Below, one piece after another: positions 1 to 64,000 of a DNA stretch of 64,000 nt; the stretch's first letter is position 1; the number at the start of each line of letters is the position of its first letter. The stretch is from Bradyrhizobium sp. CCGB01 (lineage in GTDB: Bacteria; Pseudomonadota; Alphaproteobacteria; Rhizobiales; Xanthobacteraceae), in NCBI RefSeq assembly GCF_024199795.1, contig NZ_JANADK010000001.1, forward strand, positions 2,046,001-2,110,000, in the 5' to 3' direction. The notes beneath the pieces are model-generated. The model made no database searches. It saw nothing but the letters and a program-made list of their open reading frames with translations, and was not told where the DNA came from. The position numbers and the translations under genes are program-made.

Positions 1-468
1 GTCGGCCACTTCCTGCCGATGGCGTTCGCCGACTGGTTCACCCGCAAGGAGATGAAGCCGTCGATGCACTCGCAGTCGGTGCTGCTGGTCGACGACAGCG
101 CGTTCTTCCGCAACATGCTGGCCCCGGTGCTGAAGGCGGCCGGCTACCGTGTCCGCACCGCGCCGACCGCGCAGGAGGGCCTGGCGGCGCTGCGCGCGCA
201 AACCTTCGATGTGGTCCTGACCGACATCGAGATGCCCGACATGAACGGGTTCGAGTTCGCGGAAGTGATCCGCTCGGACAACAATCTGGGCTCGATGCCG
301 ATCATCGGTCTCTCCGCGCTGGTGTCGCCGGCGGCGATCGAGCGCGGCCGACAGGCCGGCTTCCACGACTATGTCGCCAAGTTCGACCGTCCCGGCCTGA
401 TCGCGGCGTTGAAGGAGCAGACCGCGGGCGCCGCCGGCGCCTCCGAGCTGAACCGGGCCGCGGCCTAA
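1..468 (+). CDS. cheA: Chemotaxis histidine kinase CheA, C-terminal receiver end (partial)
   Basis: Reading frame 1 is open from the first base to a TAA at 466-468, so the 5' part lies outside the window. The visible 155 residues begin with a short segment (GHFLPMAFADWFTRKEM) that looks like the end of a CheW-like domain. A complete CheY-type receiver follows: acidic DD near its start, phospho-acceptor Asp in VVLTDIEMPDMNG, and the conserved Lys in DYVAKFD. Its position 21 bp before cheW and ahead of cheY-cheB-cheR makes a hybrid CheA with a fused receiver the best reading, as is common in alphaproteobacteria. A stand-alone receiver starting at an internal Met cannot be excluded, but the frame has no stop upstream. 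Membership of the che operon is strongly supported; the CheA identity rests on context. Confidence 0.8.
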   Translation, partial: VGHFLPMAFADWFTRKEMKPSMHSQSVLLVDDSAFFRNMLAPVLKAAGYRVRTAPTAQEGLAALRAQTFDVVLTDIEMPDMNGFEFAEVIRSDNNLGSMPIIGLSALVSPAAIERGRQAGFHDYVAKFDRPGLIAALKEQTAGAAGASELNRAAA

Positions 469-489
469 AGGGGACGAGGAGATACCGAG

Positions 490-960
490 ATGAGCAACAA
501 GACCCAGTCCAGCGAAGGCGCCATGGTCGAATACGTCACCGCGATGATCGGCGGCCAGCTGTTCGGCCTGCCGATCTCCCGCGTCCAGGACGTGTTCATG
601 CCCGAGCGCGTCACCCGCGTGCCGCTGTCCTCGCGCGAGATCGCGGGCGTGCTGAACCTGCGCGGCCGCATCGTCACCGTGGTCGACATGCGTTCGCGCC
701 TTGGCCTGCCCAGGGACGAGGACGGCAAGACCCCCATGGCGGTCGGCGTCGACCTGCGCGGGGAATCCTACGGCCTGCTGATCGACCAGATCGGCGAAGT
801 GCTGCGCCTGCCCGAGGCCGGCATGGAAGAGAACCCCGTCAACCTCGATCCCCGCATGGCCAAGCTCGCCGGCGGCGTCCATCGCCTCGACGGCCAGCTC
901 ATGGTCGTCCTCGACGTCGATCGCGTCCTCGAGCTCGCGCCCGAGATGATGGCCGCCTGA
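490..960 (+). CDS. cheW: Chemotaxis coupling protein CheW
   Basis: A 156-residue protein made of a single CheW-like beta-barrel domain (about residues 13-150). CheW bridges chemoreceptors and CheA in the cytoplasmic signalling array. The characteristic strand GVLNLRGRIVTVVDMRSRLGLP, and a later GLLIDQIGEVLRLP strand, are both present and the length is typical. The ATG follows a purine-rich GGGGACGAGGAGAT stretch that serves as a ribosome binding site. It lies 21 bp after the cheA stop and 71 bp before cheY, in one transcription unit. Nothing looks truncated. Confidence 0.95.
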   Translation: MSNKTQSSEGAMVEYVTAMIGGQLFGLPISRVQDVFMPERVTRVPLSSREIAGVLNLRGRIVTVVDMRSRLGLPRDEDGKTPMAVGVDLRGESYGLLIDQIGEVLRLPEAGMEENPVNLDPRMAKLAGGVHRLDGQLMVVLDVDRVLELAPEMMAA

Positions 961-1031
961 TACGGCGGCATCGCCGTTGACGGACTTGCAATTGGAAGTG
1001 CCCCCGCAAAGGGGAGGAAGCAGAGGTTCAC

Positions 1032-1397
1032 ATGCGAACTTGTCTCGTCGTTGATGATTCCAGCGTCATCCGCAAGGTTGCGCGCCGGATCCTGGAGGGC
1101 CTCGACTTCCAGATCCTCGAAGCCGAGGACGGTGAGAAGGCGCTGGAGGCCTGCAAGCGCGGCTTGCCCGATGCGGTGCTGCTCGACTGGAACATGCCCG
1201 TGATGGACGGCTACGAATTCCTCGGCCATCTCCGGCGCATGCCCGGCGGTGACCAGCCCAAGGTGGTGTTCTGCACCACCGAAAACGACGTTGCGCATAT
1301 TGCACGCGCGCTGCATGCCGGCGCCAACGAATACATCATGAAGCCCTTCGACAAGGACATCGTGACGGCGAAATTCCAGGAAGTCGGACTTATCTGA
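1032..1397 (+). CDS. cheY: Single-domain chemotaxis response regulator CheY
   Basis: A 121-residue stand-alone receiver. The acidic pocket is DD at residues 8-9, the phospho-acceptor is Asp52 (LLDWNMPVMDG), the switch Thr lies in the FCTTEND strand, and the invariant Lys104 lies in YIMKPFDK. CheA phosphorylates such proteins, and CheY-P then acts on the flagellar switch. Because the upstream CheA has its own receiver, this protein could be either the motor-binding CheY or a phosphate sink; sequence alone does not decide. AGAGGTTCAC precedes the ATG. It sits between cheW and cheB. Confidence 0.93.
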   Translation: MRTCLVVDDSSVIRKVARRILEGLDFQILEAEDGEKALEACKRGLPDAVLLDWNMPVMDGYEFLGHLRRMPGGDQPKVVFCTTENDVAHIARALHAGANEYIMKPFDKDIVTAKFQEVGLI

Positions 1398-1472
1398 GCG
1401 AACTCCCGGAGGCTGAACGGATCCTTCGGCGATTGTTTTCAACTGAACCGTTTCAGTCTGAGTTGGTGAGTA

Positions 1473-2675
1473 ATGAGTGTTGCGTTCGCAGGTAATTCGA
1501 CCACTGGCACGTCGCGAGACGCCGGGCCGCTGCGAGTGATGGTCGTTGACGACTCCGTCGTCATCCGTGGCCTCATCTCGCGCTGGATCGGTGCCGAGCA
1601 CGACATGGAGGTCGCGGCCTCGCTGCGCACCGGGCTCGAAGCGGTCAACCAGCTCGAACGCATCAACCCTGATGTTGCCGTGCTCGACATCGAGATGCCC
1701 GAGCTCGACGGCCTCTCGGCGCTGCCGCAACTGCTGGCGAAGAAGCGGGATCTCGTCATCATCATGGCCTCCACGCTGACCCGCCGCAATGCGGAGATCA
1801 GCTTCAAGGCGCTGTCGCTCGGCGCCGCCGACTACATTCCGAAGCCGGAGTCGACGCGCGAAGCGTCGGCCGCGGACATCTTTCATCACGACCTGATCCA
1901 GAAGATCCGTCACCTCGGTGCACGGCTGCGCCGCAAGCCCGCGGTCGCGAGCCCGCCGCTGGCGCCCGCGAGCCCTGCTGCACCGGCTGCACGTGCACCC
2001 GCTATCGCGCGGCCTGCTACGCCCGCAGCGGCTCCGGCCATACATGCCCTGTCGTCGGGCCCGCTGACCACGCGCCCGTTCTCGGCGCATGCACCGAAGG
2101 TGCTGCTGATCGGCTCCTCGACCGGCGGTCCGCAGGCGCTGATGGCGCTCGTCACCGAACTCGGGCCGGTGATCGACCGCTTCCCGGTGCTGATCACCCA
2201 GCACATGCCGCCGACCTTCACCACCATTCTCGCCGAGCATCTGGCGCGCGCGAGCCGCAAGCCGGCCGCCGAGGCGGTCGACGGCGAGCCGGTGAAGGCG
2301 GGACGGATCTATCTCGCACCCGGCGGCAAGCACATGCGTGTCGTGCGCAGTGGCGCTGACGCGGCGATCGCGCTCGATGACGGTCCCGCCGTCAATTTCT
2401 GCAAGCCCGCGGTCGATCCGCTCTTCACTTCCGCCATCGACATCTGGCACGGCAACATCCTCTCGGTGATCCTGACGGGCATGGGCTCGGACGGCATGCG
2501 CGGTGGCAAGGATATCGTCGCTGCCGGCGGCAACGTGATCGCGCAGGACGAAGCCTCCAGCGTGGTCTGGGGCATGCCGGGCGCGGCGGCCAATGCCGGC
2601 ATCTGCGCGGCGATCCTGCCGCTCAACCAGATCGGCGCCAAGGTCAACCGCCTGTTCGCGGGAGACCGCTCGTGA
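1473..2675 (+). CDS. cheB: Chemoreceptor glutamate methylesterase/deamidase CheB
   Basis: A 400-residue two-domain protein. Residues 20-150 are a receiver with the phospho-acceptor Asp72 ([10 protein letters not shown]). Residues 155-205 are a Pro/Ala-rich linker, longer than in enteric CheB. Residues 207-395 are the methylesterase domain with the Ser-His-Asp triad: Ser216 in GSSTGGP, His244 in TQHMPP, and Asp340 in [10 protein letters not shown]. It removes methyl groups from chemoreceptor glutamates and so opposes CheR, whose gene overlaps its last four bases. A small inverted repeat (ACTGAA-CCGT-TTCAGT, 1442-1457) lies just upstream of the start. Confidence 0.95.
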
Positions 2676-3544
2676 CGCCGGTTGACTACGAGTATCTGCG
2701 CAAGTTCCTGAAAGAGCGTTCCGGCCTCGATCTCTCCGCCGACAAGCAGTACCTGGTCGAGAGCCGGCTGCTGCCGCTCGCCCGCAAGGCGAGCTTGCCC
2801 GGCATTCCCGATCTCGTGCTGAAGATCAGGAACGGCGACGGCCGGCTTGCGACCGACGTGGTCGAAGCGATGACCACCAACGAGACCTTCTTCTACCGCG
2901 ACAAGATCCCGTTCGATCACTTGCGCGAAACCATCCTGCCGGGCCTGCTGCAGGCGCGCGCCGCGCGCAAATCGCTGCGCATCTGGTCGGCGGCGTCGTC
3001 GACCGGGCAGGAGCCCTATTCGATCGCGATGTGCGTGAAGGAGATGGGCGCGGCCTTCGCCGGCTGGCGCATCGAGATCGTCGCCACCGATCTGTCGCAG
3101 GAGGTGTTGGAGAAATCCAAGGCCGGCATCTACAGCCAGTTCGAGGTGCAGCGCGGCCTGCCGATCCAGCACCTGGTGAAGTATTTTACACAGGCCGGCG
3201 AGCTCTGGCAGCTCAATCCCGACATTCGCGCGATGGTGCAGTTCCGCCAGCTCAATCTGCTGCAGGACTTCTCCCATCTCGGCACGTTCGACGTGATCTT
3301 CTGCCGCAACGTGCTGATCTATTTCGACCAGGACACCAAGGCCGTGATCTTCGAGCGCATGGCGAAGGGCATGGAAGCCGATGGTACGCTGTTGCTGGGG
3401 GCTGCCGAATCCGTCGTCGGCATCACCGATGCGTTCCGCCCGATCACTGAGCGCCGCGGCCTCTACCAGCTCAACCCCGCGCGCTCGGGACGTCCGATGG
3501 GCGGATTGATGCCGCCATCGTTGAAGGTCGCAGCTGCAAGGTGA
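2672..3544 (+). CDS. cheR: Chemoreceptor glutamate O-methyltransferase CheR
   Basis: A 290-residue SAM-dependent methyltransferase that methylates receptor glutamates during adaptation. The N-terminal helical CheR domain (residues 1-75) contains [11 protein letters not shown]. The catalytic Rossmann domain has [18 protein letters not shown] as its SAM-binding loop and [13 protein letters not shown] as the post-motif strand. The start is a GTG that overlaps the cheB stop as GTGA, so the two are translationally coupled and esterase and transferase output should be matched. It ends the visible che operon, and a palindromic repeat follows. Confidence 0.95.
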
Positions 3545-3550
3545 TTTTTC

Positions 3551-3705
3551 TTCCTTCTCCCCTTGTGGGAGAAGGTGGCGCGAAGCGCCGGATGAGGGGT
3601 TGCTTCAGCAAACTCCAATGCGAGATGTGTGTGAGGATAGAGACCCCTCACCCGTCTCGCCGCTATCGCGGCGAGCCACCCTCTCCCACAAGGGGAGAGG
3701 GAAAG
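3551..3705. repeat. Long inverted repeat (REP-like) after cheR
   Basis: The left arm contains CTTCTCCCCTTGTGGGAGAAG and the right arm CTCTCCCACAAGGGGAGAG, with ATGAGGGG and CCCCTCACCC elements between them. RNA from either strand would fold into a long hairpin, so it may also end transcription of the convergent cheR and ATP-grasp genes. The same sequence family recurs at 43338-43506. Confidence 0.75.
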
Positions 3706-3713
3706 AACGCACC

Positions 3714-4874
3714 TCACAAAATCGCATGCGGCAGAAATCGCGAGCGGTTGCCCGTGATCGGGCTTTCGTCTTCGCGGATCGATAACCCGCACGGCTCGTG
3801 GTTCACCAGCCAGCTTCCTACCACCGCATAGAAACCCGAAAAATTCGGCAGCGGCGACAATGCCTGCCGCACGAAGCCTTCTGCGCCGTAGGGGCCGGCC
3901 TGCTCGTCGAGCGGCATGCCGCTTGAGACCAGCGTGACATTGGCGCCTTCGCGCGACAGCAATGGCTTGCGCACGTAGGATGTTCCGAGCTCGGCGGCAC
4001 GCGGATCGTCCTCGAAGAAGGCCGGCAGCAGATTGGGATGGTTCGGAAACATCTCCCACAGCAGCGGCAAAATGCCCTTGTTGGAGAGCACCGCCTTCCA
4101 CGGCGGCTCGATCCAGCGCGTCGGCGCGCCCGTGAGCTTGGCGCCGAAGGCGTCCTGGAACATCCATTCCCAGGGATAGAGCTTGAAAGCGAGCGCGATG
4201 TCGTTCTCGCCGAGATCGACGAAGCCGCCGCCCTCGTCGCGCCAGCCGATCTGCTCGATGTCGAGCAGCGTGGTCGGGAGTCCCGCCTGGCGTGCGGTGT
4301 CCTCGAGATAGGCGAGCGTGCCGGCGTCCTCTTCGTTGCCGGTGGTGCCGGTGAGATGAACATGGCGGCCCGCGGCAATCTCCTTCCATGCCGCGATCAG
4401 CCGCTCGTGGATGGAGTTGAACTGATCGGCGCGCGCGGGGACGATGCGGCGTTCGATCGCCTGTTCGAGCCAGGTCCATTGAAACACCGCGGCCTCGAAG
4501 ATCGAGGTCGGCGTGTCCGCGTTGTATTCGAGCAGTTTTGCAGGACTCTGGCCGTCGAATTTCAGGTCGAGCCGGCCATAGAGGCTGCGGTCGTCGCGGT
4601 CCCAGCTCTCGGCGATCAAGCTCCAGAACGCTTCCGGTATCTTCAAGCGACGCAGATGGCGCTCGTCACCGATGACGCGGCCGGCAAGCTCCAGGCACAT
4701 CGCATCGATCTCGCCGGTCGGCGTCTCGATGCCGCGTTCGATCTCGTCGAGCGTAAAACCGTAATAGGCCCGCTCGTCCCAATAGCGTTCGCCGCCGATG
4801 GTGTGGAAGGCGAAGCCGCATTGCGCGGCGGTCTCTCGCCAGTCGTCGCGCTCGAGGCAGGTGATGCGTTGCAT
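3714..4874 (-). CDS. Glutathionylspermidine synthase-like ATP-grasp amide ligase
   Basis: A 386-residue protein of the glutathionylspermidine synthetase C-terminal family (E. coli YgiC/YjfC type), which lacks the amidase domain of Gss. Recognisable family stretches are FDGQSPAKLLEYNADTPTS near residue 105, LTGTTGNEEDAGT near 195, YPWEWMF near 235, and the ATP-grasp segment SYVRKPLLSREGANV near 320. The family forms amide bonds using ATP; the real substrate of YgiC/YjfC-type members is unknown. It is the last gene of a three-gene minus-strand unit with a Ser-rich DUF1190-like protein (3 bp away) and a DUF350 membrane protein. That arrangement recurs widely and suggests that the ligase modifies a partner peptide or envelope component. 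Confidence 0.85.
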   Translation of the reverse strand: MQRITCLERDDWRETAAQCGFAFHTIGGERYWDERAYYGFTLDEIERGIETPTGEIDAMCLELAGRVIGDERHLRRLKIPEAFWSLIAESWDRDDRSLYGRLDLKFDGQSPAKLLEYNADTPTSIFEAAVFQWTWLEQAIERRIVPARADQFNSIHERLIAAWKEIAAGRHVHLTGTTGNEEDAGTLAYLEDTARQAGLPTTLLDIEQIGWRDEGGGFVDLGENDIALAFKLYPWEWMFQDAFGAKLTGAPTRWIEPPWKAVLSNKGILPLLWEMFPNHPNLLPAFFEDDPRAAELGTSYVRKPLLSREGANVTLVSSGMPLDEQAGPYGAEGFVRQALSPLPNFSGFYAVVGSWLVNHEPCGLSIREDESPITGNRSRFLPHAIL

Positions 4875-4877
4875 GGA

Positions 4878-5276
4878 TCAGCCGCCGCCCGAGAAGCCGT
4901 GCCCGAACGAACCGAAGCCGCCGCGGCTCACGCTGCTATGGCCCGAGTCGGATGACGTGCTCGACGAGGAATGGCCGGAGGAATCGCTGCTGTAGTAGCT
5001 CGATCGCGACGACGAGCCCGATCCGCCGCTGCCGCCCGAGGAGCTGCTTCTGCTGCTGCTGCACGCGGTGCTCGTCTGCACCGCCGGATCCGCCCCGGGA
5101 GGAGGGGGCTCGCAACTCGTCCGCGGCATCAGCGTGTAGGCGGTGGTGCCGACCGCGAGCGTGCCCATCACCAGCAGCGCGACATGGCCGGATCGCTTCA
5201 CTGGCGGCCGCAAGGGCGGCGGCTCGGCCGGTAGCCGGCGCTTGCCGAACTCCTTTTTGGAGGGTTTGTCGGCCAT
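4878..5276 (-). CDS. Ser-rich DUF1190 (YgiB)-like protein
   Basis: A 132-residue protein. Residues 1-28 are basic and Pro-rich; residues 29-48 are one hydrophobic segment (HVALLVMGTLAVGTTAYTL) acting as signal anchor or membrane helix. A short region with two Cys follows, and then a low-complexity Ser/Gly tract from about residue 72 to 115. The C-terminus SRGGFGSFGHGFSGGG resembles the conserved RGGFG motif near the end of YgiB-type DUF1190 proteins, and the neighbours are the usual partners of that family. The middle of a normal DUF1190 protein is missing, so this is a reduced version. It lies 1 bp after the DUF350 gene and 3 bp before the ligase. The family assignment is an inference from motif plus context. 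Confidence 0.7.
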   Translation of the reverse strand: MADKPSKKEFGKRRLPAEPPPLRPPVKRSGHVALLVMGTLAVGTTAYTLMPRTSCEPPPPGADPAVQTSTACSSSRSSSSGGSGGSGSSSRSSYYSSDSSGHSSSSTSSDSGHSSVSRGGFGSFGHGFSGGG

Positions 5277-5277
5277 G

Positions 5278-5682
5278 TCAGTAGATCATGCAGGCGGCGT
5301 TCAGCAGCCCCGCCGCGAGCGAGGACAGCCCGAGCCAGATGGCCGGCGCAAGCTCGCCTGCGGCTATCCGCGCCGACAGGTTCGGCACCGGCACCTTCAC
5401 GAGGAAGAGCACGATGATCTGCACGATCAGCGCGATGATCGCCCAGATCAGGCAGTCCAGCACATTGGCCGAATGCGCGATGGCGCTCACCAGCGGCGCC
5501 ACGAAGCCGAGCAGGCTGAGGCCGAGCGCAATCGCGGCGGCCGGCTCGTTGTCGCGGATCAGCTGGAACTCGTCGTGCGGAGTGATGCGGGTATAGACGA
5601 ACAGATACGCCACGATGGCGATCAGGCCGGTGCAGAAATAGACCAGGAAGGCGGGCAGGCCGGCAAGTGATTGCAGGATCAT
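5278..5682 (-). CDS. DUF350 inner-membrane protein (YjfL-like)
   Basis: A 134-residue integral membrane protein with four hydrophobic helices at about residues 8-30, 48-70, 76-96 and 110-132. The loop TRITPHDEFQLIRDNEPAAAIALG is typical of DUF350, whose members are pairs of short helix repeats of unknown function. The chosen ATG at 5682 has a strong GGGGGA ribosome site; the frame stays open further upstream but that sequence is Arg-rich and not credible. First gene of the DUF350, DUF1190-like, ATP-grasp unit. Confidence 0.85.
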   Translation of the reverse strand: MILQSLAGLPAFLVYFCTGLIAIVAYLFVYTRITPHDEFQLIRDNEPAAAIALGLSLLGFVAPLVSAIAHSANVLDCLIWAIIALIVQIIVLFLVKVPVPNLSARIAAGELAPAIWLGLSSLAAGLLNAACMIY

Positions 5683-5771
5683 CGTTCCCCCATCGTGCAG
5701 CGACCATTCGTCGGCAGGGGAAGGATAGCGGTTCAATGCCGGGAGGACGATGAGGCCGCGTTCGCGTCCCC

Positions 5772-5804
5772 AAAAAACAAAACCCCGCCATTTGCGGCGG
5801 GGTC
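5772..5804 (-). terminator. Rho-independent terminator of ctrA
   Basis: Read on the minus strand, a GGACCCCGCC stem pairs with GGCGGGG around a short loop and is followed by TTTTGTTTTTT. It lies about 50 bp after the ctrA stop and before the DUF350 gene, so it should end the ctrA transcript. Confidence 0.85.
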
Positions 5805-5852
5805 CAGGCTGGGAGGAGCGAGCCCCGGGGGCTCGCGACGTAAACCCAGGGA

Positions 5853-6554
<702 letters not shown>

Positions 6555-6633
6555 GCCAGTTCCCCATAGTCGCCGCTCCCGGGCGTCAGGTCGGCCGCAT
6601 TCGCGGCACTCAACAAAACGCCTTTGAACAACT

Positions 6634-6825
6634 GATTCGGATCCTGACAACAGATGGTTAACAAATCCTGATTCTGGAACGCAAGTCCCCCCGGTGCAAT
6701 TTTTGTCGAATCGCCCTAAGGTCTTGCGTGTGAAGCAGCTTTCGTCACCCAGCTCCGTTCAAGTTCCACTTTAAGAGACGGGCCTAACCGACTCCCGCGA
6801 CTCAGCCTTCTTCTGAAGGGGAGTC
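6634..6825. promoter_or_regulatory. Cluster of six GANTC (CcrM) methylation sites upstream of ctrA
   Basis: GANTC occurs at 6634, 6670, 6708, 6790, 6799 and 6821, i.e. 80-271 bp upstream of the ctrA start. With equal base frequencies fewer than one would be expected in 192 bp. In Caulobacter, CcrM methylation of GANTC in the ctrA promoter couples transcription to replication; the density here suggests a similar control, which is an inference. Confidence 0.6.
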
Positions 6826-6869
6826 ACGCTCAGTCACAAAGACAGTGACGCAATGATTAACGATGCGGG

Positions 6870-6885
6870 TAAACACGAAGTTAAG
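6870..6885 (+). promoter_or_regulatory. Candidate CtrA box upstream of fliI
   Basis: TAAA-CACGAAG-TTAAG matches the TTAA-N7-TTAAC CtrA consensus at seven of nine fixed positions and lies about 85 bp before the fliI ATG. It is only a moderate match in an AT-rich stretch. Confidence 0.35.
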
Positions 6886-6954
6886 CGCCGTTCAGAAATA
6901 TGGCGAAACTTAAGGGTTTGCCACGATCGCCCTGAGGATGAAGTCGTCCCCCTT

Positions 6955-6972
6955 ATGAAGGCTCTCTTATGA
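6955..6972 (+). other. Five-codon minicistron overlapping the fliI start
   Basis: ATG-AAG-GCT-CTC-TTA-TGA: its stop overlaps the fliI ATG as ATGA. The phrase CTTATGAAGGC occurs twice, once at this ATG and once at the fliI ATG, so it may simply be a small duplication. If translated, it could couple to fliI initiation. Confidence 0.3.
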
Positions 6973-8294
6973 AGGCGCTTGCCGAACAGATCGGCGATAT
7001 CGACGGCGTCAATATTTACGGCCGTGTGGTCGGCGTTCGCGGCCTGATGGTCGAAGTGGCCGGACCCATTCACGCGATGTCGGTCGGTGCGCGGCTCGTG
7101 ATCGAGACCGGCGCGAACCGTTCCATTCCCTGCGAGGTGATCGGCTTCTCCGGCAACAACGCTGTCGTGATGCCGTTCGCCGGCCTCGACGGCGTGCGTC
7201 GCGGCTGCAAGGCCGTCATCGCCAATGCCGCCAATCAGGTGCGTCCGTCATCAGCCTGGCTCGGCCGCGTCGTCAACGCGCTCGGCGAGCCGATCGACGG
7301 CAAGGGGCCGTTGCCGCAGGGCCCGGCGCCGATGCCGTACCGCAACTCGCCGCCGCCGGCGCATTCGCGCAAGCGCGTCGGCGCCCCGCTCGATCTCGGC
7401 GTGCGCGCGATGAACACGTTCCTGACCTGCTGCCGCGGCCAGCGCATGGGCATTTTCGCAGGGTCCGGCGTCGGCAAATCGGTGCTGCTGTCGATGCTCG
7501 CGCGCAACGTCGATGCCGCGGTCAGCGTCATCGGGCTGATCGGCGAACGCGGCCGCGAGGTGCAGGAATTCCTCCAGGACGACCTCGGCGAGGAGGGCCT
7601 GGCGCGTTCCGTCGTCGTGGTCGCAACCTCGGACGAGCCGGCGCTGATGCGCCGCCAGGCGGCGTATCTCACGCTCGCGGTCGCCGAATATTTTCGCGAT
7701 GAAGAGAAGGACGTGCTCTGCCTGATGGACTCGGTGACGCGTTTTGCCATGGCCCAGCGCGAGATCGGCCTGTCGGCCGGCGAGCCGCCGACCGCCAAGG
7801 GCTATACGCCGACCGTGTTCACCGAGCTGCCGAAGCTTCTGGAGCGCGCAGGGCCGGGCCTGGGTGAGGGCGCCATCACCGCGATCTTCACGGTGCTGGT
7901 CGACGGCGACGACCATAACGAGCCGATCGCGGATGCCGTCCGCGGCATCCTCGACGGCCATATCGTGATGCAGCGCTCGATCGCCGAGCGCGGCCGCTAC
8001 CCCGCCATCAACATCCTCAAATCCGTCTCCCGCACCATGCCGAAATCGGCCGACCCGCAGTTCTGGCCGACCATCCAGAAGGCGCGGGCGGTGATGGCGA
8101 CCTATGCCGACATGGAGGAACTGATCCGGCTGGGCGCCTACCGGGCCGGTTCCAGCCCCGAGGTCGACGAGGCGATCCGGCTGCACGAGCCGCTGGAAGC
8201 GTTCCTGAAGCAGCGCAAGGACGAAAATGCATCACTGGCGGACGGCTACCGCCAGTTGGCGCAAATCCTCGGCAATTTGGAAACGGAACGCTAA
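6969..8294 (+). CDS. fliI: Flagellar type III export ATPase FliI
   Basis: A 441-residue F1-beta-like ATPase that energises export of flagellar subunits at the base of the flagellum. The P-loop is AGSGVGKS (residues 164-171), followed by [12 protein letters not shown], the Walker B strand [20 protein letters not shown], and the family signature ending PKLLERAG. Length and order are normal. The ATG at 6969 overlaps the stop of a five-codon minicistron. fliJ lies 121 bp downstream. Location beside ctrA, together with a possible CtrA box, points to cell-cycle control. Confidence 0.96.
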
Positions 8295-8333
8295 CTTTGT
8301 CCCGTCATCATCCGACCCCACAGAGTAGCAGAG

Positions 8334-8370
8334 CCGGTCTTGGCCCCCAACGGGCCTTCGGGGAGACCGG
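8334..8370 (+). other. Hairpin between fliI and fliJ
   Basis: CCGGTCT pairs with AGACCGG around an inner CCCC/GGGG pairing. No T-tract follows, so it is more likely an mRNA structure that tunes fliJ expression or stability than a terminator. Confidence 0.35.
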
Positions 8371-8415
8371 TGTCGTCCCACGCGCAGCCAGGGGACTTCT
8401 GGGGAGTATGAGTCG

Positions 8416-8835
8416 ATGAAGTCACGAGATACCCTCATCCGCCTGAAGAAATTTCAGGTCGACGAGAAGCGCCGCCGGGTCACCCAGATCGAGACCATGA
8501 TCGCCGACTTCCAGCGGATGTCGACCGATCTTGAGCGCGAGATCTCGACCGAGCAGGAGCGTGCCGGGATCAACGATCCCTCGCATTTCGCCTATCCGAC
8601 CTATGCCAAGGCCGCGATCCAGCGCCGCGAGAACCTGACGCGCTCGGCCGACGAGCTCAAGGGCCAGCTCGACGAAGCCAAGGCGGCTTTGGCCGAGGCC
8701 TTCGAGGAGCTGAAGAAGGTCGAGCTCCTCGACGAGCGCGACCAGGCCCGCGAACGCGCCGAGGAAAACGCCCGCGAGCAGGCCGACCTCGACAGCATCG
8801 GCCTGATGCGCGCCCGCATCGGCGCCGTCGCCTGA
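8416..8835 (+). CDS. fliJ: Flagellar export chaperone FliJ
   Basis: A 139-residue, highly charged, almost entirely alpha-helical protein with heptad-like spacing over its whole length, e.g. RRRVTQIETMIADFQRM and LKGQLDEAKAALAEAFEEL. Size, coiled-coil character and position directly after fliI identify FliJ, the gamma-subunit-like stalk that links the FliI ring to FlhA during export. A 12-bp stem terminator follows, so fliI-fliJ is a closed two-gene unit. Confidence 0.88.
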   Translation: MKSRDTLIRLKKFQVDEKRRRVTQIETMIADFQRMSTDLEREISTEQERAGINDPSHFAYPTYAKAAIQRRENLTRSADELKGQLDEAKAALAEAFEELKKVELLDERDQARERAEENAREQADLDSIGLMRARIGAVA

Positions 8836-8870
8836 AGACGCAGACAGCGGCCAGACCGCCGAGAATTTGC

Positions 8871-8899
8871 AAAACCCGGACCCGCAAGGTCCGGGTTTT
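8871..8899 (+). terminator. Terminator after fliJ
   Basis: A perfect 12-bp stem (AAAACCCGGACC with GGTCCGGGTTTT) around loop CGCAA, ending in TTTTC, 35 bp after the fliJ stop. Confidence 0.85.
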
Positions 8900-9017
8900 C
8901 GCATTTGCTATCCACAGTGTGGCGCCCCGCCCCTTGGTGATGGGCTTTGCCGCGCGCTATGGTAGCTGGGTGCCAGGGCCTGCGCGGAACGCGACAGGCC
9001 CGCGTGTGGGGGACTGA

Positions 9018-9563
9018 ATGCTGACGCCAGCAGAGCTGGTCGGGCTGATCGGGGAGGTCGCCAAGGGCGATCAGGCCGCTTTCGAGCGCCTCTACGCCGC
9101 CACGCGCGCGAAACTCTATGGTGTCGTGCTCCGTATCTTGCGCCGACAGGATCTCGCAGAGGAGGTCATTCAGGAGACCTACGTCAAGATCTGGAACAGC
9201 GCCGGCCAGTTCAACCCGGCCTTGTCGTCGCCGATCACGTGGATGGCATCGATCGCGCGCAACCGCGCCATCGACATCGTACGCAAGAAGACGGAAGTCT
9301 CCATCGAGGAGGAGCCGCAGGCGATGGAAGTCGCTGGCGACAGCCCCGATCCGCTGGCGCGGAGGGAGATGACCGAGGAGTTGAAGCGGCTCCTGGAATG
9401 CATCGGTCGGCTCGAGCCGGACCGTCAGCGGCTCGTGCTTCTCGCCTATTACAACGGCTGGAGCCGCGAGCAATTGGCGGAGAAATTCGCCGCGCCCGTC
9501 AACACGGTGAAGACGTGGCTGCGGCGCAGCATGTTGGATATCCGCGAGTGCCTCGGATTATGA
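9018..9563 (+). CDS. ECF-type RNA polymerase sigma factor
   Basis: A 181-residue group IV sigma factor. Region 2 spans about residues 22-92 (FERLYAATRAKLYGVVLRIL, DLAEEVIQETYVKIW, ITWMASIARNRAIDIVRK) and region 4 about 120-178, with the helix-turn-helix YNGWSREQLAEKFAAPVNTVKTWLRR. It directs polymerase to a small regulon, probably including its own operon. A membrane anti-sigma factor follows 37 bp downstream. GGGGGAC before the ATG is a plausible ribosome site. The closest named group by layout is the SigK/RskA-type pair; the inducing signal is not evident. Confidence 0.92.
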   Translation: MLTPAELVGLIGEVAKGDQAAFERLYAATRAKLYGVVLRILRRQDLAEEVIQETYVKIWNSAGQFNPALSSPITWMASIARNRAIDIVRKKTEVSIEEEPQAMEVAGDSPDPLARREMTEELKRLLECIGRLEPDRQRLVLLAYYNGWSREQLAEKFAAPVNTVKTWLRRSMLDIRECLGL

Positions 9564-9600
9564 GGGCTCGCACTGTGAGGGTGGTTCTGGACTGCAAGTG

Positions 9601-10656
9601 ATGGCCTACACGGAGGACCATATCGCGCTCGCCGCGGAATATGCGCTCGGTACGCTCGACGCGGACGAGCGCGCGCAGGTCGAGACCATGATGGCCGTGG
9701 ACAAGGCGTTCGCCGAAATCGTGCAGGCCTGGGCCTACCGGCTCGGCGTCCTCAACCAGATGGTCGGTTCGGTCGAGCCGCGTCCGATCGTGTGGGAGAA
9801 CATCAGGGCCGAGCTCGCGCGGACGGACTTTGCGCAGGACACGCCTGCGCCGGAAGCTTCGCCACCGCCACCTGTGCCGGAGCTTTCTTCGTTCGACACC
9901 GCGCCGCCGGAGTTGCCGTCCGAGGATGTGAAACCACTCGAGGCGCAGCCTCCCGAAGCCGAGCAGCCTGAAACGGTGCGGCCGGCGTCCGATGCGCTTC
10001 CCGACGTCGCGCCGATATTCATGCCGCAGGTCCATGCGCCCGATCCAGACGTCGCGCGCGCGCCGCCGCCGCCGGTCGCCGACAACAGCAACGTGATCCG
10101 GCTCGAGAGCCGGGTGAAACGCTGGCGCACGATCGCATCCGCCGTCGGTGCACTCGCGGCCGCGCTGCTGGTGACGCTGTCGCTTCAGATCTTCCAGCCC
10201 GATGCTCTGCCGGGCAGCTTGCGTCCGGCGCCGCGCATCCAGACGGTGGAAGTGAAGACACCGGCGCCGCTCGCGGCGTCGTCGCAATATGTCGCGCTGT
10301 TGCAGGGCCAGGGCGGCGGCCCCGCCTTCATCCTCACCATCGACGGCGCGACGCGGAATTTCACCGTGCGCAAGGTCGGCGCGACCCCGGAGGCCGGCAA
10401 GAGTTTTGAGCTCTGGCTGATCTCCGACAAGCTGCCGCGTCCGCGCTCGCTCGGCGTGATTGGCGCGGGCGATTTCACCGCGCGCCCGGTGCTCGGCTCC
10501 TTCGATGCCGACGTCGTCAATGGTGCGACCTACGCCGTCACCGTCGAGCAGGCCGGCGGCTCACCGAACGGCCAACCGACCTCGGCGCCGGTGTTTACCG
10601 GCAAGCTGATTGAGACCGTGCCGCCTTCACAACCGCAGGTTCCGGCGAAGAAATAG
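9601..10656 (+). CDS. Membrane anti-sigma factor, RskA-like
   Basis: A 351-residue protein. The cytoplasmic sigma-binding helices (residues 1-75) contain no Cys, so this is not a zinc anti-sigma domain. A Pro/Glu-rich linker (about 80-165) and one membrane helix near 180-200 (ASAVGALAAALLVTLSLQIF) follow. The periplasmic RskA domain (230-345) carries FELWLISD and PRSLGVI motifs. It should hold the upstream sigma factor inactive until regulated proteolysis. A GTG at 9598 is directly in frame before the ATG and is an alternative start. Confidence 0.87.
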   Translation: MAYTEDHIALAAEYALGTLDADERAQVETMMAVDKAFAEIVQAWAYRLGVLNQMVGSVEPRPIVWENIRAELARTDFAQDTPAPEASPPPPVPELSSFDTAPPELPSEDVKPLEAQPPEAEQPETVRPASDALPDVAPIFMPQVHAPDPDVARAPPPPVADNSNVIRLESRVKRWRTIASAVGALAAALLVTLSLQIFQPDALPGSLRPAPRIQTVEVKTPAPLAASSQYVALLQGQGGGPAFILTIDGATRNFTVRKVGATPEAGKSFELWLISDKLPRPRSLGVIGAGDFTARPVLGSFDADVVNGATYAVTVEQAGGSPNGQPTSAPVFTGKLIETVPPSQPQVPAKK

Positions 10657-10663
10657 GGGCCGT

Positions 10664-10731
10664 AGCCCGGATGGAGCCAACGGGTCGGCGCAAAGCGCCG
10701 CCCGATGACAGGCTCCGCGCAATCCGGGACC
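10664..10731. repeat. Palindromic intergenic repeat (GTAGCCCGGATGGAGC type)
   Basis: AGCCCGGATGGAGCC at the left pairs imperfectly with GGCTCCGCGCAATCCGGG at the right. Elements of this form are common between bradyrhizobial genes. The remaining bases to 10930 show no gene; they hold the AraC gene promoter. Confidence 0.6.
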
Positions 10732-10930
10732 TTCGTGCCATCAGGCGAGAACCCCGGATTTCGCGCTGCAAGGCGCAAACCTGTCGCCGCGGTCCACCCC
10801 GTCGTCGCAATCCGACAAATCCCGCTGAATCCGCCCCTGATTTGAACCTCCATCCATTTCGCGGCGTCAAATGCCCGGATTTTGCAGTCGGCGCCGCCGA
10901 ACATGGTGCCGGAGAGGGGCTAGAAGTCAG

Positions 10931-11890
10931 ATGGATGCAGCAAGGACGCCGGGCATCTTCGTCCACCAATATGCGGGTCTGCCGCACGGTCCGGCCTTCG
11001 AACATTGGCGCGAACGGGCGTTCGGCTCCTGCGGCCTCGATATCGGGCCGAGCCATGGCGACAGCATCGATTGCCGGCTCCAGATCAGCGTGGTCGACAA
11101 TATCGCGTTGGCGATTCCCGAAGGTGCCTCCGCGCAATATTCGCGCAGGCAGAGCCATCTCGCCGACGGCAGCGACGATCTCGTCCTAATCGCCGCGCAT
11201 GCGGGTCTCGTCCGCGTCGGGCAGAACGGCCATACCGTCGAGCTTGCGCCCGCGCAGATGGTGCTCGTCGACATGGGCGTCACCGGCACCGTCGGCCACA
11301 CCGACGAGGATCGCTTCACCACCATCCGCATGCCGCGCCGCGCGCTGCTCGACATCAATCCGCGCGCCGAGGACAAGCTGTCGCAAGTGCTCTCGGATGG
11401 CGCGGTCGCCGAGACGATCTTCCGCTACCACGCACTTGCCGCCCATCACGCGCCGCATCTGGACGCCGTCGGCCAGCGCCTGACCGCTCAGCACATGGTC
11501 GACCTCGTCGGCCTGCTGCTCGGCACCGATGCGGAGCATGCGAGCCTTGCGCGCGGACGCGGACATGCGGCGGCCCGTCTCGATCTCATGCGTGCCGACG
11601 TGATGGCCGCGCTCGGCCGCAACGATCTCTGTCTGTCCGAGATCGCGACGCGCTCGGGGCTCAGCCCGCGCCAGGCGCAACGCCTGTTCGAGCAGGCCGG
11701 CACGACCTTCACCGAATTCGTGCTGGAGCAGCGCCTGGTGCTGGCCCGCAAGCTGCTCGCCGATCCTCGCGCGAGGGCGCGCAAGATCAGCGACATCGCG
11801 CATTCCTCGGGCTTCTCCGATTTGTCCTATTTCAACCGCGCCTTCCGCAAGCGTTTTGGTGCGACGCCATCGGAACTGCGCGACGCCTGA
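10931..11890 (+). CDS. AraC-family transcriptional regulator
   Basis: A 319-residue regulator. An AraC-binding-like N-terminal domain (about 1-195) precedes a C-terminal double helix-turn-helix (about 215-318), including LCLSEIATRSGLSPRQAQRLFEQ and ISDIAHSSGFSDLSYFNRAFRKRFGATPSELR, the canonical AraC signature. The ATG at 10931 has GGAGAGGGG upstream; the frame continues 60 bp further without likely coding. The next gene on the same strand, a flavin oxidoreductase 115 bp on, is a plausible target. Confidence 0.9.
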   Translation: MDAARTPGIFVHQYAGLPHGPAFEHWRERAFGSCGLDIGPSHGDSIDCRLQISVVDNIALAIPEGASAQYSRRQSHLADGSDDLVLIAAHAGLVRVGQNGHTVELAPAQMVLVDMGVTGTVGHTDEDRFTTIRMPRRALLDINPRAEDKLSQVLSDGAVAETIFRYHALAAHHAPHLDAVGQRLTAQHMVDLVGLLLGTDAEHASLARGRGHAAARLDLMRADVMAALGRNDLCLSEIATRSGLSPRQAQRLFEQAGTTFTEFVLEQRLVLARKLLADPRARARKISDIAHSSGFSDLSYFNRAFRKRFGATPSELRDA

Positions 11891-12005
11891 GCCGCGATTT
11901 TGTGCAGCGGCGCGGGCGGCCGCAGTTGGTCAATCCGGGCGAATGAGCTATATCTGCCCGTGCGGGCAGGCCGCTGAAATTCTCGAGACAACGCAGTAAA
12001 CGGAC

Positions 12006-13226
12006 ATGGCGCGTATCGTCGTGCTCGGCGCCGGGTTTGCAGGTCTGTGGGCGGCCATCGGCGCTGCGCGCAAGCGCGACGAGATCGGCGCGGCCGGCCG
12101 TGACATCGAGATCCGCGTCGTCGACCGCAATCCCTATCACAACATCCGGGTGCGCAATTACGAGGCCGACCTCAGCGAGGTCGCTCTGCCGTTGCCGCAA
12201 CTGCTCGATCCGATCGGCGTCACTCATGGCATTGGCGAGGTCGAAGCCATCGATCCGGCGAGGCGCGAGATTTCACTCGTCACGAGCAGCGGCGAGGAGG
12301 TGCTGAGCTACGACCGCCTCGTGCTGGCGCTCGGCAGCGAGGTGATGCGTCCCGCCATCCCCGGCCTTGCCGAGCATGCCTTCGATGTCGATACCTATGC
12401 CGCCGCGCTCCGCCTCGAAGATCATCTCGTCTCGCTCGGACGCAGCGCGCCCTCGCCGGGACGCTCGACCGTCGTGGTGGTCGGCGCCGGATTCACCGGC
12501 ATCGAGGTCGCTGCCGAGATGCCCGACAGGCTGGCGCGCGCCGGCATCACCGGCAGCCGCCGCATCGTCCTGGTCGATCCCAATCCTGCGGTCGGCGCCA
12601 CCATCGGCGCGCATGCGCGTCCCGTCATCGAGACGGCGTTGTCGTCATTGGAAGTCGAGACACGGCTTGGCGTGCGCGTCGTGTCGGTCGAGGCCGCCGG
12701 CATGCGCCTGAGCTCGGACGAGTTCATTCCGGCGCAGACGGTGATCTGGTGCGCCGGGATGCGCGCGAGCCGGCTGGCCGAGAGTTTCGCGGGCGCGCGC
12801 GATCGGCTCGGACGCCTGCTGGTCGATCCTTTCATGCGGGTTGCGGATATCGAGGGCGTGTTCGCGGCCGGCGACGTTGCCTCGAGCGTGGTCGACGGAC
12901 TGCATCCGACCGTGATGTCCTGCCAGTTCGCCCGTCCCATGGGCCGCTTCGCCGGCCACAATGTGGTGGCCGATCTCGCCGGCCAGCCGATGCTGCCGTT
13001 GCGGATCGACTGGTACGTGACCGTGCTCGATCTCGGCGGCTGGGGCGCGCTCTATACGGAAGGGTGGGATCGCGAGGTTCGCACCACCGGCGCGGCCGCA
13101 AAGGCGACCAAGCAGACCATCAACTGCAAGCGCATCTATCCGCCGCTGACCGGCAGTAAGGAAGAATTGTTCGCCGCGGCCGCGCCAACCGTGCAGGCGC
13201 CGCCGCCGACTTATGGGGCGCGGTAG
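12006..13226 (+). CDS. NDH-2-like FAD/NAD(P)-dependent oxidoreductase
   Basis: A 406-residue two-dinucleotide-fold flavoprotein. The FAD motif is VVLGAGFAGLWAA at residues 4-16, the NAD(P) motif is VVVVGAGFTGIEVAAEM near 157-173, and the FAD-ribityl motif is GVFAAGDVASS near 286-296. These match type II NADH dehydrogenases and related quinone or ferredoxin reductases. No C-terminal amphipathic membrane helix is obvious, so the electron acceptor is uncertain. The AraC regulator directly upstream may control it. Confidence 0.82.
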   Translation: MARIVVLGAGFAGLWAAIGAARKRDEIGAAGRDIEIRVVDRNPYHNIRVRNYEADLSEVALPLPQLLDPIGVTHGIGEVEAIDPARREISLVTSSGEEVLSYDRLVLALGSEVMRPAIPGLAEHAFDVDTYAAALRLEDHLVSLGRSAPSPGRSTVVVVGAGFTGIEVAAEMPDRLARAGITGSRRIVLVDPNPAVGATIGAHARPVIETALSSLEVETRLGVRVVSVEAAGMRLSSDEFIPAQTVIWCAGMRASRLAESFAGARDRLGRLLVDPFMRVADIEGVFAAGDVASSVVDGLHPTVMSCQFARPMGRFAGHNVVADLAGQPMLPLRIDWYVTVLDLGGWGALYTEGWDREVRTTGAAAKATKQTINCKRIYPPLTGSKEELFAAAAPTVQAPPPTYGAR

Positions 13227-13234
13227 CCCAAGCA

Positions 13235-13365
13235 AATATTCGGTGTCATCGTCCGCCTTGTGCGCCATTGCGCACTGGGGCGGACGATCCAGTATTCCAG
13301 AGACGGCAGTGAAATACGGCGAAGCCGCAGCGTACTGGATTCCCCGGCTTCGCGGGGAATGAGAG
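13235..13365. repeat. Composite intergenic repeat
   Basis: Contains TCGTCCGCC and GGCGGACGA arms around TTGTGCGCCATTGCGCACTGG, then CAGTATTCCAGAGAC and a CCCCGGCTTCGCGGGG hairpin. These are modules seen in bradyrhizobial intergenic repeats. The rest of the gap to 13547 holds only the terminator at 13421. Confidence 0.55.
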
Positions 13366-13420
13366 TGGAGCTTGTGGAGGAATGTCCGCGCTACACCAGC
13401 ATAAACATACCCCAGACATG

Positions 13421-13451
13421 AGAAAGCGCCCGTGGGGGGCGGGCGCTTTCT
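13421..13451. terminator. Strong GC hairpin, likely bidirectional terminator
   Basis: A perfect 12-bp stem AGAAAGCGCCCG / CGGGCGCTTTCT with a T/G-only loop. It lies between the convergent flavoprotein gene and the small membrane protein gene. The T-tract is short (TTTCTGT) on the plus strand. Confidence 0.6.
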
Positions 13452-13547
13452 GTAGTCGACTTGGGGTTGGGGTCGTCTACATATCCACGTGGCGACTTTG
13501 GGGGGCTGGTAAAGAGCCGCGTGAATTCCTGAAACTCGTAAATCTCC

Positions 13548-13748
13548 TTAGCGAACGAGGGACGCGTTCGAACTGGTGATAGCGACCGGCTTGCCGGCCT
13601 TGATCACGCGGGCGGTCTGGGTCAGGCCTTCATCCGAACCCGTACGTGCCGTGATGCCGAAGCCAGCAACCACGATCCCTGCGACGAGCGCCACGACCAC
13701 AATTTTCAAGTGGGTCGAGCGATCCGCGCTGTAGATCGAATGGTTCAT
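13548..13748 (-). CDS. Small single-pass membrane protein, function unknown
   Basis: A 66-residue protein. A short polar N-terminus precedes one hydrophobic helix at about residues 15-34 (IVVVALVAGIVVAGFGITAR) and then a polar tail. The ribosome site GGCAGGAGGCTTCC directly before the ATG is close to ideal, which is the main reason to call this short frame a gene. It stands alone between a terminator hairpin and a 300-bp non-coding stretch. No family is recognised. Confidence 0.75.
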   Translation of the reverse strand: MNHSIYSADRSTHLKIVVVALVAGIVVAGFGITARTGSDEGLTQTARVIKAGKPVAITSSNASLVR

Positions 13749-13954
13749 GGAAGCCTCCTGCCGCCACCTACCCGAAGTAGTCGCCAGCCTGTTCAGGCAG
13801 GTTCATGCTTCCGGTGCCCAACAACCTAGTATTGGGGGGATTCGTTCCCAAGGGGCGATCACAAGAGCGTGAAAGGACGTGAAAGGCCGCGATCAAAAGC
13901 GACCCCTTGTTCGTGCGATTTCGTAATTATTTCAAAGCTGTAATGTGCTTGCTA

Positions 13955-13988
13955 GGCCTCTTGCCGAGATCTGGCTCGACAAGAGGCC
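13955..13988. other. Hairpin downstream of flhA
   Basis: GGCCTCTTG pairs with CAAGAGGCC, with an inner CGAG/CTCG helix around ATCTGG. It lies about 57 bp after the flhA stop without a clear U-tract; possible terminator or 3' mRNA stabiliser. Otherwise 13749-14044 shows no gene. Confidence 0.4.
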
Positions 13989-14044
13989 AGGAACTCAAAA
14001 ACCATTTGCCTGTGGCTGAAAAACACACGGGTTCTTAAGGCAAA

Positions 14045-16186
14045 TCAGACGCTTCCGACCGTTTTCAATCTCGCCCTGGGGTGGATCTCGGCCTGCGACA
14101 AAACCGTCGTCTGGGCCCGGAACCGCTCGACCAGGGAACGCACGAAGGGACGAATTGCCGCGGAGGTGACCAGCACCGGGGCCTCGCCCTCGCGGGCGGC
14201 CCGCTCGAAGGCCTCGCGCACGGCGGTCATGAATTCCGACAGCTTGGAAGGCTGCATGGCGAGGCTGCGCTCCTCGCCCTGGCCGATGATGGATTCGGCG
14301 AAGGCCTGCTCCCACCGCGCCGACAGCGCGATGAGCGGCAAATAGCCGGCGTAGGAGGTGTTCTGCGCGCAGATCTGGCGGGCGAGGCGGGCGCGGACAT
14401 GCTCGACCATGGTCGCGGGATTGCGCGAGAAGGCGAGCGAGTCGGCGATGCCTTCGAGGATGGTCGAGAGATCGCGGATCGAGATGCGCTCGGCGAGCAG
14501 CAGCTGCAGCACGCGCTGGATGCCGGAAACCGTGACCTGTCCCGGCACGATGTCCTTGACCAGCTCGCTCTGCTCTTTCGGCAGCTCCTTGAGCAGCTTC
14601 TGCACCTCGCCATAGGAGAGCAGGTCCGACATGTTGGCCTTGAGCAGCTCGGTGAGATGGGTCGAGAGCACGGTCGCGGCGTCGACGACGGTGTAGCCTT
14701 TGAGCGAGGCTTCTTCCTTGAGGCTGGCATCGACCCAGGTCGCGGGCAGGCCGAAGGTCGGCTCCGTGGTGTGGATGCCGGGCACCTGCACCTGGCTGCC
14801 GCCGGGGTCCATGACCATGAACTGGTTCGGCCAGATCTTGCCGGTGCCGGCGTCGACCTCCTTGATCTTGATGATGTAGGTGTTGGCTTCGAGCTGGACG
14901 TTGTCGAGGATGCGCACGGCGGGCATCACGAAGCCCATCTCGATGGCGAGCGAACGGCGCAGCGCCTTGATCTGCTCGGTGAGGCGGTCGGTGCCGTCGG
15001 GCCCGTTGACCAGCGGCAGCAGCGCGTAACCGAGCTCGATCTTGAGGTCGTCGATCTTGAGCGCGGCCGAGATCGGCTCCTCGGCTGCGGCGGCACCCGG
15101 CGCGCCGGGGGCACCGGCCGCGGGCGCGGCCTTGGCGGCTTCCTCGGCCTTGGCCGTCACGCGGTTGCGGTTGCGGGCGTTCCAGGCGAGCGCGCCGGCG
15201 CCGGCGCCGAGCGCCAGGAAGGGGAGGGTCGGAATGCCTGGCAGGGCGGCCAGGACCAGCATGACCGCCGATGACATCGCGAGCGCCTGCGGATAGCCGG
15301 AGAACTGCTTCATCAGCGCCTTGTCGGCGGCGCCGGAGACGCCGGCCTTGGAGACGAGCAGGCCGGCCGCGGTCGAAACGATCAGCGCCGGGACCTGGGT
15401 GACGAGGCCGTCACCGACGGTCAGCAGCGTGTAGCTGCGGCCGGCGTCGGCGAAGGAGAGGCCCTGTTGCGCCACGCCGATGATCATGCCGCCGACGATG
15501 TTGATGAAGACGATCAGAAGGCCGGCGATGGCGTCGCCGCGGACGAATTTGGAGGCACCGTCCATGGCGCCGAAGAAGCCGCTTTCGTCCTCCAGCTCCT
15601 TGCGCCGGTGCTTGGCGACCGTCTCGTCGATCAGGCCGGCGCCGAGGTCGGCGTCGATCGCCATCTGCTTGCCGGGCATGGCGTCGAGGTGAAAGCGCGC
15701 GGCGACTTCGGCGATGCGGCCCGAACCCTTGGTGATGACGACGAAATTGACGATGATCAGGATGGCGAAGACGATGATGCCGATGACGAAATTGCCGCCC
15801 ATCACGAAGCTGCCGAAGGCTTCGATGACATGACCGGCGGCAGCTGTACCCTCGTGCCCGTGCGACAGGATCAAACGGGTCGAGGCCATGTTGAGCGAGA
15901 GGCGCAGCATGGTCGAGATCAAGAGGACGGTCGGGAAGGCCGAGAATTCCAGCGGCGTCTGGATAAACAGCGACGTCATCAGGATCAGGATCGAGAGCGT
16001 GATCGAGATCGCCAGGAACAGGTCCAGCACGATCGCGGGCAGGGGCAGGATCAGCACCACAAGGATGGTGAGGACGCCGAGCGCCAGCGCGATGTCGCCG
16101 CGCTTGAGAATTGTGACGATGTCGTTGAGGGAGGGGATGCCGGGCCTGGCTGCGCTTACGCCCTGTCCCGCGGTGACGTCGACCAT
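14045..16186 (-). CDS. flhA: Flagellar export apparatus membrane protein FlhA
   Basis: A 713-residue core component of the flagellar type III export gate in the inner membrane. The N-terminal half has about eight membrane helices with the family stretches LRLSLNMASTRLILSHG and AARFHLDAMPGKQMAIDADL (FHIPEP region). An Ala/Pro-rich linker near residue 350-370 leads into the cytoplasmic domain that docks substrates and FliJ. The ATG at 16186 has GGGAGGCAGC upstream. The frame continues 102 bp further, but without coding character. A near-consensus CtrA box lies 171-186 bp upstream, consistent with early flagellar gene control. Confidence 0.96.
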   Translation of the reverse strand: MVDVTAGQGVSAARPGIPSLNDIVTILKRGDIALALGVLTILVVLILPLPAIVLDLFLAISITLSILILMTSLFIQTPLEFSAFPTVLLISTMLRLSLNMASTRLILSHGHEGTAAAGHVIEAFGSFVMGGNFVIGIIVFAILIIVNFVVITKGSGRIAEVAARFHLDAMPGKQMAIDADLGAGLIDETVAKHRRKELEDESGFFGAMDGASKFVRGDAIAGLLIVFINIVGGMIIGVAQQGLSFADAGRSYTLLTVGDGLVTQVPALIVSTAAGLLVSKAGVSGAADKALMKQFSGYPQALAMSSAVMLVLAALPGIPTLPFLALGAGAGALAWNARNRNRVTAKAEEAAKAAPAAGAPGAPGAAAAEEPISAALKIDDLKIELGYALLPLVNGPDGTDRLTEQIKALRRSLAIEMGFVMPAVRILDNVQLEANTYIIKIKEVDAGTGKIWPNQFMVMDPGGSQVQVPGIHTTEPTFGLPATWVDASLKEEASLKGYTVVDAATVLSTHLTELLKANMSDLLSYGEVQKLLKELPKEQSELVKDIVPGQVTVSGIQRVLQLLLAERISIRDLSTILEGIADSLAFSRNPATMVEHVRARLARQICAQNTSYAGYLPLIALSARWEQAFAESIIGQGEERSLAMQPSKLSEFMTAVREAFERAAREGEAPVLVTSAAIRPFVRSLVERFRAQTTVLSQAEIHPRARLKTVGSV

Positions 16187-16356
16187 GGTAGCTGCCTCCC
16201 CGCGCGACTGCCGTCCGCGCGCCCCAAACGTCTGCGCGGCGGCCGATGGGCCGCCGTTCCGAAAGTGAGGCACCGCACTGGCGTCCACAGGGGATCCCCC
16301 GTTCTACGCGGCCGACGACACTCGACTTCACCCGGCAATTTTTGCCCGGTCTATGG

Positions 16357-16372
16357 TTAGCAAAGGGTTAAC
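16357..16372. promoter_or_regulatory. CtrA box upstream of flhA
   Basis: TTAG-CAAAGGG-TTAAC differs from TTAA-N7-TTAAC at one fixed position. It is 171-186 bp upstream of the flhA start, in a non-coding region. CtrA is encoded in this window. Confidence 0.55.
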
Positions 16373-16421
16373 AGCGGGTGCGGCAAGAGTGCGGGGAAGG
16401 GTGTTTCGGGGGCCTCCAGAT

Positions 16422-16461
16422 GTCATTCCGGGTTCGGCTCTTCGAGCCGCCCCGGAATGAC
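16422..16461. repeat. Palindromic repeat / terminator-like hairpin after the copper operon
   Basis: GTCATTCCGGG pairs with CCCGGAATGAC, and inside it CGGCTC pairs with GAGCCG around TTC. It lies just after the cusF-like stop, so it may cap the 3' end of the copper operon mRNA. The element type is common in the genus. Confidence 0.6.
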
Positions 16462-16478
16462 GGAAGGGCAAGCCGTCC

Positions 16479-16781
16479 CTACTTCGCCTTCTCCATCTTC
16501 GTCACCGTGTACCCCGTTGCCGCCTCCTCGGCGTCAAAGGTCACCTTGTCGCCGACCTTCACCTGCTTGAGCAGAGCGGGGTCCTTGACGCGGTAGACCA
16601 TGGTCATGGGTTCATCCATGCCGAGGCTTTTCGCCGGTCCGTGCTTGAGCGTGATCTTGCCGGCGCCCTCGTCGATCTTCTTGACCTCGCCGCTGATCGC
16701 GGCGCCCTGGGCCGCGAGGGTGCCAGTGGAAAGGCCCACGGTCAGCGCGAGCGCAGCAGTGATTCGGATGATGCGGTTCAT
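16479..16781 (-). CDS. CusF-like periplasmic copper chaperone
   Basis: A 100-residue secreted protein. Residues 1-24 form a signal peptide (ITAALALTVGLSTGTLAAQ) and residues 29-97 one small OB-fold domain. The CusF copper motif is recognisable as His47 (LKHGP) followed by Met59 and Met61 in EPMTMVYRV, but the Trp that caps the Cu(I) site in E. coli CusF is replaced by Met/Asp here. Last gene of the copper operon, 19 bp after the cupredoxin gene. It likely carries Cu(I) in the periplasm. Confidence 0.88.
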   Translation of the reverse strand: MNRIIRITAALALTVGLSTGTLAAQGAAISGEVKKIDEGAGKITLKHGPAKSLGMDEPMTMVYRVKDPALLKQVKVGDKVTFDAEEAATGYTVTKMEKAK

Positions 16782-16800
16782 AGGAGTCTCCCTCGTTACT

Positions 16801-17256
16801 TCACTTCACGGTGACGTGGCCGACCATGCCGTAGTCGCGGTGGTCGGGAATCAGGCAGGAAAATTCGAACGTGCCGGCCTTGCTGAACTTCCAGAGGATC
16901 TCGGCCGTCTTGCTCGGTGCGAGCCTGACACCGTTGGGATCGTCGTGCTCCATGTGCGGATGCTTCTTCATCTCCACCGCATGCGCGAGATTCTCCTTCG
17001 TGGTGGCGAGCAGGAATTCGTGGTCCTCCTTGCCGACATTGCGCAGCACGAAACGGATCTGCTCGCCGCGTTTGACCTCGATCCTGGAGGGTGCGTAGTC
17101 CATCTCGTTCAGCAGGATCTCGATCGTGCGCGCGGGCTTTTTGGGATCGCCGGGCTCGCCGGCCGAAAAGGTGCCGTGCGCGTGCTGGTCGTGGGCATAG
17201 GCCGGCGCGGTCGACAGTGCGGCCAGTGCGAGGCTGAGCCTGATCGTCTTCTTCAT
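16801..17256 (-). CDS. Secreted cupredoxin-domain protein
   Basis: A 151-residue protein with a signal peptide (MKKTIRLSLALAALSTAPAYA) and a His-rich mature N-terminus (HDQHAHG). Its plastocyanin/azurin-like fold has type 1 copper ligands visible as His in KEDHEFLL, Cys and His in FSCLIPDH, and Met in YGMVGH. The start at 17256 has CTGGAGAACAA upstream; an in-frame Met at 17292 would place extra residues before an otherwise perfect signal peptide. It sits between the multicopper oxidase and the CusF-like gene, suggesting a role as periplasmic copper or electron carrier. Confidence 0.88.
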   Translation of the reverse strand: MKKTIRLSLALAALSTAPAYAHDQHAHGTFSAGEPGDPKKPARTIEILLNEMDYAPSRIEVKRGEQIRFVLRNVGKEDHEFLLATTKENLAHAVEMKKHPHMEHDDPNGVRLAPSKTAEILWKFSKAGTFEFSCLIPDHRDYGMVGHVTVK

Positions 17257-17288
17257 TTTGTTCTCCAGTTGGTGGTTCATCGAAACGC

Positions 17289-18626
17289 TCACATCTTCAT
17301 GTTCTTCATCGGTGGACTGCCTGGCTTCTGTCGCGCCGGCTCTGATGCCGGCGGCGTGACCTCGTAGGCGACGGTGCCTTGCGGGAATTGGTAGGGGCCG
17401 GGATCGCGGTAATCGTCGCGGGCGAGGTCCTCGCGGATCTTCATCACCGTGAACATGCCGCCCATCTCGATCGGGCCGAACTGGCCGGTGCCGGTCATCA
17501 TCGGCAGCGTGTTGTCGGGTGCCGGCATCTCCATGTTGCCCATCGCCATGCCGGTCGAGCCCATGGCCATGCTGTCAGGCGCGAGCTTGCCGACGGCCTT
17601 GGCGAGATCCTTGCGCGACACCCCGATCAGGTTGCGCATGTCGTGCCCCATCGCATTCATGGTGTGATGCGATTTGTGGCAGTGGAACGCCCAGTCGCCG
17701 GGATTGTCCGCGAGCACGTCGAACACGCGCACCGCGCCGACGGGCACATCGGTGGTCGTCTCCGGATATTGCGCGCTCTCCGGAATCCAGCCGCCGTCGG
17801 TGCAGGTCACCGCAAAACTGTGGCCGTGCAGATGGATCGGATGGTTGGTCATGCTGAGATTGCCGATGCGCACGCGCACCTTGTCGCCGAGCCGCACTGG
17901 CAGCGGATCGATGCCGGGAAATACCCGCGCATTCCAGGTCCACATGTTGAAATCGGTCATCTCGTTGACCTGCGGCAGGTATGTGCCGGGATCGACGCGG
18001 TAGGTGCTCATCACGAAGACGAAGTCGCGGTCGACGGGACGGAAGCCCGGATCGCGCGGGTGCACGACGACCATGCCCATCATGCCCATCGCCATCTGCA
18101 CCATCTCGTCGGAATGCGGGTGGTACATGAAAGTCCCGCTCTTCTTCATCTCGAACTCGTAGACGAAGGTCTTTCCCGGCTGGATGTGCGGCTGGGTCAG
18201 CCCGCCGACGCCGTCCATGCCGCTGGGAATGATCATGCCGTGCCAGTGCACGGTGGTGTATTCGGGCAATTTGTTGGTGACGAAGATGCGGACCTTGTCG
18301 CCTTCGACGGCCTCGATCGTCGGGCCCGGCGACTGGCCGTTATAGCCCCACAGATTCACCTTCATGCCCTCGGCGAACTCGCGCACCACGGGCTCGGCGA
18401 CGAGATGGAATTCCTTCCAGTCGCCGTTCATGCGGAACGGCAGCGACCAGCCGTTGAGCGTGACCACGGGGCGGTAGTCCGGGCCACTAATGGGGTGCAG
18501 CGGCGGCTGCATCACCACCTTGTCCATGTGAGGCGCCTCCGGGATCGAGGCCGCCTGCGCCCGGCCGCTGACGACGGACGCGCTGGCTAGCGCGGCAGTG
18601 CCCAGAAATCCCCGGCGTGAAAACAT
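17289..18626 (-). CDS. Tat-exported multicopper oxidase (CopA/CueO-like)
   Basis: A 445-residue protein with a twin-arginine signal (SRRGFLGTAALASASVVSG) and three cupredoxin domains. All four His clusters are present: HWH at 127-129, HPH at 169-171, HPIHLHGH at 262-269 and HCHKSHH at 315-321 (type 1 Cys316). The C-terminal third is Met-rich (MAMGSTGMAMGNMEM), as in periplasmic cuprous oxidases that detoxify Cu(I). Start 18626 has GGAGGCCAAC directly upstream; a second ATG at 18638 is possible. It begins 14 bp after the TolC-type gene. Confidence 0.92.
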   Translation of the reverse strand: MFSRRGFLGTAALASASVVSGRAQAASIPEAPHMDKVVMQPPLHPISGPDYRPVVTLNGWSLPFRMNGDWKEFHLVAEPVVREFAEGMKVNLWGYNGQSPGPTIEAVEGDKVRIFVTNKLPEYTTVHWHGMIIPSGMDGVGGLTQPHIQPGKTFVYEFEMKKSGTFMYHPHSDEMVQMAMGMMGMVVVHPRDPGFRPVDRDFVFVMSTYRVDPGTYLPQVNEMTDFNMWTWNARVFPGIDPLPVRLGDKVRVRIGNLSMTNHPIHLHGHSFAVTCTDGGWIPESAQYPETTTDVPVGAVRVFDVLADNPGDWAFHCHKSHHTMNAMGHDMRNLIGVSRKDLAKAVGKLAPDSMAMGSTGMAMGNMEMPAPDNTLPMMTGTGQFGPIEMGGMFTVMKIREDLARDDYRDPGPYQFPQGTVAYEVTPPASEPARQKPGSPPMKNMKM

Positions 18627-18639
18627 GTTGGCCTCCATG

Positions 18640-20064
18640 TCAGTGGCCGCCATCGGCAGGCGCTGCCGCGGCGATCGTGGTTGCATTGTCGCCGCCGGCC
18701 GCAGGCACGCCGCCGCCATTGACGGCGGTCTGCAGGTCGGATTGGGCGAGGAAGAATTTTTGCCTGGCATCGATCGCGCCGCGCAGCGACGCCAGGCGCT
18801 GCCGCGCTTCTGTGAGCAGCGCGAAAATATCGACCTGCATGCTGGAGAAGCGAAGCTGCATCTCCTCCGTGATGATCTTGCGCAGCGGCAGGATCTCGCG
18901 CTGGTAGTGGCCGGCGATGTCGTAGCTGGAGCGATAGACATGATAAACATCGCGCGCCTCGGAGCGCACATTGACGGCACGCTCGGTCAGCCGATTGAAG
19001 GCGAAGTTGTAGGTTTCGGCCGCCTGCCGCACCCGCACCTCGCCGCCGTCGAAGATCGGGATCTGGAATTGCACGTCGAAGCCCCGCTCGCGGAACGGCG
19101 GGCCCTCCGGATCCTGGGTGCGGCGGGAGATGCCGGCGAGATCGAGCAGGGTGACGAAGCGCGTCGCCTCGGTGAGGTTGAGGGATTTCGCCAGCGCCGT
19201 CAGCTCCAGCCGCGCGATCTGCAGATCGATGCGATGGGCGACCGCGTCGGCTTCGATCGAGGGCAATGCATGGGGCCGTCGCGGCAGCGGCGGCAGTTGA
19301 TTGGGCAGACGGAAGTCGAGCCCGCCGTCCCACAGGCCCATCAGGCGCGCCAGCCTTTCGCGCGCGCTCGTTGCCGCCTGCCGCGCGGTAGCGAGGTCGG
19401 CCGTGGTCTCGGCGTAAAACACCTGCTCGCGGGCCTGGTCGAGCTTGTTGAGCGAGCCGGTCTCGCCGAGCTTGACCGCAAGCTGCGCAGTCGATTCCGC
19501 TGTCGCCTTCGCGTCGGTGAGCAGCGCCACCATTTCGTTGCCGGCGACGGCACGGACATGGGCGCGCCGGACATCGGCGGCCAGCCGCAGCGTCACCAGC
19601 GCCGCGCGCAATTGCGCCTGACGAAAACGCTCGCGGGCGATGTCGGAGCGGAACGGCAACGTCGCCAGCGCGAGGATGTCGCCGACCACCTGGCGCTCGA
19701 TCTCGCTGGCGCCATTGCCCGAGATCCGCGAGATCGAGAACACGGGATTGGGCGGCAGGCTCTGCTCGACGAGATCGGTCTCGGCCAGTGCCAGCTCGTT
19801 ATAGGCGGCTTGCAGACCCTTGTTGTTGAGCAGCGCAACCTGCACGGCGGCCTCCGTGCCCAGCGTCCGCGACAGCAACTGGCGGACACGCGTGTCCACC
19901 GCGCCGGCTCCCTCGGCCGTCCGCACGAAGGCGACGTCCTTGTTGATGGTCTGGCTGGTCAGCTCCGAGACCGCGTTCATGCCGCCGTCGGGCGAGAACG
20001 CAGCACAGCCCGAGAGGCCGAACGCGGCGAGGATCAGCAGGCTGCGCGCGAGATGATGTGCCAT
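18640..20064 (-). CDS. TolC-family outer-membrane efflux lipoprotein
   Basis: A 474-residue outer-membrane factor. The signal peptide ends in a lipobox (LSGC, Cys at 20), so the mature protein is acylated. The rest is long helical coiled coil typical of TolC/CusC, including LLNNKGLQAAYNELALAETDL and RSDIARERFRQAQLRAALV. No inner-membrane RND pump or membrane-fusion gene is adjacent, which is unusual for a metal efflux channel; it may pair with a pump encoded elsewhere. It lies between a small lipoprotein gene and the multicopper oxidase. Confidence 0.9.
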   Translation of the reverse strand: MAHHLARSLLILAAFGLSGCAAFSPDGGMNAVSELTSQTINKDVAFVRTAEGAGAVDTRVRQLLSRTLGTEAAVQVALLNNKGLQAAYNELALAETDLVEQSLPPNPVFSISRISGNGASEIERQVVGDILALATLPFRSDIARERFRQAQLRAALVTLRLAADVRRAHVRAVAGNEMVALLTDAKATAESTAQLAVKLGETGSLNKLDQAREQVFYAETTADLATARQAATSARERLARLMGLWDGGLDFRLPNQLPPLPRRPHALPSIEADAVAHRIDLQIARLELTALAKSLNLTEATRFVTLLDLAGISRRTQDPEGPPFRERGFDVQFQIPIFDGGEVRVRQAAETYNFAFNRLTERAVNVRSEARDVYHVYRSSYDIAGHYQREILPLRKIITEEMQLRFSSMQVDIFALLTEARQRLASLRGAIDARQKFFLAQSDLQTAVNGGGVPAAGGDNATTIAAAAPADGGH

Positions 20065-20073
20065 GGCGCGCTC

Positions 20074-20358
20074 CTACCGGTCTTGCTTCGGCTGCGGCGC
20101 GACGCTGTCGTTGCGGTCGCGCCAGGGTGCCGGCGTTGCGGGCCGCAGGCTGTCATAAGGCGCGACAGTCGACCGGTATCCGGCACGTGCCACTTTTGCC
20201 GCGGGATCGGCAGGATCCGCGCCGGCGACGTGTGTCGTTGCCGTCATGCAGCCGGACAGCCCCAGCGCAACCAAGGCCAGCAGCGGCCAATTGAATAGAA
20301 AGTGTCCTCCACGCGCCGCGGATGCGGCGGCGGACTTCGCCCCGGAAAGCGTAAGCAT
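20074..20358 (-). CDS. Small lipoprotein of the copper operon
   Basis: A 94-residue protein with a basic N-terminus, a hydrophobic stretch (FLFNWPLLALVALGLSGC) ending in a lipobox with Cys37, and a short Pro/Ala-rich mature chain. The N-region before the hydrophobic core is long, so the true start may be internal. It is 9 bp upstream of the TolC-type gene and co-directional, so it is most likely part of copper handling. No known family is recognised. Confidence 0.65.
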   Translation of the reverse strand: MLTLSGAKSAAASAARGGHFLFNWPLLALVALGLSGCMTATTHVAGADPADPAAKVARAGYRSTVAPYDSLRPATPAPWRDRNDSVAPQPKQDR

Positions 20359-20436
20359 CTGTCATCCCTGATCTGTCCTGGAGACCACAGGTTCGCGCGC
20401 GCAGACGCGCGCTCGGCCTGACGTCGTCGCGTCAGA

Positions 20437-20880
20437 TCAGGCGATGGGAGGACGGTAGTGCAGGGGCGGCGCCGCGCTGTGCAGGCTGGCCGTGATCTCG
20501 GGCGCACAGGCGGAGACGGGCTGAAGCGGCTTGGCGACGCTGGGCAGATCGGCCGGCAGGGCGCTCACGCACATCATCGCGCAGCAGGGGCCGGCGTGGC
20601 CCTTGCCGTCATGCTGATGCGGGGCGGGCTCGTCCTGCGCGGCAGCCTGGTGATGCGCGTGCATTCCCGCGTGGTCATGCGACACGTCGCCATGCATGTG
20701 GCCGTCCTGCATCTGATGATGCGCCGGCACGAGGTCCGCAAGGCGCGAATCGTCGAGGCACGGCGCAGCGCCGTTGCCCCAGGCAAGTGCCGCTGCCGGC
20801 GCGAGCACGCAGAACAGATAGGCGAGGGCAACGAGGCGCCCCACCCTGATCCGCATCGATCGCGTCAATTGCAGCAACAT
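20437..20880 (-). CDS. His/Met-rich secreted metal-binding protein (DUF2946/CopL-like)
   Basis: A 147-residue protein. A hydrophobic signal segment (LVALAYLFCVLAPAAALAWG) is followed by a mature part crowded with metal ligands: HHQMQDGHMHGDVSHDH, HAHHQ, HQHDGKGH, then GPCCAMMC. It resembles DUF2946/CopL-type proteins found at the head of copper operons, an assignment made from composition and context. The start is uncertain: 20880 and 20856 are both Met codons before the signal peptide, and the frame is open to 21081. First gene of the copper unit, divergent from an MFS carrier. Confidence 0.7.
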   Translation of the reverse strand: MLLQLTRSMRIRVGRLVALAYLFCVLAPAAALAWGNGAAPCLDDSRLADLVPAHHQMQDGHMHGDVSHDHAGMHAHHQAAAQDEPAPHQHDGKGHAGPCCAMMCVSALPADLPSVAKPLQPVSACAPEITASLHSAAPPLHYRPPIA

Positions 20881-20909
20881 ACCGTCGACATGCCCTTCGC
20901 GCGGCAATG

Positions 20910-20928
20910 TTGCACACGCAGATTGCAA
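20910..20928. promoter_or_regulatory. Candidate operator upstream of the copper operon
   Basis: TTGCA-N9-TGCAA, a perfect 5-bp dyad 30 bp upstream of the likely first copper gene. The binding protein is unknown; no copper regulator is encoded beside it. Confidence 0.3.
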
Positions 20929-21029
20929 ACTAATGGCAAAGTGCGATTTCGCCAAGCTCTTCTTACCGCAGCGCACCGCGCATGCCCAATATCGCGGCAG
21001 GATGCTTGACCGCAAGGCGATCAGCGAAC

Positions 21030-22295
21030 ATGGTCCGCGCCGTGCACGCGCCAACTCATCCAGGACAGATACCGGCCTCATTCACGCCTGATTCGCGTCA
21101 GGCTTGGGTTCGCCTCGTCATTGCGCTGCTGATCGGCTCGATTGGCGGCGTCGGCATGTGGGCCATCGTGGTCATGATTCCCGCGGTGCAGGCCGAATTC
21201 GCCGCCACGCGCGGCGCGGTGTCGCTGGCTTTCACGCTCATGATGTTCGGCTTCGGGCTCGGCGGCGTGATCGCCGGCAAGATCACGGACCGGTTCGGCA
21301 TCGTGCCCGCAATGGCGATCAGCATTGTCTTCCTCGGCATCGCCAATGTGCTCGCGGGTCTGTCGACTCAGCTCTGGCAATTCGTGGCGGCGTACTTCCT
21401 GATCGGCCTCGGCACTTCGGCGACCTTCGCACCGCTGATGGCGGAGGCCTCGCACTGGTTCGAGCGCTATCGCGGCCTTGCCGTGACCATCGTCGCCAGC
21501 GGCAATTATTTCGCCGGAACCATGTGGCCACCGCTCGTGAACTGGGGCCTGCAGACGATCGGCTGGCGCATGACCCATATCGGCATCGGCCTTGTCTGCG
21601 TGAGCCTGATGACGATTCTGGTGTTGGTCCTGCGCGCGCAGATGGGCGACGACAAGGTCCACGATCATGCCAATGCGCCGCCGCCGCGGGTCGATCTCAA
21701 GCTCTCGACCAACACCCTGACGGTGCTGCTCTCGATCGCCAGCATCTCCTGCTGCGTCGCCATGGCGATGCCGCAGGTGCATATCGTCGCCTATTGCGGC
21801 GATCTCGGCTACGGCGTGGCGCGCGGCGCGGAGATGCTGTCCCTGATGATGGCCTGCGGTATCGTCAGCCGCATCGGCTCGGGCTTCCTGGCCGACAAGA
21901 TCGGCGGCATTCGCACGCTGCTGGTCGGATCGCTGGCGCAGGGCTTTGCGCTGGTGTTCTACCTGTTCTTCGACAGCCTTGCCTCACTCTATCTGATCTC
22001 CGCGATGTTCGGCCTGTTCCAGGGCGGCATCGTGCCGAGCTACGCCATCATCGTGCGCGAGGCGATGCCGGCGCGCGAAGCCGCAACCCGCGTCGGCATC
22101 GTGATCTTCGCATCCGTGTTCGGGATGTCGTTCGGCGGCTGGGTGTCGGGCGTCATCTTCGACGCGACGGGCTCCTACGCCGCAGCGTTCGCGAACGGCG
22201 TGGCGTGGAATGCCTTGAATATCGGCATCGTGGTAACGCTGCTGATCCGGTCGCGGATGAATGCGGTCAAAACCGGCCCCGGTTTTGCGACCTAA
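21030..22295 (+). CDS. MFS transporter
   Basis: A 421-residue protein with about twelve membrane helices. The first half carries the MFS loop 2-3 signature GKITDRFGIVPA and the second half the equivalent GFLADKIGGIRTL. Overall character resembles monocarboxylate/oxalate-formate-type carriers, but the substrate cannot be read from sequence. The ATG at 21030 precedes a plausible cytoplasmic N-terminus; an upstream in-frame Met at 20982 gives 16 more residues. Its stop shares bases with the stop of the convergent DUF4864 gene (CTAA). Divergent from the copper operon. Confidence 0.85.
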   Translation: MVRAVHAPTHPGQIPASFTPDSRQAWVRLVIALLIGSIGGVGMWAIVVMIPAVQAEFAATRGAVSLAFTLMMFGFGLGGVIAGKITDRFGIVPAMAISIVFLGIANVLAGLSTQLWQFVAAYFLIGLGTSATFAPLMAEASHWFERYRGLAVTIVASGNYFAGTMWPPLVNWGLQTIGWRMTHIGIGLVCVSLMTILVLVLRAQMGDDKVHDHANAPPPRVDLKLSTNTLTVLLSIASISCCVAMAMPQVHIVAYCGDLGYGVARGAEMLSLMMACGIVSRIGSGFLADKIGGIRTLLVGSLAQGFALVFYLFFDSLASLYLISAMFGLFQGGIVPSYAIIVREAMPAREAATRVGIVIFASVFGMSFGGWVSGVIFDATGSYAAAFANGVAWNALNIGIVVTLLIRSRMNAVKTGPGFAT

Positions 22296-22699
22296 ACCTC
22301 GCGCCCTGGCTTGAGCAGCGAGCAGCCGGTGATCTTGTAGCTGCCGTCCGGCTGCTGCTCGAGCGTGTACAGCGCTTCCCAGGCTTCGCCGTTGGCGTCG
22401 ATGATGTGAACGTGCTGGGCAACCCAGCTGCCTTCGCTCTTGCTGTCGCCGAATTCAAAACTCTTGTGCCGGTAGACCGGTGCGTAGCCTTTCTGCACCA
22501 TGGACATGAAGATGTCGGGCGCGGGAAAGATCTCTCTGATCGCCGGTGCCGCATGGGAATAGGCCGCGGCCGCATCGTCTCGCGCAAAGGCCTGTTCCTG
22601 GGCGCGGATGACGCCCTGTGCTGCCGAGACATCGCCGGCCAGCGCCGGGACGCTGCGGAGGGCGATCGTGAGAGCGACGAGCAAGGCGGCGATGCGCAT
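22292..22699 (-). CDS. Secreted DUF4864 protein
   Basis: A 135-residue protein with a signal peptide (MRIAALLVALTIALRSVPALA). Its NTF2-like/DUF4864 fold shows QEQAFARDDAAAAYSHAAPAIREIFP, VYRHKSFEF and a terminal YKITGCSLL. Members are periplasmic proteins of unknown function. It is convergent with the MFS gene, the two stop codons overlapping by three bases. Confidence 0.8.
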   Translation of the reverse strand: MRIAALLVALTIALRSVPALAGDVSAAQGVIRAQEQAFARDDAAAAYSHAAPAIREIFPAPDIFMSMVQKGYAPVYRHKSFEFGDSKSEGSWVAQHVHIIDANGEAWEALYTLEQQPDGSYKITGCSLLKPGREV

Positions 22700-22768
22700 G
22701 ACAAGCTCCGCATTGAGATCATCCCGGCCATGCCGATCCTAGCATGACTTTGGGGAGATACGGGTGCG

Positions 22769-23407
22769 CTATCGCTTTCGTTTCACCGTCGGCTTCGCCT
22801 GCTTGGATGCGGTACGTGCCTTGACCTTGCCGGGCTGCACCCGCAGCCCGTCGACGAACACGTCGAGCATCCGCAGCACCGAGGATTGCCAGCCGGGCTG
22901 GTCGTGCATGTAGCACATGCCGATCAGTGCCCTGAACAGGTCCTCCGGGCTGATATCGGCGCGCATCTGGCCGGTCGCGACAGCGCGATCGAGCAGCGAG
23001 CCGACTGCCTTGGTCAGCCGGTCCATCGAGAACGCCGCAAGGTCCGACGAACTCTGGAACGTCAGCGCCAGCGCAGCCGACATGCCCTTTTTCGTGGCAA
23101 CGAATTCGACGGTGGAGCCCAACCAGCGCCGCAACGCATCGACCGGGTCCTTGGCATTCTTCAATTGCTCGGCAAGCTCGCTGAGTTGCTCGACCTCGCG
23201 CCGGTAAACCGCCTCGAACAGATCCTCGCGCGTCGGGAAATGCCGATACAGCGTGCCGATGCCGACGCCCGCACGTTTTGCCACCGCTTCCAGGCTCGCT
23301 TCCGGGCCGCCGGCGTTGAAAACCACCTTCGCAGCCTCGAGCACGCGCTCGCGATTGCGCACGGCGTCGGCACGGGGCTTCCGAATCTGGTCGGTGTGGT
23401 CGTCCAT
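22769..23407 (-). CDS. TetR-family transcriptional regulator
   Basis: A 212-residue repressor-type protein. The N-terminal TetR helix-turn-helix (about 15-62) contains RERVLEAAKVVFNAGG and AKRAGVGIGTLYRHFPTREDLFEAVY. The C-terminal ligand domain (70-185) is followed by a Lys-rich tail. Start taken at ATG 23407; a GTG at 23425 is in frame. It diverges from the paoABC-type operon and is the obvious candidate to repress it, sensing an aldehyde or aromatic. Confidence 0.9.
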   Translation of the reverse strand: MDDHTDQIRKPRADAVRNRERVLEAAKVVFNAGGPEASLEAVAKRAGVGIGTLYRHFPTREDLFEAVYRREVEQLSELAEQLKNAKDPVDALRRWLGSTVEFVATKKGMSAALALTFQSSSDLAAFSMDRLTKAVGSLLDRAVATGQMRADISPEDLFRALIGMCYMHDQPGWQSSVLRMLDVFVDGLRVQPGKVKARTASKQAKPTVKRKR

Positions 23408-23473
23408 GCCGGCAATGTAGATCACGAATTGGTTAGATTGAACCCTCGCAAGAACCTTTGCAGGGCTTCATCG

Positions 23474-23547
23474 CGTTGTACGCCAACGGCCTTTTGACGA
23501 ATTCCAAATATTTTTCGGCGGCCCTTGTTAAGCGGAGGGTGCCTCCG
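23474..23547. promoter_or_regulatory. Two candidate TetR operators
   Basis: Two short dyads lie between tetR and the 2Fe-2S gene: CGTTG-TACGC-CAACG (23474-23488) and CGGAGG-GTG-CCTCCG (23533-23547). Both are 15 bp and perfect, and they sit where a divergent repressor would act. Which, if either, is bound cannot be told from sequence. Confidence 0.3.
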
Positions 23548-23660
23548 TATCTTCGATCATGTGCCGACCCGGATTGTGTTCGGGCGGCGCGGTATCGACG
23601 GCGGCCACGGCGGTGGCGCGCCGAACGATGAGCCATGTCCATATCTGATCGGAGCCTTGT

Positions 23661-24158
23661 ATGAACCACTCCATCAGCCTCACCGTGAACGGTGCGCGGC
23701 GCGACTTCGTCCTCGACGATCCGCGCGTCACGCTGCTCGATCTCCTGCGTGAGCGCCTCCATCTCACCGGAACCAAGAAGGGATGCGATCGCGGCCAGTG
23801 CGGCGCCTGCACCATTCTCGTCGACGGCAAGCGCATCAACTCCTGCCTCGCGCTCGCCATCAGCCATGACGGCGCCGACATCCTCACCATTGAGGGCGTC
23901 GCGCGTGGCGACCAGCTTCATCCGGTGCAGGCCGCCTTCATCGCCCATGACGGCTTTCAGTGCGGCTTCTGCACGCCAGGTCAGATCATGAGCGCAATCG
24001 GCATGATGCAGGAGGCGCAGGCCGGCAACGATCCCGAGCGCATCCGCGAATGCATGAGCGGCAATCTCTGCCGCTGCGGCGCCTATGCCGGCATCGTCGA
24101 TGCCGTGCGCGAGGCGCAAGACCGCATGGATGAATCCAATCAGAGGCGCTCCGCATGA
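23661..24158 (+). CDS. paoA: Aldehyde oxidoreductase 2Fe-2S subunit (PaoA-like)
   Basis: A 165-residue small subunit of the xanthine oxidase family. The plant-type cluster ligands are in GCDRGQCGACTILVDGKRINSC, and the second helical cluster ligands in FQCGFCTPGQIM and SGNLCRCGAY. It passes electrons from the molybdenum site to FAD. No twin-arginine leader is visible, unlike E. coli PaoA, so a cytoplasmic location is likely. GGAGCCTTGT precedes the ATG. It overlaps the FAD subunit gene by 4 bp. Confidence 0.92.
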   Translation: MNHSISLTVNGARRDFVLDDPRVTLLDLLRERLHLTGTKKGCDRGQCGACTILVDGKRINSCLALAISHDGADILTIEGVARGDQLHPVQAAFIAHDGFQCGFCTPGQIMSAIGMMQEAQAGNDPERIRECMSGNLCRCGAYAGIVDAVREAQDRMDESNQRRSA

Positions 24159-25210
24159 AGCCGTTCGATTATGTCAGGCCTGCCACGGTCGCCGAGGCCA
24201 TCGCTGCCGCCGCCCAGCCGGGTGCGGCGTATCTTGCCGCCGGCACCAATCTGCTCGACCTGATGAAGGGCGGCGTCAGTCGACCGGATCGCCTGGTCGA
24301 CGTCACCCATCTCGACGGGCTCGACCAGATCGAGCATCTCGCCGACGGGTCGTTGCGGATCGGCGCGCTGGTGAGCAACGCCGATCTCGCGCATGACGCG
24401 GGCTTCGCAAAGTCCTATCCGGCCGTCGCTGAAGCGCTGCTCTCCGGCGCGTCCGCGCAACTGCGCAATGCCGCCACGGTCGGCGGCAATCTGCTGCAGC
24501 GGACGCGCTGCGCGTATTTCTACGACACCGCCAGCCGCTGCAACAAGCGCGAGGCCGGTACTGGCTGCGATGCGCGCGAGGGTGAGAACCGCTCGCACGC
24601 CGTGCTCGGGTGGAGCGAAAGCTGCACCGCCACGCATCCGTCCGACTTCTGCGTGCCGCTGATTGCGCTCGACGCCATCGTCGAGATCGAGGGCGGCAAC
24701 GGCCGTCGCGAGATCGCGCTCGACGCACTGCATCGCCTGCCGGGCAATACGCCCGAGCGCGAATCGGCGCTCGAACCCGGCGACCTCGTCGTCGCGGTGC
24801 GCCTGCCGGCCGCGGCGCGCGGCTTCGCCACGCATGCGCGCTACCTCAAGGTTCGTGAGCGCACGTCCTACGCTTTCGCCGTCGTGTCGGCTGCGGCTGC
24901 GTTGCGGATCGAGAACGGCAAGATCGCGGAAGCGCGGCTTGCGCTCGGCGGCGTCGCCGCAAAGCCCTGGCGCGCCCGCGCCGCGGAGGACGTGCTCAGG
25001 GGCGTCGCACCGACGGCCGACGCGTTCCAGGAAGCGGCCTGGCGCGCGCTCGCCGATGCAAAACCGTCCGGCGACAACGCCTTCAAGATCGAACTCGCGC
25101 GCCGCATCGTCGTGCGCGCGCTGACCCTTGCCGCGGCCGGGACGCCTGCGCGTATCCCCGCGCTGCCGGCCTCTCCCTTTGCCTCGACGTCCGGAGCCAT
25201 CCATGCCTGA
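24155..25210 (+). CDS. paoB: Aldehyde oxidoreductase FAD subunit with extra 4Fe-4S cluster (PaoB-like)
   Basis: A 351-residue FAD-binding subunit. FAD motifs are AAGTNLLDLMKGG and TVGGNLLQRTRC. The insertion from about residue 117 to 168 holds Cys residues in RCAYFYD, CNKREAGTGC, SCTATHP and DFC, the pattern that binds a 4Fe-4S cluster in E. coli PaoB and separates this group from ordinary xanthine dehydrogenases. It relays electrons between the 2Fe-2S subunit and the acceptor. Start ATG overlaps the previous stop; the end overlaps the next start by 8 bp. Confidence 0.92.
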   Translation: MKPFDYVRPATVAEAIAAAAQPGAAYLAAGTNLLDLMKGGVSRPDRLVDVTHLDGLDQIEHLADGSLRIGALVSNADLAHDAGFAKSYPAVAEALLSGASAQLRNAATVGGNLLQRTRCAYFYDTASRCNKREAGTGCDAREGENRSHAVLGWSESCTATHPSDFCVPLIALDAIVEIEGGNGRREIALDALHRLPGNTPERESALEPGDLVVAVRLPAAARGFATHARYLKVRERTSYAFAVVSAAAALRIENGKIAEARLALGGVAAKPWRARAAEDVLRGVAPTADAFQEAAWRALADAKPSGDNAFKIELARRIVVRALTLAAAGTPARIPALPASPFASTSGAIHA

Positions 25211-27464
25211 GCTCAACCTGACCAGCGCGCCCGCCCATCTGCGCCACGGCTCGAATATCGGCCAGCCGCTGACCCGCCGTGACGGCGTCCTCAAGGTGAA
25301 GGGGCAGGCGACCTACGCCGCCGACAATCATCCGCCCGGCATGCTGTTTGCCGTGATGGCGGTCTCCAGCATCGCGCGTGGCCGGGTCGCCTCGCTCGAT
25401 GTCGCCGCTGCAAAGCGCCATCCTGGGGTCGTCGACGTCATGACGCCGGACCACAAGCCGCAGCTCGCGGTCGATCCCGAGATCAAGACCAATCCCTTCG
25501 TGTTCCGGATGGAAGTGTTGCAAAGCAACGAGGTCCGCTACGCCAACCAGCCGATCGCCGTCGTGATAGCGGAAACGCTGGAGGCGGCAACGGAAGGTGC
25601 GGTGCTGCTGGCGCCGCGTTACGAGACGCTGCCCGCGCTTGTCGGCCTCGATGCCGGCGAAAGCTTCGTGCCGCCGGTGGTCGGCGTCGGCAATCCCACG
25701 GAAAATCACCGCGGCGATGTCGAGGCTGGCCTTGCCTCGGCCGAGAAGCAGATCGATACGATCTACGAGACGCCGCCGCAATATCACAACGCCATGGAGC
25801 CGCATGCGATCGTGGCTCACTGGGACGGCGACAGGCTGTCGGTCGACATGCCGACGCAGGGTCTCATGCTGTCGCTGGCGCGCATTGCGGAGCTGTTCGG
25901 CATCGCGCACGACAAGATCCACATCCGCAGTCCGTTCCTCGGCGGCGGCTTCGGCTCCAAGGGGCTGATGGCGGGGCCGCAGACCCTCGGCATCATGGCA
26001 GCCAAGCTGGTCGGCAAGCCGGTCAAGCTCGTGCTGCGCCGTGAGCAGATGTATGGCCCCGTCGGCCATCGCGCGCCGACCCGTCAGCGGCTGCGCATCG
26101 GCGCGGACGGTGACGGGCGCCTGACCGCGCTCGATCATCACGCCCGGACCGTATCGAGCACGTTCGACGACTTCTACGAGCCCGCGGCCGACGCCTCGCA
26201 TACGCTCTACGCGGCGCCTGCCATCCGCACCTCGCATGATGCCGTACGCGTCAACACCGGCACGCCGCTGTTCATGCGCGCGCCCGGCGAGGCAACCGGA
26301 TCGATTGCGCTCGAAAGTGCGATCGACGAGATCGCCTGGGCGAGCGGCATCGATCCGCTTGCCTTCCGTCTGAAGAACTATGCCGAGGTCGAGCCGATCA
26401 CGGGAAAGCCGTTCTCGTCCAAGGCGCTGCGGGCCTGCTACGAGCAGGGCGCGGCGCGCTTCGGCTGGTCGAAGCGTCCGCTCCAGCCGCGGCAGATGCG
26501 CGACGATGCCGGCCATCTGGTCGGCTGGGGCATGGGCACCGCGACCTTCCCGGCGCTGATGTTCCAGGCCGAGGCGCGTGCGGTGCTGCGCCGTGACGGC
26601 TCCGGTGCGATGGAGATCGGCGCGCACGATATGGGGCAGGGTGCCTGGACGGCGCTGGCCCAGATCGCGGCCGACGAACTCGGGCTCGACATCGACCGCG
26701 TCGAGTTCAAGGCCGGTACGTCCGACTTGCCCGACGCAGGCATCGCCGGCGGCTCGGCGCACACGGCAACCGCGGGCGCCGCGATCCACAGCGCCGGCGC
26801 GGCCGTGATTGCAAAACTCGCCGATCTCGCGACCGGTGACGAGCGCTCGCCGTTGTTCGGCGCCGGCAATGCCGGCGTGATCGCGCGCGATGGCCGATTG
26901 ATCCGGCGTGACGACGAGAGCCGCGGCGAGAGCTATGCCGAGATCCTCGCGCGCGCCGGCGTCGCCGAAATCGAGGCGCGCGGCACCGGCGCGCCGAACC
27001 CGGCCGCGATGGAGGAATATGCGATGCACGCCCACGGTGCGGTGTTCGCGGAGGTGAAGGTCGATCCCGAGCTCGGACAGATCCGCGTCAGCCGGATGGT
27101 CGGCGCCTTCGCGGCGGGGCGCATCGTCAATCCGCATCTGGTGAAGAGCCAGCTGTTCGGCGGCATGATCTGGGGCCTGTCCTTCGCGCTGCACGAGGAA
27201 GCCATCACCGATCGTCGCAGCGGCCGGATCATGAATGCCAATCTCGGCGAGTACCACATCCCCGTGAATGCCGACGTGCCGCCGCTCGACGTGATCACGG
27301 TCGAGGAGCACGATCCGCATGTGAATGCGCTTGGCATCAAGGGTGTCGGCGAGATCGGCATCACTGGCAGCGCCGGTGCGGTCGCCAACGCCGTCTGGCA
27401 TGCGACCGGCGTGCGCGTCCGCCGTTTCCCGATCAGGATCGAGGAACTGCTGACGCAGATCTGA
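25203..27464 (+). CDS. paoC: Aldehyde oxidoreductase molybdenum subunit (PaoC-like)
   Basis: A 753-residue large subunit of the xanthine oxidase family binding the molybdenum cytosine dinucleotide cofactor. Visible features are the substrate-domain start NIGQPLTRRDGVLKVKGQATYAAD, the cofactor loop FLGGGFGSKG, and the C-terminal KGVGEIGITG containing the catalytic Glu. The ATG at 25203 lies inside the end of paoB, with tight coupling. It probably oxidises aldehydes to acids, possibly those released by the amine-catabolic genes downstream. A dedicated cofactor maturation factor (PaoD/XdhC type) is not adjacent. Confidence 0.92.
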   Translation: MPELNLTSAPAHLRHGSNIGQPLTRRDGVLKVKGQATYAADNHPPGMLFAVMAVSSIARGRVASLDVAAAKRHPGVVDVMTPDHKPQLAVDPEIKTNPFVFRMEVLQSNEVRYANQPIAVVIAETLEAATEGAVLLAPRYETLPALVGLDAGESFVPPVVGVGNPTENHRGDVEAGLASAEKQIDTIYETPPQYHNAMEPHAIVAHWDGDRLSVDMPTQGLMLSLARIAELFGIAHDKIHIRSPFLGGGFGSKGLMAGPQTLGIMAAKLVGKPVKLVLRREQMYGPVGHRAPTRQRLRIGADGDGRLTALDHHARTVSSTFDDFYEPAADASHTLYAAPAIRTSHDAVRVNTGTPLFMRAPGEATGSIALESAIDEIAWASGIDPLAFRLKNYAEVEPITGKPFSSKALRACYEQGAARFGWSKRPLQPRQMRDDAGHLVGWGMGTATFPALMFQAEARAVLRRDGSGAMEIGAHDMGQGAWTALAQIAADELGLDIDRVEFKAGTSDLPDAGIAGGSAHTATAGAAIHSAGAAVIAKLADLATGDERSPLFGAGNAGVIARDGRLIRRDDESRGESYAEILARAGVAEIEARGTGAPNPAAMEEYAMHAHGAVFAEVKVDPELGQIRVSRMVGAFAAGRIVNPHLVKSQLFGGMIWGLSFALHEEAITDRRSGRIMNANLGEYHIPVNADVPPLDVITVEEHDPHVNALGIKGVGEIGITGSAGAVANAVWHATGVRVRRFPIRIEELLTQI

Positions 27465-27504
27465 CGCAGCAGGCGGGGCGAGATCTTCTCGCTCCGCCGG
27501 GACG

Positions 27505-27657
27505 TCAGTTCATCTTCCTGCGCACGGCCTTGATCGCCTCGCGCTGCGTCTCGATGTATTCGGCGATGGCTTTGCGCAGCTCGCGCGAACGGAGCTTGTC
27601 GGCATCGCGCTGCACTTCGTCGAGCGCGGCTTCTGCATTGGCGAGCGTGATCGTCAT
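27505..27657 (-). CDS. Small charged helical protein (50 aa), function unknown
   Basis: A 50-residue frame that starts MTITLANAEAALDEVQRDAD and ends AVRRKMN. It is almost wholly helical and charged, with no Cys or hydrophobic segment. The composition is protein-like and the third codon positions are GC-rich as in the neighbours. The ribosome site is weak (ACAGGG, 8 bp upstream). It occupies the otherwise empty gap after paoC; the remainder of 27465-27808 shows no gene. Confidence 0.5.
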   Translation of the reverse strand: MTITLANAEAALDEVQRDADKLRSRELRKAIAEYIETQREAIKAVRRKMN

Positions 27658-27808
27658 CCGCGAACCCTGTTACGAAGCGTCCCCGGAACGCGAGCAGTCC
27701 GGGGCTACGGCCCGCAACATATAGCGGCTTGGCCCGCGAAAATTGAGATGGCTCAATCTCCGTAAGAAACCGGTGGCTCCGTAAGATCCCGGATAGCGCC
27801 GCTGTGTT

Positions 27809-28357
27809 TCAGAATGTCGGCGGCGTGCAGGCCGAGATCACTTCGCACGGCTTGCCGCCGACACAGCGGAAGCGATGCGGGCGGCGGCTCTCGAAATAAT
27901 AGGCATCGCCGGGATTGAGAATGCGGCGCTCGTCCTCGACGGTGACTTCGAGCTTGCCTGAGATCACGATGCCGCCTTCCTCGCCGTCATGGACGAGATG
28001 GACGCGCCCTGTGTCGCTGCCGGGCTCGTAACGCTCTTTCAGGATCTGGAGGCTGCGGCCGAACAGATTGTCGCCGACTTGCTGATAGGAGATCGGCTTC
28101 TTGCCGACCTCGGTCAGCTCCTCCGCACGGTAGAAGATCTTGCGCCGTGACTCCGGCTCCAGCGCGAAGAACTCGGCGAGTCCCATCGGGATGCCGTCGA
28201 GGATGCGCTTGAGCGCGCCGACCGACGGGTTCATCTGGTTGGATTCGATCAGCGAAATCGTCGAATTGGTGACGCCGGCGCGCTTGGCGAGCTCGCGCTG
28301 CGACAGCTTGTGGCGCGCCCGGATGAATCGCAGCCGTCCACCGATGTCGACGCTCAT
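27809..28357 (-). CDS. XRE-cupin transcriptional regulator (PuuR-like)
   Basis: A 182-residue two-domain regulator. An XRE helix-turn-helix (about 7-62: LRFIRARHKLSQRELAKRAG, NSTISLIESNQMNPSV) is joined to a C-terminal cupin (about 110-178) with HLVHDGEEGGIVISG and FESRRPHRFRCVG. This layout is shared by PuuR, which represses putrescine catabolism on binding the amine. It diverges from an omega-aminotransferase gene, its likely target, across 149 bp that hold a TTGCG-N5-CGCAA dyad. Start ATG has AGGACAAGGGC upstream. Confidence 0.9.
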   Translation of the reverse strand: MSVDIGGRLRFIRARHKLSQRELAKRAGVTNSTISLIESNQMNPSVGALKRILDGIPMGLAEFFALEPESRRKIFYRAEELTEVGKKPISYQQVGDNLFGRSLQILKERYEPGSDTGRVHLVHDGEEGGIVISGKLEVTVEDERRILNPGDAYYFESRRPHRFRCVGGKPCEVISACTPPTF

Positions 28358-28380
28358 GCCCTTGTCCTGTGTTGCAGGTG

Positions 28381-28395
28381 TTGCGGATCGCGCAA
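28381..28395. promoter_or_regulatory. Candidate operator between XRE-cupin gene and aminotransferase
   Basis: TTGCG-GATCG-CGCAA, a perfect 5-bp dyad 24 bp upstream of the regulator start and about 110 bp before the aminotransferase. Suitable for autoregulation by the divergent XRE-cupin protein. Confidence 0.35.
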
Positions 28396-28506
28396 ATATG
28401 GACCGGCTGCCCCTGTGAAATCAATGGCTTGCAGGTCACCAGAAAAGGACTTGTTGCCCTCCGGCAGCCGTGGCTCTGCTATCCCGTCAGCAAAGGAGCG
28501 TGGCCC

Positions 28507-29835
28507 GTGACCGTTCATCAGATTCCGAACACTATCAAGACCGACTCGTTCTGGATGCCGTTCACGGCCAACCGCCAGTTCAAGAAGGCGCCGCGCCTGT
28601 TCTCCTCGGCCGAGGGCATGCATTACACCACCGTCGACGGCCGCAAGGTGATCGACGGCTCCGCCGGCCTCTGGTGCGTCAATGCCGGCCATGGCCGCAA
28701 GCAGATCGCCGCTGCGGTGGAGCGCCAGCTCATGACGCTGGACTTCGCGCCGTCGTTCCAGATGGGCCATCCGCTGGCATTCGACTTCGCCGAGCGCCTC
28801 GCCGAGATCGCGCCGAAGGGCCTCGACCGCATCTTCTTCACCAATTCCGGCTCCGAGTCGGTCGATACCGCGCTGAAGATCGCACTCGCCTATCACCGCG
28901 CCAATGGACAGGCGAGCCGTACCCGCCTGATCGGCCGCGAGCGCGGCTATCACGGCGTCGGCTTCGGCGGCACCTCGGTCGGCGGCATGGTCGCCAACCG
29001 CCGCGCCTTTGCGACCCTGCTGCCGGGCGTCGACCACATCCGCCACACCCATGATCTCACCCGCAACGCCTTCGCCAAGGATCAGCCCGAGCATGGTGCC
29101 GAGCTCGCCGACGATCTCGAGCGTTTGGTGGCCTTGCACGGTGCGGAGACCATCGCCGCCGTCATCGTCGAGCCGGTGCCGGGCTCGACCGCGGTGCTGC
29201 CGCCGCCGAAGGGCTATCTCAAGCGCCTGCGCGAGATCTGCGACAAGCACGGTATCCTGCTGATCTTCGACGAGGTCATCACCGGCTTCGGCCGCCTTGG
29301 CACACCGTTCGCCGCCCAGTTCTTCGGCGTGACGCCTGATATGATGACGACGGCCAAGGGCATCACCAACGGCACCATTCCCTGCGGCGCGGTGTTCGCG
29401 AGCCGCAAGGTGCATGACGGGATGATGGTCGGCCCCGAGAACCAGATGGAGCTGTTCCACGGCTACACCTATTCGGCGCATCCGACCGCCTGCGCCGCCG
29501 GCATCGCGACGCTCGACATCTACAAGGATGAAGGCCTGCTCACGCGCGGTGCGTCGATCGCCGAATACTGGCGCGATGCGCTGCATTCGCTCAAGGGCCT
29601 GCCGAACGTCGTCGACATCCGCAATTGCGGCCTGATGGGCGCAGTCGAATTGGCGCCGCGCGACGGCGTGGCCGGCGCGCGCGGCTATGACGTCATGGTC
29701 GACTGCTTCAACACCGGCCTCTATCTGCGCATGAGCGGCGATAGCTTCGCGATGTCGCCTCCGCTCATCGTCGAGAAGAGCGACATCGACCAGATGGTCT
29801 CGATCCTCGGCGACGCCATCAAGAAGGTGGCCTGA
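28507..29835 (+). CDS. Class III omega-aminotransferase (beta-alanine/amine:pyruvate type)
   Basis: A 442-residue PLP enzyme of aminotransferase class III. Motifs: FTNSGSESVDTALKIALAYHR (cofactor phosphate region), RERGYHGVGFGG, LLIFDEVITGFGRLG with the Asp that bonds the pyridine nitrogen, and TTAKGITNGTIPCGAV with the Schiff-base Lys. The N-terminal FWMPFTANRQFKKAPR is typical of beta-alanine:pyruvate or putrescine-type members. GTG start at 28507 is chosen because AAAGGAG lies 9-10 bases before it; upstream in-frame sequence overlaps the promoter. With a PuuR-like regulator opposite, a diamine or omega-amino acid substrate is likely. Confidence 0.9.
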   Translation: MTVHQIPNTIKTDSFWMPFTANRQFKKAPRLFSSAEGMHYTTVDGRKVIDGSAGLWCVNAGHGRKQIAAAVERQLMTLDFAPSFQMGHPLAFDFAERLAEIAPKGLDRIFFTNSGSESVDTALKIALAYHRANGQASRTRLIGRERGYHGVGFGGTSVGGMVANRRAFATLLPGVDHIRHTHDLTRNAFAKDQPEHGAELADDLERLVALHGAETIAAVIVEPVPGSTAVLPPPKGYLKRLREICDKHGILLIFDEVITGFGRLGTPFAAQFFGVTPDMMTTAKGITNGTIPCGAVFASRKVHDGMMVGPENQMELFHGYTYSAHPTACAAGIATLDIYKDEGLLTRGASIAEYWRDALHSLKGLPNVVDIRNCGLMGAVELAPRDGVAGARGYDVMVDCFNTGLYLRMSGDSFAMSPPLIVEKSDIDQMVSILGDAIKKVA

Positions 29836-29904
29836 TAATTGCTCTCGCCGTTGCGGAGTTTCTTTTGCAGCGGCGAGCGTGATGCCGCGGGAGTTTGACG
29901 AAGC

Positions 29905-31170
29905 GTGAAAGTTCTGATCCTCGGCAGCGGTGTCATCGGTGTCACCTCTGCCTACTACCTCGCACGTGCCGGCCACGAAGTGACGGTTGTCGACCGTCAA
30001 CCGGAGCCGGCGCTGGAAACCTCCTTTGCCAATGCGGGCGAGGTATCGCCCGGCTATTCCTCGCCCTGGGCGGGCCCCGGTGTGCCGGTGAAGGCGGTCA
30101 AGTGGCTTCTGATGAAGTACGGCCCGCTGGTGATCCGGCCCAATCTGGATCCCGTGATGTGGGTCTGGCTGCTCAAGATGCTGCGCAACTGCACCAGCGC
30201 GCGTTACGCGGTCAACAAGAGCCGGATGATCCCGATCGCGGAGTACAGCCGCGATTGTCTGCGCGATCTGCGCCGCGACATCGGCATTCAATATGACGAG
30301 CGCGCGCAGGGCACGCTCCAGCTGTTCCGCTACCAACAGCAGCTCGACGGCACGGCCGAGGATATCGCCGTGCTCAAGCAATATGGCGTGCCATTTGAAG
30401 TGCTGAGCCGCGAGGGCTGTATCGCGGCCGAGCCGGCGCTTGCCGGCGTGAAGGAGAAGTTCGCCGGCGGACTTCGCCTGCCGCAGGACGAGACCGGCGA
30501 CTGCCACATGTTCACGCAGGCGCTGGCCAAGCATGCCGAGGCGCTCGGCGTGCGCTTCATGTTCAACACCGGCATCGACCGCATCGTCACCGACGGCGCG
30601 CGCGTCAGCGGTGTCGCGACCAGCGCAGGGATGTTGCAGGCGGACGCCTACGTGCTCGCGCTCGGAAGCTGGTCGTCGCGGCTCGTCGCGCCGCTCGGCA
30701 TCTCCTTGCCGGTCTACCCGGTGAAAGGCTACTCGATCACGGTGCCGATCAAGGACGCTTCCGGTGCGCCGGAATCGACCGTGATGGACGAGAGCTACAA
30801 GGTCGCGATCACCCGTCTCGGCAATCGCATCCGCGTCGGCGGCACCGCCGAAATCTCCGGCTTTTCGACCAAGCTCTACGACGCGCGCCGCGCCACGCTC
30901 GATCACTCCTTGACCGATCTGTTCCCGCGCGGCGGCGATTTGTCCAAGGCGACGTTCTGGAGCGGTCTGCGGCCGATGACGCCGGACGGTCCGCCCGTGA
31001 TCGGTCCGACGCAATACGCCAATCTCCACCTCAACACCGGCCACGGCACGCTCGGCTGGACCATGTCCTGCGGCTCCGGCCGCGTGCTCGCGGACATGCT
31101 GTCGGGCAGGAAGCCGGAGGTCGATGTGAGCGCCCTGACGGTGGACCGGTATAATCACCGGTTTGGCTAA
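29905..31170 (+). CDS. dadA: D-amino acid dehydrogenase, DadA-like
   Basis: A 421-residue FAD flavoprotein of the DAO family. The dinucleotide motif is [21 protein letters not shown] at the N-terminus, with [20 protein letters not shown] just after it and the C-terminal [14 protein letters not shown] and [17 protein letters not shown]. These are DadA hallmarks. It converts D-amino acids to 2-oxo acids and passes electrons to the respiratory chain. GTG start. It lies 69 bp after the aminotransferase, probably in the same unit. No alanine racemase is adjacent. Confidence 0.9.
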
Positions 31171-31183
31171 GACTCTATCCGCT

Positions 31184-31269
31184 CGTCATTGCGAGAAGCG
31201 AAGCGACGAAGCAATCCAGACTCTTTCCGCGGAGACAGTCTGGATTGCTTCGCTGCGCTCGCAATGACG
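31184..31269. repeat. Large perfect-stem intergenic repeat
   Basis: Left arm CGTCATTGCGAG...GAAGCAATCCAGACT, right arm AGTCTGGATTGCTTC...CTCGCAATGACG, around CTTTCCGCGGAGAC. A long hairpin forms on either strand between the convergent dadA and XRE genes. It is a common alphaproteobacterial element and may serve as a transcription end. Confidence 0.75.
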
Positions 31270-31316
31270 ATGTGGAAGCATCGTCGTTCTCTTTCGTAAG
31301 AACGAGGGGAGAAGAA

Positions 31317-31976
31317 CTACCCGGCCCCCGTCACGCAATTCACCCAAAGCACCACGGCCTTCGCATCCTGCGCCGGGTTGGAAAACCGGTGCGGCCTTCG
31401 GCTTGCAAATCTAAAGCTGTCGCCGGTCTTCAGCGACCACGTCTCGCTGTCCACCGTCAGCATCATCTCGCCTTCGAGGACGAGTCCGGCCTCTTCGCCG
31501 TCATGGGTGTAGAGCTCGTCGCCGGTGGAGCCGCCGGGCTCCAGATGCACCAGGAACAAATTGAGCCGGTTGTCGGCGCTGGCCGGGCTCAGCAATTGCT
31601 TGGACACGCCGGTGCGCCAGAGCTTCAGCTCGGGCCGTTGCAGCCCGCGCGTGACGACCTGATCTGATGCGCCGTCGGCACTCGGGCTCGCGCCGAATAG
31701 CGCGGCGATGCCGACGCCGAGCACGTCGGCCAGGGTTGCCAGCACGCGCAGGGAGGGTGACGACAGGCCACGCTCGATCTGGCTGAGAAAGCCGATCGAA
31801 AGATCCGTGCGCGCTGCGACGGTCTCGAGCGAGAATTGCCTGACACGCCTGAGATCGCGGATGCGACGGCCGACCGCGACGTCCATTGCAGGCTCCGTCG
31901 GCTTCGCGGCAGCCTTCTTGACCTTCCTGACCGGCTTTGCGGCGGCCGGTTTGCGCATTCTTTTGCCACCGCTCAC
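31317..31976 (-). CDS. XRE-cupin transcriptional regulator
   Basis: A 219-residue regulator. A Lys/Ala/Pro-rich N-terminal tail (1-30) precedes an XRE helix-turn-helix (about 34-90: RRIRDLRRVRQFSLETVAAR, SIGFLSQIERGLSSPSL) and a cupin (about 140-210: YTHDGEEAGLVLEGEM, FRFASRRPHRFSNP). It resembles the XRE-cupin gene at 27809 but is not a close copy. GTG start at 31976 is favoured by AAGGAAG upstream; ATG 31958 is an alternative. It diverges from an amino acid ABC transporter across paired TTCA-N6-TGAA dyads that should be its operators. Confidence 0.88.
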   Translation of the reverse strand: MSGGKRMRKPAAAKPVRKVKKAAAKPTEPAMDVAVGRRIRDLRRVRQFSLETVAARTDLSIGFLSQIERGLSSPSLRVLATLADVLGVGIAALFGASPSADGASDQVVTRGLQRPELKLWRTGVSKQLLSPASADNRLNLFLVHLEPGGSTGDELYTHDGEEAGLVLEGEMMLTVDSETWSLKTGDSFRFASRRPHRFSNPAQDAKAVVLWVNCVTGAG

Positions 31977-31990
31977 GTCAAACCGCTTCC

Positions 31991-32057
31991 TTCATGTGCA
32001 TGAAAACCGCTTGCATCGTCCGCGAAAGTGTGACCAAATTTTCATATTGGTGAAAAT
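31991..32057. promoter_or_regulatory. Paired TTCA-N6-TGAA operators
   Basis: Two dyads with identical geometry: TTCATGTGCATGAA (31991-32004) and TTCATATTGGTGAA (32041-32054; extended ATTTTCA-N6-TGAAAAT at 32038-32057). Their centres are exactly 50 bp apart, between the XRE-cupin gene and the divergent ABC transporter. This is the arrangement expected for cooperative binding by the neighbouring regulator. Confidence 0.55.
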
Positions 32058-32137
32058 AGGCCGAAACGGCTTGGCCCGCAACGTCTGATCACGACATGCG
32101 CGAGCGCCGTCATCGGCCGGACCCAAAGGGGGATGCG

Positions 32138-32896
32138 ATGAAGCGTTTTGGTCTGGCCGCGGTCGCGGCGCTCGCACTGGCAGCGATGGCTCCGGCCTCG
32201 GCGCAGCAGGTGCTGAAGGTCGGCTCGACGCCGACCGGCATTCCCTTCACCTTCCTCGATACCAAGACCAACACCATCCAGGGCATCATGGTCGATCTCG
32301 TGACTGAAGTGGGCAAGGATGCCGGCTTCAACGTGCAGATCGAGCCGATGCAGTTCTCGGCGCTGATCCCGTCGCTGACCTCGAGCAAGATCGACATCAT
32401 CGCGGCGGCGATGTTCATCACCGCGCCGCGGAAAGAGGTCGTCGACTTCTCCGACCCGATCTATACCTATGGCGAGGGCCTCGTGGTGCCGAAGAGCGAC
32501 ACCAAGGCCTATGTCACGCAGGATGATCTGAAGGGCGAGACGGTCGGTGCCCAGGTCGGCACCGCCTTCGTCGATGCGCTGAAGAAGTCCGGCCTGTTCG
32601 CCGACGTCAAGGCTTACGACACCATCCCGGATATCCTGCGCGACGTGAACACGGGCCGCCTCAAGGCCGGCTACGCCGATTATCCGATCCTCGCCTACAA
32701 TCTGAAGCAGGGCGGTTTCCCCGAGGTGCGTCTCGTCGACGGCTACAAGCCCGTCACCGTCGGCTCGGTCGGCATCGGCGTCCGCAAGGGCGAGGCCGCG
32801 CTGCTCGGCAAGATCAACGCCTCGCTCGCGAAGCTGAAGGCCAACGGCACCATCGACAAGATCCTCGACAAATGGGGCCTCAAGGCCCAGGGCTGA
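32138..32896 (+). CDS. Polar amino acid ABC transporter, periplasmic binding protein
   Basis: A 252-residue family 3 solute-binding protein. A signal peptide (MKRFGLAAVAALALAAMAPASA) precedes a two-lobed domain beginning LKVGSTPTGIPFTFLD and containing GIMVDLVTEVGKDAG, FSALIPSLTSSKIDIIAA and RKEVVDFSDPIY. GGGGGATGCG before the ATG is a good ribosome site. The permease and ATPase genes follow. Ligand could be an amino acid, opine or diamine-related compound; the neighbourhood favours an amine-bearing substrate. Confidence 0.92.
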   Translation: MKRFGLAAVAALALAAMAPASAQQVLKVGSTPTGIPFTFLDTKTNTIQGIMVDLVTEVGKDAGFNVQIEPMQFSALIPSLTSSKIDIIAAAMFITAPRKEVVDFSDPIYTYGEGLVVPKSDTKAYVTQDDLKGETVGAQVGTAFVDALKKSGLFADVKAYDTIPDILRDVNTGRLKAGYADYPILAYNLKQGGFPEVRLVDGYKPVTVGSVGIGVRKGEAALLGKINASLAKLKANGTIDKILDKWGLKAQG

Positions 32897-32918
32897 CAGA
32901 GGCTGATCGAGCTTTACG

Positions 32919-33572
32919 ATGAAAGGCTTCTGGCACGACGCTGTCGAGTTCTTCCCGATCCTGATGAACGGCGTCGCGTTGACGATCGTCGTCACCATCG
33001 GCTCGCTGTTGCTCTCGACGGTGCTGGGCCTGATCTGGGCGATGATGCGGGTCTCGGGCATCCGTGTCCTGTCGATGCTCAGCGCCAGCCTGATCAACGT
33101 AATCCGCGGCATCCCGATCATCGTGCTGCTGTTCTACCTCTACTTCGTGATGCCGGATCTTGGCGTCACGCTGTCGGCTCTGCAGGCCTCGATCCTCGGG
33201 CTCGGCATCGCCTATTCGGCCTACCAGGCTGAAAACTTCCGCGCCGGCATCGAGGCGATCGACAAGGGTCAGATCGAGGCCGCGCAATCGATCGGCATGG
33301 GCTGGTGGCTCACCATGCGCCGCGTGGTGCTGCCGCAGGCAGTGCGCATCGTGCTGCCGCCCTACGGCAATGTCATGATCATGATGCTGAAGGACTCTTC
33401 GCAAGCCTCCACCATCACGGTCGCCGAGCTCGCGTTGCAAGGCAAGCTGATCGCCTCCTCGACCTTCAAGAACACCAACGTGTTCACGCTGGTGGCGCTG
33501 ATGTATCTCACCATGAGCATCCCGCTGATCCTGCTGGTCCGTCATTTCGAGAAACGGGCCGGCAAGCGATGA
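32919..33572 (+). CDS. Polar amino acid ABC transporter permease
   Basis: A 217-residue inner-membrane protein with about five helices and the ATPase-docking EAA loop [24 protein letters not shown]. It is of the His/Glu/Gln/opine permease type. Only one permease gene is present, so the channel is probably a homodimer. Its stop overlaps the ATPase start as ATGA. Confidence 0.92.
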
Positions 33573-34300
33573 TCGAGCTCAGCGACGTCCACAAGAGCTT
33601 TGGCAAGGTCGAGGTGCTCAAGGGCATCACGGCCTCCGTCCAGAAGGGCGAGGTGGTCTGCATCATCGGCCCCTCGGGCTCCGGCAAGTCCACTATCCTG
33701 CGCTGTATCAACGGTCTCGAAAGCTATGACCGCGGCGAGATCAGCGTCGAGGGCCTCAAGGTGGACCGCGACGCGCCGTCGATCGTGTCGATCCGCACCC
33801 AGGTCTCGATGGTGTTTCAGCGCTTCAACCTGTTCCCGCATCGGACAGTGCTCGAAAACGTCGTCGAGGGGCCGCTGTTCGTGAAGAAGGAGCCGCGCGC
33901 GCAGGCGTTCGAGCGGGGCCGCGCGCTGCTCGCCCGCGTCGGGCTCGCCGAGAAAGCCGACGTGCATCCGCCGCAGCTCTCCGGCGGCCAGCAGCAGCGC
34001 GTCGCGATCGCGCGGGCGCTGGCGATGCAGCCCAAGGCCATCCTGTTCGACGAGCCGACCTCGGCGCTCGATCCCGAGCTCGTCGGCGACGTCCTCGGCG
34101 TGATGCGCAAGCTCGCCGATGAGGGCATGACCATGGTCGTCGTCACCCACGAGATGGGTTTTGCCCGCGACGTCGCCGACCGCGTGCTGTTCATCGACGG
34201 CGGGGTCATCGTCGAGCAGGGGCCGGCCAAGGCGCTGCTCAATCAACCCCAGCATCCGCGGACGCAGGACTTCTTGCGCCGCGTGCTACATCCGCTCTGA
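33569..34300 (+). CDS. Polar amino acid ABC transporter ATP-binding protein
   Basis: A 243-residue ABC ATPase: Walker [11 protein letters not shown]-loop [11 protein letters not shown], signature [15 protein letters not shown], Walker [13 protein letters not shown], and switch His in VVTHEMGFA. It closely matches GlnQ/HisP-type subunits. The ATG at 33569 overlaps the permease stop, ensuring matched synthesis. A FAD oxidase gene follows after 13 bp, so import and oxidation of the substrate appear co-expressed. Confidence 0.93.
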
Positions 34301-34313
34301 CCGGACCTTTGTA

Positions 34314-35597
34314 ATGACGCGCCTGCCTCTGCCGCCCTCGCTCTATGCCGACACCGCCGTTGCGCGGGTCGCCACACCGCCGCTCGACGCGGACAAGAAC
34401 GTGTCGGTCGCGATCGTCGGCGGTGGCTACACAGGGCTTTCCACCGCGCTGCATCTGGCGGAGCAGGGTGTTGAAGCATTGGTGCTGGAGGCGCAGGAGC
34501 CGGGCTGGGGCGCGTCGGGCAACAATGGCGGGCACACCAATCCCGGCCTGAAGCACGATCCCGATCAGATCGAGGCCGATTTCGGCACCGAACTCGGCCG
34601 CCGCATGATCGCGTTCTCCTACGGCACCACGAATTTCACGCACGATTTGATCCGCCGTTACCAGATCCCGTGCGAGGCCCGGCAGAACGGCACGCTGCGC
34701 GCGGCCTATAACGAGGCCAGCGCCGCCGCGATCGAGAAAACGGCGCAGCAATGCATCCGCCGCGGCATGCCGGTGAAATATCTGAACCGCGAGCAGTTGC
34801 GCGCGATGACCGGCACGGACCGCTACATTGGCGCCATGCTGGACGCGCGCGGCGGCGATCTGCATCCCCTCAGCTACGCCCGCGGTCTGGCGCGTGCCGC
34901 GATCTCGGCCGGCGCGAAAGTCCACGGAGAGACGCCGGCGCTATCGCTCCGCCGTGAGGGCACGCGCTGGCGCATCGAGACGCCGCGCGCGGTGGTGCAC
35001 GCGGACAAGGTATTGCTCGCCACCAACGGCTTCACCGACGATCTCTGGCCGGCGCTCCGCCGTACCATCGTCCCGGTGTTTTCGTCGATCGCCGCCACCG
35101 CGCCGCTCTCCGACGCGGTCGCAAGTTCGATCATGCCGACGCGGCCCGTGCTCTACGAGAGCGGCCACATCACCGTGTACTACCGCATCGACCAGCAGAA
35201 CCGCCTGTTGATGGGGGGCCGCGGCCCGATGCGCTGGATCAACTCGCCGAACGACGTCGCCTATCTCATGCGTTATGCAGAACGGCTCTGGCCACAGCTC
35301 AAGGGCGTGGCCTGGACCCATGGCTGGAACAGCCGGCTCGCCATCACCAAGGATCATTATCCGCATGTGCACGAGCCGGCGGACAACATCCTGATCTCGC
35401 TTGGCTGCAACGGGCGCGGCGTCGCACTCTCGACCGCGATGGGCGCGCAGCTTGCGCGTCGCCTGACCGGCGGCTCCAAGGCCGAGATCGACATGCCCGT
35501 CACCGGCATCAATCCGATCCCGATGCATGCGTTCTGGCCGGTGGGTGTGACGACCGCTGTGATCGCAGGCCGCGTGCGGGACAGGCTCGGTATTTGA
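34314..35597 (+). CDS. FAD-dependent amine oxidase-like protein (PuuB/OrdL type)
   Basis: A 427-residue DAO-family flavoprotein. The FAD motif is VAIVGGGYTGLSTALHLAEQG near residue 31, followed by EPGWGASGNNGGHTNPGLKHD (GASGRNGG-like motif of gamma-glutamylputrescine oxidoreductase). The C-terminal LISLGCNGRGVALSTAMGAQLA is the usual DAO end motif. Thirteen bp after the ABC ATPase, it is probably the first catabolic step for the imported compound. An amine, N-methyl amino acid or gamma-glutamyl amine is possible. Confidence 0.85.
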   Translation: MTRLPLPPSLYADTAVARVATPPLDADKNVSVAIVGGGYTGLSTALHLAEQGVEALVLEAQEPGWGASGNNGGHTNPGLKHDPDQIEADFGTELGRRMIAFSYGTTNFTHDLIRRYQIPCEARQNGTLRAAYNEASAAAIEKTAQQCIRRGMPVKYLNREQLRAMTGTDRYIGAMLDARGGDLHPLSYARGLARAAISAGAKVHGETPALSLRREGTRWRIETPRAVVHADKVLLATNGFTDDLWPALRRTIVPVFSSIAATAPLSDAVASSIMPTRPVLYESGHITVYYRIDQQNRLLMGGRGPMRWINSPNDVAYLMRYAERLWPQLKGVAWTHGWNSRLAITKDHYPHVHEPADNILISLGCNGRGVALSTAMGAQLARRLTGGSKAEIDMPVTGINPIPMHAFWPVGVTTAVIAGRVRDRLGI

Positions 35598-35648
35598 AGA
35601 AGGCGCCGCCCGGTCAGGGACGGCGCCTCGCGTGAATTGCTAACCGCG

Positions 35649-35879
35649 TCAGCAGCGGCCCTGCTTCCACAGGCCGGGCGGGCATCCTCTGCCGCGCCAG
35701 CCGACCTTGCGCCCATGATGCCATCCGGGAGCTACGGCGTAGCGATGTGCATGGTATCCGCCGTGGTGGCCATGACCGTGGCCATGACCATGACCGTGGC
35801 CGCCCTTGGCGAACGCTGCGCCGGGCATGGTGAAGCCGGCCGCGATGATCAATGTTGCGGCGAGCGCAAGTTTCTTCAT
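35649..35879 (-). CDS. Small secreted His/Gly-rich protein
   Basis: A 76-residue protein. A signal peptide (MKKLALAATLIIAAGFTMPG plus AAFA) precedes a mature part starting KGGHGHGHGHGHGHHGGYHAH and ending GCPPGLWKQGRC. The alternating Gly-His run can bind several Ni, Cu or Zn ions; the two C-terminal Cys may form a disulfide. ACAGGAGAG before the ATG is a strong ribosome site. It stands alone, convergent with the FAD oxidase gene. Function unknown; periplasmic metal buffering is a guess. Confidence 0.8.
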   Translation of the reverse strand: MKKLALAATLIIAAGFTMPGAAFAKGGHGHGHGHGHGHHGGYHAHRYAVAPGWHHGRKVGWRGRGCPPGLWKQGRC

Positions 35880-35970
35880 CCGAAATCTCTCCTGTAAGGC
35901 ACGCATCTGTCCGTTCGGCGAACGAACATCGATCGCGGTGTCGCGTGCAAATATGGAGGAGTCGTGACGC

Positions 35971-37560
35971 TCAGCTTTCCGCGACAGCATCCGCCCAGGG
36001 CTGGAAGATCTCGACCGCGCCAAAATTCGTGTCGCCGTCGCGCATGACCACGCTCGGGCAGGCGAACTTCTGCGGCAAGGACTGCACCCGGCTCTCCTCA
36101 TAGTCGAAGCGCGCGGCAAGGGTCTTGCGGACTTCCGCAGGAAGTCTGGCGTCGCCGATCACGACCTCGCCTTCGCTGGCGTCGATGCGCGGCTGGTGGA
36201 TGGCGCTATCGAGATCCATGCCGAAATCCATCGCAAAGGACACGAGCTGCATCACGGACGGCAGGATGCGGCGGCCGCCGGAGGCGCCGACCGCGAGACG
36301 CTTGCCGTCCTTGGTCTCGGCGATGACCGGGGTGTAGTTGCAGAGGCAGCGCTTGCCGGGCGCGAGCGAGTTGGTGGTACCCGGCGTCGGATCGAACCAC
36401 ATGATGCCGTTGTTCATGGCGATGCCGCTGTGCGGTGTCACATATTTCGAGCCGAAGGACGAGAGCAGCGTCTGCGTCACCGCTGCGATGTTGCCGTGGC
36501 GGTCGACCACAGAGAAATGCGTGGTGCAGGCGGGCGCCAGATATTCGGCGCCGAGCGAGCGCTTGCCGGCGGCATCGCCCATGTCCTTGAGCCGCTCGCG
36601 GAAAGCCGCTTGCAAGGCGAGCGCATATTCGGCGTAGGCGGCCGCATCCGGCGCGCTCGCCGGCTTCAGACTCTGCTGCAACAGGCGTAGCGCATGCGCC
36701 ATGGTCGGTCCGGCCGTGAGCTCCGGCGTCGCAAACACCTTGCCGTTGCGATAGGGGATTGCCAGCGGCTCGCGCAGATGCGCGCGGAACGCGGCGAGAT
36801 CTTCCACCGACAGCGAGCCGCCGTCGGCCTTGATGTCGGAGGCGATGCTCCTGGCGAGATCGCCCTGGTAGAAATCGCGGGGGCCAGCTTCGGCGAGATG
36901 CGACAGCGTCGCCTTCAGCGTGTCCTGCGGCATCCGCGTCTCGGACTTGATGCCCCACGGCGCGCTCGGCGGCAGGCCGTCCTTCAGGAATGCTGCCGCG
37001 CTTGCGGGGTAGCGCCTGAGATCGGCGGCCGAGCCCGAGATCGTCACCGTGGTCCACCAATCGACCAGCAGGCCTTCGCCGGCGAGCGCGGCGGCCGGCG
37101 CGACCAGATCTTTCCACGGCATTTTGGCGTAGCGGCGATGCGCCTCCTCCATGCCGGCGACGACGCCGGGCACGGCGATCGAGCCGGGGCCGTGGATGTT
37201 GCGATCGTCCTTCACGCGCGGCCAGGGAAACAGATCGGAAGCTGCGCCTTCGCCGCTGAGCGGATAGTCGGCAGCGCGCAGGCTCTGCGGCGCGCACATG
37301 CCGTAGTCGATCACCTCGGTGCGATTTTCCTTGGCGCGGTAGAGCACCATGGCGCCGCCGCCGCCGATGCCGCTGTTCCAGGGCTCCAGCACGTTCAGCG
37401 CGAAGGTGGTCGCGACGATCGCGTCCACGCAGTCGCCGCCCGCCGCCAGCACCTGTGCCCCGACTTCGGCCGCCCGCCGCGATTGCGAGGCGACGATGCC
37501 GCCCTTGGATTTGACGGCGGGTTTGCGGACGGTTTGGTTGAGGCTGAACTGGTGAGGCAT
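35971..37560 (-). CDS. ggt: Gamma-glutamyltransferase family protein
   Basis: A 529-residue Ntn-hydrolase. Family stretches: SKGGIVASQSRRAAEVGAQV, NSGIGGGGAMVLYRA, GPGSIAVPGVVAGMEEAHRRY, and the autoprocessing site CTTHFSVVDRHGN, whose first Thr (346) would become the N-terminal nucleophile of the small subunit. Near the end are GASGGRRILPSV and AIHQPRIDAS. No signal peptide is present, so it appears cytoplasmic, unlike the periplasmic E. coli enzyme. It could release glutamate from gamma-glutamyl compounds, fitting the amine-catabolic neighbourhood. Confidence 0.9.
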   Translation of the reverse strand: MPHQFSLNQTVRKPAVKSKGGIVASQSRRAAEVGAQVLAAGGDCVDAIVATTFALNVLEPWNSGIGGGGAMVLYRAKENRTEVIDYGMCAPQSLRAADYPLSGEGAASDLFPWPRVKDDRNIHGPGSIAVPGVVAGMEEAHRRYAKMPWKDLVAPAAALAGEGLLVDWWTTVTISGSAADLRRYPASAAAFLKDGLPPSAPWGIKSETRMPQDTLKATLSHLAEAGPRDFYQGDLARSIASDIKADGGSLSVEDLAAFRAHLREPLAIPYRNGKVFATPELTAGPTMAHALRLLQQSLKPASAPDAAAYAEYALALQAAFRERLKDMGDAAGKRSLGAEYLAPACTTHFSVVDRHGNIAAVTQTLLSSFGSKYVTPHSGIAMNNGIMWFDPTPGTTNSLAPGKRCLCNYTPVIAETKDGKRLAVGASGGRRILPSVMQLVSFAMDFGMDLDSAIHQPRIDASEGEVVIGDARLPAEVRKTLAARFDYEESRVQSLPQKFACPSVVMRDGDTNFGAVEIFQPWADAVAES

Positions 37561-37680
37561 GATGTCGTCTTGATCTCTGTTGTTTTGGGCTTTTTGCGCT
37601 AACGCGGAAGGTCAGCATTGGCGGGGCACGGTGAGGATGGCACATTGCGGCCAACGAAAACATCCAAAGGGAGGCGCGGC

Positions 37681-38454
37681 ATGGCAGGTGTGAAACAGGC
37701 GCGGGATGGCGCCGTCGGGATTCTGACCCTCGACGAGCCGGCGAGCCTGAACGCGATGACGCCGGATCTGCTCGGCGCACTCGCTGCCGCCGTCGCCGAG
37801 ATGACTGGGGATGCGAACGTTCGCGCACTGGTTCTCACCGGCGCAGGGCGCGGTTTTTGCTCAGGACAGAATTTGAAGGCGTCGGAGGCGCTCGGCGAGG
37901 ACATCGCCGCCGGCGTGATGCGCTTCTATTGGCCCGCGTTCAAAGCGCTGCGCGAATGCCGTGTGCCTGTTGTCGTAGCCGTCAACGGCGTCGCGGCCGG
38001 TGGCGGCTTCAGTCTCGCGATGGCCGGCGACATCATTGTTGCGGCGCGGTCGGCGAGCTTCATCCAGGTGTTCAGCCGCATCGCCCTGGTGCCGGATCTC
38101 GGTTCGACCTGGCTGCTGCCACGCCTGGTCGGTCGTCAGCGTGCGCTCGAGCTGATGCTGCTGAACGAGCCGCTGACGGCCGAACGCGCCCGGGAGATCG
38201 GCCTGGTGCGAGAGGTCGTCGACGATGCCAAGCTGATGGACGAGGCGCTGGTCCTGGCGCGGCGCCTCGCCGACGGCCCGACGCGCGCTTTGGTCGCAAC
38301 CCGAGCGCTGGTTGAGGACAGCGAGCACACGACCTACGAGGCGCAGTTCCGCCGCGAGATCGAGGTTCAGGCCACGATCCGCAAGAGCGCCGACGCCATC
38401 GAAGGCCGGACCGCCTTCGTCGAGAAGCGCAAGGCAAGGTTTACGGGACGGTGA
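37681..38454 (+). CDS. Enoyl-CoA hydratase/isomerase family protein
   Basis: A 257-residue crotonase-fold protein. Oxyanion-hole stretches are GRGFCSGQNLK (near residue 60) and VAAGGGFSLAMAGDIIVAA (near 110). FSRIALVPDLGSTWLLPRLVG contains an Asp where the second catalytic Glu is usual in hydratases, so isomerase- or PaaG-like chemistry is possible. GGGAGGCGCGGC precedes the ATG at 37681. It stands alone and diverges from the gamma-glutamyltransferase gene. Confidence 0.88.
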   Translation: MAGVKQARDGAVGILTLDEPASLNAMTPDLLGALAAAVAEMTGDANVRALVLTGAGRGFCSGQNLKASEALGEDIAAGVMRFYWPAFKALRECRVPVVVAVNGVAAGGGFSLAMAGDIIVAARSASFIQVFSRIALVPDLGSTWLLPRLVGRQRALELMLLNEPLTAERAREIGLVREVVDDAKLMDEALVLARRLADGPTRALVATRALVEDSEHTTYEAQFRREIEVQATIRKSADAIEGRTAFVEKRKARFTGR

Positions 38455-38460
38455 GGCTCG

Positions 38461-38545
38461 CCATGTCCGGGCTTGACCCCGGCATCGACGTCTTCGGCGG
38501 TGGTCCAAGAACGAGGATGGCCGGGACAAGCCCGGCCATGACGAG
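38461..38545. repeat. Intergenic inverted repeat (GTCCGGGCTTG type)
   Basis: GTCCGGGCTTGACCC at the left is matched by GGGACAAGCCCGGCC at the right. It is a bradyrhizobial-type palindrome between the convergent enoyl-CoA hydratase gene and a small minus-strand gene. Confidence 0.55.
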
Positions 38546-38579
38546 GGAGATCAGTGGGAAAACGGCGAAGCCGCAGCGC

Positions 38580-38756
38580 TCAGAGCCTGCGGTCCAGCCG
38601 GCTGGCCCGATACTTGGCGTGCCATTTCGGGCCAGGTCCGCGCATGTAGTGCAGCTCGGGGCGGTACGGGTTGCCCGCGATCCGCACCAGCTTCTGCCAT
38701 TTGGTGGCGACGAAGGTGATGGGCTGGCAGAGCAGGGTCAATGAAGCGAACAGCAT
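38580..38756 (-). CDS. Small basic protein (58 aa), function unknown
   Basis: A 58-residue frame starting MLFASLTLLCQPITFVATKW and ending SRLDRRL. The N-terminus is mildly hydrophobic and the C-terminal half strongly basic (YMRGPGPKWHAKYRASR). GAGGTGATGCC lies directly before the ATG. It is 9 bp downstream of the DUF6894 gene on the same strand, so the two are probably co-transcribed. No family recognised. Confidence 0.6.
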   Translation of the reverse strand: MLFASLTLLCQPITFVATKWQKLVRIAGNPYRPELHYMRGPGPKWHAKYRASRLDRRL

Positions 38757-38765
38757 GGCATCACC

Positions 38766-38999
38766 TCAATGCGGCTTGCCAAGCATGGCGGTGAAGGGGA
38801 GGTCGAAAATCTCCTCGCCGTCGGACCCGCTGACATGGATCACCCAGTCGCGCCAGTCTTCGGCACCCGGGGTCTGGATCATCGAGTGCATGATCTGGGC
38901 GGCACGGTCACGCGCCTCGGTCAGGCTCGCCACTGCGATGCCGCTGCGATCGATCAGCGTGCCGTCGGTGTTGGAGCAGTGAAAATAGACCTGGACCAT
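38766..38999 (-). CDS. DUF6894-like small protein
   Basis: A 77-residue protein beginning MVQVYFHCSNTDGTLIDRSG, then a helix rich in Ala/Arg (LTEARDRAAQIMHSMI) and a closing DWVIHVSGSDGEEIFDLPFT strand. This matches small alphaproteobacterial DUF6894 proteins of unknown function. ATAGGAGACG precedes the ATG. Leads a two-gene unit with the 58-residue protein. Confidence 0.75.
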   Translation of the reverse strand: MVQVYFHCSNTDGTLIDRSGIAVASLTEARDRAAQIMHSMIQTPGAEDWRDWVIHVSGSDGEEIFDLPFTAMLGKPH

Positions 39000-39169
39000 A
39001 TGCGTCTCCTATTGGGAGCGATTGGGATGGCAAACAGATACCACCCGAGGCCTTCGCGAAACATTCGGGGCGAGCCCGGTAAGGGAATCTACGGAGATTG
39101 GTCGGCACCAAGGCTCATTCGGGTTTGATCACAGGGGGGTGATGATCAACTGGACGGCGTTCCCGTGAC

Positions 39170-41281
39170 ATGAAACAACTTTGGACGGAAAGTCCGGGGG
39201 GCGCCGTGAACCACTTCACATTTTCGCGGGGCCGAAGGCGCCTGTGCCTGTCTGCGGCGATCGTCGCCGGAGTGTTGCTCGGTCTCGCCCAGGAAGCCTC
39301 ATCCGAGCCGGTGAGGAAAAGCGGCTACGCGATCGGCACGGAAACCTGCGGCAGCGGCGATCTCGCCTTTCCCAAGATCCAGATCGACATGAAGGCGGGA
39401 TTCTGCGCCGGCCTGGTCGCCAGCGAAGAGGATCATCTCAAATTTCCGCGTTCGATCATCCAGGTGCCGGGCCGTGATCTGTTCGTCGTCGCCGACATGG
39501 GCGGCTGGGGCCACACCGACGGACGGCTGTTGCTGCTCGATCCGCGCGCGCCCCAGGGGCAGCGGTTCAAGGAGTTGCTGACGGCAATCGAATATCCGTT
39601 CGGCCTCGTGATCGGTCCGGACAAGAAGCTCTATGCCTCGACCGCGGAGACGATCTTCCGCTTCGATCCGCTCGCCGACAATCCGCGGAGCACGGTCGAG
39701 ACCATCATCCGGCACATGCCGGGCCGGCGGATCACATTGCCCGACGGCACAAGGCTCGACGAGAGCGCGCATCCGCTCAAGCAGTTTGCCTTTGACAGGA
39801 ACGGTCGGCTGTTCGTCAATATCGGCTCGCACAGCGACGATTGCATCACGCCGGCGCCGATCACAAAGCCCTGCGCGGCGGCCGAGGGTGCTTCCGCGAT
39901 GGCATCGATCTGGCTGTTCACGCCGCCGTCAGGCGGCGTCTTCCCGGCATTGGGGCCGAAAGACCCGGACCCGCCGCACACCGTCTATGCGCGCGGCCTG
40001 CGCAACTCGATGGCGCTGGCGCTGCACCCGAATTTTCCCGATGCCGGCTACGCCTTCCTGCAAGGCGAGAATGGCCGTGACCTGCCCGACATCTTCAAAC
40101 CGAACGAGGAGATCAACGCGATCGAGCAGGGCAGGCATTATGGCTGGCCCTATTGCTATGACCTCTCGACGCCGAGCCCCGAATTCAAGCTCGTGCTGCA
40201 ATCCGGGGTCTACAAGTCGCTCTGCACGGCCAACGCACTCTACAAGGCGCCGTTCTCGCTGATGCCGCCGCACGGCGCGCCGCTCGCGATGCTGTATTAC
40301 CACGGCGCGAAATTCCCGGAGCTGGAAGGCAAGCTGCTGGTCGGCCTGCACGGCTATCGTCCGACCGGCAGCCGCCTCCTCGCCTATGACGTCGACGACC
40401 ATGGCTTCCCGAAGCCCGCTCCGGCGCCGGTGCGCTATCACGTCAGTTGCGCGGCCGATCCGACTCACAGTTTTCAGACCGAGGCCGGCGACGTCGCCGC
40501 TGCACCGTTCGAGGAGCTGATCGCCGGCTGGCACCGCGTCAACGGTGCGCGGCCGCAAGGCGCCCCAGTCGGCATGACTGTCGCAGAAGACGGCGCGATC
40601 TGGCTGGTCGAGGACAAGAACAAGACCGTGATCCGCATCGACCGCGCCGCGGGCGAGGCGCCTCCGCCGCTTCCCTGCGACATGCGCAGCCAGGCGATGA
40701 TCGACCAGCTTGCGGCCTTCGTCGCCGGGGATGCGCAGAACAGCGTCCGGCTCACCACGCTGCGCAAGGGCCTCGTCGAGAAGCATTGCGTCGGTTGCCA
40801 TTCGGATTTCGGCCTGAAGGCAGGGCAATCGGACGCGGAAAAGGACACGACGGTGCTGCGCTTCATGCTGTCGCAGGACGGCTGGATCTATCCGGGCGAT
40901 CCCGAGTCCGGCAAGCTGCGCACGCGGCTGCGCGGTATCGGCGCCGAGAAGCTGATGCCGCCGGGCGGCGAAGGCCTGCCCAAGACCGAGCCCGGTTACA
41001 CGCGTCTGCTCGACACCGCGGACCTGCTGGTTGCGAAAATGGTCCCGGGCACGCGGATGCGGATCAAGTCCGGCCCGCCGCAGCGCAAGTTCTTTGGCAA
41101 GACCAACAAGGAATGCGGCGAAATACCGGCCGCCAAGGTCGTTGTCGTGACACAAAGGAGCGCTGTAGACAAACCCGGCATCAGCCGGTTCTTCCGGCCG
41201 GCCGATCCCTATTTGAATGGCGAGTGCAGCGACGACGATGGCTATTACATCCGGCAGGAATTTCTGGTGCCTGTGCAGTAG
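39170..41281 (+). CDS. Secreted glucose/sorbosone dehydrogenase-like propeller fused to cytochrome c
   Basis: A 703-residue exported protein. The signal region (residues 20-46) is RGRRRLCLSAAIVAGVLLGLAQEASS. A six-bladed propeller (about 90-510) has the repeats FGLVIGPDKKLYAST, FAFDRNGRLFVNIGSHSDD, YARGLRNSMALALHPNF and GMTVAEDGAIWLVEDKN. A C-terminal domain has one heme c site, KHCVGCHSD (about residue 540), and a possible axial Met in EKLMPPGG. It probably oxidises a sugar or related alcohol with PQQ or calcium and delivers electrons to its own heme. GTG at 39206 after GGGGGGCGCC is an alternative start placing the signal peptide at the N-terminus. Confidence 0.82.
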   Translation: MKQLWTESPGGAVNHFTFSRGRRRLCLSAAIVAGVLLGLAQEASSEPVRKSGYAIGTETCGSGDLAFPKIQIDMKAGFCAGLVASEEDHLKFPRSIIQVPGRDLFVVADMGGWGHTDGRLLLLDPRAPQGQRFKELLTAIEYPFGLVIGPDKKLYASTAETIFRFDPLADNPRSTVETIIRHMPGRRITLPDGTRLDESAHPLKQFAFDRNGRLFVNIGSHSDDCITPAPITKPCAAAEGASAMASIWLFTPPSGGVFPALGPKDPDPPHTVYARGLRNSMALALHPNFPDAGYAFLQGENGRDLPDIFKPNEEINAIEQGRHYGWPYCYDLSTPSPEFKLVLQSGVYKSLCTANALYKAPFSLMPPHGAPLAMLYYHGAKFPELEGKLLVGLHGYRPTGSRLLAYDVDDHGFPKPAPAPVRYHVSCAADPTHSFQTEAGDVAAAPFEELIAGWHRVNGARPQGAPVGMTVAEDGAIWLVEDKNKTVIRIDRAAGEAPPPLPCDMRSQAMIDQLAAFVAGDAQNSVRLTTLRKGLVEKHCVGCHSDFGLKAGQSDAEKDTTVLRFMLSQDGWIYPGDPESGKLRTRLRGIGAEKLMPPGGEGLPKTEPGYTRLLDTADLLVAKMVPGTRMRIKSGPPQRKFFGKTNKECGEIPAAKVVVVTQRSAVDKPGISRFFRPADPYLNGECSDDDGYYIRQEFLVPVQ

Positions 41282-42176
41282 CGTTCTTCTCGTGATCGCG
41301 ACGTCCGCCCAGGCGGAAACGAAGCTGTTCGAAAGTGTGCAGGTGACGCCGTCAGGCGAATACACGTTCGGCATCGAAGGGCCGGCTGCCGATCTCGACG
41401 GCAACCTCTTCGTGGTCAATCTTGGCAAGGCCGGTGCGATCGGTAAGCTGCCTGCGGGCGGCGCGGCTTCGGAGCCATTCACGGCACTGCCCGAGGGCAG
41501 CGTCGGCAACGCCATCCGCTTCGCGCGTGACGGCACCATGTTCATTGCCGATTACAAGAAGCACAACATCTTCGCGATCGCGAAGGGCGCGAGCGAGCCC
41601 GTCGTCTGGTTTCATTCCGACGAGATGAGCCAGCCCAACGACATCACGATCGCGCGCGACGGCACGATCTACGCGAGCGATCCGAACTGGAAGGGCAGGG
41701 AAGGCCACATCTGGCGGATTGCGAAAGCCGCCGACGGGTCGGTGCAGGGGCAGGTGATGTCGGCATCGCGCGCGATGGGCACCACCAACGGCATCGATCT
41801 CAGCCCCGATGGCAAGACCCTCTATGTCGGGGAATCCAGCAGCGGCCAGATCTGGTCCTATGCGATCAATGGCAACGAGCTCACCGGCGCAAAGATGGTG
41901 AAGGCATTCCAGCCCGACACCGTCGACGGCCTGCGCACCGACGTCGCCGGCCGCCTCTATGTCGCGCGCATTCTCAAGGGCACGGTCGCGCTGATGAAGC
42001 CCAATGGCGCGGTCGAGCGGGAGATCGTGCTGAAGGGCAAGGAGCCGACCAACCTCGCCTTCGGCGGCAGCGATGGCAAGACCGTCTTCGTCACCCAGCG
42101 TCAGGGCGGTTTCGTCGAGTCCTTCCGCACCGACCAGCAGGGCCGCGAGCACTGCCTCCAGCGCGGACGCTGCTGA
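41238..42176 (+). CDS. Secreted SMP-30/gluconolactonase-like protein
   Basis: A 312-residue protein with a signal peptide (about 1-26, ending TSAQA) and a six-bladed SMP-30/LRE propeller: EGPAADLDGNLFVVNLGKAG, QPNDITIARDGTIYASDP, TNGIDLSPDGKTLYVGESSSG and VDGLRTDVAGRLYVARI. Family members hydrolyse sugar lactones or similar esters. It overlaps the 3' end of the upstream dehydrogenase gene by 44 bp in another frame, so the two are probably coupled: dehydrogenase makes a lactone, this protein opens it. ATG 41217 is an alternative start. Confidence 0.82.
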   Translation: MAITSGRNFWCLCSSVLLVIATSAQAETKLFESVQVTPSGEYTFGIEGPAADLDGNLFVVNLGKAGAIGKLPAGGAASEPFTALPEGSVGNAIRFARDGTMFIADYKKHNIFAIAKGASEPVVWFHSDEMSQPNDITIARDGTIYASDPNWKGREGHIWRIAKAADGSVQGQVMSASRAMGTTNGIDLSPDGKTLYVGESSSGQIWSYAINGNELTGAKMVKAFQPDTVDGLRTDVAGRLYVARILKGTVALMKPNGAVEREIVLKGKEPTNLAFGGSDGKTVFVTQRQGGFVESFRTDQQGREHCLQRGRC

Positions 42177-42307
42177 TCTTCAGGGGCGATCTGCTTCCGG
42201 CGCGGGGCAGTGCGGCATGCGCGGCATTCTTCTTGCTTGCATCTCGCCGTCGCAGGGACCAAGACATCTGTGGCATCGTCAGAGCGTAGACACCACGGAG
42301 TGTTTGA

Positions 42308-43333
42308 GTGAAAGCCGTCCATACCGAACTGCATCGCAGCCACGATCCGCAATTCTTCCTGGTTCGCGGCGTCGTCAAGCGCACCACCGAACAGCCCGAG
42401 CGCGCCGACCGCCTGCTCAACGGGTTGAAGGATGGCAAGCATCAATTGGTGGAGCCGACGACATTCGGGCAGGGGCCCCGCGCGCGCATCCACAGTCCGG
42501 AATATCTGTCGTTCCTGAGCGAGGCCTGGGAGGCCTGGACCGCGCTTGGCGATTCCGGCCCGGAGATGATCGGCAACATCCATCCCGTGCGCCATGCCGC
42601 GACCTATCCGACCCACATCGTCGGCAAGCTCGGCTGGCACACCGCCGATACCGCGGCGCCGATCGGCCCCGGTACCTGGGCCGCGGCTTGCGCCGCGACG
42701 GACGTCGCGGTCACGGCAGCGCAGATGGTGGTGGACGGCGAGGACGCGACCTATGCGCTCTGCCGTCCACCCGGGCATCACGCCTATCGCGACATGGCCG
42801 GCGGCTTCTGCTTCCTCAACAACAGCGCGATCGCGGCGGCGCATCTGCGGCTGAAGCACGAGCGCGTCGTGATCCTTGACGTCGACGTCCATCACGGCAA
42901 CGGCACGCAAGGCATATTTTACGCGCGGCCGGACGTGTACACCGTGTCGATCCACGCCGATCCCATCGCGTATTATCCCTATGTGTGGGGCTATGCGCAC
43001 GAGCGCGGCGAAGGTCCGGGCCTCGGCGCCAATCTCAACATCCCCCTGGCCATCGGCACCGGTGATGACGGCTACATGCAGGCCATGGATGTCGCGCGCA
43101 AGGCGATCGAATCCTTCGCGCCCGGCGCCCTCGTCATCGCACTCGGCCTCGACGCCTCCGAGCACGATCCGCTGCGCGGCCTCGCGGTCACCACACCCGG
43201 CTTCCGCCGCATCGGCCAGGCCATCGCCAGGATGGGCCTGCCGACCGTGTTCGTGCAGGAGGGCGGCTATCTCTCGGATATTCTGGGCGCGAACCTGACC
43301 TCGGTGCTGGCAGGGTTCGAAGAGGCGCGCTGA
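42308..43333 (+). CDS. Histone-deacetylase-family acetylpolyamine amidohydrolase
   Basis: A 341-residue arginase/deacetylase-fold zinc enzyme. The active-site motifs are CRPPGHHAYRDMAGGFCFLNN (tandem His) and ILDVDVHHGNGTQGIFY (zinc Asp and His), with VSIHADPIAYYPYVWGYAHERG and the late FVQEGGYL. The wide insert HPVRHAATYPTHIVGKLGWHT and these loops match acetylpolyamine amidohydrolases, which deacetylate N-acetylated putrescine or cadaverine. GTG start preceded by ACGGAG. Its product would feed the amine-catabolic genes at 28-36 kb, a functional link but not an operon. Confidence 0.88.
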   Translation: MKAVHTELHRSHDPQFFLVRGVVKRTTEQPERADRLLNGLKDGKHQLVEPTTFGQGPRARIHSPEYLSFLSEAWEAWTALGDSGPEMIGNIHPVRHAATYPTHIVGKLGWHTADTAAPIGPGTWAAACAATDVAVTAAQMVVDGEDATYALCRPPGHHAYRDMAGGFCFLNNSAIAAAHLRLKHERVVILDVDVHHGNGTQGIFYARPDVYTVSIHADPIAYYPYVWGYAHERGEGPGLGANLNIPLAIGTGDDGYMQAMDVARKAIESFAPGALVIALGLDASEHDPLRGLAVTTPGFRRIGQAIARMGLPTVFVQEGGYLSDILGANLTSVLAGFEEAR

Positions 43334-43337
43334 TCTT

Positions 43338-43506
43338 CGCCTCTCCCCGCGTGCGGGGAGAGGCCGGAATTTGCGATAGCAAATTCCGGGTGAGGGGGAG
43401 TCTCCGCGAGTCCAATCTTCACCTTTCTCGCGGTGACAGCCCCTCACCCCAACCCTCTCAGCGCGAGCGAAGCTCGTCGCGGCCCCGTAAGAACGGGGAG
43501 AGGGAC
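43338..43506. repeat. REP-like compound repeat, same family as 3551-3705
   Basis: Perfect hairpin CCTCTCCCCGC/GCGGGGAGAGG, a GGAATTTGC/GCAAATTCC dyad, GGTGAGGGGG and CCCCTCACCCC, then a closing GGGGAGAGGG. It separates the convergent deacetylase and Crp/Fnr genes and probably ends both transcripts. Confidence 0.75.
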
Positions 43507-43521
43507 TAGACGCGCCCCGCC

Positions 43522-44361
43522 CTAATCCTTGAACAAAATCTGCTCCAGCAGATCGATCCGGCTGATCCGGATGCTGCTGCCGTCGATGACGATGATGCGG
43601 CGGTCCTGGAAACGCTTCAGCATCATCGTGACCCATTGCCGTGTCGACCCGACCATGGCCGCGATCTGGTCATGGGTGATCTTGCGGTTGATGACGACGG
43701 TATCGCCTTCGGCAACGCCATGAAGCTCCGACAAAGTGAGCAGGAACTGGGCCAGCCGTTCGATCACCGAGCGTGTGCCGAGGATCTGCGCCATCGAAGA
43801 ATAGCATTTGCCCTTGGCGATGAGACCGTCAATCAGCGCCAGCGCGAAGCTCGGCATGCCGGTCAGTAATTTCTCGAGCGCGGGGCCGGAGAGGGCCGTG
43901 ATCTCGCAGGCCTCGATGGCGATGCCGGACCACATGTGAATGCCGCCGCCCGATATCTCCGGGCCTCCGATGAAATGTCCGGGCGTCCAATAGGCGAGCG
44001 TGATCTCGCGTCCCGACGGCGCGGTGTAGTAGACCCGCACCTGCCCGCGGCGGATGATGAAGATGCCGTCGTGGCCGTCGCCCTGGCTGAACACCATCTC
44101 GCCCTGCGGCACCGTGATCGTGCGGCCGGCCGCGTGCACGCGCGATTGTTCGGGCACCGACAGCCGATCGAGGAAATGCGCCCCGGCGTTCAGCCCGTCG
44201 ATCGTCTCGCTCATGAACAACGCCGAGCTTGCGGTCTTCGTGCGCGTGCTGCGCACTCGCCGCGTCTTCTCGCGGTCGGTCCAGTCGAACTGAACGCCCG
44301 GGTGATGCCGGTTGGCGAAAGCGGCAGGCTCGGTCGCGGCAGCTTCCTTGAGTATGGTCAT
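43522..44361 (-). CDS. Crp/Fnr-family transcriptional regulator
   Basis: A 279-residue protein. The cyclic-nucleotide-binding-type beta-roll (about 75-190) includes GEMVFSQGDGHDGIFIIRRGQVRVYY, followed by a long helix and a C-terminal winged helix (about 205-275: ITHDQIAAMVGSTRQWVTMMLKRF). There is no N-terminal Cys cluster, so it is not an oxygen-sensing Fnr. Residues 1-49 are a poorly structured extension; MSETIDG at 44214 would give the usual 230 residues. It diverges from the nitrate/sulfonate-type ABC operon and may control it. Confidence 0.85.
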   Translation of the reverse strand: MTILKEAAATEPAAFANRHHPGVQFDWTDREKTRRVRSTRTKTASSALFMSETIDGLNAGAHFLDRLSVPEQSRVHAAGRTITVPQGEMVFSQGDGHDGIFIIRRGQVRVYYTAPSGREITLAYWTPGHFIGGPEISGGGIHMWSGIAIEACEITALSGPALEKLLTGMPSFALALIDGLIAKGKCYSSMAQILGTRSVIERLAQFLLTLSELHGVAEGDTVVINRKITHDQIAAMVGSTRQWVTMMLKRFQDRRIIVIDGSSIRISRIDLLEQILFKD

Positions 44362-44652
44362 CGCAATCCGTCAGCTCTTAGATGTCTTGCGAATAGGTAA
44401 GAGCGACGATGGTGCGATGTCCATCTCTTTGCGATCGTTCCAAATCACTTAGCAAAGCTTGATACGCGCGCCGACCGGCGGCGAAACGATTCCTCTGTTG
44501 ATCGCTTCATCCCGAGAAAATCCTTTGCGCCGATGCGCGACGGAATCATGACGCGAGCGCGATGCAAGTAATTGCTTCAAGCAGCGAGCCGCTCCTTCGA
44601 TACTGCCGGTTCGCGTCGCTGCCGGAATGGCCCGGCCTCCGAGGACAATTCG

Positions 44653-46074
44653 ATGATCGATTTCAGCTCTGTCAGAACGAGTGCGGCCGTCGTGGCCATC
44701 ACAGTCGCCATGTTCGGTCCATCGCAGGCGGAGACGATACGTGTGGCGGTCGGAACGCAGGATACGACCATCAACTGCGCGACCGGCGGGCTGCTCATTC
44801 GCGAGCTCAAGCTGCTGGAGAAGTTCCTGCCCCATGACGGCAAGTACAAGGATGTCACCTACGACATTCAGTGGAAGAACTTCACCAGCGGCGCGCCGCT
44901 CACCAATGAGATGGTCGCGGGCAAGCTCGATTTCGGTGCGATGGCGGATTTTCCGGGCTCGTTGAACGGCGTGGCGTTCCAGAAGGCGGGACGCCGCAGC
45001 CTCTTCATCAGCGTGTTGTCCGGCAGCACCAAGGGCAGTGGCAATGGCATCGTGGTGCCGTCGGGTTCGCCGGTACAGTCCCTCGACGAGCTCAAGGGCA
45101 AGACCATCTCCGTGCCCTTTGCATCGACCTCGCACGGCATGCTGCTCCGCGCCATCGAGGCCAAGGGCTGGAATCCCGAGACCGACGTCAACATCATTAC
45201 GCAGGCGCCCGAGGTTGCTGGGCCGGCCTTGCAGGCCAACAAGATCGAGGCGCATGCCGACTTCGTTCCGTTCGCCGAACTGTTTCCGTGGCGGGGTTTT
45301 GCGCGCAAGATCTTTGACGGCGCGCAGGCGAACGCACCGACATTCCACGGCGGGCTGGTCGATGCCGAGTACGCCGAAAAATATCCCGAGATCGTCGTCG
45401 CCTATTTGCGTGCCGCGATCGAGGCGGACCGCCTGATTGCCGAGGAACCGGAAAAGTACAGCGAGCTGATCGCAAAGGTGACCGGCATCGAGGCCGAGGT
45501 CGAATATCTCTTCCATGGCCCGCTCGGTCTTCAGACCCGTGACGTGACCTGGAAGCCGGAATACCGCCAGGCAGTCGCAACCTCGATCAAGACGCTGAAG
45601 TTGCTCAAGCGGGCGGATAGCGATCTCGATATCAACCAGTTCGTCACGGACAAATTCATCCGCGTGGCGGCCGCGCAGGCCGGGCGGAACTACGACTCCG
45701 AGCTGAAGAACTATGCGCAGCTTCCGCTTCGAGCCAAGGACGCCGCGACGGGCGCCGAGATCGGCGACTTCAGCCGTGTTGCGCAGATCTGGATCAAGGA
45801 CGAGGCTCATGTCCGCCACTACGCGTCGCCCGAGAACGCCTTGAAAGCGCTCGCCGGCCTTGAAAAGGACGGCAAGACCATCCGCGTCGTCTACGCTCAG
45901 GATCGCGAGACCGGCATCAAGCTGTTCGCAAACCAGGCCTGGTTCGTGCGATCGTCGAGGGGCGAGCTGAGCGCGTTCCTGCTCAAAGACGCGGCGGAAC
46001 GCTGGTCGAAGCAGCATGGCGGCGCGGTGCTCGACTTTGCGGCCGCGCGCGAGTCCCTCGTCGCGAGCCGGTAA
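44653..46074 (+). CDS. Nitrate/sulfonate-type ABC transporter, periplasmic binding protein
   Basis: A 473-residue NMT1/SsuA-like solute-binding protein with a signal peptide (TSAAVVAITVAMFGPSQA). Stretches include AVGTQDTTINCATGGLLIRELKLLEKF, FTSGAPLTNEMVAGKLDFGAMADFPG and LDELKGKTISVPFASTSHGMLLRA. It is about 150 residues longer than SsuA or TauA, with an extra C-terminal domain from about residue 330. GAGGACAATTCG precedes the ATG. Permease and ATPase follow. The ligand is unknown; sulfonates, nitrate, cyanate and pyrimidine precursors are all carried by relatives. Confidence 0.87.
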   Translation: MIDFSSVRTSAAVVAITVAMFGPSQAETIRVAVGTQDTTINCATGGLLIRELKLLEKFLPHDGKYKDVTYDIQWKNFTSGAPLTNEMVAGKLDFGAMADFPGSLNGVAFQKAGRRSLFISVLSGSTKGSGNGIVVPSGSPVQSLDELKGKTISVPFASTSHGMLLRAIEAKGWNPETDVNIITQAPEVAGPALQANKIEAHADFVPFAELFPWRGFARKIFDGAQANAPTFHGGLVDAEYAEKYPEIVVAYLRAAIEADRLIAEEPEKYSELIAKVTGIEAEVEYLFHGPLGLQTRDVTWKPEYRQAVATSIKTLKLLKRADSDLDINQFVTDKFIRVAAAQAGRNYDSELKNYAQLPLRAKDAATGAEIGDFSRVAQIWIKDEAHVRHYASPENALKALAGLEKDGKTIRVVYAQDRETGIKLFANQAWFVRSSRGELSAFLLKDAAERWSKQHGGAVLDFAAARESLVASR

Positions 46075-46078
46075 GGCG

Positions 46079-46879
46079 ATGGCCGCCGCTATCCAGGCAC
46101 GGCCTGCTGGCATCCGATGGGTGGTCCGCGGCCTTTCGATCCTGGCCTGCATCACCCTGTGGCAGGTCGCTTCGACGACGCATCTCAATCTGGGGATCGT
46201 GACCTTCCGCAATGTGCCGCCGCCGGTCGAGGTCGTCCAATCCGCTATCGCCCTGTTTCGTTCGCCGAAACTGGCTGCGCATATCACCAGCAGCCTCTGG
46301 CGCGTGTTCGCGGGCTACGGGGCGGCGGTCGTCATCGGCGTGATCCTGGGATTTGCGATCGGCCGGTCGCGCGCGGCGAGCGACCTCTTGCTGCCGCCGC
46401 TCGAATTGCTGCGGCCGATTCCGGCGGTGGCGTGGATACCGCTGTCGATCCTGATGTTCCCGTCGTCCGAACTGTCGATGATCTACATTACCTTCATCGG
46501 AGCCCTGTTTCCGATCGTGCTGAACACCGTGCACGGTGTTGCGAATGTCGACCGTCGGCTGGTCGCCTCCGCCCGCAGCTTGGGCGCGCGCGGACCGGCG
46601 ATCCTCTGGGAAGTGGTCCTGCCGGACGCTGCGGCCAGCATCGTCACCGGGCTCGCGATCGGCATGGGCACGTCGTGGTTCTGCCTCGTCACCGCGGAGA
46701 TGATCTCAGGCCAGTTCGGCATCGGCTACTACACCTGGGAGGCCTACACGTTGCAGAATTATGCCGACATCATCGTCGGCATGCTGATCATCGGCCTGCT
46801 CGGCATGGGCTCCAGCTGGCTGCTGACGACCGCCGGGCGGCTTCTGATGCCTTGGCGCAGCTCGCGAGTTGCACGATGA
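46079..46879 (+). CDS. Nitrate/sulfonate-type ABC transporter permease
   Basis: A 266-residue inner-membrane protein with about six helices and the binding-protein-dependent loop VASARSLGARGPAILWEVVLPDAAASI. It resembles SsuC/TauC. The ATG at 46079 lies 4 bp after the binding-protein stop, with GTAAGG just before it. A five-codon frame (46876-46893) overlaps its stop and bridges to the ATPase start. Confidence 0.9.
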   Translation: MAAAIQARPAGIRWVVRGLSILACITLWQVASTTHLNLGIVTFRNVPPPVEVVQSAIALFRSPKLAAHITSSLWRVFAGYGAAVVIGVILGFAIGRSRAASDLLLPPLELLRPIPAVAWIPLSILMFPSSELSMIYITFIGALFPIVLNTVHGVANVDRRLVASARSLGARGPAILWEVVLPDAAASIVTGLAIGMGTSWFCLVTAEMISGQFGIGYYTWEAYTLQNYADIIVGMLIIGLLGMGSSWLLTTAGRLLMPWRSSRVAR

Positions 46880-46892
46880 AAGGCGTGGCGTG

Positions 46893-47732
46893 ATGAACAT
46901 TCGGGTCGCGGATATCGACGCGAAGAGCGTCGGTCGCATCGACATCGCCGATGTCTCGATCTCGCTTGGCGAAGGCAGTGATGCGTTCGAGGCGGTGAGC
47001 GGTCTCGACTTTGCCATCGCGCCGGGCGAGCTCGTCTGCATTCTCGGTCCCTCCGGCTGCGGCAAGTCCACGCTGCTCGGCGCGCTGGCCGGACATCTGC
47101 CAATTACAGCCGGCCGGCTCACGGTCGACGGGCAGAAGGTCCAGGGGCCGAGCCCCGATCGGGGAATGGTGTTTCAGCAACATACGCTGTTCCCCTGGAA
47201 ACGGGTGCGCGACAATGTCGCCTTCGGCCCGAAGATGCGGGGACTTGCGAGAAGGGAACGTGACCGCGCCGCCGACGCCATCCTGAGGCTGGTCGGGTTA
47301 TCCGGGTTCGAGGCGTTTTATCCGGCGCAGCTGTCAGGCGGTATGCAGCAGCGTGTCGAGATCGCGCGGGTCCTGATCAACCAGCCGCGAGTGCTGCTGA
47401 TGGACGAACCTTTCAGTGCGCTGGACGCGCAGACGCGCGGCATGATGCAGGAGGTCCTGCTCGACATCTGGAGCAAGATCCCGACCACCACGGTCTTCGT
47501 CACCCACGACATCGACGAGGCATTGTTCCTCGCCGATCGCATCGTCGTGATGAGCGCAAGACCCGGCCGGGTGATCGAGGATGTGGTGCTGCCTTTCGCG
47601 CGGCCACGCAGCCACGATCTCGTCACCGAACCCGAGTTCGTGCGCCTGAAGCGGCATGTCATGCAGCTTCTGCGACAGCCGGAAGGCAGCGAGCCGCTGG
47701 CACGGCTCAGTCCGCTCGGTGTTACACCCTAG
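46893..47732 (+). CDS. Nitrate/sulfonate-type ABC transporter ATP-binding protein
   Basis: A 279-residue ABC ATPase: Walker A GPSGCGKSTLLGALAG, Q-loop MVFQQHTLFPWKRV, signature LSGGMQQRVEIARVL, Walker B VLLMDEPFSALD, and switch His in FVTHDIDEALFLADR. These features are typical of SsuB/TauB/NrtD. The ATG at 46893 overlaps the stop of a five-codon minicistron as TGATG. Its own stop shares the tetramer CTAG with the stop of the convergent luciferase-like gene. Confidence 0.92.
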   Translation: MNIRVADIDAKSVGRIDIADVSISLGEGSDAFEAVSGLDFAIAPGELVCILGPSGCGKSTLLGALAGHLPITAGRLTVDGQKVQGPSPDRGMVFQQHTLFPWKRVRDNVAFGPKMRGLARRERDRAADAILRLVGLSGFEAFYPAQLSGGMQQRVEIARVLINQPRVLLMDEPFSALDAQTRGMMQEVLLDIWSKIPTTTVFVTHDIDEALFLADRIVVMSARPGRVIEDVVLPFARPRSHDLVTEPEFVRLKRHVMQLLRQPEGSEPLARLSPLGVTP

Positions 47733-48709
47733 AACATCCCGCTCGCCGCGAGGGCCTTGCAGACGTGCTGCATCTCGGCCTCGTCCGCGACCATGTCGAG
47801 CATGACAGTGGTCAGGCCCTTCGCCGCGAACTCCTTCAGCTTCGCGCCGATCTCGGCATAGCTGCCGACGAGATAGGGACAGTCGGCCTGGAAGGTCAGG
47901 AACGGCAGCAGCCAGTAGCCGTTGTCGGCGAGCTCGCCGCTCTGGCCGTCATAGAGGCGCCGCTTCCACACGGAGTCGCTGTTCTCCACGGTGAGCGCGA
48001 GCAGCTCGCGATCATCGGAATTGTCGCGGAAGCGCGCCTTTGCCGCGCGCCGCGCCTCGTCGCGTCCCTCGCGGGCGAAAATGCCAAAGTTCATTCCGGG
48101 CGCTTCGAGGCCGCGATCGAGATCGGGCGGCAGCATCTGCATCTTGATGCATCCGGTCTCCTTCGCCACGCGCTGCGCCGCTTCAGACTGGCCCGCGACC
48201 AGGAATTCCGGCATCAGCTCCGCCGGCAAGCGCGGGCGAAGTTGCAGGTTGCTCGCGCGGTAGAACCGTCCCTCGAAATTCACCGGGCGTGGGCTTTCCA
48301 GCAATTGGCGCATCAGCGCGACGAATTCGCCGAGCCTGACATAGCGGTCGGCGTGCGACTGGTCGTCGCCCAGCCCCTGCAGATCGCTGACCGCGGTCCC
48401 CGTGATCATGTTGAGATAGACCTTGCGGCCGTGGAGCTGCGCAAAGGATGAGACGAATTTTGCAGCCGTGAACGGGTGCATGTAGACGGGATTGACCGCG
48501 ATCAGCGGCGAAGATCGCGCCGTCGCAGCCATGATGTGCTGGGCCATCGCCCATGGCTCGACGAATACGTCGTTGCCTTCGAACAGCAAAATGCCTTCGA
48601 AGCCGTTGCGGTCGGCGAACCCAGCCACCCGCATCAGCTCGCCGACATATTTTTTGGGATCGCGGTTGCGCGAGATCGCGGGAAAGACGCGCAGCCGCGC
48701 CGGCGTCAT
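47729..48709 (-). CDS. Luciferase-like (LLM) flavin-dependent monooxygenase
   Basis: A 326-residue bacterial-luciferase-fold enzyme using reduced FMN and oxygen. Family stretches: VGELMRVAGFADRNGFEGILLFEG, VEPWAMAQHIMAATARSSPLIAVNP, RKVYLNMITGTAVSDLQGLGDD and ADRYVRLGEFVALMRQLL. It is close in length to alkanesulfonate monooxygenases, but its start overlaps the phosphopantetheinyl transferase stop (ATGA), tying it to the NRPS locus rather than to the convergent ABC importer. LLM enzymes act as tailoring hydroxylases in many peptide pathways; that role here is an inference. Confidence 0.87.
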   Translation of the reverse strand: MTPARLRVFPAISRNRDPKKYVGELMRVAGFADRNGFEGILLFEGNDVFVEPWAMAQHIMAATARSSPLIAVNPVYMHPFTAAKFVSSFAQLHGRKVYLNMITGTAVSDLQGLGDDQSHADRYVRLGEFVALMRQLLESPRPVNFEGRFYRASNLQLRPRLPAELMPEFLVAGQSEAAQRVAKETGCIKMQMLPPDLDRGLEAPGMNFGIFAREGRDEARRAAKARFRDNSDDRELLALTVENSDSVWKRRLYDGQSGELADNGYWLLPFLTFQADCPYLVGSYAEIGAKLKEFAAKGLTTVMLDMVADEAEMQHVCKALAASGMF

Positions 48710-49437
48710 TCAGCCGCTTCCTGGAGCGGCCAGGCATTGCGCGCGATGGGAAGGCCGCCGGTCGCACGGGAGCCGTCGGCGATCGCGAGACGATGCGAGG
48801 GCGATGGCGAGCACAGCGAGAAGCGCCACGCGTGCGGATCGTCGGCGATGTCGGGCTTGAAGCTGATCTCAATGGCCTCCCGCGACACTTGCATTGCGAA
48901 AGCGTCGAGCGGCAGATTGAGCCCAAACCCCCGCGCCTTCAAATAGGCCTCCTTGAGCGTCCAGTAGTCGAAGAAGCGCTCGATCGCGGCGGGCTCCGGC
49001 AGTCCGCGCAGGGTTTCGACCTCCTCCGGCGCAAAGAAGCGAAGCGCGGTGGACAGCGGCGCGACACGCCGCGACACGGTTTCGACGTCGACCCCGACGG
49101 CCTCATGCCTCGACACGACGCAGGCAACGCAGCCGTCGGCATGGGACAGGCTGAAATGCAGCGCGGTCGAGGTCGCGGGCGCTGCAACAAACGGCCGCCC
49201 GTAGCGGCCGGCCCCGAACGACCAGTCGGAGGGTGCGACGTTGGAGACGACCTGCGACAGCGCCATGCGCAGCATCGCGTGCGCGAAGATATATTGCCGC
49301 CGATGCCGCTCGAACATGAAGCGGTCGGCGCGGATCCGTTCGTCGACCGAGAGCAGGCGGCGGCACGCATCGACCGCGCCCGGCGCGTCAATGGTCTCGA
49401 TCAGTCCGACAAACAGTTCAATTCTGTCGTCTGCCAT
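48706..49437 (-). CDS. Sfp-type 4'-phosphopantetheinyl transferase
   Basis: A 243-residue protein of two similar half-domains. The magnesium and CoA motifs are EAVGVDVETV near residue 114 and WTLKEAYLKARGFGL near 160; FSLSHADGCVACVV is the usual LSHS-like strand. It transfers phosphopantetheine from CoA to the carrier-domain serines of the nearby NRPS. ATG 49437 begins MADDRIELFVG; the frame runs open to 49509 without a better start. The gene for the LLM monooxygenase overlaps its stop by 4 bp. Confidence 0.92.
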   Translation of the reverse strand: MADDRIELFVGLIETIDAPGAVDACRRLLSVDERIRADRFMFERHRRQYIFAHAMLRMALSQVVSNVAPSDWSFGAGRYGRPFVAAPATSTALHFSLSHADGCVACVVSRHEAVGVDVETVSRRVAPLSTALRFFAPEEVETLRGLPEPAAIERFFDYWTLKEAYLKARGFGLNLPLDAFAMQVSREAIEISFKPDIADDPHAWRFSLCSPSPSHRLAIADGSRATGGLPIARNAWPLQEAAE

Positions 49438-49485
49438 TAATTGGGCCCATGGCGTCAGGCGGAGGCCAAATCTCCGACCTGACGG

Positions 49486-49515
49486 AAGAATCAACTGAGC
49501 AAGAATCAACTGAGC
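49486..49515. repeat. Tandem 15-bp duplication
   Basis: AAGAATCAACTGAGC occurs twice without interruption, upstream of the phosphopantetheinyl transferase gene. Copy number may vary between strains. The rest of 49438-49667 shows no gene. Confidence 0.8.
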
Positions 49516-49667
49516 GGACCGCTTCTAACGGTCCACCCGGGCAATTTCTTGTCGATTTGCAGGCCGGTTTACAGGCGCAAGCTTGTGCGAGACCCCAACT
49601 CGACGAGCGAGCGGCCCATATCCGAAAGTGAAGCTCGAGGTTCGTGCGGCGTCCCGGCCGACGAGCC

Positions 49668-49835
49668 TTACTTCTTCTTCTTGGCTTTCTTCGAGCCGCT
49701 GAGCATCGAAAGGCTGGCGTCGACATCCTTGAGCGCGGACTGGAGCTTCTTCTTCTCGGCGCCCAGCAGCTTTTGCAGGGCCTTGCGGTCCTTGTCGCTC
49801 AACGAAGTGCCCTTGGTAAATTTGATGAAACCCAT
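49668..49835 (-). CDS. 55-residue Lys-rich helical protein
   Basis: A 55-residue protein beginning MGFIKFTKGTSLSDKDRKAL, with a central amphipathic helix (KALQKLLGAEKKKLQSALKDV) and a poly-Lys end (KKAKKKK). GGGGGAG before the ATG at 49835 is a strong ribosome site; the open frame upstream to 49913 is not needed. It lies 142 bp after the NRPS stop and 230 bp before the phosphopantetheinyl transferase, same strand. Function unknown; nucleic-acid binding is possible from charge alone. Confidence 0.7.
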   Translation of the reverse strand: MGFIKFTKGTSLSDKDRKALQKLLGAEKKKLQSALKDVDASLSMLSGSKKAKKKK

Positions 49836-49977
49836 AACAAACTCCCCCGGTTGAAAATAATCGTCCAAATCAAAACGGCAGAATAATCTTGCGCGCTGGC
49901 GCCAAATAATCAAGCTGCAACTTTGTCATTCACAGCTTTGGCGAGTGAACCCGTATTCGCCCGTGCTGTACGGCCGG

Positions 49978-52900
49978 TCACGCCGCCCTGCGAGCGAGCA
50001 ATCGGCCGAGCGGCGTGTTGGGTTGGGCAACGGCCGCCTCCAGCAGCGCGACGAGATCCGCCATCCACTCGCCGACCCTGCGACCATCGAGCAGCTCGCC
50101 CTTGTAATTGCATGAGCCGGTGATTCCGGTCGGGCGCTCCTTGAGCATCAGCGATAGCCAGGTCTGGTCGATCGGCAGCACCGGCTGGCCTTCGCGCGCG
50201 ATGTGGCCAATCGATTCCATCGTGATGTCAGGCAGATCGAGCGGCTGGCGCAGCGGATTTTGCAGAGTGAAATAGACCTGAACCAGCGAGGCCGGATCGA
50301 TCCCCTCCTGCTCCAGATGGTCGGCCAGGATGTTGAACGGCAGCTCCTGGCGCGCATGCGCGTCGAGTACGCTCTGCCGCACCCGGGCCAGCGCTTGCGA
50401 GAACGACAGCTCCGGCGTGATTCGGGTGCGAATGATCACCGTGTTCTCGAACGGGCCGACGACCCGGTCGGTGTCCGGCTGGGCGCGATTGGCCATCGCG
50501 GTGGCGACCGAAATGTCGTTACGGTCGGTCTGCGCCAGCAGCAGGGCTTTGAGGCCGGTGAGAAGGCACATGAACAGCGTGCTGTTATGCCGACCGGCGA
50601 ACGCCGTGAGCCGGCCGATCAGCTCTCGCTCGAGGCTGACGGGGTAATGCCCGGTCGACGCGCCCGGGCTTGCTTCACCGTCGAAGACCGGAGCGGCGCC
50701 GCGCAGATTCTCCGTCCAGTCGGTGGCCTGGCGGCGGGCGGCGTCGGTGCCGCACCACCAGCGCTGCCAGCGGGCGACGTCCGAAAAGGCGAGCGGCAGT
50801 TTCGGCAGCGGCACGGACGGACGACCGGCCAGCGCCGCATAGCGGTTGGACAGTTCCTCGAACAGCACGCCGATCGACCAGCCGTCGGCAACGGCATGAT
50901 GCAGCGTCAGCAGCAGCACATGATCGTCGGCATGGAGCCGCAATAGCCGCGCCCGCAACAGCGGCGGCCGCGCGGTGTCGAACGGGGCGTAGGTCTCCTG
51001 CTCGATCAGGAGATCGATCTTCCTGAGTTCGAGGGCTTTGCGCCGCTTATTGTTGTGCGGACGTCCGTCGCCGATGATTTCGATGGTGAGGACGGGTCCG
51101 AGTTCGCTGGGTGTGGCGATGCGGCTGACGGGCTCCTCGCCGCTCCAGCCGAATCCGGTCCGCAGCGATTCGTGGCGGCGCACGATGTCGCCGAACGCTT
51201 GCGCGAGGGTGGCCGGATCGAGCGGGCCCTGGAGGCGGAAGGCAAAGGGCAGGTTGAATACCGGCAAGCCCGGCAGGTTCTGCTCGATCCGCATCATCTG
51301 GTCCTGTGCGATCGAGACTGTCGGAGGCCCGCTTTCAGCGAGCCGCGGCTTGCCTGCGGCCGACTTGCGCGGCTTCGCCGCCACGGCCGCGTCGACCCGC
51401 TGGGCGAGCTCTTCGATCGTCGGCGCCTCGAAGATGGTCTTGATCGGCAGCGACACGCCGAGCGCACGGGCGACGCGCGCCATCGCCTGGCCCGCCAGCA
51501 GCGAATGGCCGCCGAGATCGAAGAAATTATCCGTCACGCCGAGGCTCTCGACCTTCAGCAGGTCGATCCAGATGTCCGAGAGCACTTTTTCGGCGAAGTG
51601 CCGCGCCGGCACGGCGGCATCCGGACCGGACGCTTCCTGCTGCGCCGGCGCCAGCAGCGCCGACCGGTCGATCTTGCCATGGGCATTGAGCGGCACCTGG
51701 TCCAGGAACAGGAATGCGGACGGGATGGCATGGCCCGGCAGCCGGCTCTTCAGGAACTCGCGCAGCTCGCTGGCGCTGCTCTGGCTGCTGGCCCTTGCGA
51801 CGATATGGGCGATCAACCTGACATCGCCGCTCGCCTCGCGGCGCGGCTCGACGATGCCGGCGCTCACGGCGGGATGGTCGGCGAGCGCGTTCTCGACCTC
51901 CTTGAGCTCGATACGGTAGCCGCGGACCTTGACCTGATGGTCGGCGCGGCCGAGGCATTCGATGGTGCCATCAGCGCGGCGGCGGGCGAGGTCGCCGGTC
52001 CGGTACAGCCGCCTGTCTGCCTGGCGCGAGAACGGATCGGGCAGGAAGCGCCGCCGGTTCTGCGCGGGATCGTTGATGTAGCCGCGGCCGACACCGGCGC
52101 CGCCGATGCAGAGCTCGCCGGTCACGCCGACCGGCAGCGGCTGGAGGTTCGGATCGAGCACATAGAGCTGGGTGTTGGGCAGCGCCGCGCCGACCGGAAC
52201 GCTGCTCGTCGCCGCCGCCGGCGCTTTGGTCAGGCGATGCAGCGAGACGTCGTCGGAACATTCCGACGCGCCGTAGGCGTTGATCAGCGGCACTTTAGGG
52301 CAGCGCGCGAACCAGGCATTGCAGAGATCCACGGGCAGCGGTTCTCCGGTCGAGATCAGGAGACGCAGCCTTGCGAAGGCGCGCCGGATCGGCGGCTCAT
52401 TCATGCGATCGAGGATCACGCGCAGCAGCGAAGGCACGATCTCGAGCACCGTGATGCCCTCGCGCTCGATTTCCCGCGCGAGCAGGATCGGGTCCTGCAC
52501 GATCGCGTTGGCACAGACATGGACACGCGCGCCGACCATCGGCCCGGCGAGGAACTGCCACACCGAGATGACGAAGCTCTGCGGCGCGGTCTGCGCGATC
52601 ACGTCCCTCGCCGACAGCCCAAGCTCGGAAATGAGCGACGCCAGATGGTTCGACAGCCCGCGCTGCTCGATCATGACCCCCTTCGGCGCGCCGGACGAGC
52701 CGGACGTATAGATGAGATAGGCGAGGCTCGAGGCAGCGCGCCGCGCGGCGCGGGCCGGCCTGGTCGCCCCTGGCGTGATCGCGTCCTCGAGCTCGGCGAC
52801 ATGGATGCGCTCGACCAGCGGTTCGAGCAGCGCCTCGACCATGGCCGACTGGGCACGCCCGGTCAGCAGCATGCGGGCGCAGCTCGATCCGAGGATGGTC

Positions 52901-55900
52901 GCGAGCCGCGCCGGCGGCTGGTCGGGATCGAGATTGAGGAAGGCCGCGCCTGCGCGCTGCACGGCGATCATCGCGGCGAGCAGGTCGGGGCCGCGATCCG
53001 CAAGCAAGGCGACCACGCTCTCGGCACCGATGCCTTCGCGCGCCAGCCAGCGCGCGGCAGCCTCGCTGCGGCGGGCCAGCTCGCGATAGGTCAGGCTGGC
53101 ACGTCCGTCCGACACCGCAACCGCATTCGGCGTCTTCCTCGCCTGGCGATCGAAGCGTTCGCTGAAATTGCCACGCATGGTGAAATTGGCCGCCATGCCA
53201 TGGCCTTTCGCCAGCAACTGGCGGCGTTCGGCCTCGGTCAGGAGCGGCAGGCGCGAGATGCGCTGCTCGGGATTGGCAATGACGGCCTTGAGCAGAGTCT
53301 TGAACTGCGCGGCCATGTCTTCGATCGTCGCCGCATCTAACAGATCGGTGGCGTATTCGAAGAAGCCGGTGAAGCGGCCGTCGGCCTCGACCAGTTCGAG
53401 CGTGATGTCGAAGCGCGCGACCTTCGGGTCGACCTCCAGCCGCCGCGTCGACAGACCGGGGAAACGTGCCGCCTCGATCGAGGCGTTCTGGAGAATGAAC
53501 ATGATACGGAACAGCGGATTGCCGTCCGTCCTTCGCGCGACCTGGAGCGCACGCAGCACCTCCTCGATCGGGAGGTCCTGATTGCGGTAGGCGTCCAGCG
53601 TGACCTGCCGCACCCGCCGCAAGAATTCGCCAAAGCTCGGATCGCCGCCAAAATCGTTGCGCAGGATCAGGGTGTTGGCGAAGAGCCCGATCAGCCGCTC
53701 GCTCTCGATCTGGTTGCGGTTGGCGATCAGCGATCCGGTCGCGACATCCTCGTGTCCGGTGTGCCGGAACAGCAGGCACTGGAACGCTGCGAGCAGCGTC
53801 ATGAAAGGCGTGACGCCCTGATCCTGGCTCAGCGCGCGCAAATCGGCCGACAGCGTCTTGGAGAATTCGAGATAGTGACGGGCGCCGTGGCCGCTCCAGA
53901 TCTCCGGCCTTGGCCGGTCGGTCCGCAGCGGCAGCGTGGTGAGGCCGTCGAGCTGCGTCCGCCAATAATCGAGCTGTTCCTTTGCCGCCGGCGTCTGCGC
54001 CCAGGACTGCTGCCACAGCGCGAAGTCGCGGTACTGGAAGGCGGGCGAGGGCTGCGTCGCCGCGCTCGTCTTGCGCGCGGCGGCATAATGGATGGCAAGC
54101 TCCTCCCAGAACAGCCGTTGCGACCAGCCGTCGGTGACGAGGTGATGGACGTTGACCACCAGCGCGTGGCTGGATTTGTCGAACGACAGCAGCGTGACCT
54201 TCAGCGGCGGCTCATGCGCCAGATCGAACGGATATTGCGCGAGCTTGAGCGCCTCGCGCCTGACAATCGTGGCCCGCTTGTCCGCAGGACAAGGCTTGAG
54301 CTTGATCCGCTCGAACCGCGGCGGCGATTGCAGCACGCGCTGCGCCGGCTCGCCCTGCCGTTCGACGAAGACCGAGCGCAGCGCCTCGTGGCGCGCGCAG
54401 ATCGCGGCGAGGCTCGCAGAAAGCGCGGCGACGTCGACCAGGCCCTTGAGCAAAGCGACTTCGACGACATTATAATTGTAGCGGGTCGGATCGAGCCGCG
54501 AGAGCACATACATCCGCTGCTGCTGGAACGACAGCGGCGCCTCTGCCGCTACCGCCGGGCGCCATGCGGGCAGCATCGTCTCGCGATGGGTCGTGGCGGT
54601 CTCGACCCAGGCCGCAAGAGCTGAGACCGTGGCGCAATCGAAGATGTCCTCGAACGAGAAGTCGACGTTGAAGCGTTCGCGCAGGCGCGAGCGCATCTGC
54701 GTCGCCGCAAGCGAGTCCGCGCCGAGCGCAAAGACGTCCTGGTCGATGCCCACCTGCGGCAGCTCCAGCAGGCCGGCCCAGATCCCCGCGAGCTGGGTCT
54801 CCAGCGCGTTGCGCGGCAATTGCGCTTCGTCGCCATGCTCCACGGCTGTGATCAGATCGGCCAGCGCGTTGCGCTTGACCTTGCCGCTCGCGCCCTTCGG
54901 CAGTGCGGCCACGCTGCGGATCAGGCTCGGCACCTTGTAGGCCGCAAGACGTTTGCGGGCGAACTGCCGCAGCTGGTCCGATGTTGCTTCGGAATTCGGG
55001 CGCAGCACCACGACGGCGGCGACGTTTTCGCCAAGCTTCTGGTGCGGGACGGCGAACACGCCGGCCTCCAGCACCGCCGGATGGCTCAGCAGGATCTCCT
55101 CGACCTCCAGCGGTGAGATCTTCTGCCCGCCGCGGTTGATGACGTCTTTGATGCGGCCGACGATGAAGAGATAGCCGTCGGCGTCGAGATAGCCGAGGTC
55201 GCCGGTCCTGAACCAGCCGTTGCGGAATGCGGCTCGTGTCGCCGCCTCGTCATTATAATAGCCGCGACTCATGTTCGGCCCGCGCAGCATGATCTCGCCA
55301 TGCTCGCCACTCGCAAGCATGCGGCCCGCCTCGTCCATGATCGCGATCTCGGGGCCCGCGGCGCGGCCGACCGATCCGACCTTGCGCAGCTCGAACGGAT
55401 TGGCCGCGATCTGCGAGGCCGCTTCCGTCATGCCGTAGGTCTCGAGCACGGGAACGCCGAACATCGCCTCCAGCCCGTTCAAAATCGCGGGTGCGAGCGA
55501 CGACGAGGCCGAGCGAATCACCCGCAGCGACGAAGAGCGGGCGCGGTCCGGGTCGGTTTCCGCCGCCGTCAGCAGCGCGCGATGGATGGTCGGCACCGCC
55601 GTGTACCAGGTCGGTTGCAGCTCCCGCAGCGAGCCGAAGAAGGACGATGCGTCGAAACCGTTGGTGCAGATCACGCTGGAGCCCGCGGCGAGCGCCGTCA
55701 GCAGGCCGGAGATCAGGCCGTGGGCGTGAAACAGCGGCAGGGCGTTGAGCAGCCGATCGTGGGGCCGGAGCGACAGCACGCGGCCGGCATTGTATGCGGA
55801 CAGGCATACGTTGCGCTGTGTCAGCGGCACCATTTTCGGCCGCGCCGCCGTGCCTGACGTCAACAGGATGAACGCATCGTCGTCGCCGCGCGAGGCGCCG

Positions 55901-56421
55901 CTGGCGCTCGCAGGGCCGACAACCGGGCCGACGAACGCGCAGCCGCCGAGATTGTCGTCCGGCCCCGGCACGAAATCGATCACCGCGATATCGAGCGCCT
56001 TGGCGACGTCACGACTTGGTGAGTTCATGTCGGCCCGGGTAACGAGCGCGGTCAGCTGCAATTCGCTGAAATAGCGTTGCAGCTCATCGGCCGTCAGATC
56101 GGGATTGACGGGCACGCATGCGCCGGTGGAGGCGACCGCGATCAGCGCGAGCGCGCTGTCGGCGCCGCGCGGCAGCGCAACAGCAATCCGGTCGGCAGGG
56201 GCAATGCCGAGTCCCCGCAGGGTCCGGACCAGTTGCTGGATCAAGTCACCGAGCTTGCCGTAGGTGAGGGCCGGCCGGCCAGGGGCGAGGAGAGCCGGCG
56301 CAGCCGGCGTCTTCCGCGCATAGAAGTCGAGAAGGCCGCCGATGTCGGCAAAGGTCCTGGTTTCGGCGCCTGCGTTGTCCGATCCCTCTCCCGCTCCGGA
56401 TGCAGTGTGCGACAATGCCAT
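49978..56421 (-). CDS. Two-module nonribosomal peptide synthetase, A-T-C-A-T-C
   Basis: A 2147-residue cytoplasmic megasynthase. A1 (about 20-510) has LLTSGTAARPKMVPLTQRN and NALPLFHAHGL, closer to acyl-CoA synthetases than to amino acid adenylators. T1 carries Ser570 (LGADSLAATQM). C1 (about 605-1055) has the active site HHLVTDG. A2 (about 1085-1600) has YLIYTSGSSGAPKGV, YRTGDLARRRADG and GKIDRSAL. T2 carries Ser1640 (LGGHSLLAGQA). C2 (about 1690-2130) has HHAVADG. No thioesterase, reductase or epimerase domain is present, so the chain may leave by condensation onto a free amine. ATG 56421 is chosen; an in-frame TTG at 56454 is possible. A phosphopantetheinyl transferase and an LLM monooxygenase lie downstream. 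Confidence 0.93.
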   Translation of the reverse strand: MALSHTASGAGEGSDNAGAETRTFADIGGLLDFYARKTPAAPALLAPGRPALTYGKLGDLIQQLVRTLRGLGIAPADRIAVALPRGADSALALIAVASTGACVPVNPDLTADELQRYFSELQLTALVTRADMNSPSRDVAKALDIAVIDFVPGPDDNLGGCAFVGPVVGPASASGASRGDDDAFILLTSGTAARPKMVPLTQRNVCLSAYNAGRVLSLRPHDRLLNALPLFHAHGLISGLLTALAAGSSVICTNGFDASSFFGSLRELQPTWYTAVPTIHRALLTAAETDPDRARSSSLRVIRSASSSLAPAILNGLEAMFGVPVLETYGMTEAASQIAANPFELRKVGSVGRAAGPEIAIMDEAGRMLASGEHGEIMLRGPNMSRGYYNDEAATRAAFRNGWFRTGDLGYLDADGYLFIVGRIKDVINRGGQKISPLEVEEILLSHPAVLEAGVFAVPHQKLGENVAAVVVLRPNSEATSDQLRQFARKRLAAYKVPSLIRSVAALPKGASGKVKRNALADLITAVEHGDEAQLPRNALETQLAGIWAGLLELPQVGIDQDVFALGADSLAATQMRSRLRERFNVDFSFEDIFDCATVSALAAWVETATTHRETMLPAWRPAVAAEAPLSFQQQRMYVLSRLDPTRYNYNVVEVALLKGLVDVAALSASLAAICARHEALRSVFVERQGEPAQRVLQSPPRFERIKLKPCPADKRATIVRREALKLAQYPFDLAHEPPLKVTLLSFDKSSHALVVNVHHLVTDGWSQRLFWEELAIHYAAARKTSAATQPSPAFQYRDFALWQQSWAQTPAAKEQLDYWRTQLDGLTTLPLRTDRPRPEIWSGHGARHYLEFSKTLSADLRALSQDQGVTPFMTLLAAFQCLLFRHTGHEDVATGSLIANRNQIESERLIGLFANTLILRNDFGGDPSFGEFLRRVRQVTLDAYRNQDLPIEEVLRALQVARRTDGNPLFRIMFILQNASIEAARFPGLSTRRLEVDPKVARFDITLELVEADGRFTGFFEYATDLLDAATIEDMAAQFKTLLKAVIANPEQRISRLPLLTEAERRQLLAKGHGMAANFTMRGNFSERFDRQARKTPNAVAVSDGRASLTYRELARRSEAAARWLAREGIGAESVVALLADRGPDLLAAMIAVQRAGAAFLNLDPDQPPARLATILGSSCARMLLTGRAQSAMVEALLEPLVERIHVAELEDAITPGATRPARAARRAASSLAYLIYTSGSSGAPKGVMIEQRGLSNHLASLISELGLSARDVIAQTAPQSFVISVWQFLAGPMVGARVHVCANAIVQDPILLAREIEREGITVLEIVPSLLRVILDRMNEPPIRRAFARLRLLISTGEPLPVDLCNAWFARCPKVPLINAYGASECSDDVSLHRLTKAPAAATSSVPVGAALPNTQLYVLDPNLQPLPVGVTGELCIGGAGVGRGYINDPAQNRRRFLPDPFSRQADRRLYRTGDLARRRADGTIECLGRADHQVKVRGYRIELKEVENALADHPAVSAGIVEPRREASGDVRLIAHIVARASSQSSASELREFLKSRLPGHAIPSAFLFLDQVPLNAHGKIDRSALLAPAQQEASGPDAAVPARHFAEKVLSDIWIDLLKVESLGVTDNFFDLGGHSLLAGQAMARVARALGVSLPIKTIFEAPTIEELAQRVDAAVAAKPRKSAAGKPRLAESGPPTVSIAQDQMMRIEQNLPGLPVFNLPFAFRLQGPLDPATLAQAFGDIVRRHESLRTGFGWSGEEPVSRIATPSELGPVLTIEIIGDGRPHNNKRRKALELRKIDLLIEQETYAPFDTARPPLLRARLLRLHADDHVLLLTLHHAVADGWSIGVLFEELSNRYAALAGRPSVPLPKLPLAFSDVARWQRWWCGTDAARRQATDWTENLRGAAPVFDGEASPGASTGHYPVSLERELIGRLTAFAGRHNSTLFMCLLTGLKALLLAQTDRNDISVATAMANRAQPDTDRVVGPFENTVIIRTRITPELSFSQALARVRQSVLDAHARQELPFNILADHLEQEGIDPASLVQVYFTLQNPLRQPLDLPDITMESIGHIAREGQPVLPIDQTWLSLMLKERPTGITGSCNYKGELLDGRRVGEWMADLVALLEAAVAQPNTPLGRLLARRAA

Positions 56422-56556
56422 TCCCTTTTGATCCGATTGAGCTATTCTTCCCAAGACTTAGGGAACGCGTCCAGTCTGAGGTGAAGTTCGGGCCCCAAAA
56501 TCTGTGGTTGAGGGGCCTAAAGCCCTTCGACGGAGTAATGGTCGGGCAGAATCACC

Positions 56557-59500
56557 ATGCTGGAGAATGAGCCGGACACGGGGACGGAAGACGGGCTGAA
56601 GCGCTGGCTCGAAGGCGTCGGTCTTGGTCATTACACCGATCTCTTCGCGCAGCACCGCGTCGACCTCGATGTCATGGGGGACCTGACCGAATCCGACCTG
56701 ATCGGGCTCGGATTGCCGCTCGGCGATCGCAAGCGGCTTCAGCGCGCGATGTCGGCGCTATTCCAGGCCGAGACCGCGGAGAAGCCCGAGGCGGCGGCCC
56801 GTCCGCAGGCCCGAACGGAGGTCGGTGCCGAGCGGCGTCAGCTCACCACCATGTTCTGCGACATGGTGGATTCCACCTCGCTCTCGGTGCAGTTCGATCC
56901 GGAAGACGTGCGCGACATGATCGCGAGCTTCCGCGAAACCTGCGTCCGCGTGGTGAAGCATTACGAGGGTTTTGCCGCGCGCTACGTCGGCGATGGCATT
57001 CTGGTCTATTTCGGCTATCCGACCGCGCATGAGGACGATGCCGAGCGCGCGGTGCGGGCCGGGCTCGAGATCGTGCGGGTGCTGTCGACCGCGCGCGCGA
57101 TCGAGCCGCGCGGTGCGCTGAGCCACGCTCCCGCCGTCCGCATCGGGATCGCGACCGGTCTCGTCGTGGTCGGCGACCTCGTCGGCCAGGGCACCGAGGA
57201 GCGCGATTCCGCGGTCGGCGAGACCGTCAATCTCGCCGCGCGCTTGCAGGGCCTGGCGCCATCCAACGGCGTGGTGATTTCGGCGTCGACCCAGTCGCTG
57301 CTGAAGGGAAAGTTCGACTACCGCAATCTCGGCGTCCATGCGCTGAAGGGCATCTCGGAAAAGACGCAAGCCTGGCACGTGGTGCGCGCCTCGCGGGTGG
57401 AGACCCGCTTCGCCGCCGCGATGGGCACGCGGCTGACGCCGCTTGTCAACCGCGAGGAGGAGATCGCGCTGCTGATGGGGCGCTGGCAGCAGGCCAAGGA
57501 GGGCGACGGCCAGGTCGTGGTCAAGTTCGGCGAGCCCGGCATTGGCAAGTCGCGCATCATCCAGGAGATTTTCGAGCGGATCTCGGGCGACCGTCACGGA
57601 CAGGTCTCGTTCCAGTGCTCGCCCTATTACACCTCCACGGCGTTCTATCCATTTTCGGAGCAGCTCAAATTCTCGCTCGGCCTCGACCGCGAGGATCCGT
57701 CGGCGCTGTCGCTGGCGAGCCTGGAGCACGCGATCGCCACCGCCCATGGTGACGTCGAGCAGGTCACGCCGCTGTTTGCGGCGCTGCTGTCGATACCGAC
57801 CGGAGATCGCTATCCGCCGCTCGACCTGTCGCCGCAGCAGCAGAAGGATGCGACCGTCGCGGCGTTGGTCAATCACTTCCTCGGCCTTGCGCGCGAAATG
57901 CCGTTGGTGATCGCATTCGAGGACTTGCACTGGATTGATCCGACCTCCCGCGAGGTGATCGACCTCCTGGTCGACCGGGCGCAGAACCGGCCGATCCTGG
58001 TCATCATCACTGCGCGCTCCGAATTCCAGCCGAGCTGGGAGGCGCATTCGCACATCACGACGCTGGTGCTGAACCGCCTGAGCCGGCAGCTGCGCGCAAC
58101 GCTGGTCGAGCGCGTTGCGGGCCGCGAGCTTCCCAAGGAGGTCGTCGAGGAGATCATCGTCAAGACCGATGGCGTTCCGCTGTTCCTGGAAGAGCTCACC
58201 AAGACCGTTCTGGAATCCAACCTCCTGACCGAGCGGCACGGGCGCTACGTGCTGTCGGGCCCGTGGCGGCAGCTCGCGATCCCGGCAACCCTGACCGACT
58301 CGCTGATGGCGCGGCTGGACCGGATGGGGCCGTTCAAGCGAATCGCGCAGATCGGCGCCACCATCGGCCGCGAGTTCTCCTATGAGACGCTGCATGCGGT
58401 CGCCAACACGCCGGCGGAGCAGATCGAGGCCGCGCTCAATCATCTGGAGGAGGCGGGGCTGATCACGCGCCGCGGCCATCCGCCGGACGCGCTCTATTCC
58501 TTCAAGCACGTGATGATCCAGAACGCCGCGCATGCGAGCCTCTTGCACAGCGAGCGGCGCAAGCTGCATTCCCGGATCGCCCAGGTGCTCGCCGAGATGT
58601 ATCCGGAGAAGACCGAGCGCGAGCCGGAGCTGCTTGCCCGTCATCTCACCGAGTCCGGGCAGAGCGAGGGCGCCGCGAGCTTCTGGCTCAAGGCCGGCAA
58701 GCAGGCGGCCAAGAGCGGCGCCAATCTCGAGGCGATCGGCCATCTGCGCCGGGGCTTGAGCGTCGTGCAGGCCAATGCACGCATGCAGGGCGCCGACGAG
58801 ATGGAGCTCGAGCTGCGCATCGCGCTCGGCAACGCGTTGATTGCCGCCAAGGGCTATGCCGTGCAGGAGGTCGAGGAGAATTATATCCGCGCGCTCGAGC
58901 TCGGCCAGCAGCTCGACGACGACGAGAAGACCTTTGCCGCGACGCGCGGGCTTTGGGTCTGCCATTTCATCCGCGCCGATCTCACCCGCGCGCACGATCT
59001 CAGCGTCGAGCTGTTGAAGTTCGCCAAGCGCGAACGGCTGAAGGAGCGGACGCAGCCGGCGCAGCAGACCGGCTATCTGATCGAGGCGCACCGCTCGATC
59101 GCGATGACCATGCTCTATCGTGGCCGTTTTGCGGCCTCCCAGCACCATCTGCATCGCTGCATCAACCTCTACAGCCCCGATCTGCACTCCGATCTGATGG
59201 AGCGGCACGGCACCGATCCCGGCGTCGTCTCGTTGTCCTATCTCGGCTATCTCCTCTGGTTCCTCGGCCGGCCCGACGCGGCGCGCCAGCACAGCGAGCA
59301 GGCGATCGCGAATGCCGAGAAGATCCGCCATCCCTTCACGCTCGCCTTCGCGCTCGTGTTCGGCGCCTATCTCTGCCAGCATTTGCGCGACGTCGAGGGC
59401 ACGCGCGACCACGCCAACCGCGCCATGATCATCGCCACCGAGCACAATTTCCTGCACTGGAAGCAGCAGGCGACGATCCTGCGCGGCTGGGCGCTGTCGC

Positions 59501-60024
59501 AGCTCGGTGAGGCCGACGAAGGTCTCAGCCAGATGCGCTTCGGCCTCGATGAATACGAGGCGATGGATTCCTGGCTCGCAGGCTGCTGGTTCCGCTGCCT
59601 GCTTGCGGAAGCCTACGCCAAGGTCGGGATGCGCGATGCCGCCTTGCGCGCGCTGGACGGTGCGCTCGCGACCGCAAGGCGGACCGGCGATCACTCCTAT
59701 CTCGCCGAGGTCTATCGCCTGCAAGGCGAGATCACGATGTCGGACGGTGATCCAGCATCGCTGCAGGAGGCCGAGGACCTGTTCGCCCTGTCGCTGGAGA
59801 CCGCGCGCAAGCAGGGCGCGCTGTCATGGGAGCTTCGCACCGCCGTCAGCCTCGCGCGCCTCTCGCACGACACCGGCAAGCGCGAGCATGCGAGTCTTCT
59901 GCTGGTGCCGATCGTCGGCAAGTTCAGCGAGGGTTTTTATACCCCGGACCTGAAGCGGGCGATGCAGCTCGTCAGCGAGCTCGGAGGGGACGTGCGTACC
60001 CGTGAACAGGCCGATCCCGTGTGA
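56557..60024 (+). CDS. Class III nucleotide cyclase-AAA ATPase-TPR regulator with SAM domain
   Basis: A 1155-residue multidomain protein. Residues 12-70 are a SAM domain (LKRWLEGVGLGHYTDLFAQH). Residues 93-285 are a class III cyclase with metal Asp102 (MFCDMVDSTSLS) and Asp146 (YVGDGILVYFG), and the purine/transition-state residues Asn225 and Arg229 (GETVNLAARL), so it may be active. Residues 300-620 are an AAA/STAND-type ATPase (P-loop GEPGIGKS at 325-332, IAFEDLHWIDP). The rest is TPR-like helical repeats. It diverges from the NRPS gene across 135 bp and overlaps the downstream methyltransferase start (TGATG). Ligand unknown. Confidence 0.88.
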   Translation: MLENEPDTGTEDGLKRWLEGVGLGHYTDLFAQHRVDLDVMGDLTESDLIGLGLPLGDRKRLQRAMSALFQAETAEKPEAAARPQARTEVGAERRQLTTMFCDMVDSTSLSVQFDPEDVRDMIASFRETCVRVVKHYEGFAARYVGDGILVYFGYPTAHEDDAERAVRAGLEIVRVLSTARAIEPRGALSHAPAVRIGIATGLVVVGDLVGQGTEERDSAVGETVNLAARLQGLAPSNGVVISASTQSLLKGKFDYRNLGVHALKGISEKTQAWHVVRASRVETRFAAAMGTRLTPLVNREEEIALLMGRWQQAKEGDGQVVVKFGEPGIGKSRIIQEIFERISGDRHGQVSFQCSPYYTSTAFYPFSEQLKFSLGLDREDPSALSLASLEHAIATAHGDVEQVTPLFAALLSIPTGDRYPPLDLSPQQQKDATVAALVNHFLGLAREMPLVIAFEDLHWIDPTSREVIDLLVDRAQNRPILVIITARSEFQPSWEAHSHITTLVLNRLSRQLRATLVERVAGRELPKEVVEEIIVKTDGVPLFLEELTKTVLESNLLTERHGRYVLSGPWRQLAIPATLTDSLMARLDRMGPFKRIAQIGATIGREFSYETLHAVANTPAEQIEAALNHLEEAGLITRRGHPPDALYSFKHVMIQNAAHASLLHSERRKLHSRIAQVLAEMYPEKTEREPELLARHLTESGQSEGAASFWLKAGKQAAKSGANLEAIGHLRRGLSVVQANARMQGADEMELELRIALGNALIAAKGYAVQEVEENYIRALELGQQLDDDEKTFAATRGLWVCHFIRADLTRAHDLSVELLKFAKRERLKERTQPAQQTGYLIEAHRSIAMTMLYRGRFAASQHHLHRCINLYSPDLHSDLMERHGTDPGVVSLSYLGYLLWFLGRPDAARQHSEQAIANAEKIRHPFTLAFALVFGAYLCQHLRDVEGTRDHANRAMIIATEHNFLHWKQQATILRGWALSQLGEADEGLSQMRFGLDEYEAMDSWLAGCWFRCLLAEAYAKVGMRDAALRALDGALATARRTGDHSYLAEVYRLQGEITMSDGDPASLQEAEDLFALSLETARKQGALSWELRTAVSLARLSHDTGKREHASLLLVPIVGKFSEGFYTPDLKRAMQLVSELGGDVRTREQADPV

Positions 60025-60818
60025 TGAGCGATCTGGCCGCCGCGCGCGCGCGTTACGTCGAGATGATAGCCAAGCGCGAGCGGATCTCCTCGCCGCGCCT
60101 GCTCGAAGCGCTCGCCGCCGTCCCGCGCGAAGACTTTCTGCCGAGGGGGCGCTGGCGCATCAAGGGTGAGGCGGCGCGCAGTTATCGGCTGACACCCGAC
60201 GCCGATCCGGTTCATCTCTATGACAATGTCCTCGTCGCGATCGACGCGCGCCGCAGGCTCGATACCGGTCTGCCGAGCCTGTGGGCGCATTTCATCGACC
60301 TGCTCGACGTCGGGGAGAAGGATCGCGTGGTCCAGATCGGCTGCGGGCTCGGCTATTTTTCGGCGGTGTTGTCGAAGATCGTTGGCCCCAAGGGCAGGGT
60401 GCATGCAATCGAATGCGACGGCCGGCTTGCGGCGCGTGCCGCGACCTACCTTCGGCCCTATCGCAATGTCGAGGTCGTGGATGGCGATGGATGTGAGGAC
60501 ATCGGCGAACCCGCCGACGTGATCATCGTCCATGCCGGCTTCTCGCATCCGCACCCGCTCTGGCTTCAGTCGCTCCGTCCGCGCGGTCGCCTGCTGGTGC
60601 CGTTGACTCAGCGCGACCGCGAAGGCGCCGCCCTCAAGATCACGCGCAAAGGCAAAGGCTTCGAGGCCAAGGCGGTGCAGCAGATCCGGATCTTCCCCGG
60701 CCACGGCCGCGGGACGACCGCGCTCGACGACCGCGTCGCCGACTGGTGGCAGCGCGCCTCCGCCCTGGCGCCGCTGCGCTTTCGCGGCATCGAGCAGGGC
60801 CTGCCGTCGGATGGCTAA
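60024..60818 (+). CDS. Protein-L-isoaspartate methyltransferase-like protein
   Basis: A 264-residue SAM-dependent methyltransferase. The N-terminal RERISSPRLLEALAAVPREDFLP is typical of PCMT-family proteins. Motif I is RVVQIGCGLGYFSAVLSKIVG and motif II includes VHAIECDGRLAARAATYL. The usual PCMT VLEIGTGSGYQ is altered to VVQIGCGLGYF, so the substrate may not be isoaspartate. Its ATG overlaps the stop of the cyclase-ATPase gene (TGATG), indicating coupled synthesis. Confidence 0.8.
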   Translation: MSDLAAARARYVEMIAKRERISSPRLLEALAAVPREDFLPRGRWRIKGEAARSYRLTPDADPVHLYDNVLVAIDARRRLDTGLPSLWAHFIDLLDVGEKDRVVQIGCGLGYFSAVLSKIVGPKGRVHAIECDGRLAARAATYLRPYRNVEVVDGDGCEDIGEPADVIIVHAGFSHPHPLWLQSLRPRGRLLVPLTQRDREGAALKITRKGKGFEAKAVQQIRIFPGHGRGTTALDDRVADWWQRASALAPLRFRGIEQGLPSDG

Positions 60819-60913
60819 TGATTCGTTTCGTTTTACCTTGATTCCGTTTGTGAGTTTGCAGCATCTCGCAGTGTGGCTATGAGTGCGGTCTGATCGCCAT
60901 TTGAGCACGTTCC

Positions 60914-61864
60914 ATGCATTCCGTTGCCCTGCTGACCGCCAGCTACGCCAAGGATATCGAGCGGTTTTCGCTGCTCAGCGAGAGCATCGACACGTGGTTG
61001 ACCGGCTACACGCGGCATTATGTTCTCGTTAACGATGAGGACGTGCCGCTGTTCGCGCGGTTCGCGTCCGACAAGCGCGTCATCGTTCCGGCCTCGCGCT
61101 ATTTGCCGAAATGGCTCTGGGCGCTGCCGCCGGCCCTCCAGTTCATCAGCAAGCGGCGCGTGTGGGTGTCGCTGCTGTCGTCGCCGGTGCACGGCTGGCA
61201 CATCCAGCAGATCCTCAAGATCGCCGGCGTCCTCGACGCGCCGGAGCAGCGGGTCTGCATCCTGGATTCGGACAATCTGTTCTTCCGCGAATTCGACGTC
61301 GGTCAATATGCCGGCGCCGAGAAGACGCCGCTGTTCGTCACCCCGAAGGACATCGGCGCTGACCACCCGCTGCATGGGCTGTGGCTGCGCACCGTCGATC
61401 AGCTTCTCGGCATCAAGGACCGGTCGTTCCCGGCAGACGACTATGTCGGCAACGCGCTGGTCTGGGACAAGGACACCGCGCGCGCGATGACCGACGCCAT
61501 CAAGTCGGCGACGGGACTGAACTGGGTTCTGGCGCTGTGCCGGAAGAAGAAGTTCTCGGAATACCTGATGTATGGCCACTTCGTCGCCAATTCCCCGAAG
61601 CATCTGGCGGGGCATCGGGTGACGGAAGACAGCATCGCGGTCTCGCACTGGGACGACACGCCGCTCGACCGTCCGGCCATCGAGGCGATGATGCGCGCCG
61701 CTTCGCCCGAGCAGGTGGCGCTCTGCATCCAGTCCTATTCATCGACCTCGGTCGAGGACATCCGCGACGTGTTCCGCCTCAGCTCGCGCGATCGCCGCAG
61801 CCCGAGCCTCGCGCCCGAAGACATCGGGGACGAGGTCCAGCTCGAGATGCCGAAGACGCGCTGA
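60914..61864 (+). CDS. DUF6492 glycosyltransferase-like protein
   Basis: A 316-residue soluble protein. It begins SVALLTASYAKDIERFSLLSESI and has a HYVLVNDEDVPLF strand, then QRVCILDSDNLFFREFDV, in which DSDN resembles the DXD motif of GT-A glycosyltransferases. No membrane segment is seen. This pattern fits DUF6492 proteins, found in polysaccharide clusters. The neighbouring Tat-exported xylanase and flippase genes support a role in surface glycan synthesis, though enzymatic activity is unproven. Confidence 0.72.
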   Translation: MHSVALLTASYAKDIERFSLLSESIDTWLTGYTRHYVLVNDEDVPLFARFASDKRVIVPASRYLPKWLWALPPALQFISKRRVWVSLLSSPVHGWHIQQILKIAGVLDAPEQRVCILDSDNLFFREFDVGQYAGAEKTPLFVTPKDIGADHPLHGLWLRTVDQLLGIKDRSFPADDYVGNALVWDKDTARAMTDAIKSATGLNWVLALCRKKKFSEYLMYGHFVANSPKHLAGHRVTEDSIAVSHWDDTPLDRPAIEAMMRAASPEQVALCIQSYSSTSVEDIRDVFRLSSRDRRSPSLAPEDIGDEVQLEMPKTR

Positions 61865-61876
61865 TATCCGGCGCCG

Positions 61877-62944
61877 TCACGCGTCTTTGGTAAACTTGCT
61901 GATCACGTCCATGAACGGCTTCGGCTTGAACTCGCCGTCGAGTGGCAATGGGCGGTTCGGCTGCCTGTCCGCGCGGGTGAAGGTGCCGTTGATCCAGCTG
62001 TAGCGATCCGAAAGGCCCCAGGTCAGGATCGAGCGCACCGGCCCGCTGGTCGAGACCGCCGTCAGCAGATCACCAACGCGCTTGGCGACGATGGCGTCGC
62101 GCTCCGCCGGATTGCCCGTCAGCTTCTGATCGTCGACGTCGAGCTCGGTGACATATACCTCAAGCCCCCACGAGCGCAGCTCGGTGACGAATTCGGCGAG
62201 GCCATGCGTGTCGATTTCGAGCTCGGCGTGCAGGTGCGATTGCAGTCCCACGGCATGCAGCGGCACGCCCTGATCGAGCAGGTCCATGATCAGATTGCGA
62301 TAGGCCGCACGCTTGGCAATGAACGTGTCCTTCGCCGACTCGATGTCGTATTCGTTGATCGCGAGCTTGACGAAGGGATCGGCCGCAGCCGCCGTGCGGA
62401 AGGCCAGCGGAATCCAGCCGTTACCGAGATGCTGCGTCCAGAACGTATCGCGCCGGTCGGTGACCTTCTTCGGGTTGTCGGGGATCGGTTCGTTGACGAC
62501 GTCCCAGGAGGTCAGCTTGTCCTTGTAGTAGGACACGACGGTGCCGATGTGATCGACGTAGGCGCGCTCGACGCCCCTGGTGTCCTTGATCTGCTTGGTC
62601 CAGTCCGGAATGTCGTGATACCAGGCGAGCGTGTGGCCGCGCATCGTCAGATCGTTCTCCCGGGCAAAATCCAGGATCGCATCGGCGCGCTCGAAATTGA
62701 ACGTGTGCGCGTTCGGCCGCAGCATCGGCCATTTCAGCTCGAGCACGGGCACCACTTGCGTGCAATAGGTGCTGATGGCTTCGCCGAGCCTGGGATCGGC
62801 TTGCAGGTCCCACAGCGTCGCCGCTGCGCCAAAGCCCGGACGGCGCTGCGCGAGTTTCGATGCCGGCGCCGCGGACGCCGTTGCGCCGGCCGCGAGCGTT
62901 GCGGCGCCGCCGAGGAGAAATTCGCGTCTGTCGAGCCTGGTCAC
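61877..62944 (-). CDS. Tat-exported GH10 endo-1,4-beta-xylanase
   Basis: A 355-residue secreted glycoside hydrolase family 10 enzyme. The N-terminus MTRLDRREFLLGGAATLAAG is a textbook twin-arginine signal. In the barrel, the acid/base Glu152 lies in SWDVVNEPIPD and the nucleophile Glu267 in VYVTELDVDD; RGHTLAWYHDIPDW and AVGLQSHLH are other GH10 signatures. GTG 62944 is preferred because AAAAGGAACG lies 9 bp upstream; ATG 62977 would add 11 residues. It diverges from a flippase gene, so it may trim or release an exported polysaccharide rather than degrade plant xylan. Confidence 0.92.
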   Translation of the reverse strand: MTRLDRREFLLGGAATLAAGATASAAPASKLAQRRPGFGAAATLWDLQADPRLGEAISTYCTQVVPVLELKWPMLRPNAHTFNFERADAILDFARENDLTMRGHTLAWYHDIPDWTKQIKDTRGVERAYVDHIGTVVSYYKDKLTSWDVVNEPIPDNPKKVTDRRDTFWTQHLGNGWIPLAFRTAAAADPFVKLAINEYDIESAKDTFIAKRAAYRNLIMDLLDQGVPLHAVGLQSHLHAELEIDTHGLAEFVTELRSWGLEVYVTELDVDDQKLTGNPAERDAIVAKRVGDLLTAVSTSGPVRSILTWGLSDRYSWINGTFTRADRQPNRPLPLDGEFKPKPFMDVISKFTKDA

Positions 62945-63279
62945 GTCGGAACGTTCCTTTTGGAACCAACGCGCCATCGTACCAAGCCGCGCCTCGCGAC
63001 GCCGGGGTTTCCCGTTGTTGGGTTAACCTTTGCCGGGCGTCTGCGGGCCAGCGCGCATGACGCCGTATCGCTGTTCCAGTCTGGACCACGGTTTCGTTCG
63101 TGATCGCGGAAACCGCTTCAACGAAAGGGCAAATTTAACGCTAACGGGCGAAAGCGGCGTCAGACCCTCATTCGCCGCCCGATCTCCAGACTTATGTGAC
63201 ACTCTTGAGAGATGCTGCGGCGCAGTTCGCCCCGCCAAGGCCCATTGATTAACGGCCGTCACCATCGCAACGGTCCCGT
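62945..63279. other. Divergent promoter region between xylanase and flippase genes
   Basis: A 335-bp stretch without a supported gene, AT-richer than its flanks. A dyad CGGTTTC-N13-GAAACCG lies at 63089-63115 and several TTAA tetramers are present, none with CtrA spacing. Confidence 0.5.
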
Positions 63280-64000
63280 ATGCTGAACCGCCATTTCTCG
63301 ATCTATCTCGTCGCCTACATCCTGCCCGCGGCGGTGGGATTCTTCGCGGTCACGGCCTACACGCGGCTGCTGACGCCGGCTGAGTACGGCGTCTATGTCG
63401 TCGGCATCAGCCTTGCTGGAATCCTGGGCGCGATCTTCTTCGCCTGGATCAAGCTGTCGGTATCCCGCTATCAGGCGATGTCGGCGGAGGTGGATTTTCG
63501 CGGCACGGCGATGGTCGCCTTCGGGCTGACGGTCGCGGTGCTCTGCGCCACCACGCCACTGGTCTTCCTGTTCCGCAGCGACCTCAGTGTCGAGCTGCTG
63601 CTCGCCAGCATGTTCGTCGCGATCATGGCCAATGCGGTCGACGTCGGCCAGGAATTCGAGCGCGCCAAATTGCGCCCCTACCGGTTTGCGGCGATCTCGA
63701 TCGTGCGCAGCGTGTCGAGCGTCGGCTTCGGCCTGCTCGGCATCTGGCTCGGCTGGGGTGGGCTGGGGCTGCTGGCCGCGTTCGGCCTGGGCTCGCTCAC
63801 CGGCATCATTCTCAATCTTGTCGGCGACCGCACGAAGATCGCGCGCTTCCAGCGCAGCCAGTTCATGCAACTGGCGCGCTACGGCCTGCCGCTGACGCTG
63901 GCCGGACTCTCCGTTGCGGTCTATTCGGCGTGCGACCGGCTCATCGTCGCTTATCTGCTCGGCAAGGACGCCGCCGGCATTTTCGGCGTCGCCGCCGATC
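63280..64000 (+). CDS. Polysaccharide flippase (Wzx-like), partial
   Basis: An open frame from ATG 63280 to the window end, 240 codons visible and 3' truncated by the window. The protein is hydrophobic with repeated membrane helices: HFSIYLVAYILPAAVGFFAV, then LLTPAEYGVYVVGISLAGIL, and a later LTLAGLSVAVYSACDRLIVA followed by LLGKDAAGIFGVAAD. The LTPAEYG and YLLGKDAAGIFGVA motifs are typical of oligosaccharide flippases, which move lipid-linked repeat units across the inner membrane. It diverges from the xylanase gene. Confidence 0.87.
   Translation, partial: MLNRHFSIYLVAYILPAAVGFFAVTAYTRLLTPAEYGVYVVGISLAGILGAIFFAWIKLSVSRYQAMSAEVDFRGTAMVAFGLTVAVLCATTPLVFLFRSDLSVELLLASMFVAIMANAVDVGQEFERAKLRPYRFAAISIVRSVSSVGFGLLGIWLGWGGLGLLAAFGLGSLTGIILNLVGDRTKIARFQRSQFMQLARYGLPLTLAGLSVAVYSACDRLIVAYLLGKDAAGIFGVAAD

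Follow-up and report, generated by a model that had tools for sequence, protein, structure and literature searches.

A conserved Bradyrhizobium NRPS locus with candidate microprotein and class III cyclase partners

We analyzed a window of 64,000 nucleotides of Bradyrhizobium DNA in which an NRPS gene, a 55-aa Lys-rich microprotein gene and genes for an Sfp-type phosphopantetheinyl transferase (PPTase) and an LLM flavin-dependent monooxygenase lie on the minus strand (Table 1). A preliminary description had placed these four genes together as a synthase with its activator and flavoenzyme, the last two overlapping by ATGA, and this is indeed what the window holds: the PPTase stop and the LLM start share these 4 bases. 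The description had also noted no exporter, thioesterase or known siderophore genes and had recognized no named pathway. An in-frame Pfam scan of 16 ORFs of 39-63 kb agrees, finding among them no exporter, siderophore receptor or decarboxylase, tryptophan decarboxylase included, and no thioesterase in the NRPS. We found no described pathway for the locus in the open-access literature.

Table 1. Features of the locus, in window coordinates
Feature	Position	Strand	Remarks
LLM flavin-dependent monooxygenase	47729..48709	-	326 aa; Bac_luciferase 90.9 bits (cut-off 27.9); optional member
Sfp-type phosphopantetheinyl transferase	48706..49437	-	243 aa; ACPS 60.5 bits (cut-off 25; Pfam)
55-aa Lys-rich microprotein	49668..49835	-	directly 3' of NRPS
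NRPS, A1-T1-C1-A2-T2-C2 (A-T-C-A-T-C)	49978..56421	-	2147 aa from ATG; Pfam
C2 terminal condensation domain	49981..51309 (limits approximate)	-	Pfam and relatives' alignment; no TE after
A2 domain	51652..53154 (limits approximate)	-	placed by motif
A1 domain, acyl-CoA-ligase type	54856..56337	-	nearest solved relatives are oxalate-CoA ligases
NRPS-cyclase intergenic region	56422..56556	.	135 bp; many columns at least 90% alike over 68 distinct sequences
Class III nucleotide cyclase, SAM - Guanylate_cyc - AAA_16 - TPR	56557..60024	+	1155 aa; divergent from NRPS; recurrent neighbor

Pfam detects Condensation, AMP-binding, PP-binding and AMP-binding_C in the NRPS, each in two stretches, and no thioesterase domain. 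The C1 motif is HHLVTDG, in a stretch from residue 757, and the C2 motif is HHAVADG, in a stretch from residue 1839. Both are retained with few changes among relatives, as are LGADSL of T1 and LGGHSL of T2; the retention extends to HHxxxDG of the terminal C2. C1 carries its motif in place of a Cy motif, and module 2 has an ordinary C domain. The NRPS may start two codons later, at a TTG (56415) that is better placed behind AAAAGGG.

The two adenylation domains are of different kinds. A1 matches 5ie0 (E 2.9e-115) and 6qjz (E 5e-115), and by sequence the oxalate-CoA ligase AAE3 (PDB 5ie0, 5ie2, 5ie3) is its closest solved relative; unlike AAE3, A1 has a carrier domain fused to it. Within the oxalate-ligase stretch YAMTEATHLMSSNP, 7 of 14 residues are different in A1, which leaves oxalate without support as its substrate. 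A1 scores 597.7 bits against NCBIfam FadD7 (PRK05852), under the cut-off of 650. A plasmid search at E 1e-120 returned one A1 relative, in Methylobacterium (48%). A2 has the 10-residue code V-I-W-E-I-T-A-D-D-K, with Val instead of Asp235. The code for Dab is DIWELTADDK, to which a text lookup in the literature gave no match. According to the excerpt of PMC12283262 used here, Asp235 is a requirement for A domains for Dab and other alpha-amino acids, and a beta-OH-Dab domain has the code DVWQMIGDDK. A2, with its Val, does not conform to this rule. The substitution is not peculiar to the window: Val is at 235 in all 123 sequences having A2 (120 with VIWEITADDK and 3 with VIWQITADDK) and in 9 of 9 with A2 in a second sequence set, P0001 included.

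To survey the locus, we searched 242 Bradyrhizobium genomes with three queries; 102 of them carry an NRPS frame of at least 2000 aa. The microprotein gene lies directly 3' and on the same strand in 101 of these 102, making it a fixed partner of the NRPS that is more constant than the LLM gene. LLM is an optional member, present in 88 of the full-NRPS genomes and absent from 14, of which 12 loci were read. The view of NRPS and LLM as a fixed core arose because loci had been chosen by LLM, and the three-query sample led us to reject it. This genome has ACPS domains at 4 places, of which the PPTase is one; the PPTase is absent from some diverged loci. The cluster as first drawn is only partly supported. 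Greater constancy is seen in the 55-aa protein, which had merely been listed, and in the cyclase, which had been omitted. JGI labels relatives of LLM as alkanesulfonate monooxygenase, a label that we rejected. LLM scores 80.3 bits against TIGR03565, whose cut-off is 518.2. SsuD, the alkanesulfonate monooxygenase, is its closest solved relative, but the score is far under the curated cut-off, and the SsuD residues RLHV stand opposite a gap in LLM.

The locus is under purifying selection. Median dN/dS against relatives is 0.19 for the NRPS (68 comparisons), 0.11 for the microprotein (66) and 0.12 for both PPTase and LLM (67 each), so all four ORFs look like real genes. The locus is conserved in many Bradyrhizobium, and in our searches it is nearly confined to this genus. 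Outside it, LLM gave one match among 397 genomes of the order at E 1e-75 (44%, G316) and one among 398 genomes of the phylum at E 1e-60 (39%, G844); the two loci read there (L123, L124) are a different cluster. Decay of the NRPS, which had been put forward as a refuting outcome, does occur, in a few genomes only. Only 3 of 68 frames are shorter than 2100 aa (L065, L080 and L088, the last at a contig end), and we rejected general decay; in the 242-genome sample, short frames are found in G102, G183 and G070, with a contig end in G255. Loci that have lost the NRPS include G064 (which is L065), G253, G096 and L108, the last of which retains only a piece of LLM and the cyclase. The sulfonate/nitrate-type ABC genes at 46016-47732 were also considered as part of the cluster and rejected; no more than 14 of the 63 named loci have close ATPase relatives (at least 88%).

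What is the 55-aa protein? We rejected a chance ORF on the basis of its dN/dS and of homology across diverged loci. An in-frame scan with Pfam and NCBIfam gave no family above cut-off, only sub-threshold matches, and no match to the MbtH family. All matches naming an organism (120 among the 202 matches listed) name Bradyrhizobium, and a plasmid search found none at E 0.1. The predicted structure has a helix at 14-54 (mean pLDDT 71, pTM 0.38). The helical moment of the whole core was reached by 99 of 5000 shuffles and that of its second half by 78 of 5000; the first half does not stand out from shuffles in helical periodicity (1589 of 5000). In four three-module variants (L127, L044, L128 and L129), which have neither a separate microprotein nor a cyclase, the NRPS carries a related stretch as a C-terminal fusion. 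Their NRPS1 tails score 15.6-18.0 bits against the microprotein profile, as opposed to -1.9 to 1.1 for six other C-termini, and none of 4000 shuffled tails reached its own tail's score (highest, 13.2). With an earlier profile run against all fetched ORFs, one fused tail scored 8.4 bits (E 4.6), and a core-only profile did not list that tail. Since the four are close relatives, the fusion is probably one event. A second protein, C-A-T-TE, takes the place of C2 in these variants, as seen by Pfam for L127 and by sequence similarity for the others. Relatives of the microprotein are also found 3' of stand-alone A-T-C enzymes and 3' of an FAD-oxidoreductase without an NRPS; because of the latter, it may be that the protein works with oxidoreductases or the cyclase and not with the NRPS. 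One genome (G222) has a long NRPS and LLM and lacks both microprotein and cyclase.

The cyclase gene recurs as well. It is present at 61 of the 63 named loci chosen by LLM, the other two being contig ends, and lies within about 6 kb in 8 of 10 arrangement types, in differing orientation and cyclase class. The 33 PF00211 places in genome G000 would put a cyclase within about 6 kb of roughly 5-6% of places by chance; the contrast with 8 of 10 is descriptive, since the arrangement types have common ancestry and we sorted them visually.

One alternative places the microprotein in the cyclase system, for instance as a small protein that regulates a cyclase complex, and makes the NRPS only a frequent neighbor. 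Among the FAD-oxidoreductase and microprotein loci, the six whose flanks are visible all carry a cyclase and lack an NRPS (a seventh, G034, is cut by a contig end), a cyclase is present by protein similarity in the other microprotein arrangements read, and in G064 the microprotein is intact despite a mostly deleted NRPS. However, the cyclase types vary (SAM-cyclase-AAA-TPR or cyclase-TPR), whereas the placement 3' of the NRPS stays the same. The microprotein is also broken at two loci that lost the NRPS: G253 keeps its cyclase with a microprotein frame cut short, and the microprotein of G096 is frameshifted. Three diverged A-T-C loci have the cyclase without the microprotein, and the fused relative is joined to an NRPS. 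We regard this explanation as unlikely.

A reading of the locus as an ordinary orphan cluster whose NRPS makes a small amide is also rather doubtful. In it, the microprotein would have a minor part in RNA or DNA binding or in stability, and the cyclase would be a long-lived neighbor by chance. Lys-rich tails generally bind nucleic acids, and the count in G000 shows that class III cyclases can be numerous in Bradyrhizobium genomes; the frequency of the cyclase across arrangement types, descriptive as it is, speaks against a chance neighbor. A siderophore or other metal-binding metabolite is very improbable. An NRPS with a PPTase and a flavoenzyme is common in siderophore loci, and in G316 a 43% relative of LLM is found close to a TonB receptor and a PPTase. 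In the window, however, the 16 ORFs scanned include no TonB receptor or ornithine/lysine hydroxylase, and the ABC importer, judged by its ATPase, is poorly kept among the named loci.

We give an even chance to the reading that this is a conserved, unnamed Bradyrhizobium biosynthetic locus with terminal-C release and with microprotein and cyclase partners. In such a pathway, the PPTase would arm T1 and T2, A1 would load a short carboxylic acid on T1, and A2 would load T2 with an acid that has a distal amine but does not make the usual alpha-amine contact (GABA-like or alpha-modified in some other way). C1 would join the two bound acids, and release would fall to the terminal C2, which would condense the chain with a small free amine or alcohol in the manner of the final C domain of bacillamide synthetase; LLM could add an optional oxidation. 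An A domain with invariant Val235 together with a terminal C domain points to unusual short products that alpha-amino-acid prediction rules would miss. The microprotein may dock with the NRPS, and these data suggest that this tiny Lys-rich protein is a new kind of helper for its NRPS class, a candidate new NRPS helper family. If so, it would represent a helper class without a Pfam or NCBIfam match here that is easily deleted and tested. The divergent cyclase may be tied to the locus, perhaps as sensor or signaling output of the product; if that connection holds, the product could act as a signal in nitrogen-fixing bacteria of agricultural importance. A more tentative and, in our view, doubtful proposal is that the microproteins are a new trans-acting NRPS helper family of detached C-terminal docking helices, and that the NRPS works together with the microprotein and the class III cyclase as a single Bradyrhizobium signaling module, in which the terminal-C NRPS makes a ligand or modulator of a cyclic-nucleotide pathway.

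Among known systems, the excerpts of PMC6515984 and PMC8632152 give B. diazoefficiens blr2108 as a named NRPS, and the same table has the cupin blr2106 and the Crp-type bll2109. The window has a Crp-type protein at 43522-44361, 3.4 kb beyond LLM, but no cupin among the ORFs scanned, and we keep blr2108 apart from the window NRPS. MbtH-like proteins are likewise small proteins encoded beside an NRPS; the microprotein differs in its nearly invariant 3' position, its predicted Lys-rich helix and its lack of an MbtH match. In the part of PMC8795117 drawn on here, bacillamide synthetase (A1-PCP1-Cy2-A2-PCP2-C3) uses C3 for condensation with tryptamine, and an FMN oxidase docks with the synthetase. 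That system (BmdB with BmdA and BmdC) shares with ours two modules, a terminal C without TE and a trans-acting flavin enzyme. Compared with it, as far as that part describes it, the window NRPS has an ordinary C (HHxxxDG) in module 2 instead of Cy and an acyl-ligase-type A1, its flavin enzyme is LLM and not of the nitro-FMN reductase type, and its locus lacks a decarboxylase among the neighbors scanned and adds the microprotein and cyclase. The rhabdopeptide NRPS with terminal Kj12C, in the portion of PMC6195595 considered, also moves its chain to a free amine at a terminal C and has docking elements at protein ends. Unlike the window NRPS, it consists of separate single-module subunits, and its N-terminal docking domain is mixed alpha/beta, binding the last five residues of the partner as a strand.

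The four ORFs that the preliminary description had placed together as a compact NRPS locus, with its own activating and tailoring enzymes, are present in the window as described. Pfam assigns the NRPS the architecture A-T-C-A-T-C (A1, T1, C1, A2, T2, C2), with AMP-binding, PP-binding and Condensation domains each occurring twice, and detects no thioesterase in it. The genome, G000, is a single 9.3-Mb contig whose named relatives are Bradyrhizobium. No pathway is named for this locus in the open-access excerpts retrieved by our literature search; the Bradyrhizobium NRPS siderophore clusters counted in one excerpted paper mostly carry malleobactin-like genes (PMC12815270).

Coordinates of the features in the window and at comparison loci
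Feature	Position	Strand	Remark
Crp-type regulator	43522-44361		cyclic-nucleotide-binding domain; 3.4 kb beyond LLM
ABC permease and ATPase genes	46016-47732		sulfonate/nitrate type; not conserved with the locus
LLM flavin-dependent monooxygenase (LLM)	47729-48709	-	
Sfp-type phosphopantetheinyl transferase (PPTase)	48706-49437	-	
Microprotein	49668-49835	-	55 aa, Lys-rich
NRPS	49978-56421	-	
NRPS start region	56410-56430		AAAAGGG ends one base before the ATG; relative to it, a TTG two codons after the ATG is better placed
Intergenic region	56422-56556		135 bp; inverted repeat TTCCC-N8-GGGAA, arms unequally conserved
Class III nucleotide cyclase	56557-60024	+	1155 aa; SAM, Guanylate_cyc, AAA_16, TPR (Pfam)
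G063 cluster	L126:392-10876		one strand: PPTase, LLM, FAD/NAD oxidoreductase (544 aa), NRPS, microprotein
MFS and EamA transporter genes	L127:3431-5722		upstream in a three-module variant (Pfam)
LLM relative (38%)	L133:7564-14857		
LLM relative (43%)	L123:5796-10949		genome G316

Using the LLM as a query against a named genome collection, we found 64 loci, a set thus selected on LLM; 63 bear the label Bradyrhizobium, the remaining one Frankia sp. RB7. In the latter record, L101, the Bradyrhizobium locus is present with proteins about 81-94% identical; the label is probably wrong. NRPS sequence occurs in 63 loci (L045-L107); it is disrupted in L065 and L080, and contig ends truncate it in L088 and, to a small extent, in L082. 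These 63 have the small protein without exception, the PPTase in 62, the cyclase in 61 (L082 and L088 being contig ends) and the ABC ATPase in 14. Of the 64th, L108, only the cyclase and a C-terminal fragment of the LLM are left. For a less biased sample, we searched 242 Bradyrhizobium genomes separately with the LLM, a microprotein profile (E 1e-5) and the NRPS portion A1-T1 (E 1e-140). A1-T1 was found at 124 loci distributed over 122 genomes, and the NRPS frame stays open for 2000 aa or more at 102 of them. At 101 of these 102, the microprotein lies immediately 3' on the same strand, G222 being the sole exception. An LLM of at least 63% identity occurs anywhere in the genome in 88/102, not counting 12 genomes with only weak matches (37-39%). 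Among the 14 LLM-less cases we read 12 loci (all except G217 and G239), and no remnant of the LLM was seen in any of them at E 1e-3; the PPTase was there at 92-95% in nine (L146-L148, L151-L153, L155, L156, L158) and at 57% in L154, and was not found in L157 or L159. The NRPS locus is real, conserved and orphan. Its novelty lies in the constant microprotein and the recurrent cyclase, whose roles we infer, not in the set of large enzymes.

More distant LLM relatives sit elsewhere. In L133 and L134 one adjoins an adenylation protein that stands alone, and L133 also has genes for a carbamoyltransferase and a methyltransferase; this is a different, unnamed cluster. Another, in L123, accompanies a TonB-dependent receptor and a PPTase (43%), possibly a siderophore locus.

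The microprotein matches no Pfam or NCBIfam family above cut-off. It evolves with a median dN/dS of 0.113 (range 0.03-0.58, 66 comparisons), and AlphaFold2 predicts one helix, residues 14-54 (mean pLDDT 71, pTM 0.38). A protein-database profile search scored 8000 candidates and returned 202 matches at E <=1; among the best 120, all with an organism named are Bradyrhizobium. A diverged version (MGFVPYLDFDKLTPDE...) holds the same position in L103, L105 and L130-L132, and with the profile the microprotein was also located immediately 3' of the L126 NRPS and, in L135 and L136, of stand-alone A-T-C enzymes. Setting aside a broken long NRPS (G102) and a contig end (G255), the 16 short A1-T1 frames of the 242-genome sample leave 14 A-T-C loci: the microprotein is 3' on the same strand at 10, adjoins the gene on the opposite strand in G126, and is missing from three more diverged ones (45-47%). 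Thirteen matches, at 12 loci, have no NRPS in front. Seven come after an FAD-dependent oxidoreductase (G002, G034, G090, G129, G185, G201, G210), which shares 69-73% identity with a gene in the NRPS cluster of G063; the FAD/NAD oxidoreductase of that cluster has relatives adjoining microproteins in other loci. Three have mostly or wholly lost the NRPS, the microprotein being intact in G064, truncated in G253 and frameshifted in G096; the remaining two are the G255 contig end and the opposite-strand case of G126.

Four three-module variants (L044, L127-L129) read A-T-C-A-T, LLM, C-A-T-TE and have no separate microprotein. Their NRPS1 tails score 15.6-18.0 bits against the microprotein family profile, compared with -1.9 to 1.1 bits for six other C-termini, and 0/4000 shuffled tails (1000 per tail) reached their own tail's score. 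In searches of all fetched ORFs, one tail reached no better than E 4.6 with a narrower, earlier profile and was absent from the hits of a profile limited to the core. The transporters of L127, possibly exporters, have the same ORFs in L044, L128 and L129, judged by length and start.

The cyclase gene is divergent from the NRPS, and the region between them is well conserved over 68 distinct sequences, window included; its inverted repeat is a possible operator. Pfam confirmed the Guanylate_cyc domain in the window, L135, L136, L140, L145, L149 and L159 and found TPR only in the L150 frame; further cyclase calls are by protein similarity only. Covering A-T-C loci other than those of G200, G244 and G256, the survey found a cyclase in 8/10 arrangement types. 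Given the 33 PF00211 places in the genome, a cyclase would be expected by chance within some 6 kb of 5-6% of positions. Since the types share ancestry, we attach no P value to this recurrence. The Crp-type regulator might merit attention, the cyclase being nearby.

Arrangement types, with presence of a class III cyclase; types grouped by eye and akin to one another
Type	Loci	Cyclase	Detail
1	window, G107, G122	present	divergent from NRPS; G107 and G122 have the window's arrangement, cyclases 72-74% identical
2	G063, G127	present	convergent, 3' of microprotein; G063 stretch covers only its last 65 residues
3	G010, G161, G172, G076, G126	present	cyclase-TPR type flanking A-T-C locus
4	G074	present	as type 3
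5	G213	present	as type 3
6	G009	present	SAM type flanking A-T-C locus
7	G262, G075, G076	present	A-T-C without microprotein; another cyclase just 5', same strand
8	FAD-oxidoreductase + microprotein loci	present	6/6 with visible flanks
9	four three-module loci	not found	tblastn E 1e-8
10	G222	not found	tblastn E 1e-8

A1 most closely resembles plant oxalate-CoA ligases. Because it scores below the FadD7 cut-off and differs from the stretch YAMTEATHLMSSNP at 7/14 residues, it is best called, from sequence, a putative domain of acyl-ligase type that takes a short acid. Of 123 sequences with A2, 120 have the code VIWEITADDK and 3 have VIWQITADDK; V is kept in 9/9 sequences of a second comparison. 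A known Dab code is DIWELTADDK. According to an excerpted source, Asp235 is universal among A domains for alpha-amino acids, and DVWQMIGDDK is the code of a beta-hydroxylated Dab domain (PMC12283262). The A2 code pattern suggests a substrate that may have a distal amine and lack the usual alpha-amine contact.

A reading of C2 as the release domain agrees with the three-module variant, which has C-A-T-TE in its place. The architecture of the NRPS is that of bacillamide synthetase, in which, as excerpted, C3 condenses tryptamine and an FMN oxidase docks on A2 (PMC8795117); rhabdopeptide synthetases likewise finish on a free amine (PMC6195595).
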